Below are positions 1-64,000 of a DNA stretch of 64,000 nucleotides, piece after piece. The stretch comes from Colletotrichum lupini. Its lineage: Eukaryota; Ascomycota; Sordariomycetes; Glomerellales; Glomerellaceae. Numbering within the stretch: the stretch's first letter is position 1; every line of letters starts with the position of its first letter. The stretch lies in contig NC_064678.1 in the NCBI RefSeq assembly GCF_023278565.1, forward strand, positions 1,426,001-1,490,000, given 5' to 3'. The notes beneath the pieces were generated by a model. That model ran no database searches, had not been told where the DNA came from, and was given only the letters and a program-made list of their open reading frames with translations. The translations under genes were made by a program, and so were the position numbers.

Positions 1-3000
1 TTCGACGCTTATTATAAAGGCTTTTAGGCTTATAATAATAATAACTACCTAATTCGACTTTAAAATAGACTAATATAATACTATTAACGTATTCCTTAAC
101 GCGCCTTTTAAGAGCGAGAAGCTAATAATTATTAAATTCCTAGAGGGATATAAGGTTATTAATAAAATAAATAAACTCTAATACGCTCTATATAGCCTCT
201 AAAACTTATTAATTCTCTAATTCTAAACTTTTATTTTTATATTTTATAATATAAATATAATATATAGTTATAAAGAGATTTATATTTATTAAACTATAAA
301 TAAAAAAGTAATACTAATATTCTACGTTAATAACTTTATTATTTTATATTATTAAAATAACTAAAAAGCGGCTTAGGGGATCGTTAATAATATAAAAAAA
401 TATATTAATTTTAAAAAGAATAGACCGATTAATTACTTTTTTAAAATACGGATTTTATAAAACCGTATTACTTATAAAGTTTATTTTATTTATAATATAT
501 ATATTAAGCGAGTTACTAAGCGCTTCGACTTTATAAATTTATTATATTTAATTACTCCTCTTTTTTAAAAAGAGTTTAAACTAAACGAGGGGTAAGTAAT
601 AAAAGAGGAAATAAAGAGCTATTAAAAGAAGGTTAAGAATATATTTTATATAGCTATTATAATTAAACTAGACGTTACTTTTACTTATTTATAATTATTA
701 TAGTTCTTAACTAACTTAAGCATAACTTATATTAAAATAATTAATTACTATATTTAATATCTTTATATAACGAAATATCTTACGCTTTATTATAATAATA
801 TACTAAGTACGTAATTATTATTTTTAATTAGAGATATTAGCTTTATAAATAACGAAGTAATACGACAATTATTTTAGGGATATATAATATTCCTTTTTAA
901 TAGCTTAATTCAATAAAAATTAGTATACTAAATAATAGTTATAACGTTAACTATTAAAGCTAAGCTTCTTTATTTTAAAAAAACCGTAAAAAAGATTATA
1001 GTTTTAAAGCGCCTTTTTAAAAATATTACTTTTAATTTAAAAGAAGTATAATTAATTAACTACGATAATTAATAAACGATTCGACTCGTTATAAAAAAAA
1101 GAAAAAAAGTAATTACTTAATTTTATTATATTAATATATAAAATATATAGCTAAAATAAGAGTATACTAAAAATAGCTTCGAGGTTACTTATATATTAAT
1201 AAAAAGTATATTAATAAATAGACTTATTAAAAACCTTTTATAAGCTAAGTTCGAATATTTTTATATACTTCTTAACTTTTATAATACGTAAAAAGCTATT
1301 ATAAATAGTTAAAATAATTGAAAATAATTAATTTAGGCTATATTTAAAAAAACTTAATACTTAAAAATAAATAATAAACGGAACTTAGAGTACGGCCTAG
1401 AGGCTTAAAATAAATAAAATAAAAACCTCTTATAGTTTAAAGGCTTAAACTCCTAAAATAACCTTATTTTATAAGGTATATATATATAAAAATAAGACCT
1501 AGGCTTATACTTATTATTTAAATTCTTAGTTTATAAAGTATATAATTATTAAAAATATAATATTACTAAAGAGGAGGGTTAGTATATATATTAAAAAATA
1601 CGTTTTATATATTTTGAAGTTTATAAAACTAAAAATAATAAGAATAATAGGGGGCGCGGGAGCTAAAATAATTATTAAGTTAATAACTTAGGGTATAAAA
1701 ATAAGTAATATAATAAAAAGTTAATTATAAATAATTATAATAAATATAAAAAAAGACTAGGGGCGCGCATTAAAAAAGCCCTTTATATAAAAACTAATAT
1801 AGTTTTTATATATTTTTTAATTATTATTTATTTAATAAACGATATTATAGAGCTTAGTAATATTTTATTAAAACTATAATTAGAAGTGCGCTTTTTAATA
1901 ATAAAAAATAATAATATATTTATAAAAAAAAGAGCGCTATTTATAATAGCCTCGGTAAGGGCCTAGGCTATTAATTATAAAACGATTAATATATTAATAT
2001 ACCCCTTAGCTAAATAGCTATTAAAATAATATATATACTAGCTATTACTTTTTATAAAATAATAACTACTATCCTTAGGGTTAATATATTAAAAAGCTAT
2101 TTTAAAATAAAATAAGTACTAAATCTCCCGTTCCTCGGGAGCCTCTCCCTTAAGCTTCTTAAGGACTAAGTATACGTTAAATAGGCTTAAAATAATAATA
2201 AAAACTATACTTATTATAAAAAGTACTTTAGCTTCTTAGTATTCTCTTTTACTTTTTATTACTTTTTAAAAAAAGCTAGCTTTATATTTTTTAAACTTTA
2301 AAATAATATTAAATATAAATTCTTAAAATAATAAATATATAATATACCTTTTTTAAAAAGCTTATTATTTAAACTAGTTTTATTTTTATTTTTAAACTCC
2401 GAGGGGGGAATAAGTAAAAGCTTTTTAAAGCTTTTATTATTATTATTTATTTTATTATTACCCTTATTATAATTATTAAAAAGAGCCTCGAACTTAATAA
2501 AATTCTTAATGTTTTAATTAGTAACTTTAATATCCTCCTAGCTAAAGAGGGAGAGCTTAGTAACTAAGCTTTAATAAGTAAATAAGAGGTTATAAAAAAA
2601 AGTCTAGCACGTATAGCTTTAACGAGGTAATGCGGGATATTCTTATAAAGAATATAAAAAGTGAATATTCATATAGAAGCAAGAATATATGAATATAGGG
2701 GAAATAAGCGTATATAAAAGAGGTTTTTGTAGTAAAGAGAGTAATATAGTTGAATTACTATATGAGAAGTTGCTTGCTTAACGAAAGGTCTAGGTAGGTA
2801 AATACACGCCTACATATAGGCATAAAAACCTCCTACTAGAATATTCCACTGCTTATTAATTATGATATAATTAATAAGCGTATACGTAAGTGAATGCGTA
2901 ATCGTAGTACGTAATTCCGCCTCGAGTAAATTCCAGATTATTCAGTTACCTTCCAGTACTTCCCATTGCTCACGTAAGCTTATATAAGCAGTATTGCTTA

Positions 3001-3800
3001 CATAATCAATACCTATAATAATCTACAGAAATCGTAGATTAATATGGTATATAGTTTGCTTACGTAATATTGATAATAAGGCGAATAATAAGGTAAACAA
3101 AGTTACCTTCGTAACAAAAAGTAATAACTTAAAAGGGCTTGTTAATATTATTACCTATTTAAACTCTTAATAAACTATATAATACGTATATAAGAAGTAT
3201 TATAAAAATTATATAAAACTTATTATTATTTCTAAATATATTAAATATTTATATTTAAAATAAAATCAATAAACAATTTAATAATATAAATACGCGCACG
3301 TAGTAAATAAAAGTACTTATAATAACTATAAAAAGTTAAAAAAAAAAAATTTAAATAAGTAACGCTATAAGAATTTAAATATATATAAAATAGTTAAATA
3401 GCCTCGCCCTTAGTAATTTATATACTAAAAGTAATAAAATACGTATTATTCTAAGTTAGGATTCTATTTATTTTAAATAAAGGGATATATTTATAATAAA
3501 CATAATTTAAAAAACGCGTATCCCTTATACTTAATTTTTCTTTTTATATTTAACTAAATTAAGCCTTTATAAGGGTATTTAAAGATTTTATTTTAAGTAT
3601 AATAGCTCCCTAGCGGTAGTAATTAGGGGGTATATTACGTAATAAGAATAATAATCGTATTTTATAAAGTACTTATTACGTACTAAATCACGTATCTATT
3701 TTAGATATCGTATATATAGACCTTTTCTTTTTATCTATTTCTACTTTAATAATTAAGCTACTTTTACTATACTCCGTATACCTATTGCTACGTACTATAA
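1..3800. repeat. AT-rich RIP-degraded repeat tract
   Basis: The tract is dominated by A/T. CpA and TpG are very rare and TpA is abundant, yet CpG is retained. That separates RIP (CpA to TpA) from ordinary CpG deamination. No open frame of useful length survives. The same texture is seen in the two LTR retrotransposons at 40667-56413, so this is probably the remains of one or more transposable elements running off the left edge. I could not recognise LTRs or a coding motif here. Normal composition resumes near 3800. Confidence 0.85.
2631..3116. repeat. Non-RIPped island inside the AT-rich tract (MITE- or solo-LTR-like)
   Basis: This stretch of about 0.49 kb contains many TG and CA dinucleotides, unlike the sequence on both sides, so it appears to have arrived after or escaped RIP. 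It starts TG and ends CA. Its edges carry an imperfect inverted motif: ACGAGGTAA around 2621 and TTACCTTCGT around 3105. Several short palindromes lie inside, for example around 2850-2880. It has no coding capacity. A solo LTR or a miniature inverted-repeat element are both possible. I found no clear target-site duplication. Confidence 0.4.
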
Positions 3801-3873
3801 CTCGTGACAACTACCTTCTGGCCCACCGGAACGTATAGAACACGTCCTTCGATCATTAGGGGACACTTTAGAT

Positions 3874-4326
3874 GTGGGATCCCACACAATCGAAAGTCAC
3901 TTGTTCTCCAGAGGGCGACAGACAGCTGCCTGGTCCGGAGAAGGTGAGCAGGTCATCAACAGGGTCACTAACAGGACAAGCATGCTTGAAAACAAGTCTA
4001 TCGGTGCCTACAAGAGAACTGCCAGTTCTCCTTCAGAGCTTCACAAAGTTGTGTTGCCACCCGGGGCGAGAAAGAATGATCTCATGGTTTTGTTACGTGG
4101 GGCGCGAGTACCATTTGTCGTTCGGCCGATAACTGACAGTCATGTCGCGATGGACGTGGGAGAGACTCAGCTTTCACAGTTACTCCGCTCCGGCTTCGAC
4201 TTATTGTGTCTCGGGAACATAGCCTTTCTCGGTCACTGCAAGCTCGTTGGGGAATGCTTGATCAATGAATACGAGGACAGCTTCTGTCAAACGGGCAGGG
4301 AATGGGAGGTCATTGCACTTCACTGA
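3874..4326 (+). pseudogene. Remnant of a HET-like protein C-terminus
   Basis: An open frame of about 150 codons ends in a segment (VLLRGARVPFVVRP ... GHCKLVGECLINEYED) that resembles the tail of fungal HET-domain proteins, where a 'RGARVPFVLRP' strand precedes a 'GHYxLVGECYVHG' strand. No HET domain is present, and the region upstream dissolves into RIPped DNA at about 3800. The simplest reading is the 3' end of a HET gene whose 5' part was lost to the repeat tract. The first 60 or so codons are not recognisable and may not be coding. The family match is from memory of the motif only. Confidence 0.5.
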
Positions 4327-4646
4327 AGATCTGCATGTATGTATGTATGCTCACGACAACACCAGCAACAATAAGCTTGGCAACTGAGATTAAATTTTAC
4401 TATCGAACCGAGTACCAGACCAACTTTTTAATCTGCTTTTGAGTTTCCCGCCATTTTCCGTTACACCGCCAGCTGCTTTGGCCCAGTTCTGGTAGCATTA
4501 GGCGGAAAGAACAGCGAAACGATACAACTTTTATGAGACTCAATCCCAAGGTTGAGCCTGCGATACAATAGAAAGCAGAGTAAAAAAAGAAAAAGCGAAC
4601 CCATGCTCCAAGTCAAAGTTGCCAGACTAAATGCCATTGAATTCTA
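4327..4646. other. Intergenic, no gene seen
   Basis: The stretch holds a short TGTA microsatellite near 4334-4350 and otherwise nothing recognisable. It lies between the HET remnant and the 3' end of the convergent calpain-like gene. Confidence 0.6.
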
Positions 4647-4680
4647 TTGCAAAATAAGTGACCGGTCACTTATTTTGCAA
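4647..4680. repeat. Perfect 34-bp palindrome just past the calpain-like stop codon
   Basis: The sequence 4647-4663 is exactly the reverse complement of 4664-4680, with no spacer and centre ACCGGT. It ends 3 bp before the TTA that encodes the stop of the minus-strand calpain-like gene. The transcript would therefore carry a long hairpin at the start of its 3' UTR. I know of no standard fungal terminator of this form. Confidence 0.97.
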
Positions 4681-4683
4681 CGT

Positions 4684-6234
4684 TTACTTGGCAACACCGA
4701 TGCAGGAGAAGCATCGTTTGAAGGAGTCGGCCTCAAGAGCGAAGAGACCGCCGTGGTCAAGGAGGGTGGCGGGGTTCCAGATCTCAGGCTCGAGGCGGCC
4801 GAGGAGACCAGTGTAGCTGGTGAGACCCTGGGGCTCGGTGACACCCCATGGGTTGCGGAGGACGATGTACTGCTTGTCTCCAATGACGCAGTAGCCGAGA
4901 ACGGAGTAGGCGTGGTTGGCAACAATGTTGGCACCGTGGAACTCGCGGCCGGTGGCATAGGTGTAAGCCGTCATGGGGTTGATGGTCTTGTTGTTGACGC
5001 TGTTGGCGCGGACTAAGCCCAAAAGGGTGTGGGAAGGGTGGTTGTCACAGTTGTAGTACTGAGGCGTGCGGCCGTTGATCTGGGCCATGGCCTTGATGGG
5101 GTCACCGCAGTGAGTCTGGGTGATATCCGGCTGCTCTGAGTTGGAGCCAGTGATCCACTTGGCGAAAGCCTTCTCGTAGAGCGAGGGCCAGATGTCGGCG
5201 CCATCACTGGAGCGGCAGTAGAGAGGCTCGTTGTCAGAGTTGTTGATGGGGATCTCGTAGTTGACGTCAACAGTCTCAGTCTTGTTGTTTTGCTTGCCAC
5301 CCTTGTCGTGGAACTTGACAGACAGGAAGCGCTTCTTGTCGTTGCCGTGAGTGTGGACGCGAGTGGCGCGGTTGATGGCGCTGGGGTCGGACCAGAAGAC
5401 GGAGAAGAGAGCAGAGACGAACCAACTGTTGCTGGAGCAGCCCTGGGTGGGGTCGTCAAACTGGCGATTGGTCTCACGGCGGTCACCAAGCTGGAACATG
5501 GTGATGTCGGAAATCAGGCGCTTGTTGACGCTCTGGAAGAAGTAGTCGTACATGTCGCGCCATGAGGCGTTGGGTGGCTGCCAGCGGCCCTTCTGCATTC
5601 TGAATGGAGTGACGAGTTCGTTGATGGACATGGTGACCTTGCGGTTGGAAACAGTCTCGCCGAGCTCATGGGCATGGAGAACAAGGCGAAGCTTGCCGTT
5701 CTTCATGCGAGCCATCTTGACCTTGGCGTCCTTGAGGTCCTTGAGTCCGACCTTCTCGAGATCTTCAAGTTTGCGAACACCAGAAAAGTCGGGGGTCATA
5801 AGGTCCCGCTCGTTAAGTATCTTCATATCCTTCTCGTCGTACATCTCGGCCTTTCTCTCCTTCTCGTTCAGCTTCATACCGGCGAAGAGAACAGAGTGAT
5901 GGCGCATGTCGAAGAGCTCATCGTAGTCGGTCTGGAGAACATTCTGAAGGATCTGAGCAGCAGCCATCGAGTGACGGTCAATCCTGCGGCCAATCAGGGC
6001 CCCAGCCAAGGCGTAGGGATTGACGGCACCGACGCAAGGGTTCTTGGGTGGGGAGTCGGGACGGGGACCATCCTTGCTGAACTCGTGGTCCCTGTTCATT
6101 TCGACGAGGTCTTCGTAGTCCTCCAAGGTGCTCTGAGATGAAGAGCCGGGCATGCTCTCGATCTTGTGGCCAAGGATAGCCTCGACAAGGGCAATGACGT
6201 TGCTGTCTCTCTCGGAACCGCGGATGTCACCCAT
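4684..6234 (-). CDS. Calpain-like (peptidase C2) protein, probably catalytically dead
   Basis: A single exon encodes 516 residues. The C-terminal half has the calpain core: a QGCSSNSWF segment at about 264-272 (family consensus QGxxGDCWF), the His region HAYSVLGY at 441-448, and RNPWG at 460-464 with the Asn at 461. His441 and Asn461 are at the expected catalytic positions, but the nucleophile position is Ser270 (codon AGT at 5425-5427), not Cys. Known calpains need Cys, so this is probably a pseudopeptidase or has altered activity. The N-terminal 200 residues are charged and unrecognised. There is no signal peptide, so it should be cytoplasmic. The start ATG lies downstream of a 21-bp tandem repeat. 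Ordinary codon use and an intact 516-codon frame argue against recent decay. Confidence 0.85.
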   Translation of the reverse strand: MGDIRGSERDSNVIALVEAILGHKIESMPGSSSQSTLEDYEDLVEMNRDHEFSKDGPRPDSPPKNPCVGAVNPYALAGALIGRRIDRHSMAAAQILQNVLQTDYDELFDMRHHSVLFAGMKLNEKERKAEMYDEKDMKILNERDLMTPDFSGVRKLEDLEKVGLKDLKDAKVKMARMKNGKLRLVLHAHELGETVSNRKVTMSINELVTPFRMQKGRWQPPNASWRDMYDYFFQSVNKRLISDITMFQLGDRRETNRQFDDPTQGCSSNSWFVSALFSVFWSDPSAINRATRVHTHGNDKKRFLSVKFHDKGGKQNNKTETVDVNYEIPINNSDNEPLYCRSSDGADIWPSLYEKAFAKWITGSNSEQPDITQTHCGDPIKAMAQINGRTPQYYNCDNHPSHTLLGLVRANSVNNKTINPMTAYTYATGREFHGANIVANHAYSVLGYCVIGDKQYIVLRNPWGVTEPQGLTSYTGLLGRLEPEIWNPATLLDHGGLFALEADSFKRCFSCIGVAK

Positions 6235-6247
6235 TTTGAATTTAAAA

Positions 6248-6289
6248 GTTAGGTAGAGTATGTTGTAAGTTAGGTAGAGTATGTTGTAA
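6248..6289. repeat. 21-bp unit repeated twice in the 5' leader of the calpain-like gene
   Basis: The 21-bp unit starting GTTAGGTAGAG occurs at 6248-6268 and again at 6269-6289 without change. It begins 14 bp upstream of the ATG of the calpain-like gene, so it lies in the leader or core promoter. Confidence 0.95.
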
Positions 6290-9200
6290 TAAGCTAAAAG
6301 ATGTTGTGATTTGTTGATAGCACTGAAGTCTTTGGAACTGAGCTGGAAACTTGTTGCTGCTGGTCTGCAAGTTGATAGAATTGCGTGACATTTGATGGGT
6401 CTTTATACCTTTTCAGGCAGACTAGAAGATCACACTTTTCTCCAATTGTGCCGCAAGCTTCGCTTCTGCAAGGTGAATCATGAATGCGTAAACCTCAACT
6501 CAAACAGCTCGTACGTGTTATGCATCTTTTCCCATCGTGCGAAGGTTTCGCATGGTCTGCTGCGGGGCAACAAAGACCACACATCAGAGCATCAGCTACA
6601 TACACGAGGCCGAGACTTTCCAGCGTAGGACTCGATTCTGCAAGTCAGATCAGTGAGGTCTTCGTGGTCGTATTCACCTCTCAACGTGGACGAACCATTG
6701 GTCTGAGTGTCGACGAGTATCGCCAAAGTACCTGAGTCTCGCAGTCACATGTGAAATGAGCCCGCTTCAAATGCTGAAGCAGAGCTTAACGCTAGACGAA
6801 GTCAAAGGCTGACAACTCTTTCGTGCCCAAGTCCGTGAGGGGCCTGTCAGCACGACCTAGACTTCTCTGCAGAGCCTCGCGAAGTAGGTTTCACTGAAAC
6901 CCTGAGAGGAGCATCGTGCAGTAGTCCGTGAGGGGTTACAATGTTGGGAGCAAATCTCAAGAGAGCATGTTCCCCGCGTGTGGACATGGGGCCATCATGA
7001 GGCTGAGAATCAGTCCCAACAAACTCAAGGCTGCAGCTTCAAAGGCTGATCAGAAACCGGGATCCTTCTGCGGCGGCAACATCGGAAGAAGCTGGGGAAC
7101 TGGCCCGGTTTGAAGTGACAACCGAGCTAGACTCATACATTGAGCAAATTGTCAGGTCTATGACATAAAAGCTATGTGCCACTGATGCTACCGATGAATA
7201 GCAAACTTTTGATCCCACGTGGCGGCGCGGACTTTGTGGCGTCTTGCTCCATTTCCCCAATGTTGCCCGCAACAAATATAGGCCGTTTCTTGTTTAGGTT
7301 CTTGGACCCCTCATTCTTGCATTGATTCTCCAACTCCATTGGCTTTTTTCGTTGCTGCCGTCTCCTTGCAGAGAAGCATCACAATCTTACGACCTTAAGC
7401 TTCATATTGAATTACTTCTTATGGGCTCATAAAACACCCGACAATAACCGCATCAGACCGTTACAAGGACAAATTACTTCGAAATTCTTGGATGTCGGTA
7501 TAGAGCAATCGAGGCTTTCAAGGTTGTGATGAGAGTTGCGGGGTACCGGCGAGGCGCGCGGGGTACGTGAAGTCTAAGACGGTAAGGCTATGTGCGGCAT
7601 TCGGTTTCCTCTCCTGACTTTGACAAATGTGCCGGTTCCAGCCAGAGATGCAGTGTGACAAGGTGAGATTTGGACATTCGATGATGACGATAGCGCTTTT
7701 CGGCATGTTCCAAGTCTCTAGACCAATGTCAATGACAGAACAATGACTGTTCAATGACTGTTAGAGAGGAAATGGCGTTTGTGAATGGTACTACCAGGTT
7801 TCTTCAGGGTAGATTGATATCGGTTCATCAAACATCCCATCTGGCTTACTGAAAATAACCCGAAACCGAAGTGCAGCTTGATCAGTAAATGTACACAAAA
7901 GTGCCGCATTGGTAGCCCTCTGTCGAAGGAATGCAGTCAGCATAGCGCAGCCCGGCATTGGCCAAGTCCACAGCATTGGTGTTGGCAGAAAGAAAGGACG
8001 GTGTCTCAAGAGAATGTCGGGCCGAGCGGGGCGAGCGGCCCGAGCCCGATAGGGCGGACCCCGCCCGGCCAAGAGTGGAGTTCGTGGTGGATACCTCTGC
8101 CGCCTAACCGCCGGTTCAATAAGCCGAGAGGGACGGCGGAGGGTGAACTCTTTTCCTGGATGAACGTTTCTGTGCGCGCTTTGCCCCGAGAACTCACATA
8201 CAGCGCGACTATCCAACCGGGTTCTGCGGCCAACATCACAATCATCTGAGCTGAAACCACGTCAAAGCAGCATTTCTGCTTCTGCTGTGGGCTACGAGTG
8301 GCAGACTTTGGCTTACTGGCTCCAATGTTAAGATTTGCAAAGAGCAGCACAGTAAGAACAAGGTTTTCATTGGAAATTGGTCAATCATGAGATTGACCTT
8401 TTTCCTAGCCCCGGCGTACCAGAAAGTCGGGTCGGGCATCAAGCAATGCCAAGTGCGTACGGATAAAGCTACGCTCAACCTCATTATTGACCATGAGCCT
8501 GCATTATTGCGGGGAATCGAGGACATCTTACCACAATGCACAATCAAAATCTCAATTCAAATGATCGGATAAGATTAGCGAGGGCTTAGAACTGCGTCTC
8601 AGCCTCCGTACGCCTGCTTGCGGGCTTCGAGATGTTACAAGTCGGAAAAGATACTTTTCATGTTTTTGAGTCTTAAACTCAAAAGTCTTCTGAATCTCCT
8701 TTCTCGATATTTCAAGTAATGGGTCCTTGAATTCGCTTAACTCATGGTAGAATGCAATTTCCGAGACTTTGAGGCGGAAAACTATGTATGTGAGGTGATA
8801 GCGCGAAATTCGCTGTGTCTACGTACAGCTGACGACAATCTAGTGGATCTCCATGTTTACACAGTGTGTCTGCACGATGCACCCCTAAGTGGAGTTGATA
8901 TGGTCTTCAGATTGCCCTCTCCACAAAGCCCAAGCAATCTTACTGCTTGTTCACAGACATTCAGACGAGCTTAGGCCCGAACCACATCAGATGGGAGGAG
9001 CAACCTGGCTCCTGCGCGGCGACCACGAGAATAATTTTCACCTACCACATGCTTCGAGATTGGCATTGAGAGCTGCGTTCAGAACAGATCATCAGCTCAC
9101 GAGCATCCGGCTGTTGATGTGCCCAATTGTTATGTCTTTCTTGTCAGCTCTGAGAAATGAATGCATCAAGTTTGAAGTACGACTAACGGCTGTCGTTTGG

Positions 9201-10801
9201 TGATGTAGTTTATCAGCTGTTTCGTGGCTCCAGGGGCCACTACCACATCGAGGGCCAGACGGCGTTAGGGCATACAAGAGACTCCGGTCCTTTGGGGATG
9301 TGCCGCTGTTGCAAGCTCTGCTTTTTCTTTCCCTTTTGCTTCTTTTTTGTCATCTAGTACGTGCATACAAGGCTTGAGGATAGGCAGAGTAACGATAGGC
9401 AGAGTAACGATAGAGAAATGCGGCACCATATGTGCTGGACCCGTCTCGAAATCGACGGTGCAGACCAATCCTTGAAGTTTTCAATTGCGCCTAGTAGTCT
9501 CTCCCCCGTATACAATTGGTCCATAAAGCATAAGGTGATCGAATTCTGCTCGATCAGATGTCTATATCATACGGATAGATACAACTTCACCAAATTTCAA
9601 AGGCCCCTTTCGTAGCCATGCCAGGAATTTTCTAGCGCAGACAACAAGCGTAACGTATGCGATTTAAGATCGACAAAGACAAGACATTTCTTGGGTCATT
9701 TGTTTAGCCGGCATCCTTCCCTGCCAAGATGCAGCTTGAGTCTTCGGATCAAGTCCAGCCAGCCCCTTGCCAGAAGGCTGAAGATCCGAGACACACTTTC
9801 AAAATTCAAGCGACGTGATTCGTGAAGTGTCCGAGGGGGGAATCTAGCCCGGAAATCGATCGTAGGGAGGACCAGATAGCCATTCCAAAAGTCCCAACGG
9901 TGTGGTAATCCTATTTTCACGACATGCGTGCCTCCCCTGCACACACGATCATGCAAAGGCATAGAAAGCCAGAGGATCATCGTTGGGGGTGGAAGCAGCG
10001 CCGCATCCGCTCAGGTGTGCATATTTCCACCGCCTTGAGGAATTGCTCAACTCACGTCATATTGAATGAGGCGCACACTTTCTTCTACGAGAATGAGCAT
10101 GGGAGAGATGTTGAACTCCACATCAATTTGCTCCTATTGCCCCAACTGCATGCTTGGCAGGATATGTGAGTTTACTGATTACCAAATCGCTCGATTATTG
10201 ATGCATCTGTCCAAGATGAGAGACTCAATCCTCAAAGCCTCACTGCTGACAAGGACCAGAAAGCTGCCTCAGAGATTTTGAGTGTCTGGTTTCTCTGTCT
10301 TACCAAGACATCCAGGTTGAACTAAGTCAGCATGCCAGCAAAGGCAGTCTCCCATTCCCTAAAATGCCATTGTTAGTGTAACAAACAACCTGAGCTGTAA
10401 TATCGCTACATTCTTGAGAGTTAAGACCAATCCTCTGAAGGAGTCAGGCTCCAGCCATCGCGCAGTCAGTTTCGTTGTCTCCGAAGCCAATATACAATCC
10501 GCGTCCACCCAGTGCGGGCTTGACGTAACATGGATAATGTTCATCAGTTCGATGCGAGGCACAAGGTTAGATGTTTGCCACTGCTCAAAACGGAAGCTGG
10601 CCCCTAAATAGTTGTTCTAGCTCATCTTTCAGAAGGCTTCTCACGAACACCACTTGCGGCACTGCGCCTTGACCGGGAATCTCACTTCCAGGGAAGCAAA
10701 CGAAAGTGTGCAAGATATTCAGTAAACCCATTCGATCGGCCAAGTTCTCTACGCAAAGTATATCAACATCAAGCGGCGTACAACGACGTACGATCAGCAC
10801 A
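6290..10801. other. Long intergenic stretch without a convincing gene
   Basis: Composition is normal and not RIPped. Only short open frames occur on both strands (longest about 140 codons, 7791-8216 minus), and none shows a recognisable domain or a plausible spliced model. A 15-bp unit is tandemly repeated at 9379-9408. The motif AGTCCGTGAGGGG occurs twice near 6830 and 6925. It may hold non-coding transcripts or decayed genes; I cannot support any. Confidence 0.55.
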
Positions 10802-12328
10802 ATGGCGCGGTTTCCAGTAGCCCGGCTGCTCCTGGCATTGCTAGCAACGGCTTTCACCAACGCGCAACTTTCCGATCAGTCGCAGTACAGCATCCCTTGC
10901 GTGATGCAATACGTCGGCTGTGTCCTCATCCCAAACTTCAACACGGTCTTCAGCCGTCTACTGGGCGACGCTACTCTGACTCCTGGCAAGTGCCAGCGAT
11001 TCTGCAGCGATCTTGGTTCGACGTACGGAAGCCTATACGATGGTTACTACTGCAGATGTTCAATTGTGCCCGAGACGGTAGCGCCTGTCATCGTTACAGT
11101 AGCCGAATCTCAATGCAACAGAGTGTGCCTAGGCGATTCGAACGCAAGATGTGGTGGTGACCCGAATTATCTCAATTTGTACAAAGCGGTTGCTACGTGC
11201 GGAACCAGCAGTACCACTGCCACGACATTGTCTTCATCCTCGATGTCAACCTCCTCCGTCTCCTCGTCATCTTCGTCCTCCTCGACGGACTCAACAACGT
11301 CGACCTCAACAACCTCAACGACCTCGACAACTTCAACGACCTCGACAACCTCAACAACCTCAACGACAAGAAGCATCCCAACGTTCCCAGTCAACACCCT
11401 AGTTCCCGCCCCCCTCGCACCAGCACGGTACATAGGTTGTGGCCCCTTAGATAACTCCATGGTCAGCGACGTCGATCTCCTCTTCAACCCCTTGGTGGCG
11501 AATCAACCAGTCGACTGTCAACAGTACTGCAAGACCAACAGGCGAACGATCACCATGATGTCAAAGTTTCTCTGCATTTGCAGTGTCCTAGTGCCGGGAG
11601 CGGTAACACCTTTCTCATCGGAAATTCTCCCAAACGATAACTACTGCACAAATCCGTGCAGCTTGTTCCCCTCGGCGCCTTGTGGCGGTGCGATTCCGTT
11701 TGAGCTGGGCGCACCGGTGTACACCGTGTACCAGCTGGACGAGAGCCTCCTCAACTCCACGAGTTCGAGTTCATCTTCGACCGTCTCCTCTACTTCGACT
11801 ACGTCTTCTCTTTCGTTGAGTTCGGATACTCCGGTTTCTGGCACCAGTACGAGCTTTAGTAACAGCATACTTTCGAGTACATCAAGCCTACCAGCCAGCC
11901 CAGTAATCTCAAGCACTTCTCCATCATCGTCGGCGTCATCTTCAACATCGTCCCAGGGATCATCAAGCAGCGTCAGTTCGCTCTACTACTCAAATACAAC
12001 CTCTCTAGCGACAACTTCAAGCCAGTCAGCGACCTTGAGCACTTCAGCCTCGACTACACCAGCGTCAAGCGTTCCCAGCAGCGGATCCCCCCTTACAACT
12101 CTACCGCTTTCTTCAACGTCTCCTACTTCAGTCTCTGCTTCAATCCCTACAACGAGTAGTGGATCCAGTACCCGCACTTTACCAACCACGGATCCCCTCC
12201 CGATAGATACGAGGTCTACAAGTCCTACTCTCGCGTCCACAAGCAGTCCTCCAGTGTCGAGCACTGCATTCCTTCTCACAGTCACCGTACTGAATCAACC
12301 TGCACCAAGTCAAACCCTTAACCCCTAG
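10802..12328 (+). CDS. Secreted protein with two WSC domains and Ser/Thr-rich linkers
   Basis: A single exon encodes 508 residues from the ATG at 10802. A longer frame opens at 10706, but only the 10802 start gives a clear signal peptide (MARFPVARLLLALLATAFTNA, residues 1-21). Two cysteine-rich WSC-type domains follow, at about residues 35-135 (opening YVGC, with CQRFC and YYCRC) and 205-310 (opening YIGC, with CQQYC, CICS and CGG). Ser/Thr-rich segments separate them (about 140-190) and form the whole tail (about 315-508), which would be heavily O-mannosylated. WSC domains bind carbohydrate and occur in wall-stress sensors and glucan-binding secreted proteins. There is no C-terminal membrane span, so this looks secreted or wall-associated, not a Wsc1-type sensor. 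The partner and the sugar bound are unknown. Confidence 0.85.
   Translation: MARFPVARLLLALLATAFTNAQLSDQSQYSIPCVMQYVGCVLIPNFNTVFSRLLGDATLTPGKCQRFCSDLGSTYGSLYDGYYCRCSIVPETVAPVIVTVAESQCNRVCLGDSNARCGGDPNYLNLYKAVATCGTSSTTATTLSSSSMSTSSVSSSSSSSSTDSTTSTSTTSTTSTTSTTSTTSTTSTTRSIPTFPVNTLVPAPLAPARYIGCGPLDNSMVSDVDLLFNPLVANQPVDCQQYCKTNRRTITMMSKFLCICSVLVPGAVTPFSSEILPNDNYCTNPCSLFPSAPCGGAIPFELGAPVYTVYQLDESLLNSTSSSSSSTVSSTSTTSSLSLSSDTPVSGTSTSFSNSILSSTSSLPASPVISSTSPSSSASSSTSSQGSSSSVSSLYYSNTTSLATTSSQSATLSTSASTTPASSVPSSGSPLTTLPLSSTSPTSVSASIPTTSSGSSTRTLPTTDPLPIDTRSTSPTLASTSSPPVSSTAFLLTVTVLNQPAPSQTLNP
11299..11370 (+). repeat. ACAACC/TCGAC-type microsatellite coding for a Thr-Ser tract
   Basis: A repeated hexa/nonanucleotide (ACCTCGACA / ACCTCAACA variants) within the first linker of the WSC protein encodes repeated Thr-Thr-Ser. 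It is likely length-polymorphic. Long antisense open frames rich in Val-Glu are by-products of it. Confidence 0.8.
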
Positions 12329-13843
12329 GTGGATGAAGTGCGAGGAAAGAATTTTGTAAACATATCTTCAGTAATCACGTAATGTCATTAAATGTAGAGT
12401 TATATTCGCTTAGAACAATCGGGGTGGGATGAATTCCAGAAGACGAGCTATACTTCAAGGAATATTGATTTTGACTTGATATATGATCAAATTGGATAGC
12501 TCATTGCGCTTCAAGATCATTGATTCGCATTTACGGTTTAGTTAAAATGGTCCTGAAGTCCCCATTACTAGGTAGGAGGAAGAGATCTGGCTTTGAACAA
12601 GAAAGCATGGTAAGAGGATTACGAAGTCTGAGATGGAGACTCGGACGACAAGGTGTTTGCTAGAATAAAGATGAATAATGACCAGCAACGTACGACAGTG
12701 CCCGCAAGAAAGGCTATCCGTCCATGCCTCATCGTTTTTGCATGTAGATAGGTAATTGGTACCCTCATACTCATTCAATAAGTGCCCCTTCTCTACGAAG
12801 CGCATTCTCCACTTGCCCCCGTCGGGCCCGGGGACATGAGGGCAAGCAAGCTACCAGTCCAAGGCTCGCCGTAACGTCAATTTTGGTGAAAGAAACTTTA
12901 GTTGAGCACATAAGCGTAGTTCAAAAGTGCATTAGCAGCTTTCCTCGCATAGGCCAGCCTTTCACATATTTCATTTAGCTCAAGCGAGCTTCGTTTCCAG
13001 CAAGCCTGTGCATCGCCCAGAACTTACTGCTCACTTGAACTGGTACTTGTGTCGTTTCTGTGTCTTCGGAGTTCTATATAGGCGAGTAGTCCTTGTCTTC
13101 GCATGGTCCAAGTAACGTGGGGAGCGAAGAGATTGGGGAGCCCGGAGGTAGACCATCAAGCTTAGTGGTAAGATGATTAGGTATCAGCGGGAATTCTAGC
13201 AGTTCATCTGGAGGTAGAGAACAAGTACGGCATGTATAATGTATAATGGGAATCACACGAATATTAGATGGCGTGGGAAGCGCATATTCATCTTCTATAA
13301 TGAGTTATCACACTCTCTTATTTCATGTTCGAGTAACCAAAACCAAGCTTTTTACTCAGCACTCACAGCAACACCACCTGCTCGATCAGACTCCAAAAGC
13401 AATCCAGTCCTACTCATGAATCAACACATAATTTGGGAGCCGTGCATCCAAACCCAATTTCGAGCGTAGATAGACCAGAGTCCTCACCCAAACGCCCGTC
13501 TGCCATCCAAACCGCAACAAGCAGCATGTCACCGCACCCCACAGTCCCCACACAACCGATCAGCCCCGCAAATCTCCAAAGATCCCTCGCCGTCCAATGA
13601 CAACCCTCAATCTAAAAGCGGTGAGTCCGCCAAGCCACAGCTAGTCCCCACCTGACGCGGCAGAATCCCCAGACAAGCTCCGCCTCGGACCAAACCCTCA
13701 CCTACAGCTCCATGTCGCAACCAATACCCTCAATCCCACAACCACTTCACACCCCCCCATTCCTATCACCATCAATCCAAACCAGACATCATATTTTCAA
13801 AGAAAAAAACCATAATAAAGATACAACGAAAGACAAAGCCGCA
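12329..13843. other. Intergenic, no gene seen
   Basis: No coding region is supported. The last 350 bases before the RNase T2-like gene are rich in C and A with little G, as is common in fungal promoters and leaders. Confidence 0.6.
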
Positions 13844-15034
13844 ATGGCGCCCTCCCTCCGAGCCCTCCTCCAAAACCTATCCTCCCTCCTCCCCCACCTC
13901 TCCCCCATCACCAACGACTTCCCAGGCACATCCTCAAGCCTCGCAACACCACCGACTACGTACGAACCACTCTCCGGCGCGCCAAAGTGCCCAATCGTCG
14001 GCTCCGCCAGGAACGCATGCTGCCACGTCTACCCCTCCAGTCGCCTCCTCCTCACCCAATTCTGGGATGACACCGTACACGCCGCCGGCGCAGAGGAGGA
14101 TTGGACGCTTCATGGGCTATGGTATGTTCTTTCTATTCCATCATCCCTTAGCTCCTCTTCTCGTGATTGTGATTACATTGGCCTGGAAGCATTGCCGCCC
14201 CCTGCCAAGTTAAATCCCTTCGGAAAGACAGTTGAACAAGTAGGTACTTATCTAACTGGGATACTTGCCATAGGCCCGAACCTTGCGATAGAAGCTACAA
14301 AGCATTTTACGGCACGGAGCCTCAGTTTACTAACATCACCGATATCCTGAAGCATTACGGTCAAGATGACCTCCTGGCTTTGATGGAGAGATACTGGGTA
14401 GCAGCATAGTAAGCCCCTTCCCCTCCCGTGGTCCCCCACTCCGGCCCCCCTCTTCCCCGTCTCCGTCCCCGTCCCCGTGCATCCCCGGCCGGGACCAAGC
14501 AGCAATTCCCTTCCGGCCCATCATCGGCCGAACCCAAACACTCAATCAACAATGCTAACAAACACCCTCCCTCGCAGCGGCACAAACAACAACCTCTGGG
14601 CCAGCGAGTACAACACCCACGCAAGCTGCATAAACACCCTCTCCTCAACCTGCTACGACACCGCATACGCCCCCGGCATCGAAGTCGTCGACTACTTCAC
14701 CCGCGCCTTCTCCCTCTTCCGCCAACTCGACACCTTCACGGCGCTCGAGAGGGCCGGCATCACGCCCTCGACCTCCAAGCGCTACGCTCTCGCCGAGGTG
14801 ACCAGGACGCTGGAGAGGCTGAGCGGCGGCCGCGTGGTGCTGCGGTGCTCAGGACAAGGGCGCGACGTGCTTCACGAGGCATGGTACAGCTATTCTCTAA
14901 TGGGGAGTCTGCAGACGGGACAGTTTGTTCCCGCGAGCGACCTGGGAAGCTACGGTGACGCGAGTAACTGCGCAAGGGAGGTCAGGTACCTGCCCAAGAA
15001 GTGCAAGGGCGACTGCCCGAATGCGGAACTATAG
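13844..15034 (+). CDS. RNase T2-like protein with degenerate active site
   Basis: Three exons: 13844-14121, 14274-14408, 14578-15034 (289 aa). The introns are GTATGT...TAG and GTAAGC...CAG, both with CTAAC branch sites. The T2 fold is plain: CPIVG and CCHVY near the N-terminus, QFWD, WTLHGLWPEPCD with the first active-site motif intact (His90), NITDIL, ERYW, then Cys-rich C-terminal strands (AWYSYSLMGSLQTGQFVPA). The second motif, normally LWxHEYNKHGTC, reads LWASEYNTHASC. The first His is Ser147, Glu148 and His152 remain, and Lys, Gly and Thr are replaced by Thr, Ala and Ser. Loss of that His should cripple cyclising RNase activity. The N-terminus is only weakly hydrophobic and gives no clear signal peptide, which is odd for a family that is normally secreted. 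It may be a repurposed binding protein or effector-like relative (inference). Confidence 0.85.
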
Positions 15035-18000
15035 AGCTATTGTCGAGCTCGGACTGCGCTTTGGTCATGATATGCACGATGCTCTTGGGACAATGTTTGG
15101 TTTACTGGGAATACTCGCCAGGCGTTTGGACAGGGAATGGGGAGTTTGGTCCGGGCCATCAGTGATTTCCTTCTGTCCGGGACCGAGAATTGTAGTGCTG
15201 GTCTCCGGCAGTCATGCTGTAACAAGTCAGTTGTTATAAAACTCGGTATGCTCGGCATTGCCGATGCGATCATCTTCAATACTCTTCTGTTGAAAAACTG
15301 TCGGCAAATGACTTTGGTGTTTCAGCCTTCTCGTTGGAGGTAATTGTCCGTGGAGTTTTTCGGATAGCCTAACGCCGACGAGGCTGGAATACCGAGGAAC
15401 AACTTGAAACCATCCTTTGATTTGGGATGATGAAGTCTAACCGTCCCTTTGATGGCTGTCTCCCAAACTCAGAGCCCAAAACGATTCTCGAAAATTACAG
15501 CGGCGTTTTCCGAAATTCGACTGCAGATAGCACCAAAAATGCTCGTGTGTCCGTTCGCACGTGTCTTCACCTCATCCGCAGCTTCTAGCCTTGACGCGAA
15601 GGATTCTTCCTCAGACGTCGACATCTCCCCTTTTGCCTCTAATACCAGCGTGCCAGCCTTGCATGCAGCCGTCGAGACAGGAGTGGTGTAATCATGGCAA
15701 GGTCTTGAAGAACACGGATGCATGCCTTATCGGACCGACCGTGGAAACTAGCGCACGCTTGTGCCGATCTGGATTAGAGCGTGTGGAGGAGGAAGAGTGG
15801 GCTGAGACGGACGCCGACGCACAGCACAGCATGGTGCTATGCGAGCGTGCCATGGTCGGATTGGGCGTGGTACAGTGTCCTGTCATGCCTGGCTTCTTTG
15901 GAAAGTTGTCGAGGCATCTCCGCAGCCCCGACATTGGGCGCTTGCCCGAGCGCTGGTTCGCTGTCGGCATTTGAGGAGAAGGAAGGGGGAAACGGGGTGG
16001 AGAAGCGACGGAATGCAGGCCATTTCTCTGGGCGCTGTCATCGACCATGATCAGAGCAAGGGCTCCTTGGTCTTTGTATCCGTACTCCGTATACATCTTT
16101 CGGTGCTGGTGCTCAGGTCGCCGTGGACCTCTTCGTGGAGATACAGGCCTCCAATACGAGTGAAAGCCGGTGTTTCTCAAACTCCATCTCACAGGCCTAG
16201 GAAAACCACAGCGGGTGTCAAGAGTTCCGGTGCCACGAGGTGGACAAGGTGAGAATAGCGAGGGCTGGAGACGGGCAGATTCTTCAGCCCTGCCAGAGAT
16301 TTCAGAGACCAGAGGGCAGTGCGATGTAACCTGTCCAACGCAAGGACCGTGACCAAGTTACCAGAGCCCGTGGTCGAGTTCAATAAAAAAAAAATCTTTG
16401 CCCCTTGTCTCATGTGTTGGATCCAGCTGCTGCTGTGCGTAGCTATTCAGAGAATGCCATTTCATGCTGACAAGAGCGAATTCCTCGTTCGCGGTGCCTC
16501 CTCTTCTTCTCCCCTCGTCCATAGTCCACGGGTGTACCGGCATTCGCAGACGGGGGCAGTGTTAATGCCTGTTAGCGTCGACGGCTTCTGAGGCGGCGGC
16601 AACTAACAATGTTGCCTCATAAGCTGCTTCTTTGGTCTCCGCCACAACGGGGCTTCTGCTGGTGCCGTTGAATTATTGACAAAACTCAAGCCCCGATGTG
16701 GGCACACGACACCGATCTGAGATGCGCCCAAAGTTAGGAGCTCGATTGGTTTCAATGGCATTCCAAATGGTCACCGTGTTGCGCTGATGCAAATGGACTC
16801 CCTGGTGACGACCGACAGCTGAGCAGCAAACTCTGGGTATAGCCAACTCGTGCACTGATGATCAAGCTGCAAACGGCTTCTTGCATTGGCGAAGGAGGGT
16901 GGCCACCGAGAGGTCGTGGTCTGATAGGTGGGCTGAAGCGAATGGAAGCATGATGGAAGACGCTTGGAAGGTGGAAGGTTTTCCTCATGCGCCATTCTAG
17001 GGCGATCCGGGGACTGGCAAGCCCAGGGGTTAATTGATTGAGGGTGGTCAGTGTGAGTCTTTGCAATGAACTGAGCAAAGATTGCTTGCGATTCGCAAGA
17101 TTGCCAAGTCCAAGGTTCCGGGACACGGAAATGCCCACCAGCGTAAGTTCAAGATGGCCACGACCGCTACGTTGGTAGGTGAGGACAAGAACCGACCATC
17201 TGTAACCATCGAGCAATAGCCTACCAGCCGGCATCGGTTAGAAGGATCTCGATCCCATTCGGTGGGTTCTCGTAGCATGCTTGCTGTAGTTATCATGGTT
17301 TAGTGCTGTATCTGCATCCGTACGTGCCTACTTTGAAGCAACGCGGTTGGCATTCTACTCCCAAACTACCAAGTTTTTCAGAGCCGTAAGAAAAAAAAAA
17401 GATGAAAAAGCCATCCAGAACGCTCGGTCAGTGGGAATCGTCTCTGCACGTTTAGTGCTCAGAGCTGGCACTTTCCGCCATCCCAAGTGTCGGACGATCA
17501 CCATGTTGTCGAGACCAACAGAGTTCATGCTTTGTTGAACTACTGGGAAATAGTGGCCTCGAGCATGGCCGGCTTTGATCCGAGCCCCATTGAGAGACGA
17601 GACCGCCGGTGCTGAGAGGGGCTTTTTGGGGGCAGAACCTGGCAGGGCTCCATCTGTACCGCGCGCTATCGACGTTGCCAGCAGCAAGTTGTGAGGAGGT
17701 TGAGGGGAACAAGCAGCGTCCCAGCGTCGATGAACCCCATGGGCAAGCCATCAGTGCGTTGTGTTTGTGGCTGCTGTCGACGTTGTGGCTGTCGAGGTGC
17801 GGCGAGGGATGTCCCTCGGACAGTTGTTTCGTATGCCTCTAATTTTCGAGCATTGTAGTCTCATCAAAACAAGAGCCAAGAGTCGAACCGGCACTGGGTA
17901 GCCATCGTGGACTGCTCGCGCGGGAGATTCGGGTGGAACACTGTAATTATTAGTAACATTACAGGGACGATGCAAGCTGATGACAGGCTACCGCTAGTAA

Positions 18001-19560
18001 GTCCCGAGGATCCAGCGCCGGGAGTCCAGATCAGATCAGACAATAGGCGGCAAACTTGAAAGCAACACGGCCCCATTTAAACAAAGAGACGGCGTGGCGC
18101 ACTGGGTATTCGTAAGGCTCGTTCGTGTCCAGTTTCCAGGTGCTTTGCGTGCCGGTGCCGTGGTCTGGGTGGGCAAATTTTGGCGGTGATGACAAGTCGG
18201 ACTGGGCGAAGTCGAGGAACGGTGGAGGACTATCACGAGACGGTCAGCGGAGGTGGCCTGCCAATCAGGCGTGCATGTCGTAGACAGACAAGACATGTAT
18301 GATGTCGGCAGTGTGTATCCGTAGGGCACGAAATTTGCATCCGAACGAGGAGCGAGGAAGTATTCCGCCCAGAGAATTGCATAGTAGTTGAGCAGTCAAA
18401 GTGAGGCGAATAGGAAACCTCGGATCGACCTCAAGATGCGCCTCGGCCGACTGCGAGTGAAACGTATTTGTCGGGTACAGCGCCAGAGCAAGGACAGCAA
18501 CGGCAGGCAACAGCAGCAATCTGCCATCTGCCAGCGGCCAGAGGCTGCAAGCTCTAGGCGTGCCAAAGTACCGTATAGCCAAAATATGGTGGAGAGATAC
18601 TTGTTGAAAGCTGAGAGTGACGGGCTCCGTCCGAAATGCAACTCATCCCATTCCGCAGGTGGGCGAGAGGGGGCAGCGCAGGCTGCAGTGAGCCAACCGA
18701 CAGGCTGGTTTTTGGTACCTCGGTTTTTTCCCAGCGCAACGGACACCGGTCACCGACGACGAAAGCGGACTCGATTGGCTTATTCGTATTGGATTGGGCG
18801 TTGTAAGCGACTTTTGGTCTTGGACAATGAGCGCCCCAGCCTTCGTACGACGTTGCAGGCGGCGTGTTCCGTGTGTTTGTGCAGTCGTCACATCAATAAT
18901 CACCTCGGATCCTGCCTGCTGCCACTTGGCTAAGCCCTTGGCCTGATGATGTTTGGCATCCGAAGTGGACGGAGTAGTGTTGCTGGTTTGTTGTTGAACT
19001 TGATGTCCCTGGGATCCTCTGCATTGACCGGGGAAATTTGTTGCGTCTCGCACAATAAAAGAGAGGAATCATGAACAACAAGAAAATGGCGGGGATGCCT
19101 TGAAAGTGAGGAAGTAACCAAACATGATGGTAAGGTAAGGTACCTACGTACATACGCAGTAGAATGTGAGGTGGTCCATCGGCGCGGAGGTAAGAACAAC
19201 GGGGCTTGACGAGAGGGGAGAAAGATGGAAGGACGGGAGGTGTACACAGTACGTACCCAGCACATCACTGTGGGGAAACATGCCAGGAGGAGGTGCTCCT
19301 TCACCCTTTCTTGCCCATTGGTCCTGCCCATTTTCGAGTGATTCCTGTGGTTTGTCACCAGACATCCGCCTTGCCCCCACACAGTGCAGAGAGAGGTCCG
19401 TCCTCATCTTCCAAGTCCGCTACTCCTAACCGGGACTAGTGAGCATGCTGCAATGGGCCTAGCAAAGCCAGAATGGATCCACTTGACAACCTAAGCAAGG
19501 AAAGAGGCCCTCTCCGTTCTTTCCTGGCTGCCACTGCCCGCTGGTAGGTACCTACCTTCC
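15035..19560. other. Long intergenic stretch without a convincing gene
   Basis: Composition is normal. The longest open frames (for example 15692-16192 minus and 16752-17234 minus, about 160 codons each) show no domain, no signal peptide and no consistent splicing. Much of the right half is probably the regulatory region of the Zn2Cys6 gene at 20339. Confidence 0.5.
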
Positions 19561-20338
19561 ATAGGTATTGCAGTGTGGCTGTCCTGGGCTTTCCTGCCGT
19601 CTCTGTCGTCCCTCTCGAGTCTCCCGTTCGCCGTCTCTTTTTGCCCGGCAGGTGCCCACTCTCCATTCTTGCCCTGTCCCTTCCTCTTTTCCACTCCCAT
19701 TTCCCTCCCCTTCCCAGTCCATCCACCCTCCTCCTCTTTCCTTCCGTCCACTTTCCTTCCGCCCACTCAAACACACCACTTACCACGCAATTCTCGAACC
19801 TGCAACTCACTCTCCCTACCCGACCGACCCTCACCGAGAAGAATCGTCGAGTCTCCCCTTCATCGTCTTCGGTCTGGGGCTTCTTCTCCGACAAACCGAC
19901 GACACTTTCGCACATTCATCGACACATTCGACTCCTGGGCAGACTTTTCACGCAGCAGGCTTTCTGCACAGACAAACGGAAAGGGTTGTAACGGGCGTCG
20001 CAGCCCCGGATTTTGGCACCATCCCCCGCGTTTCCCTCCCAGCGACTGCATACAGAAAGGGCCGAATACACACTCCATCCCTCGCCAACACAACTCCACG
20101 GGTCGCTCCTATTGTCCCAGAAGCCCGTTTCCATCACTCTGCACCCTCTCTTATCAATCCTCTTTCCCCGCAAAACTCAATCAACGCCCGCTAGACCTTC
20201 ATTGTCGATGCCGGCGCCCCTACAGAGCCGTCGCCGTCGCTCGGAATAATCATCACCCATCTGGTCTGCTTGTCTCAGAGCGACCGTCGACCACCGACGA
20301 CAACAACCGCCACAACGTCTTCACCGTACGTCGCCACC
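19561..20338 (+). promoter_or_regulatory. Pyrimidine-rich promoter/leader of the Zn2Cys6 regulator
   Basis: The plus strand is dominated by C and T from about 19600 to 20330, with runs such as CTTTCCTTCC and TTCCCTCCCC, ending at the ATG in context GCCACCATGAC. Long CT-rich leaders are common upstream of regulatory genes in filamentous ascomycetes. Open frames across it reflect the base composition and not coding. Confidence 0.6.
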
Positions 20339-22671
20339 ATGACACAGGCCGTCAAGCGGGCCTGCGACGCCTGCCATCGTCGCAAGGTCAAATGCGACGG
20401 CGTCAATCCGTGTCGCAACTGTCATACTGCACAGCTGTCTTGCACCTATAATGCTATTCCTCAGAAGAAGGGTCCCAAGGGCTCCCGTGCAAAAGTCATT
20501 AGCGAATTGAGGGAAACACAGCGTCAGACCAGTTTGTCCGCAAAGGTTCAAAACCGCATGAACGGCATTCCGAATCCTCCAGGCCCTGTCAGCTTGGCCC
20601 CAACCCCCGGTCTGCTCTCGAGCGAACTCGTCAAAGAATGCATCGACTTTTACTTTGCCAACCTGTACGAAAAGATGCCCATCCTCGATCGTCGCCAAAT
20701 CGACCAGCAACTCCCATTCATGGAGCAGAACCGCGACACCTACTGCCTGCTGACCTCGCTGTGCGCATTCATGATGTTGCAGCCAGGAATGTCAATGCCA
20801 ACAGGCGACCCTTTCAACCTCGATGTCATGCCCGGTGCCACCATCGTCGCAAGCCAGTTGCTTTTGGAGGAGACCTTGCAAGTTCGCAAGGGCTACGACT
20901 ACCTCGACAACATCAGCTTCAACACTCTTGCCACAAACTTCTTCATATATGGCTGCTACCATGGTATCGAACTGCACGACAAGGCCTGGTTCTACCTTCG
21001 CGAGGCTTCTACCATGATGCACCTCAACGGCATGATCAAGGAGGAGACGTACCACGGCCCCCAGTGGGATAATGCCGAGTCCTCTCGGAGAAGGCGGCTT
21101 TTCTGGCTGTTTTACATCATGGAGAGGTAAGATCCTGTCTTTAAATGCTTAATCAACTGCCACTCTTTTCCATCTACTAACCGCTTGTCCTTGCAGATCT
21201 CACGCCATTCAGCGCCAGCGACCTTTGACTTTGCAAGCCACCATCAACCCGCCCAACTCCGCCGATGACCCGAGTGACCCACTCAGCCACCAGCTGAACA
21301 GCTTCATCATGCTGGTGAACCTGTTCCGCCCCTTCGACGATGCCTTCACAGCTATCTGGAACAAGACGCGCACCAATCTATATGTGTCTAACCTGCAGAA
21401 GCAATTGAACGAGGCCCTTCCCACCTACCTTTGCCAAGATGGTCAGCTATCCGACCTTCGCACCAACCAGCAGTGGCTCAAGAGTACTGTCTGGCAATTA
21501 ACCCATGGAAACTCGTCCAACGAAGACAACATGAACTTCAACTACCCAGTTGACCTCTCCCGTGAGCTTCTGATGACCCTCGCCTCTCACTTCCCTGGAC
21601 AAGGAATGGAGTTGATGAGCTCCGGCTTGGTATGACTTTTCAGATCTGAGTTTATTTCCCTCCTGTTGCTAACCCTGTACACAGATTGAAAAGCTTTTCG
21701 AGATTAGCTGCAACATGACCGACTTCCTCGCTGTTCAGCCCGCCGCGCGGGATCCATTCACCGTCGGCCCCCGGGAGCAACTCAACCAGACCCTCAATAT
21801 TGTTGCCGTCCTCCGCCATGGCGATCATCGCTTCCTGCCGCTGTTGCTGAACAAGGTTGCCAACATTATGCCTCGTCTGACCAACCCGATGCTGCAAAAC
21901 GCGCCCGAAAATTCTAACATGGGCAACATTGACATCTTTGATGGCTTCGGCAATGCGGGCATGGCACAACCTCCATCTCAGATGCAGATGCAGATGGATA
22001 CCGACTACGAAAGGAAATTTTCCGTTGCCGATTACGAAAAGAAGTATGGCGTGTCCGACATGAACAGCAACGGCAGTGAGGCCAATACCATTCCTGCCAC
22101 GTCTGCCAGTGCATCATCCGTTCCTCCAGCGACTACTGCGGATATGAATTCGCCTTTTGCCAGCAGTTCGCCCGCCATTATGTCTCCACCAATGGAGTAT
22201 CCCCACAACGGAATGAACGACTATGGATGCACGCCGATGCCCGATATGGTCATGAGTCCGGCCGGCCAAAACGGATCGGCGATGAACAGTCAAAGCAACC
22301 TGAACAATCAGCATCAACACCAGCAATCGCATCACATGATTCAGAACCACATGACGCCACAGCAAATGCAGCCCAATATGGGCCAGCATCACATCCACAG
22401 CATTCAGCAAGGGCAGAACATGGGCAATATCAGCCCACCATCAGGTCAGTCCCAGCAGTCGATGCCAACATCACATCCTATGGGACCAGGCGGAAACAAC
22501 CTCATGAATTCCATACCGCGTCAACAGCCGCAGCGCGCCAGTAGCTATGCTATCCCGCAACAACCTATACCACGCACCGTTGGAGACTTCCACGCACTGC
22601 AGCGGGCCAATTCCGATATGCCTGGTCTCTCCGGCATAAGTACGGAGATGGATTTCAATACCTTGCGGTGA
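20339..22671 (+). CDS. Zn2Cys6 fungal transcription factor
   Basis: Three exons: 20339-21126, 21197-21629, 21685-22671 (735 aa; introns of 70 and 55 bp). The binuclear cluster is right at the N-terminus: Cys9, 12, 19, 25, 28 and 35 (CX2CX6CX5CX2CX6C), followed by the basic linker PQKKGPKGSRAK. The fungal-specific regulatory domain starts near residue 105 (CIDFYFANLYEKMPIL) and includes the exon-junction motif ERSHAIQRQRPLTL. The last 240 residues are rich in Met, Gln, Asn, His and Ser, typical of an activation region. It should act as a nuclear DNA-binding regulator of a nutritional or metabolic pathway. The DNA-binding segment resembles a conserved group sometimes labelled Mut3-like C6 factors, but I am not certain of orthology. 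The start chosen has a strong Kozak context and places the cluster at residues 9-35. Confidence 0.9.
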
Positions 22672-23360
22672 TGTCGTCTGTAAGCGTTGCTAGCGTGTAT
22701 TCAGATTGGGACACCTCGAACACATCGCTTTTAGTTGTTTTTCACTTCATTTCTTTTCTTTGTCAGAAGCGCTGGCTATCTCTATCATGTTTTACCATTT
22801 TCTAGATCTTTGCTCTTTTTGCATTCATTCCACCATCTTCGGGATGGGGCGCGGGTTGACACCGCCGCCACTTGAGGATTAGCAGGGACGGTAGCAAAAC
22901 CAAAAAAATTAGGTCCCTTGGGTTTGGGGACTTATGTTGCGAAACATGGACTTCTTGTATAGGCTTAGGGTCATGGACACTCTCGCATCTGCCGGTTGGG
23001 GCATGGGAACAGGAGTTTTCAAGGCGTTTGAAAGTGTTTGCAACGTCAAGAGGAGGGAATTGGGATATATGAGCATGGCCGACATGGGAGCGGGTATTTC
23101 GGCTACGGCCGAAGCTTGGTTGCGCAGGCAGCGGCATTTCTGCCGACTCCCATGATCGAAATGAGAATTAGGAACTTGTCAAGTCTGCAAGCTTGCAATA
23201 TTAGCATGCGTCTGCCTTTCAGGAGACTGGATAGACGAATTGAAGACATTAGATTGACTTTACTTTGTCTTCGCCCTCGTGGTGTGGCCCCATGTGAATG
23301 TGATTGCTATGGGTTATGCGGTACATACTAACCTTGCCCCTTCCCATGGCTTACTCCGGG
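22672..23360. other. 3' flank of the Zn2Cys6 gene, no gene seen
   Basis: T-rich sequence past 22680 (TTTTAGTTGTTTTTCAC, TTTCTTTTCTTTG) looks like a 3' UTR and polyadenylation region. Nothing else is recognisable before the convergent Clr5 gene. Confidence 0.55.
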
Positions 23361-25260
23361 CTAACATGAGATATCCCATCGACTGCTGCAAGGCGACAGT
23401 ACAATAGTCTCCGGCTTTTCTCCAAATTCTCCGAGATATGAATTTTTTGATTTGCGGATATAGTGGGAATAAATCGGAATAGCGCCTGATTGGTTCTTCC
23501 CCCGCACTCGGATGTACTGTCGCCTTGCAGCAGTCGATGGGATATCTCTTTCTCGTGCTCGGCGATGCGTATCAAGAACCCTTTTCACCACCGCGGGAGA
23601 CCACTTGCTCCATGGCTCCCATACCCCTTTATAGTACCCGTATATTATCTTCGTCTCGCTGGCTCTTTCATCTTGACCTTCATGACTCGCGTGTGAGCAT
23701 AAAGAACTCATATAGCAGCGGTCAGCTTGCTGCGTCTGGAATGAAAGCTGCTCATCTTCCTGTTGCTGTTTTCTATTGGTCGAATTCCTATTATGGGCTG
23801 CCACTTGAGATTGGATACTGATCGTAGACCCAATCTGGCAAAGCGTCCTCTCCGCTTGTTCAACGTCACCAGCATCGAGAAGGGCAGTCGCCACGCCGAG
23901 CAAGATTCTGCAAGAGAGCTGGTAGTTGTCTTGTCTCAAGGCCTCCGTCGCGGCTGCGGTGTATCCCCTAATGACGGCGCGAAACTCGCTCCCGTCCACG
24001 TTGCCGAGGAGTCTGAGCAGGGAACACCGCATGATGAGGACATCTAGGGCATGTTCGCTGTTGAACCCCGCCTCAGTCTCGAATTGCAGACATATTACGG
24101 CAAACACACTCCTCAACGTCTCAAGACGGATCTCTTGCGGGAGGTCTCTAAGTTTGGACCATACAACGCTCAATGGGTGCCCCTCGCCTAGAATCTCGCA
24201 GTGAATGGCATGGATGTACCGGATAGAATACTCCAACACCTGAATATTGCCCTGCAACGTGAGGATATTCACAAGCATGGAATAATAAAACCGCGGTTCG
24301 CGAATCAGGAGGACGTCCCGGAAGGAAGCGAGCACGCGGCGGAGGGTGCGTAGGCCCGTGGGGATCTGGTTCCGTTGGAGCAGGCCTGGGACTTTTCCTA
24401 TTTCTGTGAGGGTCTGTACGACGTGGATGAAGTCGTTTTCGCAGAGGTGTGCGTCGTCAAGGATCCAGGTGCCGGTTTGGAAGGCGGAGGTGTGGTATGT
24501 GCTGAAGAGGTGGAGGACGTTGGACTGGATGTCTGTGTCTAGGGACGGGGAAGGGGCTAGGAGGGAGGGGAGGGGAGTGATGATGGTTGGGGATGCGGAG
24601 GAGGCGTGTAGCACTGGACTTCGACTTGGGGACGGCGAAGGTGTTCTGCAGGTGATTTTACGCTTCAAGGTGGTGGCGGTGGTACTCTTGCCCGGCGTGT
24701 GTTTTCGCTTGATGGTAGTGTTATGCAGGTCGGGTCTGCGCTTGAGGTACTGTTCCACGCGGTCCCAGTCGACGTCCTGGTCTTCGATGCTGAAGCGCGA
24801 GTCCTTTCCCGCCGCTTGGCGCTTTCGCTTAAGTTCTAGCATGTGCAGGACTTCCGGCTCTTTGAGCTTCTTGTCTAGGCCCCATCGAACGATGCGGGAT
24901 TTGAACATCCTCTCTCTAATGAGGGACTTGATGGTTAGTTCCCTATCAAAAGCCCGAGCGACGAAGAAGAAGAAAACATATCTACTTCTTCCATTATGAG
25001 GAGTTTACAAGTAAGTGAATATCAGCTCACGTTGCGAAGAAGAAGTGGTCTCGTTCCATGATGGCCTTCACCTCCTTCAACGATTTGCCCTCGCTTTGGT
25101 AGAGTCGGGTGATGGTGGCTTGCATGACTTTCCAGACTTCTTCCGTGGCGTACGGCGGGCTCTTGACTAGGCTGATGCCGACCGTATCAGAGTAAGCGTC
25201 TAGTATTGTATCGTCGTCGTATTGGGCGGTGGCGGCCGTCGCCGGTGCAAATATTGTCAT
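23361..25260 (-). CDS. Clr5-domain protein
   Basis: Two exons on the minus strand, 25260-25031 and 24915-23361 (594 aa), separated by a 115-bp intron (GTGAGC...TAG). The N-terminal Clr5 domain (about residues 40-93) is split by the intron. EEVWKVM...LYQSEGKSLKEV in exon 1 joins ATERMFKSRIVRWGLDKK in exon 2, matching the usual 'W..hk..I..LY...gksLkeV...M...hgF.AtervYK.riKkWgldKn' pattern. The rest has alpha-helical character that may be TPR-like, with no catalytic motif. Clr5 proteins are abundant in Pezizomycotina and mostly uncharacterised; the name comes from a fission yeast silencing factor. The final 60 codons run through a 36-bp inverted repeat, so the true C-terminus could be recent. 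Confidence 0.85.
23368..23548. repeat. 36-bp perfect inverted repeat at the 3' end of the Clr5 gene
   Basis: Arm 1 (23368-23403) is the exact reverse complement of arm 2 (23513-23548), with 109 bp between them. Both arms lie inside the annotated coding exon. The same bases are thus read once in each direction within the protein's last 63 codons. Confidence 0.95.
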
Positions 25261-26933
25261 ACCCGATTCTGCGTGAGGGGTTTCACGATGTGCAATGGTG
25301 GAAGACTTGGGAGATCATCCACTGTAGGGCTGAAAAAGAAAAGTCAGGGAGGTTGGGTGATTGGGGAGAAGAGCCGCGCTGTTGAGAGGGCTAGGAGGAG
25401 GATAGTTGGCGAGACGTGAGGTCGTAAGTTGCTGACGGTACGAGATGACGTTGCCGGGACCCGGGGGCAGAGCCGGGCCCCACGGCCGAGCCGCATCCAA
25501 CGTCACCACGTTATCTTATTGGCTTAGAACAAAAGAACTTTGCATTTACTAGACCGGCAACATTCGGGCTGGTACCCTGGTCAATATACTACGACTGCTT
25601 CGCGTCTAGCATGCCTGTTGGAAGCACAATGTTGGGGGACAATTTAAAAGGCTGAAGGATCCGACAGATACTTGAAGCAGGCTAGAGGGAGCTGTCGAAA
25701 CACTTTGCTAAGTCTCATCAACCCGGGAAGAAAACCAACAGTGCCTGCATGGATATTTCAGCAGCAGTATACACATGCAGCCGCAAACATGGCACTGCTA
25801 GTGTGAGCAGCAACCGACTCTAACTGTATCCCAGAAAAATGATGGTTTCGAGTCGGCGCCGATTGATTCAGCAGCTTACAGGGTAAACTTAGGCCTTGTC
25901 ACCAGATGCAAAGACTATGCGCCCATTTCTTTGGATATGCCTCGTGGATGCTTCCGTGGCGTCTTACCAAATACAGAAACTCTTAGCTAGGCAGATCGTA
26001 CAACCATAGAGAAAGAGCTGATTAGAGAAAGAGAGGCTTTGCAGGATATATAAGAAAGATGTAATACGTAGGTCCAGATAACAAATTTGCTTCGGCGCCA
26101 AGAGAGTCAGGCTGCTACAGCCGTACACTCCAACCAGCAGGTGGACTGCACCTGTACGCCTACTATGAATAGAAGCACCGCATGAATGACAAGAGTGAAT
26201 AGTGACGAGGCATGTCTCTCCGATCAACGCTCATGGGACAGCTCAAGACAGTGATAAATGTCTTGTGAATTTTGTGAAAGAGTTCAGAAGAAAGCATTTT
26301 GTGTGCGGATATGCGTTATGGAAGGGAATACTTGGGCCGCCGCGATAGCAATCAGTCCGCTCTATCCGAGGGAATAGGACAAGTGGACTTTACATTTATT
26401 CAGATGTATGCCGGAGGTCATAATGTAGCGCTGTATAATCCTACAGAGGCAGGCTGTCATGAATCCACCGCTCATCAGTCCCAGAGAAGGAGACCTATGA
26501 ACAGCTGGCAGCGAGGCTGAACACTGTTGACCAATGTGGTGATGCTCATAAATCGGAGGTCCTAGGAGAGAGTGTTAGCAATGACTTCGCCTTCACATAT
26601 CTGGCCGTTTCTGAGATGAATCTGCAGTTTCGCTCGGCTCAGGATGACTCTTGGAGTTGATATACATGAAATATTGAAATGAGGCGGAGCGTAGGATCGG
26701 ATAACACCCAAAGTGTTACCATATGAAGCCATAGACTGTTATCCGTAGATCTAGAACCCCTTCCGTTTTCAGTATAAAATAGGGAGAAGATGCCCAGGGT
26801 CGTAGGAGAAGATCTGGTCCATCATCCTCTCATCTAATTAACTCCAGTACCCGAACCTCCATAAAAGCTTTTTCCATTCAAGCATTGAACCCCTCACACC
26901 TCTATCTAACACCCAAATAGACCTAATTCCAAG
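25261..26933. other. Intergenic, no gene seen
   Basis: No supported coding region. The right end is the promoter and leader of the small secreted-protein gene: a TATA-like element at 26773 and a C/A-rich leader reaching the ATG at 26934. Confidence 0.55.
26773..26780 (+). promoter_or_regulatory. TATA box-like element
   Basis: TATAAAAT lies 161 bp upstream of the ATG at 26934. It is followed by a pyrimidine/adenine-rich leader (CTATCTAACACCC) typical of strongly expressed fungal genes. Confidence 0.5.
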
Positions 26934-27530
26934 ATGCGCTACACCTAAATTCTCCTCATCGCCACCACATCTGGTGCCATAGTAGCGGGCCTCGAAAACC
27001 GTGGTCTCTTAGCATGCGTTGATACCGTAGCAGAGCACAGATCCGTCACCATGGACCTTCCCACCCTGTCCGCGACTGGTATCGATGAGGACGACATCCC
27101 AACCATCACGAACGCCTGCGAGTTGCCCACGCTCACAGGTGCGCCCGGCTCCATCTTGACCTCGTTCACCTCCAGACTGAAGTCTTGGACGAGCGCTCAC
27201 AGCAGCGAGCTCAGCGCTGTCTGGTCCGCTTGCAAGGACGAGGACTTTGTCGGCAAGATTACTTCTCTTGCCGAGAACTACGGCCTCGTTTGCTCGGCTG
27301 TAGCAGAGTTCAGTCATTCCCTCGATGGTACTACAGTGGTTGCAACTACGACTGCTTCCGGTAATGCGGCTACTGAGACTGGAGTCGCAGCTACTGGCAC
27401 CGGGGGGGCGGCTACTGCTACGACCAGCTTGCCCAACACTGCGTCGCGAGAGACTGGGATGGTTATGATTTCTGTTGCGGCTGCTGGTGTTGTCTTTGCT
27501 TTTATTCACTGGGAGAGACTTTGTACTTGA
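26934..27530 (+). pseudogene. Small secreted Ser/Thr/Ala-rich protein gene, nonsense codon in the signal peptide
   Basis: From the ATG at 26934 the frame reads MRYT, a TAA stop (26946-26948), then ILLIATTSGAIVAG, a typical signal-peptide core. It then runs open for another 193 codons to 27530. The region upstream looks like a normal promoter and leader. The mature part has a few Cys (LACVD, ACELPTL, WSACKDEDF, GLVCSAV), then a Thr/Ala/Gly-rich stretch and a hydrophobic tail (GMVMISVAAAGVVFAFI). This is the layout of small GPI-anchored or wall-associated fungal proteins. A CAA to TAA change would explain the stop. The downstream ATG at 27051 could still give a 159-aa protein, but without the export signal. 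I do not recognise a named family. Confidence 0.65.
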
Positions 27531-28224
27531 CACCCGAGAAGGGGAGCAACGCTATCGTCCGTCTTGCGATGCAATAGACGTGGCTGATGTTGAATCACAT
27601 TCCTTTTGCATAACTTGACGCTCATTGAAACAGGAGGACGATATTCGGAGTGGATTTAGTGCATCATTCAATTTGTGATAGAAACGGAGGGGATGCACGA
27701 AGCGTCATCTTGAAGCTTGCAACAGCTTCACTTTGATTTCCAGGTTAGAGAACGGCCAATGAGATTCATTGTCTTTTGAAATTTGTATCCTTCTTTCCCT
27801 ATGTCTTTCCTAACAGTATCAATACTCTTACGCCTTAATTTGTTTCCAAGATGTCCGGCATTGTTATTCTACATGAATACCGATGTTGCCTTCCACAAGA
27901 CAGCATACACCCAGGTTGGACATGAAGTCGCGTATTTTTGATGAGCGAGATTTTGTGTGACAGACAATATGTTTGCCGCCCAACACCCCTGTCTAGCTCC
28001 TCTCCTGCCCGCCCAATTCGAACAAACATCTATAGACAGAAACCCTGCGCCCCCGTGAATGTCCCATCTCTACACCGCCGTGTCGTTCCCCCCTCTTCTC
28101 CGTTCGTTTCCCACGGATAATCCCAGTCGTCACTGTACCTCTCGATCGGCCGTCTACCTCTTGCGAAGAACATCCTGAGTTCCAGTCATGTTCTGAATGG
28201 ATTAATCTCTGTCCCGCTGCAACA
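27531..28224. other. Intergenic, no gene seen
   Basis: Nothing supported. The last 200 bases before 28225 are C/T-rich and form the likely promoter and leader of the amidase gene. Confidence 0.55.
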
Positions 28225-29752
28225 ATGACGCCGAGACTGCACGAGCTGACGGCAACTCAAGTGCTTGAGCTGCTACAAAATAACACAGTCACGGTGGAGA
28301 CATACGCGCGGAGGCTTCTAGACCATGTCAAAGAGACTGAGAGCATCGTAAAAGCATGGGCGTTTCTTGGTGAGTTTGGAGTTTTGCGAAATGCAGAATC
28401 TTCTAATATGTCCTAGACCCTGGGCTTGTAATTGCTCAAGCTCAGACTCTCGATCAAGTCCCTGTCGGCGAAAGAGGGCCTCTGCATGGTCTTGCCATTG
28501 GAGTCAAGGACATTATGAATTCCAAGGGTAGGATTAAGCTTCGAGGTGTAGTCTATCACTCACACAAGTTAGACATGCCCACGGAGTATGGTTCTCCCAT
28601 TTATCGAGGGTATCGGCCAAGTTCTGATTCCGCTGCCGTCGCAATCCTTCGCGCCTCGGGCGCTCTAATCTTTGGCTCGTATTCATTTGTTCGCTGTTCA
28701 TCCAGACTCTGACTACGCCAACAGGCAAAACTACGACGACCGAGTTCGCTGTGACAAACTCAGGACCTGACACAACAAATCCTTGTGATCCGAAGCGCAC
28801 CCCTGGAGGGTCTTCATGCGGATCAGCCGCAGCTGTGGCGGCGTTGCATGTTCCGCTCAGTCTCGGATCACAAACCGGAGGAAGTCTTATTCGCCCAGCA
28901 TCATTCACGGGAGTCTATGCTCTCAAGCCGACCTTTAACACTATCTCGACAGAAGGCCAAAAAGCAATCGCGCCCATATTCGACACATGTGGATTCTTTG
29001 CTCGATGCGTAGAAGACTTGAAGATCCTCGCTGATGTTTTCGGCATCGAAGATGATGAGCCCGCAAGGGATATGCTACTGGGAGAAATGTCAATTGCTCT
29101 TATGAAGACTCCAATGTGGCCCACGGCAGGACCTGGTACTATATCTGCCATCGAGGCGGTCACAGTAATCCTTCGAGAAAGAGGAATCAAGGTTGAGGAG
29201 GTCTCATTTCCACCTGAAATATCGGATCCCGAGGAACTAGATAGACTTCAACAAGTCATCACTCAAGCTGAAGCCCGGATTTCCTTTCTCCGAGAATACC
29301 GAATTGACAAGGACAATCTGGCCCCAGAAATTTGCGAGATAGTCGAGAATACCGCCAGAATAACGCATAAAGAGAGGGAGCAGGCTTCTGACAGGTATTC
29401 TCACATACGACGCATCATCAGTGACTTGGCTAGAGGGTACACAGTCATCCTCACCCCTAGCGCAGAAGACGAGGCTCCTGTTGGGCTCGGTGACATGGGT
29501 CGCGCGACCTTCAACACGATATGGACGGTTAGTGTTCCCCTATACCTATCAGTCACTCTTCAGGCTGACGTTCTATAGGGGTCCCATATGCCCGTCGTCA
29601 ATATTCCTGCTTTTTCTGGAGCCAATGATATGCCCGTGGGCGTTTTACTGGTAGGCCCGAGGTTCCGAGATCAACAACTTCTTACGACGAGCTTGGCCCT
29701 CGCTAGAGTCTTTGGAGCCCGGGCACCGAGGCAGCTGTCAGATCCCAGTTGA
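28225..29752 (+). CDS. Amidase-signature hydrolase
   Basis: Five exons: 28225-28369, 28417-28527, 28573-28674, 28725-29527, 29579-29752 (444 aa). The amidase triad is visible: Lys79 in GVKD, the cis-Ser in TPGGSSCGSAAAVA (about 149-150), and the nucleophile Ser173 in GSQTGGSLIRPA. The C-terminal strand MPVVNIPAFSGANDMPVGVLLVGPRFRD is also typical. The family hydrolyses amide bonds (acetamidase, indoleacetamide hydrolase and others); the substrate cannot be told. Introns of 45-51 bp are short but usual for fungi. The third junction is irregular: keeping the family-conserved Gly-Lys-Thr-Thr-Thr-Thr-Glu-Phe-Ala requires a GC-AG intron (GCTCGT at 28675). The nearby GT at 28679 would shift the frame. 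The gene is therefore either correctly spliced at a rare GC donor or damaged. Confidence 0.75.
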
Positions 29753-30542
29753 ATTCAAGTCGGCAATCACGGCAAATGCTAAGACTTGAGGCGAAAAGTC
29801 CTTTAGAACAAAGCCTACTATGTTGCTTCGTCTATCCCACCAAATTCGGCTAACAGGATGGACCGAGGCAAATTCATGTCTAAGTGATTTGCTTCTTGTA
29901 ACCCTTTTGGGAAAAGAGGAAATTCCAATTAGACCCTCATGATTCGACAATGTCCGCACGAGACATATCGCCAAGTTGAGATAAGCCAGGTTTCACAGCC
30001 CGGGCATGTCTCGCATCCGTTGTCTCAACGCCAGGCTGAAGTGCGAAGGCACGTGAACAAATATACCCTTACTACCGAAGCAGCCATGGCGTGGCCATCT
30101 GAGTCGTTGAAACGGAAGATCTTCCCCACATGCAGAGGCCGGATTCTGAAAACGCAATTTGCTTTACGATCCGTTGCGAGAAGATAGGACCGGAAAGACA
30201 TTTTAGTCTCCAGGACTGTGATACAGGGCTGAGATCTCCATCCCGAAAGGGATGGAGAATAAGGGACAGAGGAATCATGGCTGAACTCTGGTAGCGTTCC
30301 AGTCTGCGATTGGATGTTTTTCACTGCGAGCAACAACATCGAGAAGAGTGCAAGAACTTGGATCACGTGGAATATTTTGACTTGTTGTTGTTGGCGGTGG
30401 AAATGCATATATGATTGATGCGGACGCCCTTGCTCGGCCAGCCTGGCTCCAAGGGAGTTTTAGAGAATCAAAGTTCATCTCGAAATCCGAGCGTTCTGCA
30501 GTATCATTCCTCTGATTCCATCCGCTGGAGACAAGCATCACC
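29753..30542. other. Intergenic with a GAAA-tetraloop hairpin, no gene seen
   Basis: No coding region is supported. Positions 30235-30258 form a perfect 10-bp stem (TCTCCATCCC / GGGATGGAGA) closed by GAAA, 285 bp upstream of the DUF2235 start codon. A short CACGTG E-box-like palindrome is also present near 30050 (GGCACGTGAA). Confidence 0.6.
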
Positions 30543-32545
30543 ATGGCGTCTATCGAGACTGAAGCACAGGCAGAGAGCAGAAAGCTCGTTCTCTGCTTCG
30601 ATGGCACAGGCAACTCGTTCAGTGGCTCCGGCTCTGACACCAATGTCGTGAAGCTCCTGCGTATGCTCGATCGCAATGACAAACACCAGTACCACTACTA
30701 CCAGAGTAAGTCGAGTCAACGCTGAAGATTTCTTTGGGTATAGTAATCTCTTACACACTATTGACAATAGCCGGTATCGGAACATACGACGTTGACGACA
30801 CAAGTGTCAACAAGAACTGGGTCAGCGAGGTCCGCAGCAATATCTCTCAGAAGATCGACATGGGCTTTGGGACCACGTTCGATTCCCACGTCATTGCTGG
30901 GTATCGGTTCCTCATGCGCTACTATGAGACTGTAGGTTTGATACTATGTGTACTCAACGACTCCTGGTGCTGACGATTATCTCAAGGGTGACAGAATCTA
31001 TATCTTTGGCTTCAGTCGTGGAGCCTTCACCGCCAGATTCCTGTGTCGCATGGTCAACACCGTTGGTCTCCTCTGCAAGGGTAACGAAGAGATGGTACCC
31101 TTTGCATACAAACTCTACCAAGACCATCTAGCAAAGGTCAAGAAGAGCGGCAAAGAAGAAAAAGCCACCGTGATCAATCCGACTGATGCCCGAGAGACCA
31201 GCGGCCAAACAACCAAGAACACGAAAGCCCCCACCGTCAGTACCTACGAAACGCCTGCGAGTCCACCAGATACGCCCGTTGATGAGGCCTTCCCCATCGG
31301 AATCAGCAGCTCCAATGACGCAATCAAGAAGCCCAAGGGCTGGAGAAGAAGAGGCAAGAGAAACGAGATGGAGGCCTTCACCAAGACCTTTTGTCGCAAG
31401 GAAGAGGGCGACTGCGGGAAAGAAAACATCAAGGTCTTCTTTCTCGGCATGTGGGACTGCGTCAACTCCGTTGCAGTCCTCGAGAAGGTTGGCGACAAGC
31501 CGGCCTCGGTCAAGGGTACCGCAACCTATGTGCGCCATGCTGTTGCTGTGGACGAGTTCCGAGTCAAGTTCAAGCCTGCTCTTCTCGCGCAAGATATTAC
31601 CAAACTTTCCAACAAGGGAAGGCACCGCCATGCTGAAGATGACATCAAAGAAGTGTGGTTCCCTGGAAACCATGGCGATGTTGGTGGGGGTTGGTCGGCA
31701 ATCAAGGATGATCCGACATGGAAAGACAGAGAGCTCCAGAGGATCAGGGAGGAAAAGTTGAAAAACGGTGACTTCAGAACGGATGATATTCCTGACTACT
31801 TGAACCCCCCAACTCTTTGGAATAGGTTTTTGAGAATGCTTGGGAGGGGACGAAAGGAAGAAGAGCTCGATGATAGCGAGGATATGCAGCTGAGCGATAT
31901 TCCTCTTTCTTGGATGATCCGCGAGCTTGAGCTCGCGGACGAGGAGTACAAAAAGAAGAGTGAGGAGAACGGTAAGAAGAATGAGACGGGGCTGAAGTGG
32001 CGGCCAAGACGCTTGGACAGATTCAAGCAAAGCATCTACCAGGATCAGGTGAAGCAGGAGCAGGCCCTGAAGGGATGGATCCATGACCTTCTTCGGCCTG
32101 GAAAGGGAATGGGCTACTTCAAGCCATTTATGTGGTACTTGCTTGGTAAGTGACTCTCGGATCATCCATATCTTGACTAGGTGGCTGACATGATGACTTA
32201 CCCTTTGCAGAGATTTGCCCTCTTATTAAGAGATGGGAACTCGATGACAAGACCAAACAGTGGAAGCTTTGCCAGTGGCCCCTCAACAAAGGCGGTCCTC
32301 GAGATATACCCCGCAACGCCATCTTACACGAGTCTCTACACCGACGTCTCCATAATGATGAACACTACGAACCACAAAACAACCATGGCAACTTGAAGGA
32401 GGCATGTTTGAAGAAGAACCGTGATCATTACGATCCTCATCAAGATCACGAAAGGGGTTGTGCAGAGAGTTGTTTCCACAACACTTGGAAGTTCAAAGCA
32501 CATGGAGATCATGCGGATCAAGTTGTGTCTCAGACAACGAATTGA
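30543..32545 (+). CDS. DUF2235 (T6SS-Tle1-like) alpha/beta-hydrolase
   Basis: Four exons: 30543-30705, 30771-30931, 30987-32145, 32211-32545 (605 aa). The introns are 55-65 bp and all GT-AG. The N-terminus has [10 protein letters not shown] (residues 16-24) and DTNVVKL. The nucleophile elbow GFSRGA places Ser118, restored exactly by splicing intron 2 at CAAG/GGT. Candidate acid and base residues are in [10 protein letters not shown] (His337, Asp339) and VRHAVAVDE (His292). The C-terminal [12 protein letters not shown] and H.S...R motifs also fit DUF2235. The family includes bacterial Tle1 phospholipases, and the fungal members are largely uncharacterised. A low-complexity Lys/Thr/Pro insert (about 160-240) separates the elbow from the rest and is probably a lid or disordered loop. 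There is no signal peptide. It lies tail-to-tail with the UstYa gene 226 bp away. Confidence 0.88.
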
Positions 32546-32771
32546 AGAGAGCATCCTCTTCAAATCGGGTTAAGAATCTGTGCAATTTCTTTATTTGAGG
32601 AGTTATTTCTACGGGGTCCATTTGTGTAGTCCTTGACTGTATTCAAATTCATATGGTTCAGTTACCTGACAAGTGCCCCGGTGATATTTACGAATGTGCC
32701 GGACCAACGATTATTTGTATATATAGGTGCATGATTAAGCAAATATCCTCGAGGTATTGAGAGTTAACATT

Positions 32772-33916
32772 TCAAAGCCTAAGATGTCCTTCGTGATGAC
32801 CCAAATCTTCTCCGATCTTCAAGATGGAGGGTTCCGGTTCTACTTCTGGAAACCTCTCTGGCCTTGGTAGGTTCTTGTACTTCAGAATCTGCTCTGAGAT
32901 GCCATTTTCATGCTGCCACTTTAGTATTGGGTCGTGCGCCACACACTGCCTCTTGATGTTGAAATCAGGATACGGATTCTCCTGTGTTCTCATCCAATTA
33001 TGGGAGATCAAGTCCAAGCTCGGGTTGCAAGTGAGAGCTTGTAAGAGGATATCTATCTGTTGAACATGTTAGAAAGGGTGAAAAGAAAATACCGTGTGCG
33101 ATTCCGACTCACACAATGTGCCAGGTGTGCCTGGTGTCGTTGTGGCGCCATTGAGCTAGTGCCATCGTCAACCAACGTTCACATACGGTCGCTCGATGAC
33201 CCCAGTAGGCGACTTACATGTTCCTGTAATCATTACCGTAGTAGTAGTCAAAGTAAGCATACTTGCGAACTGCATTGAGGCAGTGAAGTTGATGCTGCAT
33301 GTCAATTTCAACGAGATACTTGTCCGACCCGACACCCCACTCCTCTGGGATAGAGACAGATATCTCAGGATCTTTGCCCATTTTCCTGAGTGCATCACCA
33401 CTTATGCCAAAGTACTCAATCCGCGCCATGTCGTCCCAAGCTTTATCGACCTCTTCACTGGGTTGCTCGCGCCATATGCGTGGAGGTGTGTAATCATTGA
33501 ACAACGTTCCTTTGACCTCGACTGTTTCTAGCTGGATGGGAACATCGTCGAGAATTGGACCTGTGCCACAAATCATTTCAGCAAGACTGAGATTGAATTT
33601 AGGTAAGACAAGATTATCCTACTGTAGGGTGACACGCGCTTCATCAGATGGACCGGGTCATTGAGCCATCTCGAAGAGACGAGGAGGACCCCGCATGATG
33701 TGAGGAAGAATATCGCATTGACCGTAGTAATGACCTTTGACTGAAGGCTCCATTGTCCTCGAACTTGTCGAGGTTCATGCCATGTTGGCTAGATTTCGTC
33801 AGTGAGCTACTACCCAGTTTTCTGAGAACGCGAGTTTCCAATGATTGTAAGCTTACGGTAGGGCACAAATCGTCGGCTGAGTCTTGATCTGAGACACTTT
33901 GATAGATCTCTTTCAT
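32772..33916 (-). CDS. UstYa-family (DUF3328) oxidase
   Basis: Five exons on the minus strand: 33916-33857, 33788-33623, 33560-33218, 33155-33113, 33056-32772 (298 aa). All junctions are GT-AG. A membrane span lies at residues 39-58 (VITTVNAIFFLTSCGVLLVSS), followed by the usual SPYSPILDDV motif, EEVDKAWDDM, and both family HXXHC motifs: HQLHC at 165-169 and HLAHC at 200-204. Intron 4 follows that second motif directly. This is a complete DUF3328 layout of normal length. UstYa/UstYb and relatives make oxidative, copper-dependent cyclisations in dikaritin RiPPs (ustiloxins, phomopsins, asperipin), and others act in cyclochlorotine-type pathways. The divergent precursor gene at 35165, with repeated Tyr-containing cores, makes peptide macrocyclisation the likely job. 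It would sit in the secretory membranes facing the lumen. Confidence 0.93.
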
Positions 33917-35164
33917 TTTCGAAAAAGAAGTGGTTGATGCCGGAGGTAGGTTTCAGCTCGAGAATACTCCTTGGTAAGAGGCTTGGACATCCCTTTCCGA
34001 CAGGATGATATCGATAGTGGATCGGAAATCTCGGGGCTCTGATCACCGACAGCGAAAAGAAGGATTCTGCCGACGATGCCGTGATCGCTTGTAATCGTCA
34101 GTTGCGATGGTATCACCTGCCAAATCCTGTCAAGCCTCAATTGCATACCTGGTTTACATCGTCGGGTGTCGACCTCACATTCCAATATGATACGGCGGTC
34201 TCGAATTAAGTAATACATAAGGATGGCTGAAGGATTCGCCAAGAATGAGGAGGATTGCCAAGAACATGACGATTAAGTACAAAATGGGATCCATTCCGCG
34301 ACACTGAGGGGGCAAACCCTCGGCTTGTGAGCAAAGGGGAAGGTTAGCTCGAAACTCGGGCAAAGGAATCGGACTGATCGCTCGATTCTGTCTGGTGGAT
34401 TTAAGGCGCATAGGAGTAAGCAATTGCATATCATGTAGAAGGGAGGGGTAGAGGAGCGAAAGAAGAGATAACAACCCTCTTGAACCCCGGGGACTGATCC
34501 TACAGCGGCGAGGACCGGAACCACCTAAAGTGAACAAAGGTGGCGCTAGTTCATAGACGCGCTGTTTCTACAGCGCAGGTGCTTAGTTGACTGGCGATTG
34601 CTACAGGTACCAATTCCCAGTGAGCCTTGTTAACTGCCCAGTCTTTTCGGTAACTATGGGTTGTGCGGTGCTTGGCATAGTGGGATGTGTGCCTACCTTC
34701 TTCATGTGGCTAGAATATTCATCCCCTGTTCAATCGGGGTCAGCCAGTCAAGAGAAAGAGAAGTGAGTCTAGCTAGGAGCGAATGGCTTCATTACTTCAT
34801 GTGAGATTTACGCATGCCGTGTTTGGTATGAAAGGTGTGAATTCGAGCCGAAGGAACGGAACGAAGGATTGTTGACTGTCACGTTGGCGGCGTGTATTCC
34901 GGATTTGTACTCTGCGGGCGTATTGTTCCTCGTGCTGCATTTCGTTAACGCAAGGGGTGCTTACGACTGTCACATCGTGAGTGGTGATCCAGACAGGCCG
35001 GAAGAAGGACTAGAGAGAGGGGAAATGTAGACTTGAAAAAGGCATATAATATTGATTCTATCTTGATTGACAGTCGTAACACCATCACTATATTACCGTG
35101 CCCAAGATCAGCCCCGTTGCTTTGAGACTTAGTATCATCGCCGTTCTTCTCGTTCTACATCAAA
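33917..35164. promoter_or_regulatory. Divergent promoter region between UstYa gene and RiPP precursor
   Basis: The 1.25 kb lies between two divergently transcribed genes that appear to form one pathway, so shared regulation is likely (inference). Minus-strand open frames near 34050-34540 include one hydrophobic stretch (DPILYLIVMFLAILLILG) but no recognisable protein or convincing splice model. AT-rich sequence at 35040-35095 precedes the precursor start. No specific operator is recognised. Confidence 0.5.
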
Positions 35165-35581
35165 ATGCGTGTCCAAACCCTTCTTACCACTGTCGCCGCT
35201 TGCGCTTCGTTGGCTTACGCCGCGCCGGTTGCCGTTGAGGCATACGGCCCTCCCCTCAACCCTCACATTCCGGCCGTTGAGTCCAAGAGAGAAAACACGA
35301 TCGAAGCCTATGGTCCTCCCGTCAACCCTCATATCATCTCGAAGAAAGATGCCGTCGAGGCTTACGGCCCTCCTACCAACCCTCATATCATCTCAAAGAA
35401 GGACTCAGTTGTTGAAGCTTACGGCCCTCCTCTGAACCCGCATATTCCCGCCGTTGATACCAAGAGAGACGCGGTCGAAGCTTACGGTCCTCCCACGAAC
35501 CCTCACATCATCTCCAAGAAGGATACTGTTGTCGATGCATACGGCCCGCCGACAAACCCGCACATTATTTCCAAAGAGTAG
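35165..35581 (+). CDS. Secreted multi-core RiPP precursor (dikaritin/Kex2-repeat type)
   Basis: A single exon encodes 138 residues. A signal peptide (MRVQTLLTTVAACASLAYA, cleavage near 19-20) is followed almost only by six repeats whose core is AYGPPxNPHI, with x = L, V, T, L, T, T, at residues 26-35, 48-57, 66-75, 84-93, 105-114 and 124-133. Repeats end in KR (41-42, 100-101) or KK (60-61, 78-79, 118-119); the last ends in KE at the C-terminus. This is how UstA, PhomA and other dikaritin precursors are built: a secreted chain cut at dibasic sites by Kex2 and trimmed, giving Tyr-containing peptides that UstYa enzymes cyclise. A UstYa gene lies divergent next door. Each core keeps one Tyr, three Pro, Asn and His. 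I do not recognise this core as a described product. A plain Kex2-processed repeat protein without cyclisation is the alternative. Confidence 0.9.
   Translation: MRVQTLLTTVAACASLAYAAPVAVEAYGPPLNPHIPAVESKRENTIEAYGPPVNPHIISKKDAVEAYGPPTNPHIISKKDSVVEAYGPPLNPHIPAVDTKRDAVEAYGPPTNPHIISKKDTVVDAYGPPTNPHIISKE
35240..35563 (+). repeat. Six coding repeats arranged as two copies of a three-unit block
   Basis: Core units start at 35240, 35306, 35360, 35414, 35477 and 35534. Units 1 and 4 have x = L and are followed by PAV(E/D)(S/T)KR. Units 2, 3, 5 and 6 have x = V or T and are followed by IISK(K/E). The order is therefore A-B-B, A-B-B, which suggests duplication of a three-unit block. Confidence 0.9.
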
Positions 35582-35851
35582 GGAAATCGAGAGGAAGTTT
35601 TGTACGGAGAAGCAGAAGCAAGGCAACGGCTCGTGACAGCATGGGACAAACATCTATGGATTTTGTTGGCTGTATTACGGCAAAGAGTGTGCTTGGAGAC
35701 ATTGAACAGACAGTCTGAAGTATCAATAAAAAGTTGCGAAGCCGAAAATGGAGCCCTCAACCCAACGTCCTCAGGACATCAGAGTCTGGGACTTGTGAAT
35801 GTAACGCCCATTTTGGCACTTATTGCCTCAAGACAAAACTTTATTTACCGC

Positions 35852-35855
35852 AAAA
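35852..35855 (-). terminator. Pol III terminator of tRNA-Glu
   Basis: TTTT on the minus strand lies about 9 nt past the tRNA 3' end, as expected for RNA polymerase III. Confidence 0.6.
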
Positions 35856-35864
35856 GCAAACGAT

Positions 35865-35951
35865 TTCCGAAACCGAGAATCGAACTCGGGGCTATGCCTA
35901 ACCTCTCAAAGAAATGAGAGGGCATCATGTTGGCCACTACACCATATCGGA
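35865..35951 (-). tRNA. tRNA-Glu (anticodon CTC) with a 15-nt intron
   Basis: The minus strand folds as a complete cloverleaf from 35951 to the discriminator A at 35865. The acceptor TCCGATA/TTTCGGA has one T-T mismatch. The D stem is GTGT/ACAT, the anticodon stem ATGCC/GGCAT, and the T arm CCGAG-TTCGATT-CTCGG. The anticodon CTC is at 35918-35916. A 15-nt intron (35914-35900) sits directly 3' of position 37, the standard place, and its GAGAG can pair with the anticodon region as in other nuclear pre-tRNAs. The B box GTTCGATTC and a TTTT Pol III terminator just past the 3' end are present. Confidence 0.93.
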
Positions 35952-36454
35952 TGTTGATACCTTCAGCCTGAAGAATTTGCACTATGACGGTAGGGTACGT
36001 TGTGGTTCTGCCCTAAACGAGTAATGTCGATGCAGATTCTCTGTCCTTAGACACCCCACATTCAGGGGAGCTGTCGGGTAGATCTGCCTGGGCTGACCCT
36101 GCTTAACTGCACAAGGGTCAACGTGCTTAAGGCCTAGCACGCTAAAAACATTGAACTCACCCTTGCTGGATCTAGAGCTAAGTACAGTGAGTGGTAAGTC
36201 GATCTCCACATTAGTCAAGAAGTCGAGGACGATTGAGCAAACGCTTCTCATTCGAATGGCACTTGAATGCGATTCGCTGATGTCGGCGTCCGTGCTATGA
36301 CGACACCAAAGCTTCTCCTCAGTGCCGCGACCTGCACTTCGCAACACTACGTCTGACATTGAGCCAAAAATGAGGGTTCGCCGATGACTCTTTCAGACAG
36401 AGATCGATTTCCATCTCCCACCAACCGACGCAAGGCCCCAATTGCAGTTTTCAA
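35952..36454. other. Intergenic, no gene seen
   Basis: The stretch is the upstream region of the SGNH hydrolase gene and the 5' flank of the tRNA. Nothing specific is recognised. Confidence 0.55.
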
Positions 36455-38083
36455 ATGGGTGACATGATTCCAGAGAGCACCCGGCCAGTTCGGACCATGG
36501 TAGTCGGCGACTCCATGTCTCAAGGCCGTGAAGGGGACTTTGCATGGCGATATAGGCTATGGCAGTGGCTCACAGAAGAGAAGATCAACTTTGAATTTGT
36601 TGGTCCGTATGAAGGAACAAAGACTCCGGATCAACCTCGTCCACCGCAACCACCGGCTCTGAAAGACGACCCGCTACCAGCACCTGACATGCCAATAGAC
36701 CATGGCGGCTATGCTGCAGGCGTGCACTTCAACTCTCACCACTTCTCAGTTTGGGGTCGCCAAGCAACACAGTGTAAAGACCTCATCGAGGAGCAGGTGG
36801 CGCGATTCAGGCCTGACTATCTGCTTGTTATGCTTGGCTTCAACGACATGGGCTGGGGTGTCGCAGATGCCGAAAATACTCTCGGTGCCATGAAGAAACT
36901 CGTGGATAATGCACGCACTGCGAAATCAGATATCAACTTCGCTCTTGCTGACGTACCGATGCGGACGCCAATTGATGGGGCAGAGAAACTTCCTGCCATG
37001 GTGGAAGAGTACAACCAGCTTCTACGAACATCAGTGCCAAAGTGGTCATCCTCTGAGTCTCCGGTTGAGTTGGTGGAGGTCCGGCGTGGATACCATTGTT
37101 CCCAAGGAAGTTACGATGGATTACATCCAAATGCTTTGGGCGAATTTCAGATTGCAAGAGCCTTCTCTCGGACTTTGTCCCGAAAGTTTCGCATTGGAAC
37201 CCAAGATCTCACTATTCCACAAGAGATCCCACAAAGACCGACGCCAGTGCCGGCGAATGTTGTCGCGGAAGCAGTTCCCTACGGAATTTGTGTTAAATGG
37301 AATCCGGTATACGGCGCTATCGGCTATGATGTCAGAATTCGCAATGATGACAACCTGCCATGGAAGGAGTCGAGAACAGATGTTGCCCAGTACAACTCGA
37401 CGTGGACCCAAGAAGGGCAGGAGTATCAGTACCAAGTCCGGACCTTTAATGGAGAGGGCCTTAGGTCCGCCTGGTCTCATACGGTCTCAGCAACTGCTCA
37501 CCCGAAAACAGCCCCGGGGCCTAGGAAGATAATCACCAAACCTGACCTGTATCAGGTCCTTGTCAAATGGGAAGAGCCTCAGGGGCAAATCGAAGTGGAC
37601 CGATACGAGATCATCCTCGTAGACCTCTCATTACCGGGATCTTTTCCGACTGCTATGGCGCTGAGAGAGACTGCGACAACATTCACCGACCTATCGGCAG
37701 GCCATCGGTATGGGTTGGCGATCAGTACTTGGACAAACTACGGAGGTGGTGTTCCGGCAGGAGGCCGGAGCTTCATTGCTGGCAACGGCAAGCCACCGAC
37801 TCCGACTCAGCTCCAAGTTGAGGTTCAGAATTCCATCACCGTGCACCTAAAGTGGGAAGAGTCGAAGGGCGCAGCGGGATATCGCGTGTGGGTGCGGAAC
37901 CTAGTCGAGAGATCGGACTTCGAAGAAGACGGAGAAACTGAATTTGCGGAATATGGTATTGCATTTCTGATGCCAGGCGCTTGGAACTTTGAGTTTTGTG
38001 TTTCTGCATACAACGGAAGCCTTGAGTCGGAGAGATCAGGCAGCATTGTTCCACTTAATAGAGGCGACATAGAATCTCGGTGA
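36455..38083 (+). CDS. SGNH/GDSL hydrolase with three FN3-like modules
   Basis: A single exon encodes 542 residues. The SGNH hydrolase domain covers about 1-240: VVGDSMSQG with nucleophile Ser20, the Gly of block II near GYAAGV, LGFND with Asn130, and SYDGLHPN with Asp221 and His224. All catalytic blocks are present. Three fibronectin-III-like modules follow at about 252-348, 352-445 and 447-535, each with a W/Y core pattern (VKWNPVYGAIGYDVRIRN, VKWEEPQGQIEVDRYEI, LKWEESKGAAGYRVWVRN). There is no signal peptide. SGNH enzymes are esterases or lipases, and the FN3 modules probably bind a carbohydrate or protein partner. It is the first protein gene downstream of the RiPP precursor on the same strand, but the link to that pathway is only positional. 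Confidence 0.87.
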   Translation: MGDMIPESTRPVRTMVVGDSMSQGREGDFAWRYRLWQWLTEEKINFEFVGPYEGTKTPDQPRPPQPPALKDDPLPAPDMPIDHGGYAAGVHFNSHHFSVWGRQATQCKDLIEEQVARFRPDYLLVMLGFNDMGWGVADAENTLGAMKKLVDNARTAKSDINFALADVPMRTPIDGAEKLPAMVEEYNQLLRTSVPKWSSSESPVELVEVRRGYHCSQGSYDGLHPNALGEFQIARAFSRTLSRKFRIGTQDLTIPQEIPQRPTPVPANVVAEAVPYGICVKWNPVYGAIGYDVRIRNDDNLPWKESRTDVAQYNSTWTQEGQEYQYQVRTFNGEGLRSAWSHTVSATAHPKTAPGPRKIITKPDLYQVLVKWEEPQGQIEVDRYEIILVDLSLPGSFPTAMALRETATTFTDLSAGHRYGLAISTWTNYGGGVPAGGRSFIAGNGKPPTPTQLQVEVQNSITVHLKWEESKGAAGYRVWVRNLVERSDFEEDGETEFAEYGIAFLMPGAWNFEFCVSAYNGSLESERSGSIVPLNRGDIESR

Positions 38084-38316
38084 GGCGCAATGCTGCCTAG
38101 CCGAGGTGGGTTGGAAGCTATCACTGGACGCCTGGTTTTTAGCGCTTATTTCGGTTTCAGATTTTGAGCTCTGCATATGCAGATAGCTTGAAAAGAATTG
38201 AGGCGTGTAACCGGCCGGCTAGGTTTATGACCTGACTTTGGTTTTCCGACCGATCTTCAGATCTTCTGGGTCAACTTTCTCGAAAAGCATCAACGCGAAC
38301 CCAGTACCTCATTAAG

Positions 38317-40593
38317 ATGGCAGTTCAGATAGTGCCGATCTCCCTAGAGCACGCTCTTAAAAAACGCTCCGGGAGAGGTACGAAACCAGAATCGTTTGAT
38401 TTCTTTCACGTACTCGGAACAACAGGATGCTCAGTCCAGTGCGCCATTTTCGATTCATGGAGCACGTTATCCCGAGCGGGCACAGCGAAACTGAGGGCAG
38501 AACATGACAACTTTACTAAGCACGGGAAGAAAAAGGTTGCTCGAGGAAAGTCTTTCACGTATGAGGACTTGAATCACTCAGCCCAAAATGGCTGTGGGAG
38601 CTGCAAGGCTCTGAACACTATGTTCGATAGCGCACTTACCAAGAATTTTGGTCCAATTGCCCCCTCTACGACATTCCGCTGGACGGGAAAATTCAGTGGC
38701 ACTCTAGAAATGGATGCTCCCGATGGCAAAGTGTACTATGTCAGACTTTTCAACGTGGCGGGGTCCAGCAATGTCTTTCGCCGATTACAATCGACCAACG
38801 GCGTGGCCGGGGATACCTCTTCCGATCTAAGCTTGCAGAGAATTCGGACTTGGATCAATGACTGCGAACTACACAACAAATGTGGCACGGGAAAAGACAT
38901 GAAATTGCCTACGAGGCTCGTTGATGTGTCTCAGCCCGGAGACAGACTTGGAGTCCATCTAGTAGTTACATCTGGACAAATAGGCACATACATGTGTCTG
39001 AGCCACTGCTGGGGAAAGATCAAGATCAAATGCAAAACGGAAACCGACAATCTGAAAAGACAACTGGAGTCAATACCTTGGTCTTTGCTTCCACCCAGCT
39101 TCCAACAGGCAGTCGAGATCACGAGGAAGCTCGGGGTCCGCTATCTCTGGATTGACTCACTTTGCATCATCCAAGATGACAAGATAGATTGGGAGAAAGA
39201 GGCAGCTCAGATGGTCAACGTGTACCGCAACTCATACGCCACAATTGCCGTAAGCTGGTCTCATGATTCTGAGGGAGGCTGCTACTCAAAGACAATTCCA
39301 AGCCAGTTCTTTCAGATCACTACTGAATTTGGCGACGAATTCAGACTCGCCTTGATAACCGGTGAAAAGCGGGACGAAATGTCGGAATACGCCAGGGTAC
39401 AAGAGTATTTCCCCCTTTTCAACAGGGCTTGGTGTCTTCAGGAACGTCTCCTCTCGCGGCGGATCATCCATTGCAACTATGGAGAAATGGCATTTGACTG
39501 TGCCAGCGGGTACTCATGCCAGTGCGGAGGAGAGCAACACCAGAATTGGCACAATTTGATACGGTTCTCCGGCACATATATACCGCTACGATCTCGGTCG
39601 AAGTACCTGGCACTGCTGAATAACCCTATGACAACTTCAATAACCGCCATCGCCACAAAGAGTGGGAAAATCGATCCTTATGAGAGATGGCACCGCGTTA
39701 TCGGCGAGTATACCTGCCTCAATCTTACGTTCACTGGAGATATGCTCCCGGCACTTTCAGGCCTTGCTCATGAGACTGCTGAAGTGACAAATGATACCTA
39801 TCTGGCTGGTATGTGGAAGAATAATCTTGAACAGGACCTCATGTGGCGCGTTGTTACTGTGGCGGATTGGAAGAAGCAACGCGCGAAGATACTAAAACGA
39901 GGATGGATCGCCCCGACTTGGTCTTGGGCATCCACAGGAAGTGGCTGCAAAGTAGACTATCCTACATTTCAGAATGCCGAGTTATTGGACTACAAGACTC
40001 CCGGGATTATGGAAACAGCCCAGATAAGCTGTTCACCTTCTGGGGCTGACCTCTATGGCTCGGTGTCCTTTGGCTTCCTGACAGCGGTGATAAAGCGCCT
40101 GTCTATCATGATACAGCGACCGTGCTCACACTGGGATCGGAAGCGACGTTGGACAAATTGGATATACGGCAGGTATCTGCTTTATGCCCGGGAAGACAAG
40201 CGAGAGTTTCGGGAAGAATGTGCGCCTGTGACTGGTGAGGCACCACTTGAGTTTGGGACTGCGGAATCGGAGGTATGGGTTGACCCTTCAGTTGAGCGAA
40301 TGAATTCCTGCTTCATACGCAATAGCCGACCTGAAGAATTCCCGGAATTGTGTAGGCATTGCACCTTTCTTCCTGCTGAGTTGATCTACATCAAAGGTTA
40401 TGGTTTGGGCAGCAGGAATGTACGGACAAAAGGCACACGGGATTCTTTTCTTATTGTTGCCAAGGACGCGACAAGTTCTTACATCAGAGTAGGGTTATTG
40501 GAGGTTATTTGCGATGATTGGGCTGAAAGGCAGATCTGGTATCGAAACGTCTGGGCAGCTGCAAAGCCCGAGACATCGATCACAATCTACTGA
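38317..40593 (+). CDS. HET-domain (heterokaryon incompatibility) protein, intact
   Basis: A single exon encodes 758 residues. The N-terminal part has a Cys-rich segment (GCGSCKALN, about 92-100). The HET domain spans about 225-375: YMCLSHCWG (225-233), LPPSFQQAVEITRKLGVRYLWIDSLCIIQDD, then the acidic DWEKEAAQM, YRNSYATIA and, further on, FNRAWCLQERLLSRRIIH. The C-terminal half includes the typical APTWSWAS strand. HET proteins trigger non-self recognition and cell death after fusion of incompatible hyphae. Specificity cannot be read from the sequence. The layout is the same as the interrupted gene at 47626-57341, suggesting paralogues. Copy 1 of the retrotransposon begins only 73 bp past the stop codon, so the gene's 3' UTR and polyadenylation may be altered. 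Confidence 0.92.
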   Translation: MAVQIVPISLEHALKKRSGRGTKPESFDFFHVLGTTGCSVQCAIFDSWSTLSRAGTAKLRAEHDNFTKHGKKKVARGKSFTYEDLNHSAQNGCGSCKALNTMFDSALTKNFGPIAPSTTFRWTGKFSGTLEMDAPDGKVYYVRLFNVAGSSNVFRRLQSTNGVAGDTSSDLSLQRIRTWINDCELHNKCGTGKDMKLPTRLVDVSQPGDRLGVHLVVTSGQIGTYMCLSHCWGKIKIKCKTETDNLKRQLESIPWSLLPPSFQQAVEITRKLGVRYLWIDSLCIIQDDKIDWEKEAAQMVNVYRNSYATIAVSWSHDSEGGCYSKTIPSQFFQITTEFGDEFRLALITGEKRDEMSEYARVQEYFPLFNRAWCLQERLLSRRIIHCNYGEMAFDCASGYSCQCGGEQHQNWHNLIRFSGTYIPLRSRSKYLALLNNPMTTSITAIATKSGKIDPYERWHRVIGEYTCLNLTFTGDMLPALSGLAHETAEVTNDTYLAGMWKNNLEQDLMWRVVTVADWKKQRAKILKRGWIAPTWSWASTGSGCKVDYPTFQNAELLDYKTPGIMETAQISCSPSGADLYGSVSFGFLTAVIKRLSIMIQRPCSHWDRKRRWTNWIYGRYLLYAREDKREFREECAPVTGEAPLEFGTAESEVWVDPSVERMNSCFIRNSRPEEFPELCRHCTFLPAELIYIKGYGLGSRNVRTKGTRDSFLIVAKDATSSYIRVGLLEVICDDWAERQIWYRNVWAAAKPETSITIY

Positions 40594-40666
40594 TCCATAA
40601 GTATTGAGACATCCATTACTTTGTTTTTGACATAATTCCGAATCACGGATGAGATCATACTGTAAC

Positions 40667-40871
40667 TGTTAGTATCCCTATTACAGGGTGGTTGGTTCGA
40701 ACCGTAGTTAACGAAGAGATTAATTAAACTATATAAATATCTGCGTAGTAGGTATAAAAAGGAGGTTCTAACTATAAGTTAAGCTAGCTATGATAATTAT
40801 AAATAGGGCCCCTAATTAGCCCCTACGTAGTTAGCTATATACCGCGGTCGAATTAGACTTCTAATCCGATA
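40667..40871 (-). repeat. LTR of copy 1 (3' LTR in element orientation)
   Basis: 205 bp, starting TGTTAGTATC and ending CCGATA. It matches 47314-47518 apart from mostly C/T and G/A transitions. Confidence 0.9.
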
Positions 40872-41824
40872 CTAACTTTCTCTTTTTTTTATTAATTTAA
40901 CCGCTACGGTTAGAGGTATAATTCGACCTCGGGCCCGTTTACTAAGTCGTCTCCTTTTCCCCCTTTTCTCTACTCTTTTTATATAACCTATCCCTCTATT
41001 TATATAATAACTTTTCTACTACTTACGAATTACTCTAATCCCTTATTTAGTACTACTTTTATAAAAGCGTTTATAAAGTTATTTTTATTATTAATCTAAC
41101 GGATCTCGAGTATCTCGCGCCTTTTATACGATTACTTAAGGGCTATAATATTAATTATAAGCCTCTTTTCCTTTATCGTTCCTAATTTAACGAGGTATTT
41201 ATATAATAAGTAGGAATTTATATAAATAATTATTAAAATAGGTAGAAGGCTAATTCGATCGGTAATCTTTTTTAGCGTTATTAAAATCGCGTAGGAGAGG
41301 TTAACGCCGTTAATTATATTATAAACCTCTAACGCTAATATATTTCTTATTACCCGCTTATTTTTAGTTAATAAGTAGTAGATTATATTACTATATATAA
41401 TAAATTCGCTCTTACTTATACTCTCGTTAGCTAGGATAATAATATACCCTAATTACGAAATAAGGTCGTTATTATTTATAAATAACCTATTAACAAAGAC
41501 GTAGAGCTTACTAGTCGTAAGGTTAATTAGGTAATAGATAAGACCTCGATCGAAATTCGTTTATTATTATTTAAGCTATTTATTAAGTACCTCGACGTTT
41601 TGTTCGGTTAGATCTATAGCCTATGCTACCCTAACGTAGTTAAAAGTCGCCTTAAGCTAATAAATACTTATAATATATACCCCTCGCGCAAGCTTAGCCT
41701 TATACCGCTTTTTAATATTAGTTATATTTAGATCGACGAGGTTAATCTTCTTACTCTACCCCTTTTATTAAAAAACGATAGTTTCCCTTTTAATTATAAG
41801 AATCCCGCCGTTAAATACTAAAGG

Positions 41825-41998
41825 GGTGTTTATTATAAGGACCTCTTTTAGCTTTATTATAAAGCCCGCTTTCTAAAGCTCCTTATTCTTTTTTTTTATA
41901 AAATTAATATTATATAGGCCTAATATATCGTCGGTTTATATTCTAACGATCCTAAATTAGTTACCTTTATACTCCGTAACTAATAAGCACGGGTCGTA
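41825..41998 (-). pseudogene. Reverse transcriptase remnant of copy 1
   Basis: Minus-strand translation gives YDPCLLVT, then about 11 residues on TDDILGLYN, and further on KAGFIIKLKEV. This is the copia-type RT segment around the [Q]TDD catalytic box. Three in-frame stops fall where Gln is expected (before FRIVRI, directly before TDD, and in the EL-x-KAGF segment), as predicted if CAA/CAG became TAA/TAG by RIP. The homologous stretch in copy 2 lies near 50180-50350 and is more degraded. Confidence 0.75.
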
Positions 41999-44900
41999 CG
42001 TAGAGGTAACTATTAATAGTTAATTAATATAAAAATCGTAATAAGTAGCCTACTAATAGGTGCCCGATTCTGCGAGCCTATATAGTAGCTTAAGTACTTT
42101 AATAATCGTACCTTCTAAGTACTTACTAGCTATTTCCTTTAGTAAATAGGCTAGGATTTTCCTTATAAGCCCTGTGGCCGATTGGGTATAGGCCTAGGTA
42201 ATATTATAGCTCTAAATCTCGTATCCCTTCTTCTATAGCGATACTATTAGTACTATTATTAATCGTTAGCTATAGCGCTATATAGTAGGCGATTATATAA
42301 GTAGCGTCGCCTTTTTAATATTACCGTATTCTTAAATTACGTATCTAGACTTCTTGTACAGCTAGGGTGTTCCTTTTTTTTTAATCTTATGAACTATTCG
42401 TAATTTAAATATATAGAGGTTTGTATATTTTTCTAAGTCGTATAAGATAAATCGATAAACCCCTCGATTGCGAAGAGTGTTTACTTTAATAAGATCTAAT
42501 CCCTTATACGGCTTTTTAGTAGTTATAATTATGCCTTTTTTACGTAATTTAACCGCTAGCTCGAAATCGGCTTTCTTTTTTACTATATAAAAGGTATTAA
42601 TTACCTCGTTATTAATAATAAATTGCCGCGTTAGGGCTTGCCGTCGTGGTCTTTTGTAACGTCTTACTAGTAGTATTAGTGCCCTTTTAGTAATATCCTC
42701 TTCCTCGTCGTTTATTAGTACTACTACGACGATTTCGTTAAGGATAATTTCCTATGCCTCTATTACGGGTTATATAGTTTCCCCTAGCTCTTCTTCTTCT
42801 TATAGGTTAGAAATTACCTCGTTAGGATTTATATAGTACGGTCTAACTACCGTAATTAACACTTCGAGTAGCTAGTTACGATCTTTTATAACTATATAAG
42901 AGCGCTCGTTAACGGAAATTAACTTATATAGCCCAGCCTATTATTAAGTAATTTCGCGCTATACTTATATATCCGAATTTAGTAATATATCTAAATTATC
43001 CCCTATATCGGGCCTATTGCGTATAGTAATTACCTCGTTAACTTACCTTTTTATACTTACCTCGCGCAGTGCCCGTATTACTTTTTTAATTACTCGGGCT
43101 CGTTAGCTTATACTTAGCGACGGTAGCGAGGCTAAGGTCGTTCTTAAATATACTCTAAATATTCATAGCGTTAATATAAGTCCGTTAGGCCTTATAATAT
43201 CGTTATAGTATTTAAGTACTATTTAGAGGCATTCGTCGTTAGTAGAATCCGGATTTTCTTTTTTAATAATTCTAAACGCCCTTTTTAACTATTAATATAC
43301 CCTCTCTACCTTTTTAATACTATAGTGCGCTTTAACGGGTACGACTTTTAGCTATATACCGTAGGCCGTCGTATTATTTCTAAATTTTACTAACTTAAAG
43401 CTAGTACTAGCGTTAGTTCTAATACTATTTAGTAGTCCCTAGTATATATCGATCTAGCTTTTTCGTAAGGCTACTTATACTATCTTTACTTATAAATCCC
43501 GGAGGAATTGCCCTACTTAGAAAGATATAGCTACGTCGATTATATATAGTACTAGCTAACTATTTAAATAGAAAATATTAACGACTATTTCTTAGTTAAA
43601 GTTAAGCTTATTACGTAATTTAAACTTAAATCTGCGTAGGCTCTGCGCATTTATTTAGCATTAGTAATATACTTTTATTAACTACTTTAGCGCCCCTATT
43701 TTAATATTATTATTACTTAATTACTTTAAGAAGTTATATAGCCTCGTAACCGACGGGTACCCAAATCTCCGGTATAATCTTCTAAGCTCACTTTTTATTA
43801 AGTAATTAATCGACTTCGTATTATTAATAAGCTTTATAAACGCATACCCCTATCGTCGTTCGACTATTTCGAAGTGCTTACCGCTAGAGATTCTATTCCT
43901 CGTGTTATTAAATATAATACCTAGTTAATCTATATCTTTTAAACATAAGAGAAATAGGGTATTAATAAGTAAAATATAAAAAGTTATCGTTCTAAAGTGC
44001 GTTTTTATTTTTATTATACCTAGGGCGACGATTTCCTTACCTAGGCCGAAACTAATCCTTATAATACCTACTATTAACGTATTAAACGTTATTAGCGCAA
44101 TCTTTTATAGCGCTTAGAATTACCCTTTTTTTCTAATTAACTATTACGATACCTTAGTATCTAAGATAATCTTATAGAAATTATCTAGGCCGTACTTTTC
44201 GCTCGTATAGAATACTTATACGAGCTTAGTATTTAAGGGATCTAAGTAATATAAAAAGGACCCCTCTAGCTACCCCTAGATTTACTTAGTACTATGTTCT
44301 TTTTTTTTAAATATTAAGAGAAATAGCGTTTTCTCTTTAATCGTTAAGAGAATAGGCTTTAGCCTTATTAAATTCGCCTTTTTAACTACCTCTATATCCG
44401 TTATTTAAGGGACCTTCCCTTACTATTTATAAATAAAAGCCTATTTATTAAGAGCTTTTGCTACTCTCTATTCGTTTAGCCTCGTATATCCTCTAAAAGT
44501 TAATAGGGTAAAAAAAGAGTAGTTAATATCGTCGATTTCGTTATAATCTAATTCGTTAGTATAGGGGGTAAGATCTTCTTTATTTTCCGAATCTCCTATA
44601 GGGGGTATATACTTTAGGCCGCTATTTTAGCTACCGTCGCTAGGTTCTATACCCCCGGATCTACCCTTATATATAATAAGGAATTAGTTAAACTAACGAG
44701 GGCTAGTTTTACTATCTATTACCCTCGACTTTTTATACTATTTATATAATTTAGTACGCTCTTCCTCGGAGTAGTTACTTAATTAATATTTATCTTTTTT
44801 ATAAATATAGTATTACTTCTTTTATTACCCTATTTATAAATTAAATCTCTATTTATTTAACGAATCTGGGCCTCCTTACTAGCGATTACCGTATCTAGCC

Positions 44901-47313
44901 TCTTTTCTTTTTTTATTATACGTTCGATTAACCTAATATTATTAATAAGGGCCGTCGTATACTTAGAAGTAGGTTTAGTATGGTATTCTTATTTTAATAT
45001 TAAAGCTAGATCTTAGCCTCGAGTAGAGCGTCTCGTAGTCTTCGGGTGCTTAGTATAAGGTAATCTTTGTTTTTAATATACGCTAGACTACGGTATAAAA
45101 ATATCTAACTTTCCGCTCGTTTATCCCCTTATTTAGCTAGGTTTTCGCTAGCTTATCGATTCGATCGATAAGCTCTTTAAGGATCTCTACTCGCGATTTA
45201 CCCTCTATTATCCTAGCTATTAATATAAAAAAAATCGCTCGTAGCTTAGATAGGAGCTCTAGGTTCTTATTATAGGTCTTAAAGTAGCTTCGGATTGCGT
45301 TAATTATACTAAGAAAGTCGTTTCGATCGAGATTACGTACCGCTTCGTAATAATAATCGGAGGCTTTACTTATAAGTATAATATTAATTACTAAATAGTA
45401 CTAGTATTCCCTAATTCCGACTTTTTTATAATAATCGTAAAATATCGTTAGGGTTTTTTATAAGACCTTATACTTCCCCCTAGAATATAATTTCTCTTTT
45501 AAGAAGATCTTTTTAAAGTCTATAAATTACCTCGTATTTACTATTAGATTTTTAGTATTTATATACGAACCCTGCGTCGCTACGTATTATTAATAACTTG
45601 GGGTCGTTTACTTCTTTTTTTATTAGCTAATCGGCGCCGAATTTCGTATTAGTAACGGTAACGAGTTATAGATCGAAATAGGTAGAATTATTAATTATCG
45701 TACTTTTAGCACTATATTTTGCCCCGGTATATCTTTTTGTAATAATAGATTTCCGTTAGTAATTATAGGGAGGAAATCTAGGTCGTTTACCCTTTTTTTA
45801 AATTCGTTAAAGCGATTATACGCTCTATCGACCTATGCTTAGTTCTATAGTACGAATTCCTTTTTTATAATTATCGCTATTAGTATTTCGTATAGCTCTT
45901 ATAATTATAATTGCGCTAGTAATACCCCTTGCCCATAAAAGAATTTATTAACTACTTTCGTAATTCTTAGGCTTGCGCTCGCGAACTATTCGTTTAGCTA
46001 ATAACTAAGGTCGTTTACGATTTTATAAAATAGGGGTTACCCCTATAGCCCCTTTTTCTTATAAACCTTAGTTAAATAGATTAATATTACGTTAATTTGC
46101 TTACCGTTAGGCTAGTTTACGATTCTATATATCCACGTCCCCTAATAATCCGGGTTAATATTTACTTATTTATAAGGGATTAGGATTCTATTTAGGATCG
46201 GGTTTCGTCCTCTTCTTTTTTACCCTAACTCGCTAAGGGGCGTACTCTAGCTTATACTTATATTAGTAATTACTAGCGTATTTAATCTTAACGGGGATAT
46301 ATCTAATTTACGCACTAGTCGTAGTAAATCCGTACTTTTATTACTTAACGAATTTATTAAGGTCTAGGAGATTCCCGCTTCCTCTCGCCGTCTCGCTACT
46401 ACTCTCGTTTTTATTATTTTTAGCGATTATTACTACCTTTTTAAATCGCTAGCTATCGTACTTACTAAGATCCTCTTTTTTATTTAGTAAAAAAGGGTAG
46501 GTTTTAGTAGTTCTTTTTAATAATAGTAATAGTAGACGTTTATATTATTATAAGAAAATATAGTAATTAGTCTCGGGATCTTTACTAATTACTAATTTCC
46601 GCTATCCCGTATACTTCTAGCCTCCTAAGCCTCGTACTCTCTATAATCTCTAAATAGCTTCCTTCCTTAACCTACCTCTTTTAGGGCAGTATTCCGTAGG
46701 AATAGTCGAAAGTAGACGCTAGGTAGCTTATAAAGGAGCTATATAGGCTATTAAGAACCGTATAGGCCGTTAAGTATAGTTAATAAAGTTAAGCCCTCCT
46801 TTTTATAAAATCGTATATTTTGAAGAAATTATTAAAAATGCCCACTTATTATTCGTACGCGGTAGGGTTAGATACTTTAGAGATTTTATCTTTTACGGCC
46901 TCTCGGTACCCTATTTTATATCTTTTAAGTAGTCTTTTTCGTAGCTTAATTACGGTTAGGTAATTATCGCTTATTAGTAATCCCTTTTATTACTTAGTTA
47001 ATTTCTAATTACGGGCCGGCCGTAAAAAAGTCGTTTAGTAAAAAAGCTACTTAGGGCGATAGTAAAAAGCTAGTTGCTTAAGCAGTTCCGTTAATTAACA
47101 TAATTTAATATAATAAACGTCGACCTCTCGTAAGTAATAAAGGGCTACGATTACTTAATTCCGTACGGTATTTAAAAATCGCCTCCTTTTTTATTTACTT
47201 CTATAAAGTTAATTAGTACGAATCTCTTATCCCGTGCGGTATTAAGAAGTTATCTTTTCTATATAGCGAGATACTTTACTAATCTATAATAATAGAATTT
47301 AATTACTAATTAG

Positions 47314-47518
47314 TATTAGTATTCCTATTATAGGGTAGTTAGTTCGAACCGTAGTTAATAAAGAGATTAATTAAACTATATAAATATCTACGTAGTAGGT
47401 ATAAAAAGGAGGTTCTAACCGTAGGTTAGGCTGGCTATGATAATCGTAAATAGGGCCCCTAATTAGCCCCTGTGCAGTCGGCTATATGCCGCGGTCGAAT
47501 TGGACTTCTAATCCGATA
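47314..47518 (-). repeat. LTR of copy 1 (5' LTR in element orientation)
   Basis: 205 bp, the same length as its partner at 40667-40871, ending CCGATA directly before the GTAAC target duplication. Confidence 0.9.
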
Positions 47519-47625
47519 GTAACTTAGAAAACCAGCAATGTTACTTGTTCTATGGTGACCACCTCAATTATATCTCTTCGCAAGGTTATATTAAGTACTA
47601 GTGTGAAGGACAAACGCTTAGATAA

Positions 47626-49018
47626 CTACATAATCTTGAAAATCTCACGCCCTGATTCTTCGAAACAATCTTTGAGACGCCCCAGATTCGATACGCCCAA
47701 TTCCCGCGTATGTTTCCCTTTGATATATTCCCGATATCTTATCAACCAATCTCGAATGCTGGGTTCTGGAGTTGAATGTTCGTTCGAGATGGCCGGCAAT
47801 TGTGAGAATCCTTGTTCTACAAATCGGACGTAACCAAGACGTTCATACTCAATGTGTCCATCTGCGGTTGCGGCTCGTTTTGATCGAATCACCAGACAGG
47901 CCATATCAGGATGGTTGCCTGTCTTGGCACCGAAATCTGTTATGCGAATAATGCGAACGGGAATCGACCACCCGGAATTAGCGCTAATGATCGGAGCGTC
48001 CAAATGCAAGCTCCTAGTATGGCTGTCGCCTTGGCTGATCCATAAGTTCCCGACAACGAGCCAGACAGGACTGACACCATATTCAACGAGTACTCCCGGC
48101 CATTTCACTAGTGTTCCGGAGATTGCAAAAGTTGAAAGTAGAAGGTGGGCAGAGTCAAGCTCTCCGGTTGAATCGACAATACCAGCTGGAACGCAAACTG
48201 CTTCCAGAATATCTGCAACAGGAGAGTAATCTTCGCTCCCTATCTTCCCCAACGAGACCCAGCTGCCCTTGCCCGAGTTTCTGCAATCTGAGTCAGAGTC
48301 GAAGCGAATAAAGTCGTCGTTGTGGTACTCAAGAGATGCCCACGACCATGTCGGGGCTCTCCATGCAATAGGACGCTTTTCAGGTTTATAGACGAGCCAC
48401 AAAAGATCTAGATGCAACGAGTCCATCCATAGCCCCGCTCGATAGAGTTTCTCGTACTCGGGATTCCATACTTTTGCAATGCCGGCCAAAGCCGGGAAGA
48501 TGTCCTTTGAAAATGTCAAGTTCAGAGCACAGTAAGCCTGTACTGTTTGTCGCCACGTTTTGACGCTTTTGGTCCATTTGGGCGAATGGAGTAGTGCCGG
48601 GGTAAACTTGCTGTAGTCCAGATTTTCGTCTTGGCCATTTCCTGGTGCCGAGGATGGCAGTCCTTCTGCAATCCAATTATACTGCCCACTCAACTCGGCC
48701 AAACTACCTGAGAACTGGATCTTCTCAGGCAAAGAGGTGGAGGTTGAGATCTCACCGCACTCGCATGTCCTCACTGAGCGACATTCCCAATTCAATTCGG
48801 AACCGGCAAAGTGTACAACTCTACCTGAGAGCAGACGTTCCTGAAACACCCACGCCCGTTTTGTAATAGGGAAGTAGGACCAGAAGCTATTAATATATAG
48901 CAATTCCGAATACGCGTGTAGTTTGAGATCTGAATCATCCACATCATTCATAAGTGACAGCTGGTGCGATTAATATTTAGGATCCAAGGAAGAGGTATAA
49001 AGCCCGCGGCTAGAGTCG
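47626..49018 (-). pseudogene. Interrupted HET-domain gene, C-terminal part
   Basis: This part continues the gene begun at 57341. After removing the retrotransposon and one copy of the 5-bp duplication, the frame enters here at 49018 and stays in phase to the stop at 47626. It carries the second half of the HET domain (ITKRAWVFQERLLSGRVVHF) and the C-terminal region with APTWSWASLEY. One in-frame TAA (48972-48970) interrupts it 22 residues after the junction; CAA to TAA by RIP spreading from the element would explain it. An ATG at 48951 leaves a 441-codon open frame that could be translated alone but lacks the N-terminal half of the HET domain. The two parts sum to 749 codons without a frameshift. 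Confidence 0.85.
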
Positions 49019-49023
49019 ACTAC

Positions 49024-49229
49024 TATTAGTATCCTTATTATAGGGTAGTTAGTTCGAACCGTAAGTTAACGAAGAGATTAATTAAACTATATAAATATTT
49101 ACGTAGTAGGTATAAAAAGGAGGTTCTAATTATAGGTTAAGCTAGCTACGATAATTATAAATAGGGCCCCTAATTAGCCCCTATGTAGTTAACTATATAC
49201 TATAATTAAATTAGACTTCTAATCCGATA
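49024..49229 (-). repeat. LTR of copy 2 (3' LTR in element orientation)
   Basis: 206 bp, starting TATTAGTATCC (TGTTAG in copy 1, a G to A change) and ending CCGATA. One extra base relative to copy 1 is in GAACCGTAAGTTAACG. Confidence 0.88.
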
Positions 49230-52200
49230 CTAACTTTTCTTTTTTATTAATTTAATTATTATAATTAGAAATATAATTCGACCTCGGGCCTATTTACTAA
49301 GTCGTTTTTTTCCCCCCTTTTTTTTACTCTTTTTATATAACCTATCCCTCTATTCGTACAATAACTTTTTTATTATTTATAAATTATTTTAATCCCTTAT
49401 TTAATACTATTTTTATAAAAGCGTTTACGAGGTTATTTTTATTATTAATTTAATAAATTTTAAGTATTTCGCGCTTTTTATACGATTACTTAAAAGCTAT
49501 AATATTAATTATTAGCCTTTTTTTTTTTATTCTTAATTTAATAAAGTATTTATGTATTAAATAAGAATTAGTATAAATAACCGTTAGAATAGGTAAAAGG
49601 CTAAGTTAATTAGTAATTTTTCTTAACGTTATTAAAATTATATAAGAGAGGTTAATACTATTAATTATATTATAAACCTCCGATATTAATATACTTCTTA
49701 TTATTTACTTATTTTTAATTAATAAATAATAGATTATATTACTATATATAGTAAATTCGCTCTTACTTATACTCTCGTTAACTAAAATAATAATATACCC
49801 TAATTATAAAATAAAATCGTTATTATTCGTAAATAACTTATTAATAAAAACGTAAAGCTTACTAATTATTAAGTTAATTAGGTAATAAACGAAGCCTTTA
49901 TCGAAATTCGTTTATTATTACTTAAGCTACTTATTAAATACCTCGACGTTTTATTTAATTAAATTTATAATCTATACTATTTTAGTATAATTAAAAGTTA
50001 CCTCGAGCTAATAAATACTTATAATATATACCCCTTATGCGAACTTAGTTTTATATTACTTTTTAATATTAATTACGTTCGGATTAATAAGGTTAATTTT
50101 CTTACCCTACCCCTTTTATTAAAATACGATAGTTTCCCTTTTAATTATAAAAATCCCGCTATTAAATACTAAGGGGGTATTCGTTATAAGGACCTTTTTT
50201 AGTTTTATTATAAAGCCCGCTTTTTAAAGCTCTTTATCCTTTTTTTTATAAAATTAATATTAAATAGGCTTAATATATCGTTAATTTATATTTTATCGAT
50301 TTTAAATTAGTTACTTTTATATTTAAAAATTAGTAAGTACGGGTCGTATATAAATATAATTATTAATAATTAATTAATGTAAAAATTATAGTATATAGCT
50401 TATTAATAAGTACTTAATTTTGCGAGCTTATATAGTAGCTTAAATACTTTAATAATCGTACTTTCTAAGTACTTACTAGCTATTGTTTTTAGTAAATAGG
50501 CTAGGATTTTTTTTATAAGCCCTATAGCTAATTAGGTATAGGCCTAGGTAATATTACGGCTTTAAATCTCATATCCCTTTTTTTATAGCGATACTATTAA
50601 TACTATTATTAATCGTTAATTATAGCGCTATATAATAAGCGATTATATAAGTAGCGTTACCTTTTTAATATTACCGTACCCCTAAATTACGTATTTTGAC
50701 TTTTCGTATAATTAGGGTATTCTTTTCTTTTTAATTTTACGAACTATTTATAATTTAAATATATAAAAGTTTATATACTTTTCTAAGTTATAAAGGATAA
50801 ATTAACAAACCCTTCGATTATAAAGAATATCTATTTTAATAAGATCTAATCCCTTATATAGCTTTTTAATAATTATAATTACGCCTTTTTTACGTAGTTT
50901 AACTACTAGCTTAAAATCGGCTTTTTTTTTATTATATAAAAAGTATTAATTACCTCGTCGTTAGTAATAAATTACCGCATTAGGGTTTACTATTATAGTT
51001 TCTTATAACGTTTTATTAATAATATTAGTGCCTTTTTAGTAATTTCTTTTTCCTCGTTATTTATTAATACTATTACGATAATCTTATTAAAAATAATTTC
51101 TTATATTTTTATTATAGGTTATATAGTTTCCCTTAGCTCTTCTTTTTTTGATAGGTTAGAAATTACTTTATTAAGATTTATATAATATAGTTTAATTACC
51201 GTAATTAATATTTTAAATAACTAGTTACGATTTTTTATAACTATATAAGAGCGCTTATTAATTAAAATTAACTTATATAGCCTAGCTTATTATTAAGTAA
51301 TTTTGTGCTATATTTATATATCCGAATTTAATAATATATTTAAATTACTCCTTATATCGGGCCTGTTATACGTAGTAATTACTTTATTAACTTACTTTTT
51401 TATACTTATTTTGTGTAGTACCCGTATTATTTTTTTAATTACTTAGGCTCGTTAGTTTATATTTAATAATAATAATAAGGCTAAAGTCGTTTTTAAATAT
51501 ACTCTAAATACTAATAGCGTTAATATAAGCCCGTTAGGTCTTATAATATTATTATAATATTTAAGTATTATTTAGAGGTATTCGTTATTAATAAAATCGG
51601 GATTTTCTTTTTTAATAATTTTAAACGCCCTTTTTAGTTATTAATATGCTTTTTTTACTTTTTTAACATTATAGTGCGCTTTAATAGGCATAACTTTTAG
51701 TTATATATTATAAGCCGTCGTATTATCCCTAAATTTTACTAACTTAAAGCTAATACTAATATCGGTTCTAATACTATCTAGCGGTCCTTAATATATATTA
51801 ATCTAGCTTTTTCGTAGGGCTACCTATACTATTTTTATTTATAAATCCTAAAAGAATTACCTTATTTAAAAGGATATAGCTATGTTAATTATATATAGTA
51901 CTAGCCGACTATTTAAATAGAAAATATTAATAACGATTTCTTAGTTAAAGTTAAGCTTATTACGCAATTTAAACTTAAATCTATATAAGCTCTGTGTATT
52001 TATTTAATATTAATAATATACTTTCGTTAATTACTCTAGCGCCCTTATTTCGATATTATTATTACCTAATTACTTTAGGAGGTTATATAGCCTTATAACT
52101 AACGAGTATTTAAATCTTTAGTATAATTATTTAAGCTTATTTTTTATTAAGTAATTAATTAACTTCGTATTATTAATAAGCTTTATAAACGTATACCCCT

Positions 52201-55200
52201 ATTATCGTTTAACTATTTCGAATTATTTATTACTAAATATTTTATTTTTCGTATTATTAAAAATAATACTTAGTTAATTTATATTTTTTAAATATAAGAG
52301 AAATGGGGTATTAATAAGTAAAATATAAAAAGTTATCGTTCCGAAGTACGTCTCTATTTTTACCGTACTTAGGGTAATGATTTTTTTACTTAGGCCGAAG
52401 CTAATTCTCGTAATACTCGCTATTAATATATTAAGTATTATTAATATAATCTTTTATAGTACTTAGAATTACCTTTTTCTTTTTATTAACTATTATAATA
52501 CCCTAGTATTTAAGATAATTTTATAAAAATTATTTAGGCCGTACTTTTTATTTATATAGAATACTTATACGAGCTTAGTATTTAAATAATTTAAGTAATA
52601 TAAAAAGGACCCCTCTAGCTACCCCTAGATTTACTTAGTATTATATTCTTTCTTTTTAAATATTAAAAAAAGTAGTATTTTTTCTTTAAGTATTAAGAAA
52701 ATAGGCTTTAGCCTTATTAAATTTGCCCTTTTAGCTACCTCTATATTTATTATTTAAGGGACCTTCCCTTACTATTTATAAATAAAAGCTTACTTATTAA
52801 GAGCTTTTATTACTATTTATTTATTTAGCCTCGTATATTTTTTAAAAACTAATAAAATAAAAACAGAGTAGTTTATATTATTAATTTTATTATAATTTAA
52901 TTCGTTAGTATAGGGGGTAAGATCTTTTTTATTTTCTAAATTTTTTATAAAAGGTAAATACTCTAAGCTACTATTTTGGCTACTATTACTAAGTTCCGTA
53001 CTTTTAAATCTACCCTTATATATAATAAAGAATTAGTTAAATTAATAAGGGCTAGTTTTACTATTTATTATCCTCGACCTTTTATATTATTTATACGATT
53101 TAATACGCTCTTCTTTAAAATAGTTACTTAACTAATATTTATCCTTTTTATAAATATAATATTACTTTTTTTATTATTTTATTTATAAGTTAAGTCTCTA
53201 TTTATTTAATAAATCTAAGCCTCCTTATTAGCGATTATTATATTTAGCCTCTTTTCTTTTTATACGTTTAATTAACTTAATATTATTAATAAGGGCCGTT
53301 GTACGCCTAGAGGTAGGTTTAGTATAATATTCTTATTTTAATATTAAAGCTAGATCTTAGCCTTAAATAAAGCGTTTTATAATCTTTAAGTACTTAGTAT
53401 AGGGTTATTTTTATTTTTAATACGCGCTAAATTATAGTATAAAAATATTTAACTTTTTACTTATTAATTCCCTTATTTAGTTAGGTTTTTATTAACTTAT
53501 TAATTTAATTAATAAGCTCTTTAAAGATCTTTACTCGTAATTTACTTTTTATGATCTTAGTTATAAATATAAAAAAAATCGCTTATAATTTAAATAAGAG
53601 CTCTAAGTTCTTGTTATAGGTTTTAAAGCGGCTTCGGATTACGTTAATAATATTAAAAAAGTCGTTTTAATTAAAATTACGTACCGCTTCGTAATAATGA
53701 TTAAAAGCTTTATTTATAAGTATAATATTAATTATTAAATAATATTAGTATTCCCTAATCCTAACCTTTTTATAGTAATTATAAAATATTATTAGGGTTT
53801 TTTATAAGACCTTATACTTCCCTTTAGAGTATAATTTCTTTTTTAAAAAGATCTTTTTAAAGTCTATAAATTACCTCGTATTTATTATTATATTTTCGGT
53901 ATTTATATATAATCCTTACGTTGCTACGTATTATTAATAACTTTGGGTCGTTTAATCTTTTTTTTTTAGCTAATTAGTACTAAATTTTATATTAATAATA
54001 GCGACGAGCTATAGATCGAAATAAGTAAAATTATTAATTATTATATTTTTAATATTATATTTTGCTTTTATATATCGTTTTATAACAATAGATTATTATT
54101 AATAATTATAAATAAGAAATTTACGTCGTTTACTTTTTTTTTAAATTCGTTAAAACAATTATACGCTTTATTAACTTATACTTAGGTTTATAATACGAAT
54201 TCCTCTTTTATAATCATCGCTATTAATATTTTATATAGTTCTTATAATTATAATTACGCTAATAATACCCCTTATTTATAAAGAAATTTATTAATTACTT
54301 TTATAATTCCTAAGCTTGCGCTCGTAAACTATTTATCTAATTAGTAGCTAAGGTCGTTTACGATTTTATAAAATAAGAGTTACCCTTATAGCCCCTTTTT
54401 TTTATAAACTTTAGTTAAATAGATTAATACTACGTTAATTTACTTATTATTAAGTTAATCCGTAACTCTATATATCTACGTTCTTTAATAATCTAAGTTA
54501 ATATTTACTTATTTATAAAAAATTAGGATTTTATTTAGGATCGGGTTTCGTCCTTTTCTTTTTTATTTTAACTTACTAAGGGTTATACTTTAGTTTATAC
54601 CCATATTAATAATTATTAGCGTATTTAATTTTAATAAGGATATATTTAATCTACGCATTAATTATAATAAATCCGTATTTTTACTATTTAACGAATTTAT
54701 TAAAATTTAAGAAATTCTTACTTCTTTTTACTATTTTATTATTACTCTCGTTTTTATTATTTTTAATAATTATTATTATTATTTTAAATTACTAGCTATT
54801 ATACTTACTAAGATCTTCTTTTTTATTTAGTATAAAAAAATAGGTTTTAATAGTTCCTTTTTTTAATAATAATAATAAACGTTTATATTATTATAAAAAG
54901 ATATAATAATTAGTCTCCGGATTTTTATTGATTATTAATATTTACTATTTTATATATTTTTAGCTTTTTAAGCCTCGTACTCTCTGTAATTTCTAAATAG
55001 CTTCTTTCTTTAACCTACTTTTTTTAAAGTAGTATTTTATAAAAATAATTAAATATAAATATTAAGTAGCTCGTAAAGGAGCTATATACGTTATTAAGTA
55101 CGGTTAGTAAAGTTAAGCCCTTTTTTTTATAAAATTATAAATATCAAGGACTTATTAAAAATACTTAACTATTACTCGTACTTAATAGGGTTAAATACTT

Positions 55201-55330
55201 TAAAAATCTTTTTTTTATAACTTCTTAATACCCTATTTTATATTTTTTAAATAGTTTTTTTTTATAACTTAATTATAGTTAAGTAATTATTACTTATTAA
55301 CGATTTTTTTATTACTTAGTTAATTTTTTA

Positions 55331-55885
55331 AAATTAGTAATCTCGTATCAAGAACTAATAAAAAAAAGAGCTCCTTAGTAACTTTTTAAAAGATTCTTTT
55401 TTTTTTCCCTTAGAGCCGTAATTTTTTAGCCTTTTTTTAAATTAATAATAACTATAATAAGAGGTCGTAAGATTATTTTAAAGTAGCCGCTTTCTTTTTA
55501 AATTAATTTTTAAAATCCGTAATACTCTTAACTCAATACTCTTAGGACCTCTAAATCCCCTCTTCTTTTATTTAATTATCCCTTATATTATATTTTTAAG
55601 TAATACTCGGGGGGTAGTTAAGGGGGTTATAAAGAGATTTTTTAAATTATAGGCTTAAAATTATATTTATAAGATCCTCGTAATAATAGACTTTTCCGTA
55701 TATTATAAATTTCTTAACTTTATAACTTTTATATAGGTTCTTATTATATTTATTAAAAATATGTACATTTAAAGATCCCTTTTTTTAATTACGCAATATT
55801 TTTTTATACTATATTATTAAGCTCGTTTATTATATTAATTAATTAAATAAGTAATCGCTACGTAAGTAATTTTTTTTACTAATTT
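55331..55885. mobile_element. Possible nested insertion inside copy 2 (MITE-like)
   Basis: Copy 1 reads continuously from CTTAGTTAATTT into AATTACGGG near 46995-47015. In copy 2 these halves are about 0.57 kb apart. The extra DNA is bounded by a 10-bp inverted repeat, AAATTAGTAA (55331-55340) and TTACTAATTT (55876-55885), and flanked by near-duplicates TAGTTAATTTTT and TAGCTAATTTTT. It is as A/T-rich as its host. A deletion in copy 1 is the alternative, but the flanking duplication favours insertion. Confidence 0.5.
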
Positions 55886-56207
55886 AACTAGCTAATTTTT
55901 AATTACGGGCTAGTTATAAAAAAGTTATTTAATAAAAAAGCTATTTAAAATAATAATAAAAAACTAGTTATTTAAGTAGTTTTATTAATTAACGTAGTTT
56001 AATATAATAAATATTAACTTCTTATAAGTAATAAAGGGCTATAATTATTTAATTCCGTACGGTATTTAAGAATCACCTCCTTTTTTATTTATTTTTATAA
56101 AGTTAATTAGTATAAATCTCCTATTTTATATAATATTAAGAGGTCGTCTTTTCTATATAATAAGATACTTTACTAATTCATAATAATAGAATTTAATTAC
56201 TAATTAG

Positions 56208-56413
56208 TATTAGTATCTTTATTATAGAGTAGTTAGTTCGAACCGTAGGTTAATAAAAAGATTAATTAAACTATATAAATATTTATGTAGTAAGTATAAA
56301 AAAGAGGTTTTAACCGTAGGTTAGGCTAGCTATAATAATCGTAAATAGGGCCCCTAATTAGCCCCTGCGCAGTCGGTTGTATGCCGCGGTCGAATTGGAT
56401 TTCTAATCTAATA
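56208..56413 (-). repeat. LTR of copy 2 (5' LTR in element orientation)
   Basis: 206 bp, equal in length to its partner at 49024-49229. It ends directly before the ACTGC target duplication in the HET gene. Confidence 0.88.
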
Positions 56414-57341
56414 ACTGCTTTGGAAGCTGCGAGCGTTATGTAGGCATTCTGATAAATGTCGGCCATTTTGGTGGCCTCTCTCTGCCAGTCGAGAGGATCA
56501 TCCTGAATGATGCAAAGGGAATCGATCCAGATATACTTGAGGCCAAGTCGGTGGGTAAAGTCGATTGCGTCTCTGAAAGTGGGAGGTAGATCTGACCACT
56601 GGATTTCGTTGGTGAATTGAGAGAGATTCTTCTTCAGTGTTCGCAACAATGGACGCTTGCCCCAAGGGTGGCTCAGGCAGGCGTATTTGCCAGTAGCACC
56701 ATTCGTCTTGAGCAAACGTACTTCAGACGCCTTTCTGCCAATGCAAATAAGCCTAGTTGGCAGCTTGACCTTACCATCCTTACTACATAGCGGATGGTCT
56801 GTTGCACAGTAAAGGAGCCATTCCTTCACTATCTTTAGGGTCGATTCTGAGGCAGTATCCCGGGAGATAGACTTATACTTGGACAGATGCCAGTTGCCGA
56901 ATCCCAAGGTGGGGAATGGGCGTAAACGTTCAGTCAAGTCGGTATCTAGCTCAACTTCATTAGCCACTCAGCTATCCGGGTATTGAGTTCCAATTGGGAT
57001 CTGGCAACTTCATCTTGCGATAACGACTCGGTTTACCTACGTTCGGATACACAAAACCGAAGTGGATTCCCCCCATCATCACGGATAGCCTCTAGAACAC
57101 GCGGGAATGACACCCATCCAAGTGATCTGCCAGCAGAAAGGTAGTCGCCATACAGCTTTGAGACTGCTTCGTCGAGAAGTGTACAGAACGGACACCCATC
57201 CTTCACTTCCAATTCCCGCAGGCCTGCATCATCGAGGCTTCTCTTACACCTTTGCAGGACTTCGCGGTCACTCTTCACCCGATCACACCACTGAAGAAGC
57301 GCACTCAGAAGGACAGGCTTAGACTCAGACTCGAACTCCAT
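56414..57341 (-). pseudogene. Interrupted HET-domain gene, N-terminal part
   Basis: Exon 1 is 57341-57041 and exon 2 starts at 56966 after a 74-bp intron (GTAGGT...GAG). The N-terminus has a Cys-containing segment (GCPFCTLLDE) like the intact HET gene at 38317. The HET domain begins with YACLSHPWG and continues LPPTFRDAIDFTHRLGLKYIWIDSLCIIQDD and YQNAYITLAASKA, where it is cut at 56414 by retrotransposon copy 2. The reading resumes in phase at 49018. HET proteins mediate non-self recognition and cell death after hyphal fusion, so loss of this allele may widen the strain's compatibility range. The family-conserved SHCWG is SHPWG here, which may predate the insertion. Confidence 0.88.
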
Positions 57342-57768
57342 GATATTCTGATGATATTGGAATTTAGTGCGAAATCAGTCGCACGCTCAGTTTCTTCTTT
57401 GACGGGAGCTCGATATTGTGTTCTTGATGTTGGAGCTAGTCACAAGTGAGGCAATAAATATTCAAAATTGAGGGGAGAATCACGTGCAGACTTGGCTTCT
57501 ACGGCCGCCTCCTCACAGCGGGACGGTCTCTAAGTGACACGACCTCTCCACGAAAGGTTTTGTGTGGCCCAACATGCGACCAGACTAATGGGCTCAATCA
57601 TTGCCTTCTATCACTTTGTGCCCTTCTCTCCCCCTTCTCTAAGCCTCGACCCTGCGCTCTCTCGGCGCTTCTCTCGTACTCAAGTGAGTAGGGGCTAGTC
57701 CTGAGGTTGTATCGCTCAGAGTCATGTCGGACAGCCTTCGCTATACCTTTCCGGCGTGTTTCGAGCTT
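57342..57768. other. Intergenic, no gene seen
   Basis: The stretch serves as the promoter of the interrupted HET gene and the 3' flank of the Zn2Cys6 gene, which is transcribed in the same direction. Base composition is normal. RIP has not visibly spread here. Confidence 0.55.
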
Positions 57769-60684
57769 CTAATGCTGTTGAGTTGCTTCGAATCCGGGCT
57801 CTTGTAATAGGTCCATCATCGCCGTATTAGTGTAGAAGAAGTCTTCCAGTTGAGCGGCATTCGTCATCCACATCATTGGGTTACCGGGCCTCAAGCTCTC
57901 GTCCATGGCATCGATTCCGACGCCCGCGATTCCAGACGTTGGGACCACGTCTGGCGCAGTGCTTGTCATCTGGGCAAACGCGGTGGGTTGCTGCTGCTGC
58001 GGATGCTGACCCCCTTCGACCCCTTTTGGTGGGAATCCCAAGGCTGCCAAGTAAGCGTCCATCTCGGCGCTGGCCTGCGTCTGTCGCGACTGAGGCGTTG
58101 ACGCGCGGAATTCAACGAAACGAAGCGCGACGCTGTAGAGGACTTGGAAGAGGCGGCACATCTTGGCCGCTGCGTCGGACATCTTTGATGTCTCTTGCAA
58201 GAACACCACGAAAGAATGCAGTCGTGCCAGGTCTTCCTTGTCTTGGGTCTCAATTACCTGACAGAAGAGAACGATGAAGGGGATGAATGGTGCGAAAAGC
58301 ACAGTCCTGGATGTAGAAAAGTTTGTGTTAGAAAGCGGTACATCATATGAGTGTTAGTTTGACTGACCAGTGAATGTAGGTTGCAAAGTAAACATCGTGG
58401 GACTTGCGCATGATGGCAACGCATTCTTGGTGCTTTTCCAGTGCTGCTCGTGCAGCCTTGATGCATTCAGGACTGAACGTCGTTGGCGACCCTTCAACTC
58501 TTGGGGCAGCCCGGTAAACTAGAGTAAGAAGTGAGAGCCGCAGAACGTAATCTGAAGACAGGTAGAACTCTGCAAAGTGCTCCTCTACTCCGTCTTGGGC
58601 AAATGCCTGATAATTGGCCTTCATTCCGTAAGTCAAGGTATCCAGGATTCAAAAATTACCTCGGACTTACAGTGGTTTCCTGCGTCTTCTGATCGATGTC
58701 GTGGAGAAGGGAGACTAGTTCATGCACCCGCGTCTGGCGAACGTGATACGGTTGAATCATCGAGTCGGGGCTGTAAAGCAGCTCATAGATTTGACCCTGA
58801 CACTTCGCTGTTCGAATCCACAACACTAAATATGGTAGTATCGGACTTGCAACCGGCTCTTTCAATGATGGTAGAGGCATGGTGATGTGCCAGTCCGGAA
58901 TTGTCGATGCTCTGCCCAGGCGAAGCGAAAGACTCTTGTCGATGTAATAGACGTTCCAGAAGAGGAACTGATGCCAGTGCATCCCATGAACAGTGGGCTT
59001 ACCATCGTCCTTTGTGTTCTTAAGAGACTCTGCTCGATGATATCCAAGCGTTTGACATAGTTCTGATGCTTTGGAAGACAGTGTCCAAGCGAGCGTAGGT
59101 TTTGAGATTTCAACAGCATGGAAAGTCTTCAAAGGAGTTAGCCCCAATCAATCGCTCGATGACGTCGAAGACGAGACTTACTCCGAAAAGAAGCGCGACA
59201 ATTACATCAGAAGATGCCGGCAGATGGAGTGGAAGATTTGCTAAACACGTTTCCAGATTCACGCGGCAAATCCTGCAAATAGTCAGTTCTGTGTCGACTT
59301 TCAGACGAAGTTTCCATCAGTTGTACTTACTTGGCGTATTCGAAGTACTCTTTCTGTTCATCAACTGATACTTGCGCGGCGTAGTCCGTGAACAGCGAAT
59401 AGAGGCCTCCGTTCACAGTGATGTAATCATATTCCGAGTAGTTGTCTGAAAAGTAGACATTAAGGCAAAGATCCGGGAACCGACGGGAAGGCAGAAAATC
59501 GTATATCCAGGCCATGCCCGTGAGGCGTTGACCTAAGACAACATCGTCTGGTTAGCAGGAGAAACCGAGCGTTCACAAGTCTTTTCTACAGTGCTTACTC
59601 TTTGCGATTCTAATAGTGTGCACAGCTTTTTCTATAGGCGGTAACTCAATTCCTTGGGCACGAACCCGCGTAAATGGCTTCGCGTGAGGATATGTCATCT
59701 CCCCCGCGGCGGCCGGTTGCTTCAACGCATTGACGATTTGTGATAATGCATCTAGAGTCTCGCCAAGATCTAGACTTGAGTCCTGCAGTGACTCTGTGCT
59801 CACGACCTTTTGCAAAAACTCGGTAGCAAACACAGAATGCGCCGCAAGAGAAGAGTCGCCCTCAACAATGCCGCCTTCGCCTTCGTCTGATTGTAGGGTG
59901 TGGCTTGCCGTAGTGGCAGGTGTTGAAGTAGATGAGACGCGTTGAGCTGAGCATGGTGGGCCTTCGACTTGAGGCGTGGCGGCTGTAGCCATTGCGAAAT
60001 TGAGTAGCTCGGCTCGACTTGTATTACTATTAGAAGAGGGATTGACTTTCATGTCCTGCAGGAGGCGGATGACCGTCTCGAGCCGACGGTCAATCTGATC
60101 AATTTTGCGCTCACTAAGTCGAACATGTTAGTTAAGACTGCACGGCAAGCTATTTGAAGCTTTAGCCTAGCGTAAGGATAGCACATCGTGATGGGCTGCT
60201 AAAGGGCGGATACTGTGTTCGATGCTATGCATGCTTACTATTGTGGGGTGATGAGAATTCTGGTCCGTTTTTCCTTGGGCTTGTTGTCGGCATGTGTACA
60301 CTCGATCTTGGCGTGCGTGCAATATGAACAAGGCGATTCTCTATTGCAGCGGATCTATATCTAGGTCAGTGTCTGCTTCGTTTAAAACCCCATTGCGCCA
60401 AGATTAGATAGTTGCGAAGCCTCGCCGTCGCTAACTCCGGGCGGCAGGGACAAGTAAATGGTGTAAATGGCCCTCAACAAGCAAACCAACTCACCTTACG
60501 AGCACGGCAAGCGTCACACTAATTATTCCAGTCAGTTCAATATAAATCTTCAAAGGCCATCTGCGTCACTTACAGCCCTGCGAATAGCAATCTGAGGATT
60601 CGCTGAAGACGGCTCAGGCGCTTCTTCTGGCGCATCGTCAGGCCCATCCTCATGGCCGCTGGCGTCCAGCTGGCTGTCGTCCAT
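57769..60684 (-). CDS. Zn2Cys6 fungal transcription factor, nine exons
   Basis: Exons (minus): 60684-60574, 60518-60495, 60354-60239, 60113-59599, 59532-59331, 59272-59182, 59126-58671, 58618-58368, 58306-57769 (767 aa). All introns are GT-AG, 52-140 bp. The cluster is Cys38, 41, 48, 54, 57, 64. It is split by introns, with a 24-nt micro-exon encoding CDACRARK between exons 1 and 3. A short coiled segment follows (YERKIDQIDRRLETVIRLLQ), then the fungal-specific domain with LPSRRFPDLCLNVYFSD, VNGGLYSLF, RVNLETCLANLPL, TFHAVEISKPTLAWTLSSKA and LCQTLGYHRAES. The Met/Gln-rich tail is typical of an activation region. The start at 60684 is the first ATG in frame ahead of the cluster. It probably controls nearby metabolic genes, such as the oxygenase at 61507, but the target is not visible. 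Confidence 0.9.
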
Positions 60685-61506
60685 ATCTCTCCCTCCGCTA
60701 AGCGATAGGCCTGTGGCAAGGGTCCTTTGGGGGCTACCACTCGTCGATCTCGTAGGCGAGTCCTCGGTGTGCAAGCGGACGACGCGGGAGCCGATGAGTG
60801 TACAATAAAGATTGTGAGAACTTGAATTTGTTGTCGGCAGAGGCGAGGTCGGGTCCCGAAATATGAGAAAGCTGCTGACAATGCGCCTTCACCCAACTAG
60901 GAAGCATTTGCACATGTTTCGTTTTTTATCGTTATTTCTTTTCTCGCGCGCCGTTTCGGGGGCCGCGCGACCCGTCCAAGTCCGCGGGCTGTCGGCTGGA
61001 TACAATACCCCAATGTGGTAAGTAATGGGTCCAAAGTCTATTTATACGCTGTCAATAGCCACTCTGAAGCTTTCGTCCGAGCAAACTAGTTCAGAATCTT
61101 CAGTTCTTTAGTCAGAGCTCCGCTACATAGGCTTTCGCTGCCTGGCGCGCTGTATTTCGCGGTCGATCGGGAGTAGGCGGCCATACCCTTACTGAGAAAA
61201 TCCAGAATTGGACCTCGTGAGAAGGCATCACGGTCAACGGTTGAAACATGATACTCAGCGCATGTTAATCCATTCGCGGGGCAGTTGACTCGTTAACTCG
61301 TCAAGTAGATCAGCATAGAAAAACTTGCCATGGTACCGCAAGAAAGTTTTTTGCCGTGGGGGAAACGCATTGATTGATCGTCGACCGATTGATGTTGAGC
61401 CTACATTCGATTATTTTTTTTGAAGCATTTGATCTTTGGAGTAGTGGGGCCTTTTGTGAAATGAGCGGTGGATCTATCATACACTTATGTCGATCTCCCG
61501 ACGGCT
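60685..61506. other. Intergenic, no gene seen
   Basis: The stretch is the promoter of the Zn2Cys6 gene and the 3' flank of the FAD monooxygenase gene. A GC-rich patch (CGCGCGCCG, GGCCGCGCG) lies near 60945-60970. No regulatory site is recognised with confidence. Confidence 0.5.
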
Positions 61507-62820
61507 CTAGTAGTCTTTATAGATCGGCAGCGACTTGAACCCGTATTCTTCGACTGGGACATTGTTCGCCGGTGGTCCAGCGAATCTCGCGACGAAGGAA
61601 AACAGCCCTGACCAGTAGAGAACAAACATGATCGTGTTTAATAGCCAAACTCCCCAGACCGTCTCGGGATGGAGCGAGTGAGGCATGCCGGGTGCCAGCT
61701 TTTGCGCGCGAGCAACAGTAGGACGCATTTTCTCTTCATAGTCGCCAAAGGCAGTCTCGAGATTATTCGGATGTTGTAGAATCGCGCCTGCCAGATTGTA
61801 CGCGCCGCTCATTGCCAAAGTTGTTCCCATCCCAGATAGAGGAGAAGCGCAATACCCAGCATCACCCAGGAGAACAACCCTTCCTTTGCTCCATTTGTCC
61901 ATTTTGATCTGACAGACAGTATCGTAATAGAAGTCATCCGTGGCGATCATCTCCTTGATGACGCGATCAGTTTCCCAGCCAAGTCCCTCAAAGTACTCTC
62001 GAAGGATGGCTTTTTGAGCATCCGTACTTCCGCCTTTTCGCTCAGCAACAGCCCGTAGCCGTTCATCTTTCTCATTCACAACGGCCATGAAGACCGTTGT
62101 TCTATCTTCCACACCAGATGGACGGATCATGATGCCACGTCGACCAGGAGCATGAAACCAGCGACGCCATGCCGAGTCAGTCGGACCACGAGGCATACTG
62201 AAGAAGCCCGCATACATCCCGAGCCTTCTTCTCCTGTCTTCCTCGCCAGCCTCACCCCAAGTCAGAATGCGTGTTCGACTTTGCACACCATCTGCTCCAA
62301 CTACCAGGTCAAAGGTCCGTCTTTCGCCGCTCTTGGCAAAGTGGACGTGTACCTTGTCTCCATCCTGCTCTAGGTCATCAAGAGAATCGCCAAAGATGTA
62401 CTCGATTCCGGCGCCGCCATCAGCCTGAATTTCGTCATTGACTTTCTGGCTCTGTTCGAGTAGCAACTGTGCCAACCGTCCTCTCAAGATCTCGATATCA
62501 CTTGTCGGTGTTTGCGTCTTTCCGCTCTTATCCGCTCCAAAAGCTGCCCATACTCGATTCTCCTTGTCGACCAACTGCACTCCTTCTTCGCCAGTGGTAG
62601 CTGCCCGGATAGCTGCTTCGAGTCCAAGCTTGCGGATGATGGTCACTCCAGCGCCTCGAACGTCGATGTTCTGGCCTTGAGGGCGAAAGACAGGCGCTCT
62701 CTCCAAGATGGTGATGCGCGGCTTCTCAGACGCAGGCGCCGGCGACATCAGCAAGAATGTAGCTAGTGTTGGCCCAGCAATACTGCAGCCTACGATCAAG
62801 ATGTTTATAGGTGCCATCAT
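61507..62820 (-). CDS. FAD-dependent monooxygenase (aromatic hydroxylase fold)
   Basis: A single exon encodes 437 residues from paired ATGs at 62820 and 62817. An open frame extends to 62943, but its extra residues precede the family's usual start. The Rossmann FAD motif is VGCSIAGPTLA (10-20), a variant of GxGxxG with Cys and Ser. The middle DG motif LVVGADGVQSR is at about 173-183, and GRVVLLGDAGYCASPLSGMGTTLAM carries the GD motif (about 319-320). These three define the PHBH/salicylate hydroxylase-like group A flavin monooxygenases, which hydroxylate aromatic or polyketide substrates with NAD(P)H. A hydrophobic C-terminal stretch (LLNTIMFVLYWSGLFSFVARF) suggests membrane association, as in some secondary-metabolite hydroxylases. 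The substrate is unknown. It lies between a regulator and an MDR dehydrogenase on the same strand. Confidence 0.9.
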   Translation of the reverse strand: MMAPINILIVGCSIAGPTLATFLLMSPAPASEKPRITILERAPVFRPQGQNIDVRGAGVTIIRKLGLEAAIRAATTGEEGVQLVDKENRVWAAFGADKSGKTQTPTSDIEILRGRLAQLLLEQSQKVNDEIQADGGAGIEYIFGDSLDDLEQDGDKVHVHFAKSGERRTFDLVVGADGVQSRTRILTWGEAGEEDRRRRLGMYAGFFSMPRGPTDSAWRRWFHAPGRRGIMIRPSGVEDRTTVFMAVVNEKDERLRAVAERKGGSTDAQKAILREYFEGLGWETDRVIKEMIATDDFYYDTVCQIKMDKWSKGRVVLLGDAGYCASPLSGMGTTLAMSGAYNLAGAILQHPNNLETAFGDYEEKMRPTVARAQKLAPGMPHSLHPETVWGVWLLNTIMFVLYWSGLFSFVARFAGPPANNVPVEEYGFKSLPIYKDY

Positions 62821-63277
62821 AAGACGATTGCTGAGAAACCGACTACGACTCCTATAATAACCGATGCCAAGACTGGGGTTGCCAAGGCCTTTAAAAAGAT
62901 AATGGGTGATGGTGTTCAAGATCTGTGTAAGGAACAGATGCAAAGACGTTGTGAATCTACGACGTCATTTGGCCGCTATCGAGATCCTGCCGGCATTCTT
63001 GTTCCGTGGGCTGACACTGAGCTCATTCCAGGCATTGCCTTTGTGCGGTGGCTGGCCTAAGCACTAGCTGAATGTGGAAGGGCTCGTGGGAGGTTAATAA
63101 CTCCGGACACCTCGATATTCATTGACACTCTTGAATTCGGTCAATTTGCCTTCGGCATCAACTTCCTTGATGTGCTCTCGGCTTGACATCTCCTGGTGTC
63201 TTCTGTCGGCCTTGTAAGAGAATACGAAATAGAGACCCAAGCAACTAAATGTGGGCTATCGTATATTATGAATGCTA
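62821..63277. other. Intergenic, no gene seen
   Basis: The stretch lies between two minus-strand genes: promoter of the FAD monooxygenase and 3' flank of the MDR gene. Nothing specific is recognised. Confidence 0.5.
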
Positions 63278-64000
63278 TCACTCGACCTTGACCACAATCT
63301 TCCCAACGAATTCTTGAGCAAGCATGGCTTTATAAGCCAGCTTAGCATCATTCCACTCAAAAACTTCCGCAATGATTGGTTTGATCTTGTGTGTCTCAAC
63401 AAAGGCACTGAGATCCTGTAGCATGCCCAGGCTGCCGTACATCAAGCCTCGGACTAAGATAGAATGTTAGATACAGAAGCTGGATGTTGGAGATTTTCTT
63501 ACTCGTCTTGGCACCAAAAATAAGTTCCGGAATTAGATCGTGTTTCTCAGAGGCAGACATGAAGCCAATAGCTGATACCAGGCCATCCTGTCGCAGTGCA
63601 CGTAACAACTCAGCAATGGTCGAAGCACCGACAAAGTCAAGGACTTGGTCAGCACCACGACCACCGGTCAAGTCGAGAACCTCTCGACTTGAGTTGGGAT
63701 TGTTCTTGTAGTTGATGACATGCTTAGCACCAAGTTTCCGAAGAAGTTCGAGTTTCTCCTCTGAGGTTGAGAAGGCGATGACATCAGCCCCGGCAGCGAC
63801 GGCGATCTAATGATCGTAAGACCAAGTCAAAAGTATGTTACTATGTTGTATAGCACAACTTACCTGTATCCCAGCAACACTCACACCACCAGTACCCTGA
63901 ATCACCACAGTGTCTCTCATTTTCAGTTGTTGAGGGCCTCCGAAAAGCGCCTTTCAAGCGCATACATATGGACCGCTGAGAGCTGCAGCTTCCTCAAAGG
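63278..64000 (-). pseudogene. MDR (zinc-type) oxidoreductase, 3' part, with an in-frame stop
   Basis: The gene enters from the right edge. Exons visible (minus): 64000-63864, 63806-63503, 63453-63278, with 57- and 49-bp GT-AG introns. The medium-chain dehydrogenase NAD(P) domain is clear: VVIQGTGGVSVAGIQ joins IAVAAGADVIAFSTS, then EKLELLRKLGAKHVINYK, GADQVLDFVG and the C-terminal VFEWNDAKLAYKAM...GKIVVKVE. In the first exon FEEAAALSGPYVCA is followed by TGA (63956-63954), then KALFGGPQQLK. Relatives have Trp at that position (TAWxALF), so TGG became TGA. No intron of normal size removes it. The gene is therefore a likely pseudogene, or this is a sequencing error. Such enzymes reduce quinones, enones or alcohols. 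Confidence 0.7.

Follow-up and report, generated by a model that had tools for sequence, protein, structure and literature searches.

A candidate RiPP locus in Colletotrichum lupini pairs one UstYa oxidase gene head-to-head with a six-unit Kex2-type repeat precursor

Introduction

Two divergent genes lie in the middle of a 64,000-nucleotide stretch of the Colletotrichum lupini genome (hereafter, the window), one encoding a UstYa/DUF3328 oxidase and the other a small repeat protein. The question raised by this locus is whether the two genes form a RiPP pathway, with the repeat protein as the substrate of its neighbour, and what kind of product such a pathway would make. In the pathways characterised so far, several cores are freed from one precursor by way of a signal peptide and Kex2, and side-chain rings, for the most part through Tyr, are closed by DUF3328 oxidases (PMC9233826, PMC7329392). 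The purified members of the oxidase family (CctR, ApnU and AprY) depend on copper and O2 and require dimerisation (PMC12435403). DUF3328 genes are enriched beside repeat precursors (PMC7329392). The initial annotation of the window went further and held that such a pairing defines dikaritin pathways. This is an overstatement, as a DUF3328 gene is found among the 15 nearest genes for 1,758 of 7,878 repeat precursors (Umemura 2020, PMC7329392) and the gigA cluster of the epichloecyclins also has one.

Results

A complete UstYa oxidase is encoded at the locus

The features of the locus are presented in Table 1. The UstYa protein, claimed from the outset to be complete and to carry both HQLHC and HLAHC, proved to be so. 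Pfam UstYa (PF11807) was matched at 188.3 bits (cut-off 25) over residues 30–255, and the protein has both the HxxHC(x)nHxxHC copper motif and a single membrane helix (motif scan, hydropathy and structural model), with the most hydrophobic 19-residue stretch beginning at residue 39. Four GT-AG introns (68, 62, 62 and 56 bp) interrupt the gene, and this gene model is supported because the closest relative, P0004 from C. limetticola, is 99% identical at 100% coverage and shares its start.

Table 1 Features of the UstYa/precursor locus, in positions of the window
Feature	Position	Strand	Basis
UstYa/DUF3328 gene, 298 aa, five exons	32772..33916	minus	splice model, Pfam, same start in P0004
UstYa exons 1-2	33916-33857; 33788-33623	minus	splice model
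UstYa exon 3, carries HQLHC (residues 165-169)	33560-33218	minus	splice model, motif scan
Approximate stretch ahead of first copper motif, inside UstYa exon 3	33408..33422	minus	
UstYa exon 4, carries second copper motif HLAHC (residues 200-204)	33155-33113	minus	splice model, motif scan
UstYa exon 5	33056-32772	minus	splice model
Intergenic stretch, start codon to start codon, 1,248 bp	33917..35164	.	presumed shared promoter region
Precursor gene, 138 aa, intronless	35165..35581	plus	ORF; relatives P0001-P0003
Apparent signal peptide, ~residues 1-19	35165..35221	plus	visual inspection; hydropathy highest at residue 6
Core unit 1, EAYGPPLNPHI	35237..35269	plus	
KR site 1	35285..35290	plus	
Core unit 2, EAYGPPVNPHI	35303..35335	plus	
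KK site 1	35342..35347	plus	
Core unit 3, EAYGPPTNPHI	35357..35389	plus	
KK site 2	35396..35401	plus	
Core unit 4, EAYGPPLNPHI	35414..35446	plus	
KR site 2	35462..35467	plus	
Core unit 5, EAYGPPTNPHI	35477..35509	plus	
KK site 3	35516..35521	plus	
Core unit 6, DAYGPPTNPHI	35534..35566	plus	

An AlphaFold2 model of P0004, of modest confidence (26 aligned sequences, mean pLDDT 70.6, pTM 0.65; the remaining four models had pLDDT 56–58), placed a long helix at residues 35–62 and the copper motifs on helices 162–177 and 194–214. The UstYa alignment (A2) comprised 26 of 27 proteins; P0015, whose model is without the second copper motif, was omitted, although P0014 stayed in while also being without it. 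The helix arrangement in the P0004 model is the one described for CctR (cyclochlorotine), a homodimer with two coppers per monomer that has a single membrane helix and bears HxxHC(x)nHxxHC on a pair of helices (PMC12435403). By analogy, the UstYa enzyme is likely a homodimer. CctR differs in its substrate, a non-ribosomal cyclic peptide that it hydroxylates (PMC12435403). A sequence search returned no solved structure related to UstYa, and a fold search returned no solved relative at E ≤ 0.001 (best E = 1.1).

The precursor carries six near-identical units between Kex2-type sites

The second gene is divergent to the first at a distance of 1.25 kb, as annotated, with end coordinates of 32772 and 35581 for the pair that are exact. 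Its product agrees with the early description of a secreted precursor of AYGPPxNPHI units separated by KR or KK, the signal peptide being apparent. All six units read E/D-A-Y-G-P-P-x-N-P-H-I with x = L, V, T, L, T and T, and the Tyr is invariant in 6/6. The dibasic sites follow in the order KR, KK, KK, KR, KK, and the last unit ends in KE-stop. The two L units run on as PAV-E/D-S/T-KR, the others as ISKK and the final one as ISKE. KK, which occupies three of the five places, is usually weaker than KR as a Kex2 site. In the survey of repeat precursors, KR, KK, RK and RR were all counted as Kex2 sites (PMC7329392), and the published criterion for a Kex2-processed repeat protein (KEP) asks for three or more tandem repeats, each no shorter than 8 aa, between such sites, together with a signal peptide. 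With six units and five sites by our count, the precursor has the repeat structure of a KEP, and its putative signal peptide is apparent by eye and from hydropathy. It gave a single match within its own genome.

The units are under selection as protein: they have been maintained while their DNA diverged. Across the ten core codons (x excluded), pairwise comparisons between units gave 72 synonymous versus 5 nonsynonymous differences, against an expected synonymous share of 23% among all single-base changes to these codons. Codon positions 1 and 2 were identical in 10/10 columns and position 3 varied in nine; all five nonsynonymous differences correspond to the D of unit 6 versus the E of the other five. 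Two copies of AYGPP arose in 0/10,000 codon shuffles of the precursor. A scan for repeats plus Kex2 sites (at least five copies) gave no matches in 1,419,995 bases of dinucleotide-shuffled sequence, and none in positions 1–32000 and 36501–64000 of the window.

The oxidase is found across Colletotrichum and the precursor in three further species

The protein search with UstYa returned 27 clusters, 12 of them from Colletotrichum. Eight of these were 76–99% identical over 98–100% of the query and four were shorter models (77–91% identity, 73–77% of the query), together representing ten named species (C. limetticola, C. scovillei, C. acutatum, C. navitas, C. shisoi, C. musicola, C. chrysophilum, C. 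sidae, C. godetiae and C. truncatum). Identity was 99% in C. limetticola, 96% in C. scovillei and 90% in C. acutatum, all three being members of the acutatum complex. The remaining 15 clusters were 31–37% identical and included Xylaria, Apiospora, Penicillium, Lecanicillium and Ustulina.

Relatives of the precursor comprised three proteins, P0001 (C. higginsianum), P0002 (C. navitas) and P0003 (C. tofieldiae); a profile search for distant precursors (E ≤ 10, among the 8,000 best word-sharing candidates) found the same three only. Their regular units retain Y-G-P-P and P-H with I, V, L or T at x. As deviations, two C. navitas units have S in place of N, and a single C. higginsianum unit has L in place of I. 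By eye, an irregular stretch in each of P0001 and P0003 resembles the repeat translated in a different frame or spanning a wrongly predicted intron.

Conservation of the pairing, proposed as a check on the initial reading, was found in part. In C. navitas, UstYa (P0007) and the precursor (P0002) share a contig, as judged from the length of 174,830 bases listed for both, this being the one checkable species of the three others with a precursor. Because UstYa occurs in ten named species and precursors in only three others, the pairing is seen in two species only. From these sequences, the pairing is probably conserved. The few precursor matches may reflect missed annotation or real absence, and the numbers of species suggest that such precursors may often escape annotation.

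No third pathway gene is recognisable in the scanned neighbourhood

The intergenic stretch contains two minus-strand open frames (118 and 130 codons), which were not counted as genes. The Pfam scan at the locus covered 20 sequences, 18 of which were neighbouring frames (at least 120 aa, from genes that are not intron-rich). Matches among the neighbours included a Tle1-like hydrolase, an amidase, a GDSL lipase with fibronectin type III, HET domains, fungal transcription factors, an FAD monooxygenase, a zinc dehydrogenase, WSC, ribonuclease T2 and calpain. No neighbour with a Pfam match obviously belongs to the pathway, and the scanned frames beside the pair yielded no recognisable peptidase or transporter gene. 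Tyrosinase gave 40 matches genome-wide; on the window's contig (C5) these fell solely near 6,300,396–6,300,967, some 4.8 Mb from the window, and the genome search thus placed no tyrosinase near the pair. An AT-rich block (19–37% GC) spans 40–56 kb of the window. The FAD monooxygenase and dehydrogenase genes (61.5–63.8 kb) sit past it.

The head-to-head module recurs in the genome

A six-frame search for UstYa across the genome (63,443,975 bases, 12 contigs) gave 32 matches, 31 of which were above the cut-off. These were grouped into 23 regions, comprising the window and 22 stretches of ~10 kb. A Kex2-type repeat precursor lay within ~5 kb of UstYa in six of the 23 (the window, L010, L012, L013, L015 and L017), and the orientation was head-to-head in every one of these pairs (p ~0.0002 by chance, with four strand arrangements equally likely and the loci taken as independent). 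Start-to-start gaps were 1248, 937, 783, 756, 1453 and 2591 bp, respectively, where the precursors' first exons in L012, L013, L015 and L017 were placed by eye. The 2.6-kb gap of L017 holds eleven open frames of 93–142 codons, so there may be a gene between this pair. The other 17 regions had no such precursor in a scan that is blind to few repeats, introns within repeats and greater distances.

When three copies were allowed, matches in L019, L026, L027 and L030 were discarded by eye as low-complexity, and second-frame matches in L010, L012, L013 and L017 were discarded as overlapping the real precursors; at five copies, only the second frame of L017 persisted among the discarded matches. The six intergenic stretches were also compared for a shared promoter motif, and the 9-mer and 8-mer comparison found none: no 9-mer was common to at least four of the six, and three 8-mers were common to four versus 1.15 in shuffles.

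Discussion

Comparison with characterised systems

The organisation of the locus is closest to that of asperipin-2a (Aspergillus flavus, AprY), which also has a repeat precursor with Kex2-type sites and one UstYa homologue, with no tyrosinase nearby; asperipin-2a needs just this one homologue (PMC7329392). In contrast, its core has several Tyr and gives a bicyclic product (PMC9233826), and among its genes are a transporter and a reductase, neither of which was recognised here. Ustiloxin and phomopsin share with our locus a signal peptide (apparent here), a multi-core precursor, Kex2-type sites and a DUF3328 oxidase. However, their cores carry Tyr-x-Ile, a pattern with no match in this precursor, and their loci hold several DUF3328 genes plus a tyrosinase (PMC7329392), compared with one UstYa here. 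Because there is no tyrosinase near and no Y-x-I core, we rejected the ustiloxin/phomopsin subtype. Ustiloxin-type precursors with the core YVIP are known from Colletotrichum itself (PMC7329392), and these share genus and precursor class with ours but not the core.

The epichloecyclins of the plant-associated fungus Epichloe (gigA) resemble our locus in that imperfect repeats give several congeners of about nine residues and the DUF3328 gene sits in a small cluster. They differ in their 27-residue repeats and in having their own kexin gene (kexB), and their Ile is N-terminal with an internal Tyr (PMC9233826).

The core had been described as matching no known product, and this was upheld in the open-access literature, where its strings were found in no relevant paper (supplementary tables lay outside the search). 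It does not appear in the available sections of the fungal and Colletotrichum RiPP papers PMC6339444 and PMC11943440. The precursor family may well be listed without comment in a supplementary table of the PMC7329392 survey.

As a RiPP locus, the initial reading stands in kind, namely a pair of an oxidase and a Kex2-type repeat precursor, whilst its label and chemistry were too strong. A multi-core precursor beside a DUF3328 oxidase gene is a dikaritin feature that is present here and is not specific to dikaritins. The name ‘dikaritin’ presupposes a product cross-linked via a Tyr side chain and is here a candidate label only.

Proposed function

We think it probable that this is a two-gene RiPP locus, in which a Kex2-processed repeat protein is oxidised, and probably cyclised, by one copper UstYa. 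Weighing against this are the other activities of UstYa-family enzymes (hydroxylation, halogenation), the KK sites, the pairing seen in two species only, the 17 UstYa regions with no such precursor, the lack of a shared 9-mer, and the scanned neighbours with no recognisable peptidase or transporter. By analogy with the characterised systems, we infer the following course for Kex2 cutting, for UstYa acting on the precursor and for the cross-link with its partners; any role of the product is equally conjectural. The precursor would pass into the secretory pathway, where Kex2 would cleave at KR and, probably less efficiently, at KK, yielding six copies, in three sequence variants, of a peptide with Tyr-Gly-Pro-Pro-x-Asn-Pro-His-Ile. 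If KK were poorly cut, cleavage would instead release a single unit, a triple and a double one. The calculated [M+H]+ values for the linear core and for a form lighter by 2 H are 1007.531 and 1005.515 (YGPPLNPHI), 993.515 and 991.500 (YGPPVNPHI), and 995.494 and 993.479 (YGPPTNPHI), with 71.037 more for an N-terminal Ala; the linear V variant and a cross-linked T variant are thus only 0.036 apart. UstYa would sit in the Golgi or endosomal membrane, most likely as a homodimer with two coppers in the paired HxxHC motifs, and would oxidise the core with O2, most likely joining its one Tyr to an Ile/Leu or His side chain close to the C-terminus. Trimming and secretion of the peptide would complete the course. 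The macrocycle envisaged at the core is presumptive. As the partner of Tyr, the terminal Ile/Leu or His appears more plausible than x, because Y, P-H and I/L are conserved and x is not.

The most serious alternative, which we nevertheless consider unlikely, is that UstYa modifies the peptide without cyclising it, hydroxylating or otherwise oxidising a Pro, Ile or His side chain to leave a linear modified peptide. Hydroxylation without a ring could occur at this core, which is Pro-rich and has just one Tyr; the family member CctR hydroxylates C-H bonds, and the activities credited to the UstYa family comprise halogenation, hydroxylation, isomerisation and macrocyclisation (PMC12435403). However, characterised members in a repeat-precursor setting form rings, Tyr is enriched in cores near a DUF3328 gene (65.6% vs 38.2%; PMC7329392), and the Tyr here is constant in every unit.

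Still more doubtful is that the precursor gives linear, pheromone-like secreted signalling peptides and that the neighbouring UstYa has another substrate. No DUF3328 gene is near 78% of repeat precursors and mating factors stay linear (PMC7329392), and contig-level pairing was found in a single other species. Against this stand the recurrence of the head-to-head pairing at six loci of the genome and the shared contig in C. navitas.

We rejected as very improbable that the peptide imitates, in linear form, plant hormones such as those of the PSY family (Tyr followed by Asn-x-x-His-x-Pro): Tyr, Pro, Asn and His occur in a similar order by eye, and such mimics are known from bacteria and nematodes (PMC10629525), but the PSY motif (Asp directly before Tyr, then NxxHxP; PMC10629525) has no match in the precursor, where Ala precedes Tyr and NxHxP, one residue short, occurs in just 2/6 units. 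A chance repeat or non-coding artefact beside an unrelated gene has a negligible probability and was likewise rejected, being refuted in practice by the codon pattern, with the codon and dinucleotide shuffles and the relatives in three species also against it.

Significance of the pair

The UstYa/precursor pair belongs to a class already common in fungi. What lifts it above routine is the genus-wide UstYa partner, the unusual Pro-rich core with a single Tyr, and the head-to-head module recurring in one genome. If oxidase and precursor cooperate as proposed, the two-gene module, with one Tyr per core, would offer a clean test of cross-linking by a single UstYa homodimer.

Tentatively, and with more doubt than confidence, the product could be a conserved Colletotrichum cyclopeptide which, in contrast to the patchily distributed toxins of this class, would serve the whole genus as a core signal, be it for infection, development or metal handling. 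If true, the Pro-rich nonapeptide YGPPxNPHI would be closed by one copper UstYa homodimer, through its sole Tyr, to the C-terminal Ile or to His, giving a ring that we did not find described. The recurrent head-to-head pair would then be a minimal RiPP module that these fungi use repeatedly. The genus-wide occurrence of UstYa hints at a role in Colletotrichum beyond strain-specific toxins, and the five further head-to-head pairs in the C. lupini genome provide other cores for comparison.

Further UstYa–precursor pairs in the genome

Besides the locus in the window, five further UstYa genes lying head-to-head with repeat precursors were found in the same genome. The repeats of these precursors differ from that of the window precursor (e.g., QDDAKAYKRG x15 and AEAIPFYPKRG x10), and for six of their repeat strings no description was found in the open-access literature, where the only match concerned, by its title, yeast promoters. 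The L017 precursor carries a di-histidine motif (EPHHRGKK). A survey of such precursors lists HH-containing types with DUF3328 genes, including a G-8 type that occurs in Colletotrichum (PMC7329392), and on its motif the L017 precursor is possibly one of these types. At L020 (G000:C3:3913000-3922999), two UstYa matches are divergent on opposite strands with ~2.4 kb between them, and no repeat precursor (at least three copies) was seen across this ~10-kb stretch.

UstYa loci and neighbours of the window precursor (G000, window genome; C2–C4, its contigs)
Feature	Location	Strand	Remark
L010	G000:C3:6849500-6859499		UstYa, head-to-head repeat precursor
L012	C2:1103000-1112999		as L010
L013	C4:1625000-1634999		as L010
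L015	C4:35600-45599		as L010
L017	C2:1436500-1446499		as L010
L017 repeat precursor	421-1281 of L017	minus	EPHHRGKK
L020 UstYa match 1	C3:3916623-3916790	minus	six-frame genome search
L020 UstYa match 2	C3:3919197-3919448	plus	six-frame genome search
tRNA gene	window 35865-35951	minus	immediately 3' of precursor; Rfam RF00005, 47.4 bits
GDSL lipase and fibronectin type III domains	window 36374-38083	plus	domains fused in a single frame; adjoins precursor

Precursor annotation and surroundings

The annotated precursors of C. higginsianum (P0001) and C. tofieldiae (P0003) each contain one stretch departing from the repeat, which, judged by eye, would represent a frame change or mispredicted intron and may be either an error of annotation or a true lesion. 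ARAGORN, run with the bacterial code, did not call the tRNA beside the window precursor, perhaps owing to an intron. HET-domain genes adjoin the AT-rich blocks of the window (1-4000, 19-26% GC; ~40000-56000, 19-37% GC), which are probably repeat-rich or RIP-affected DNA.
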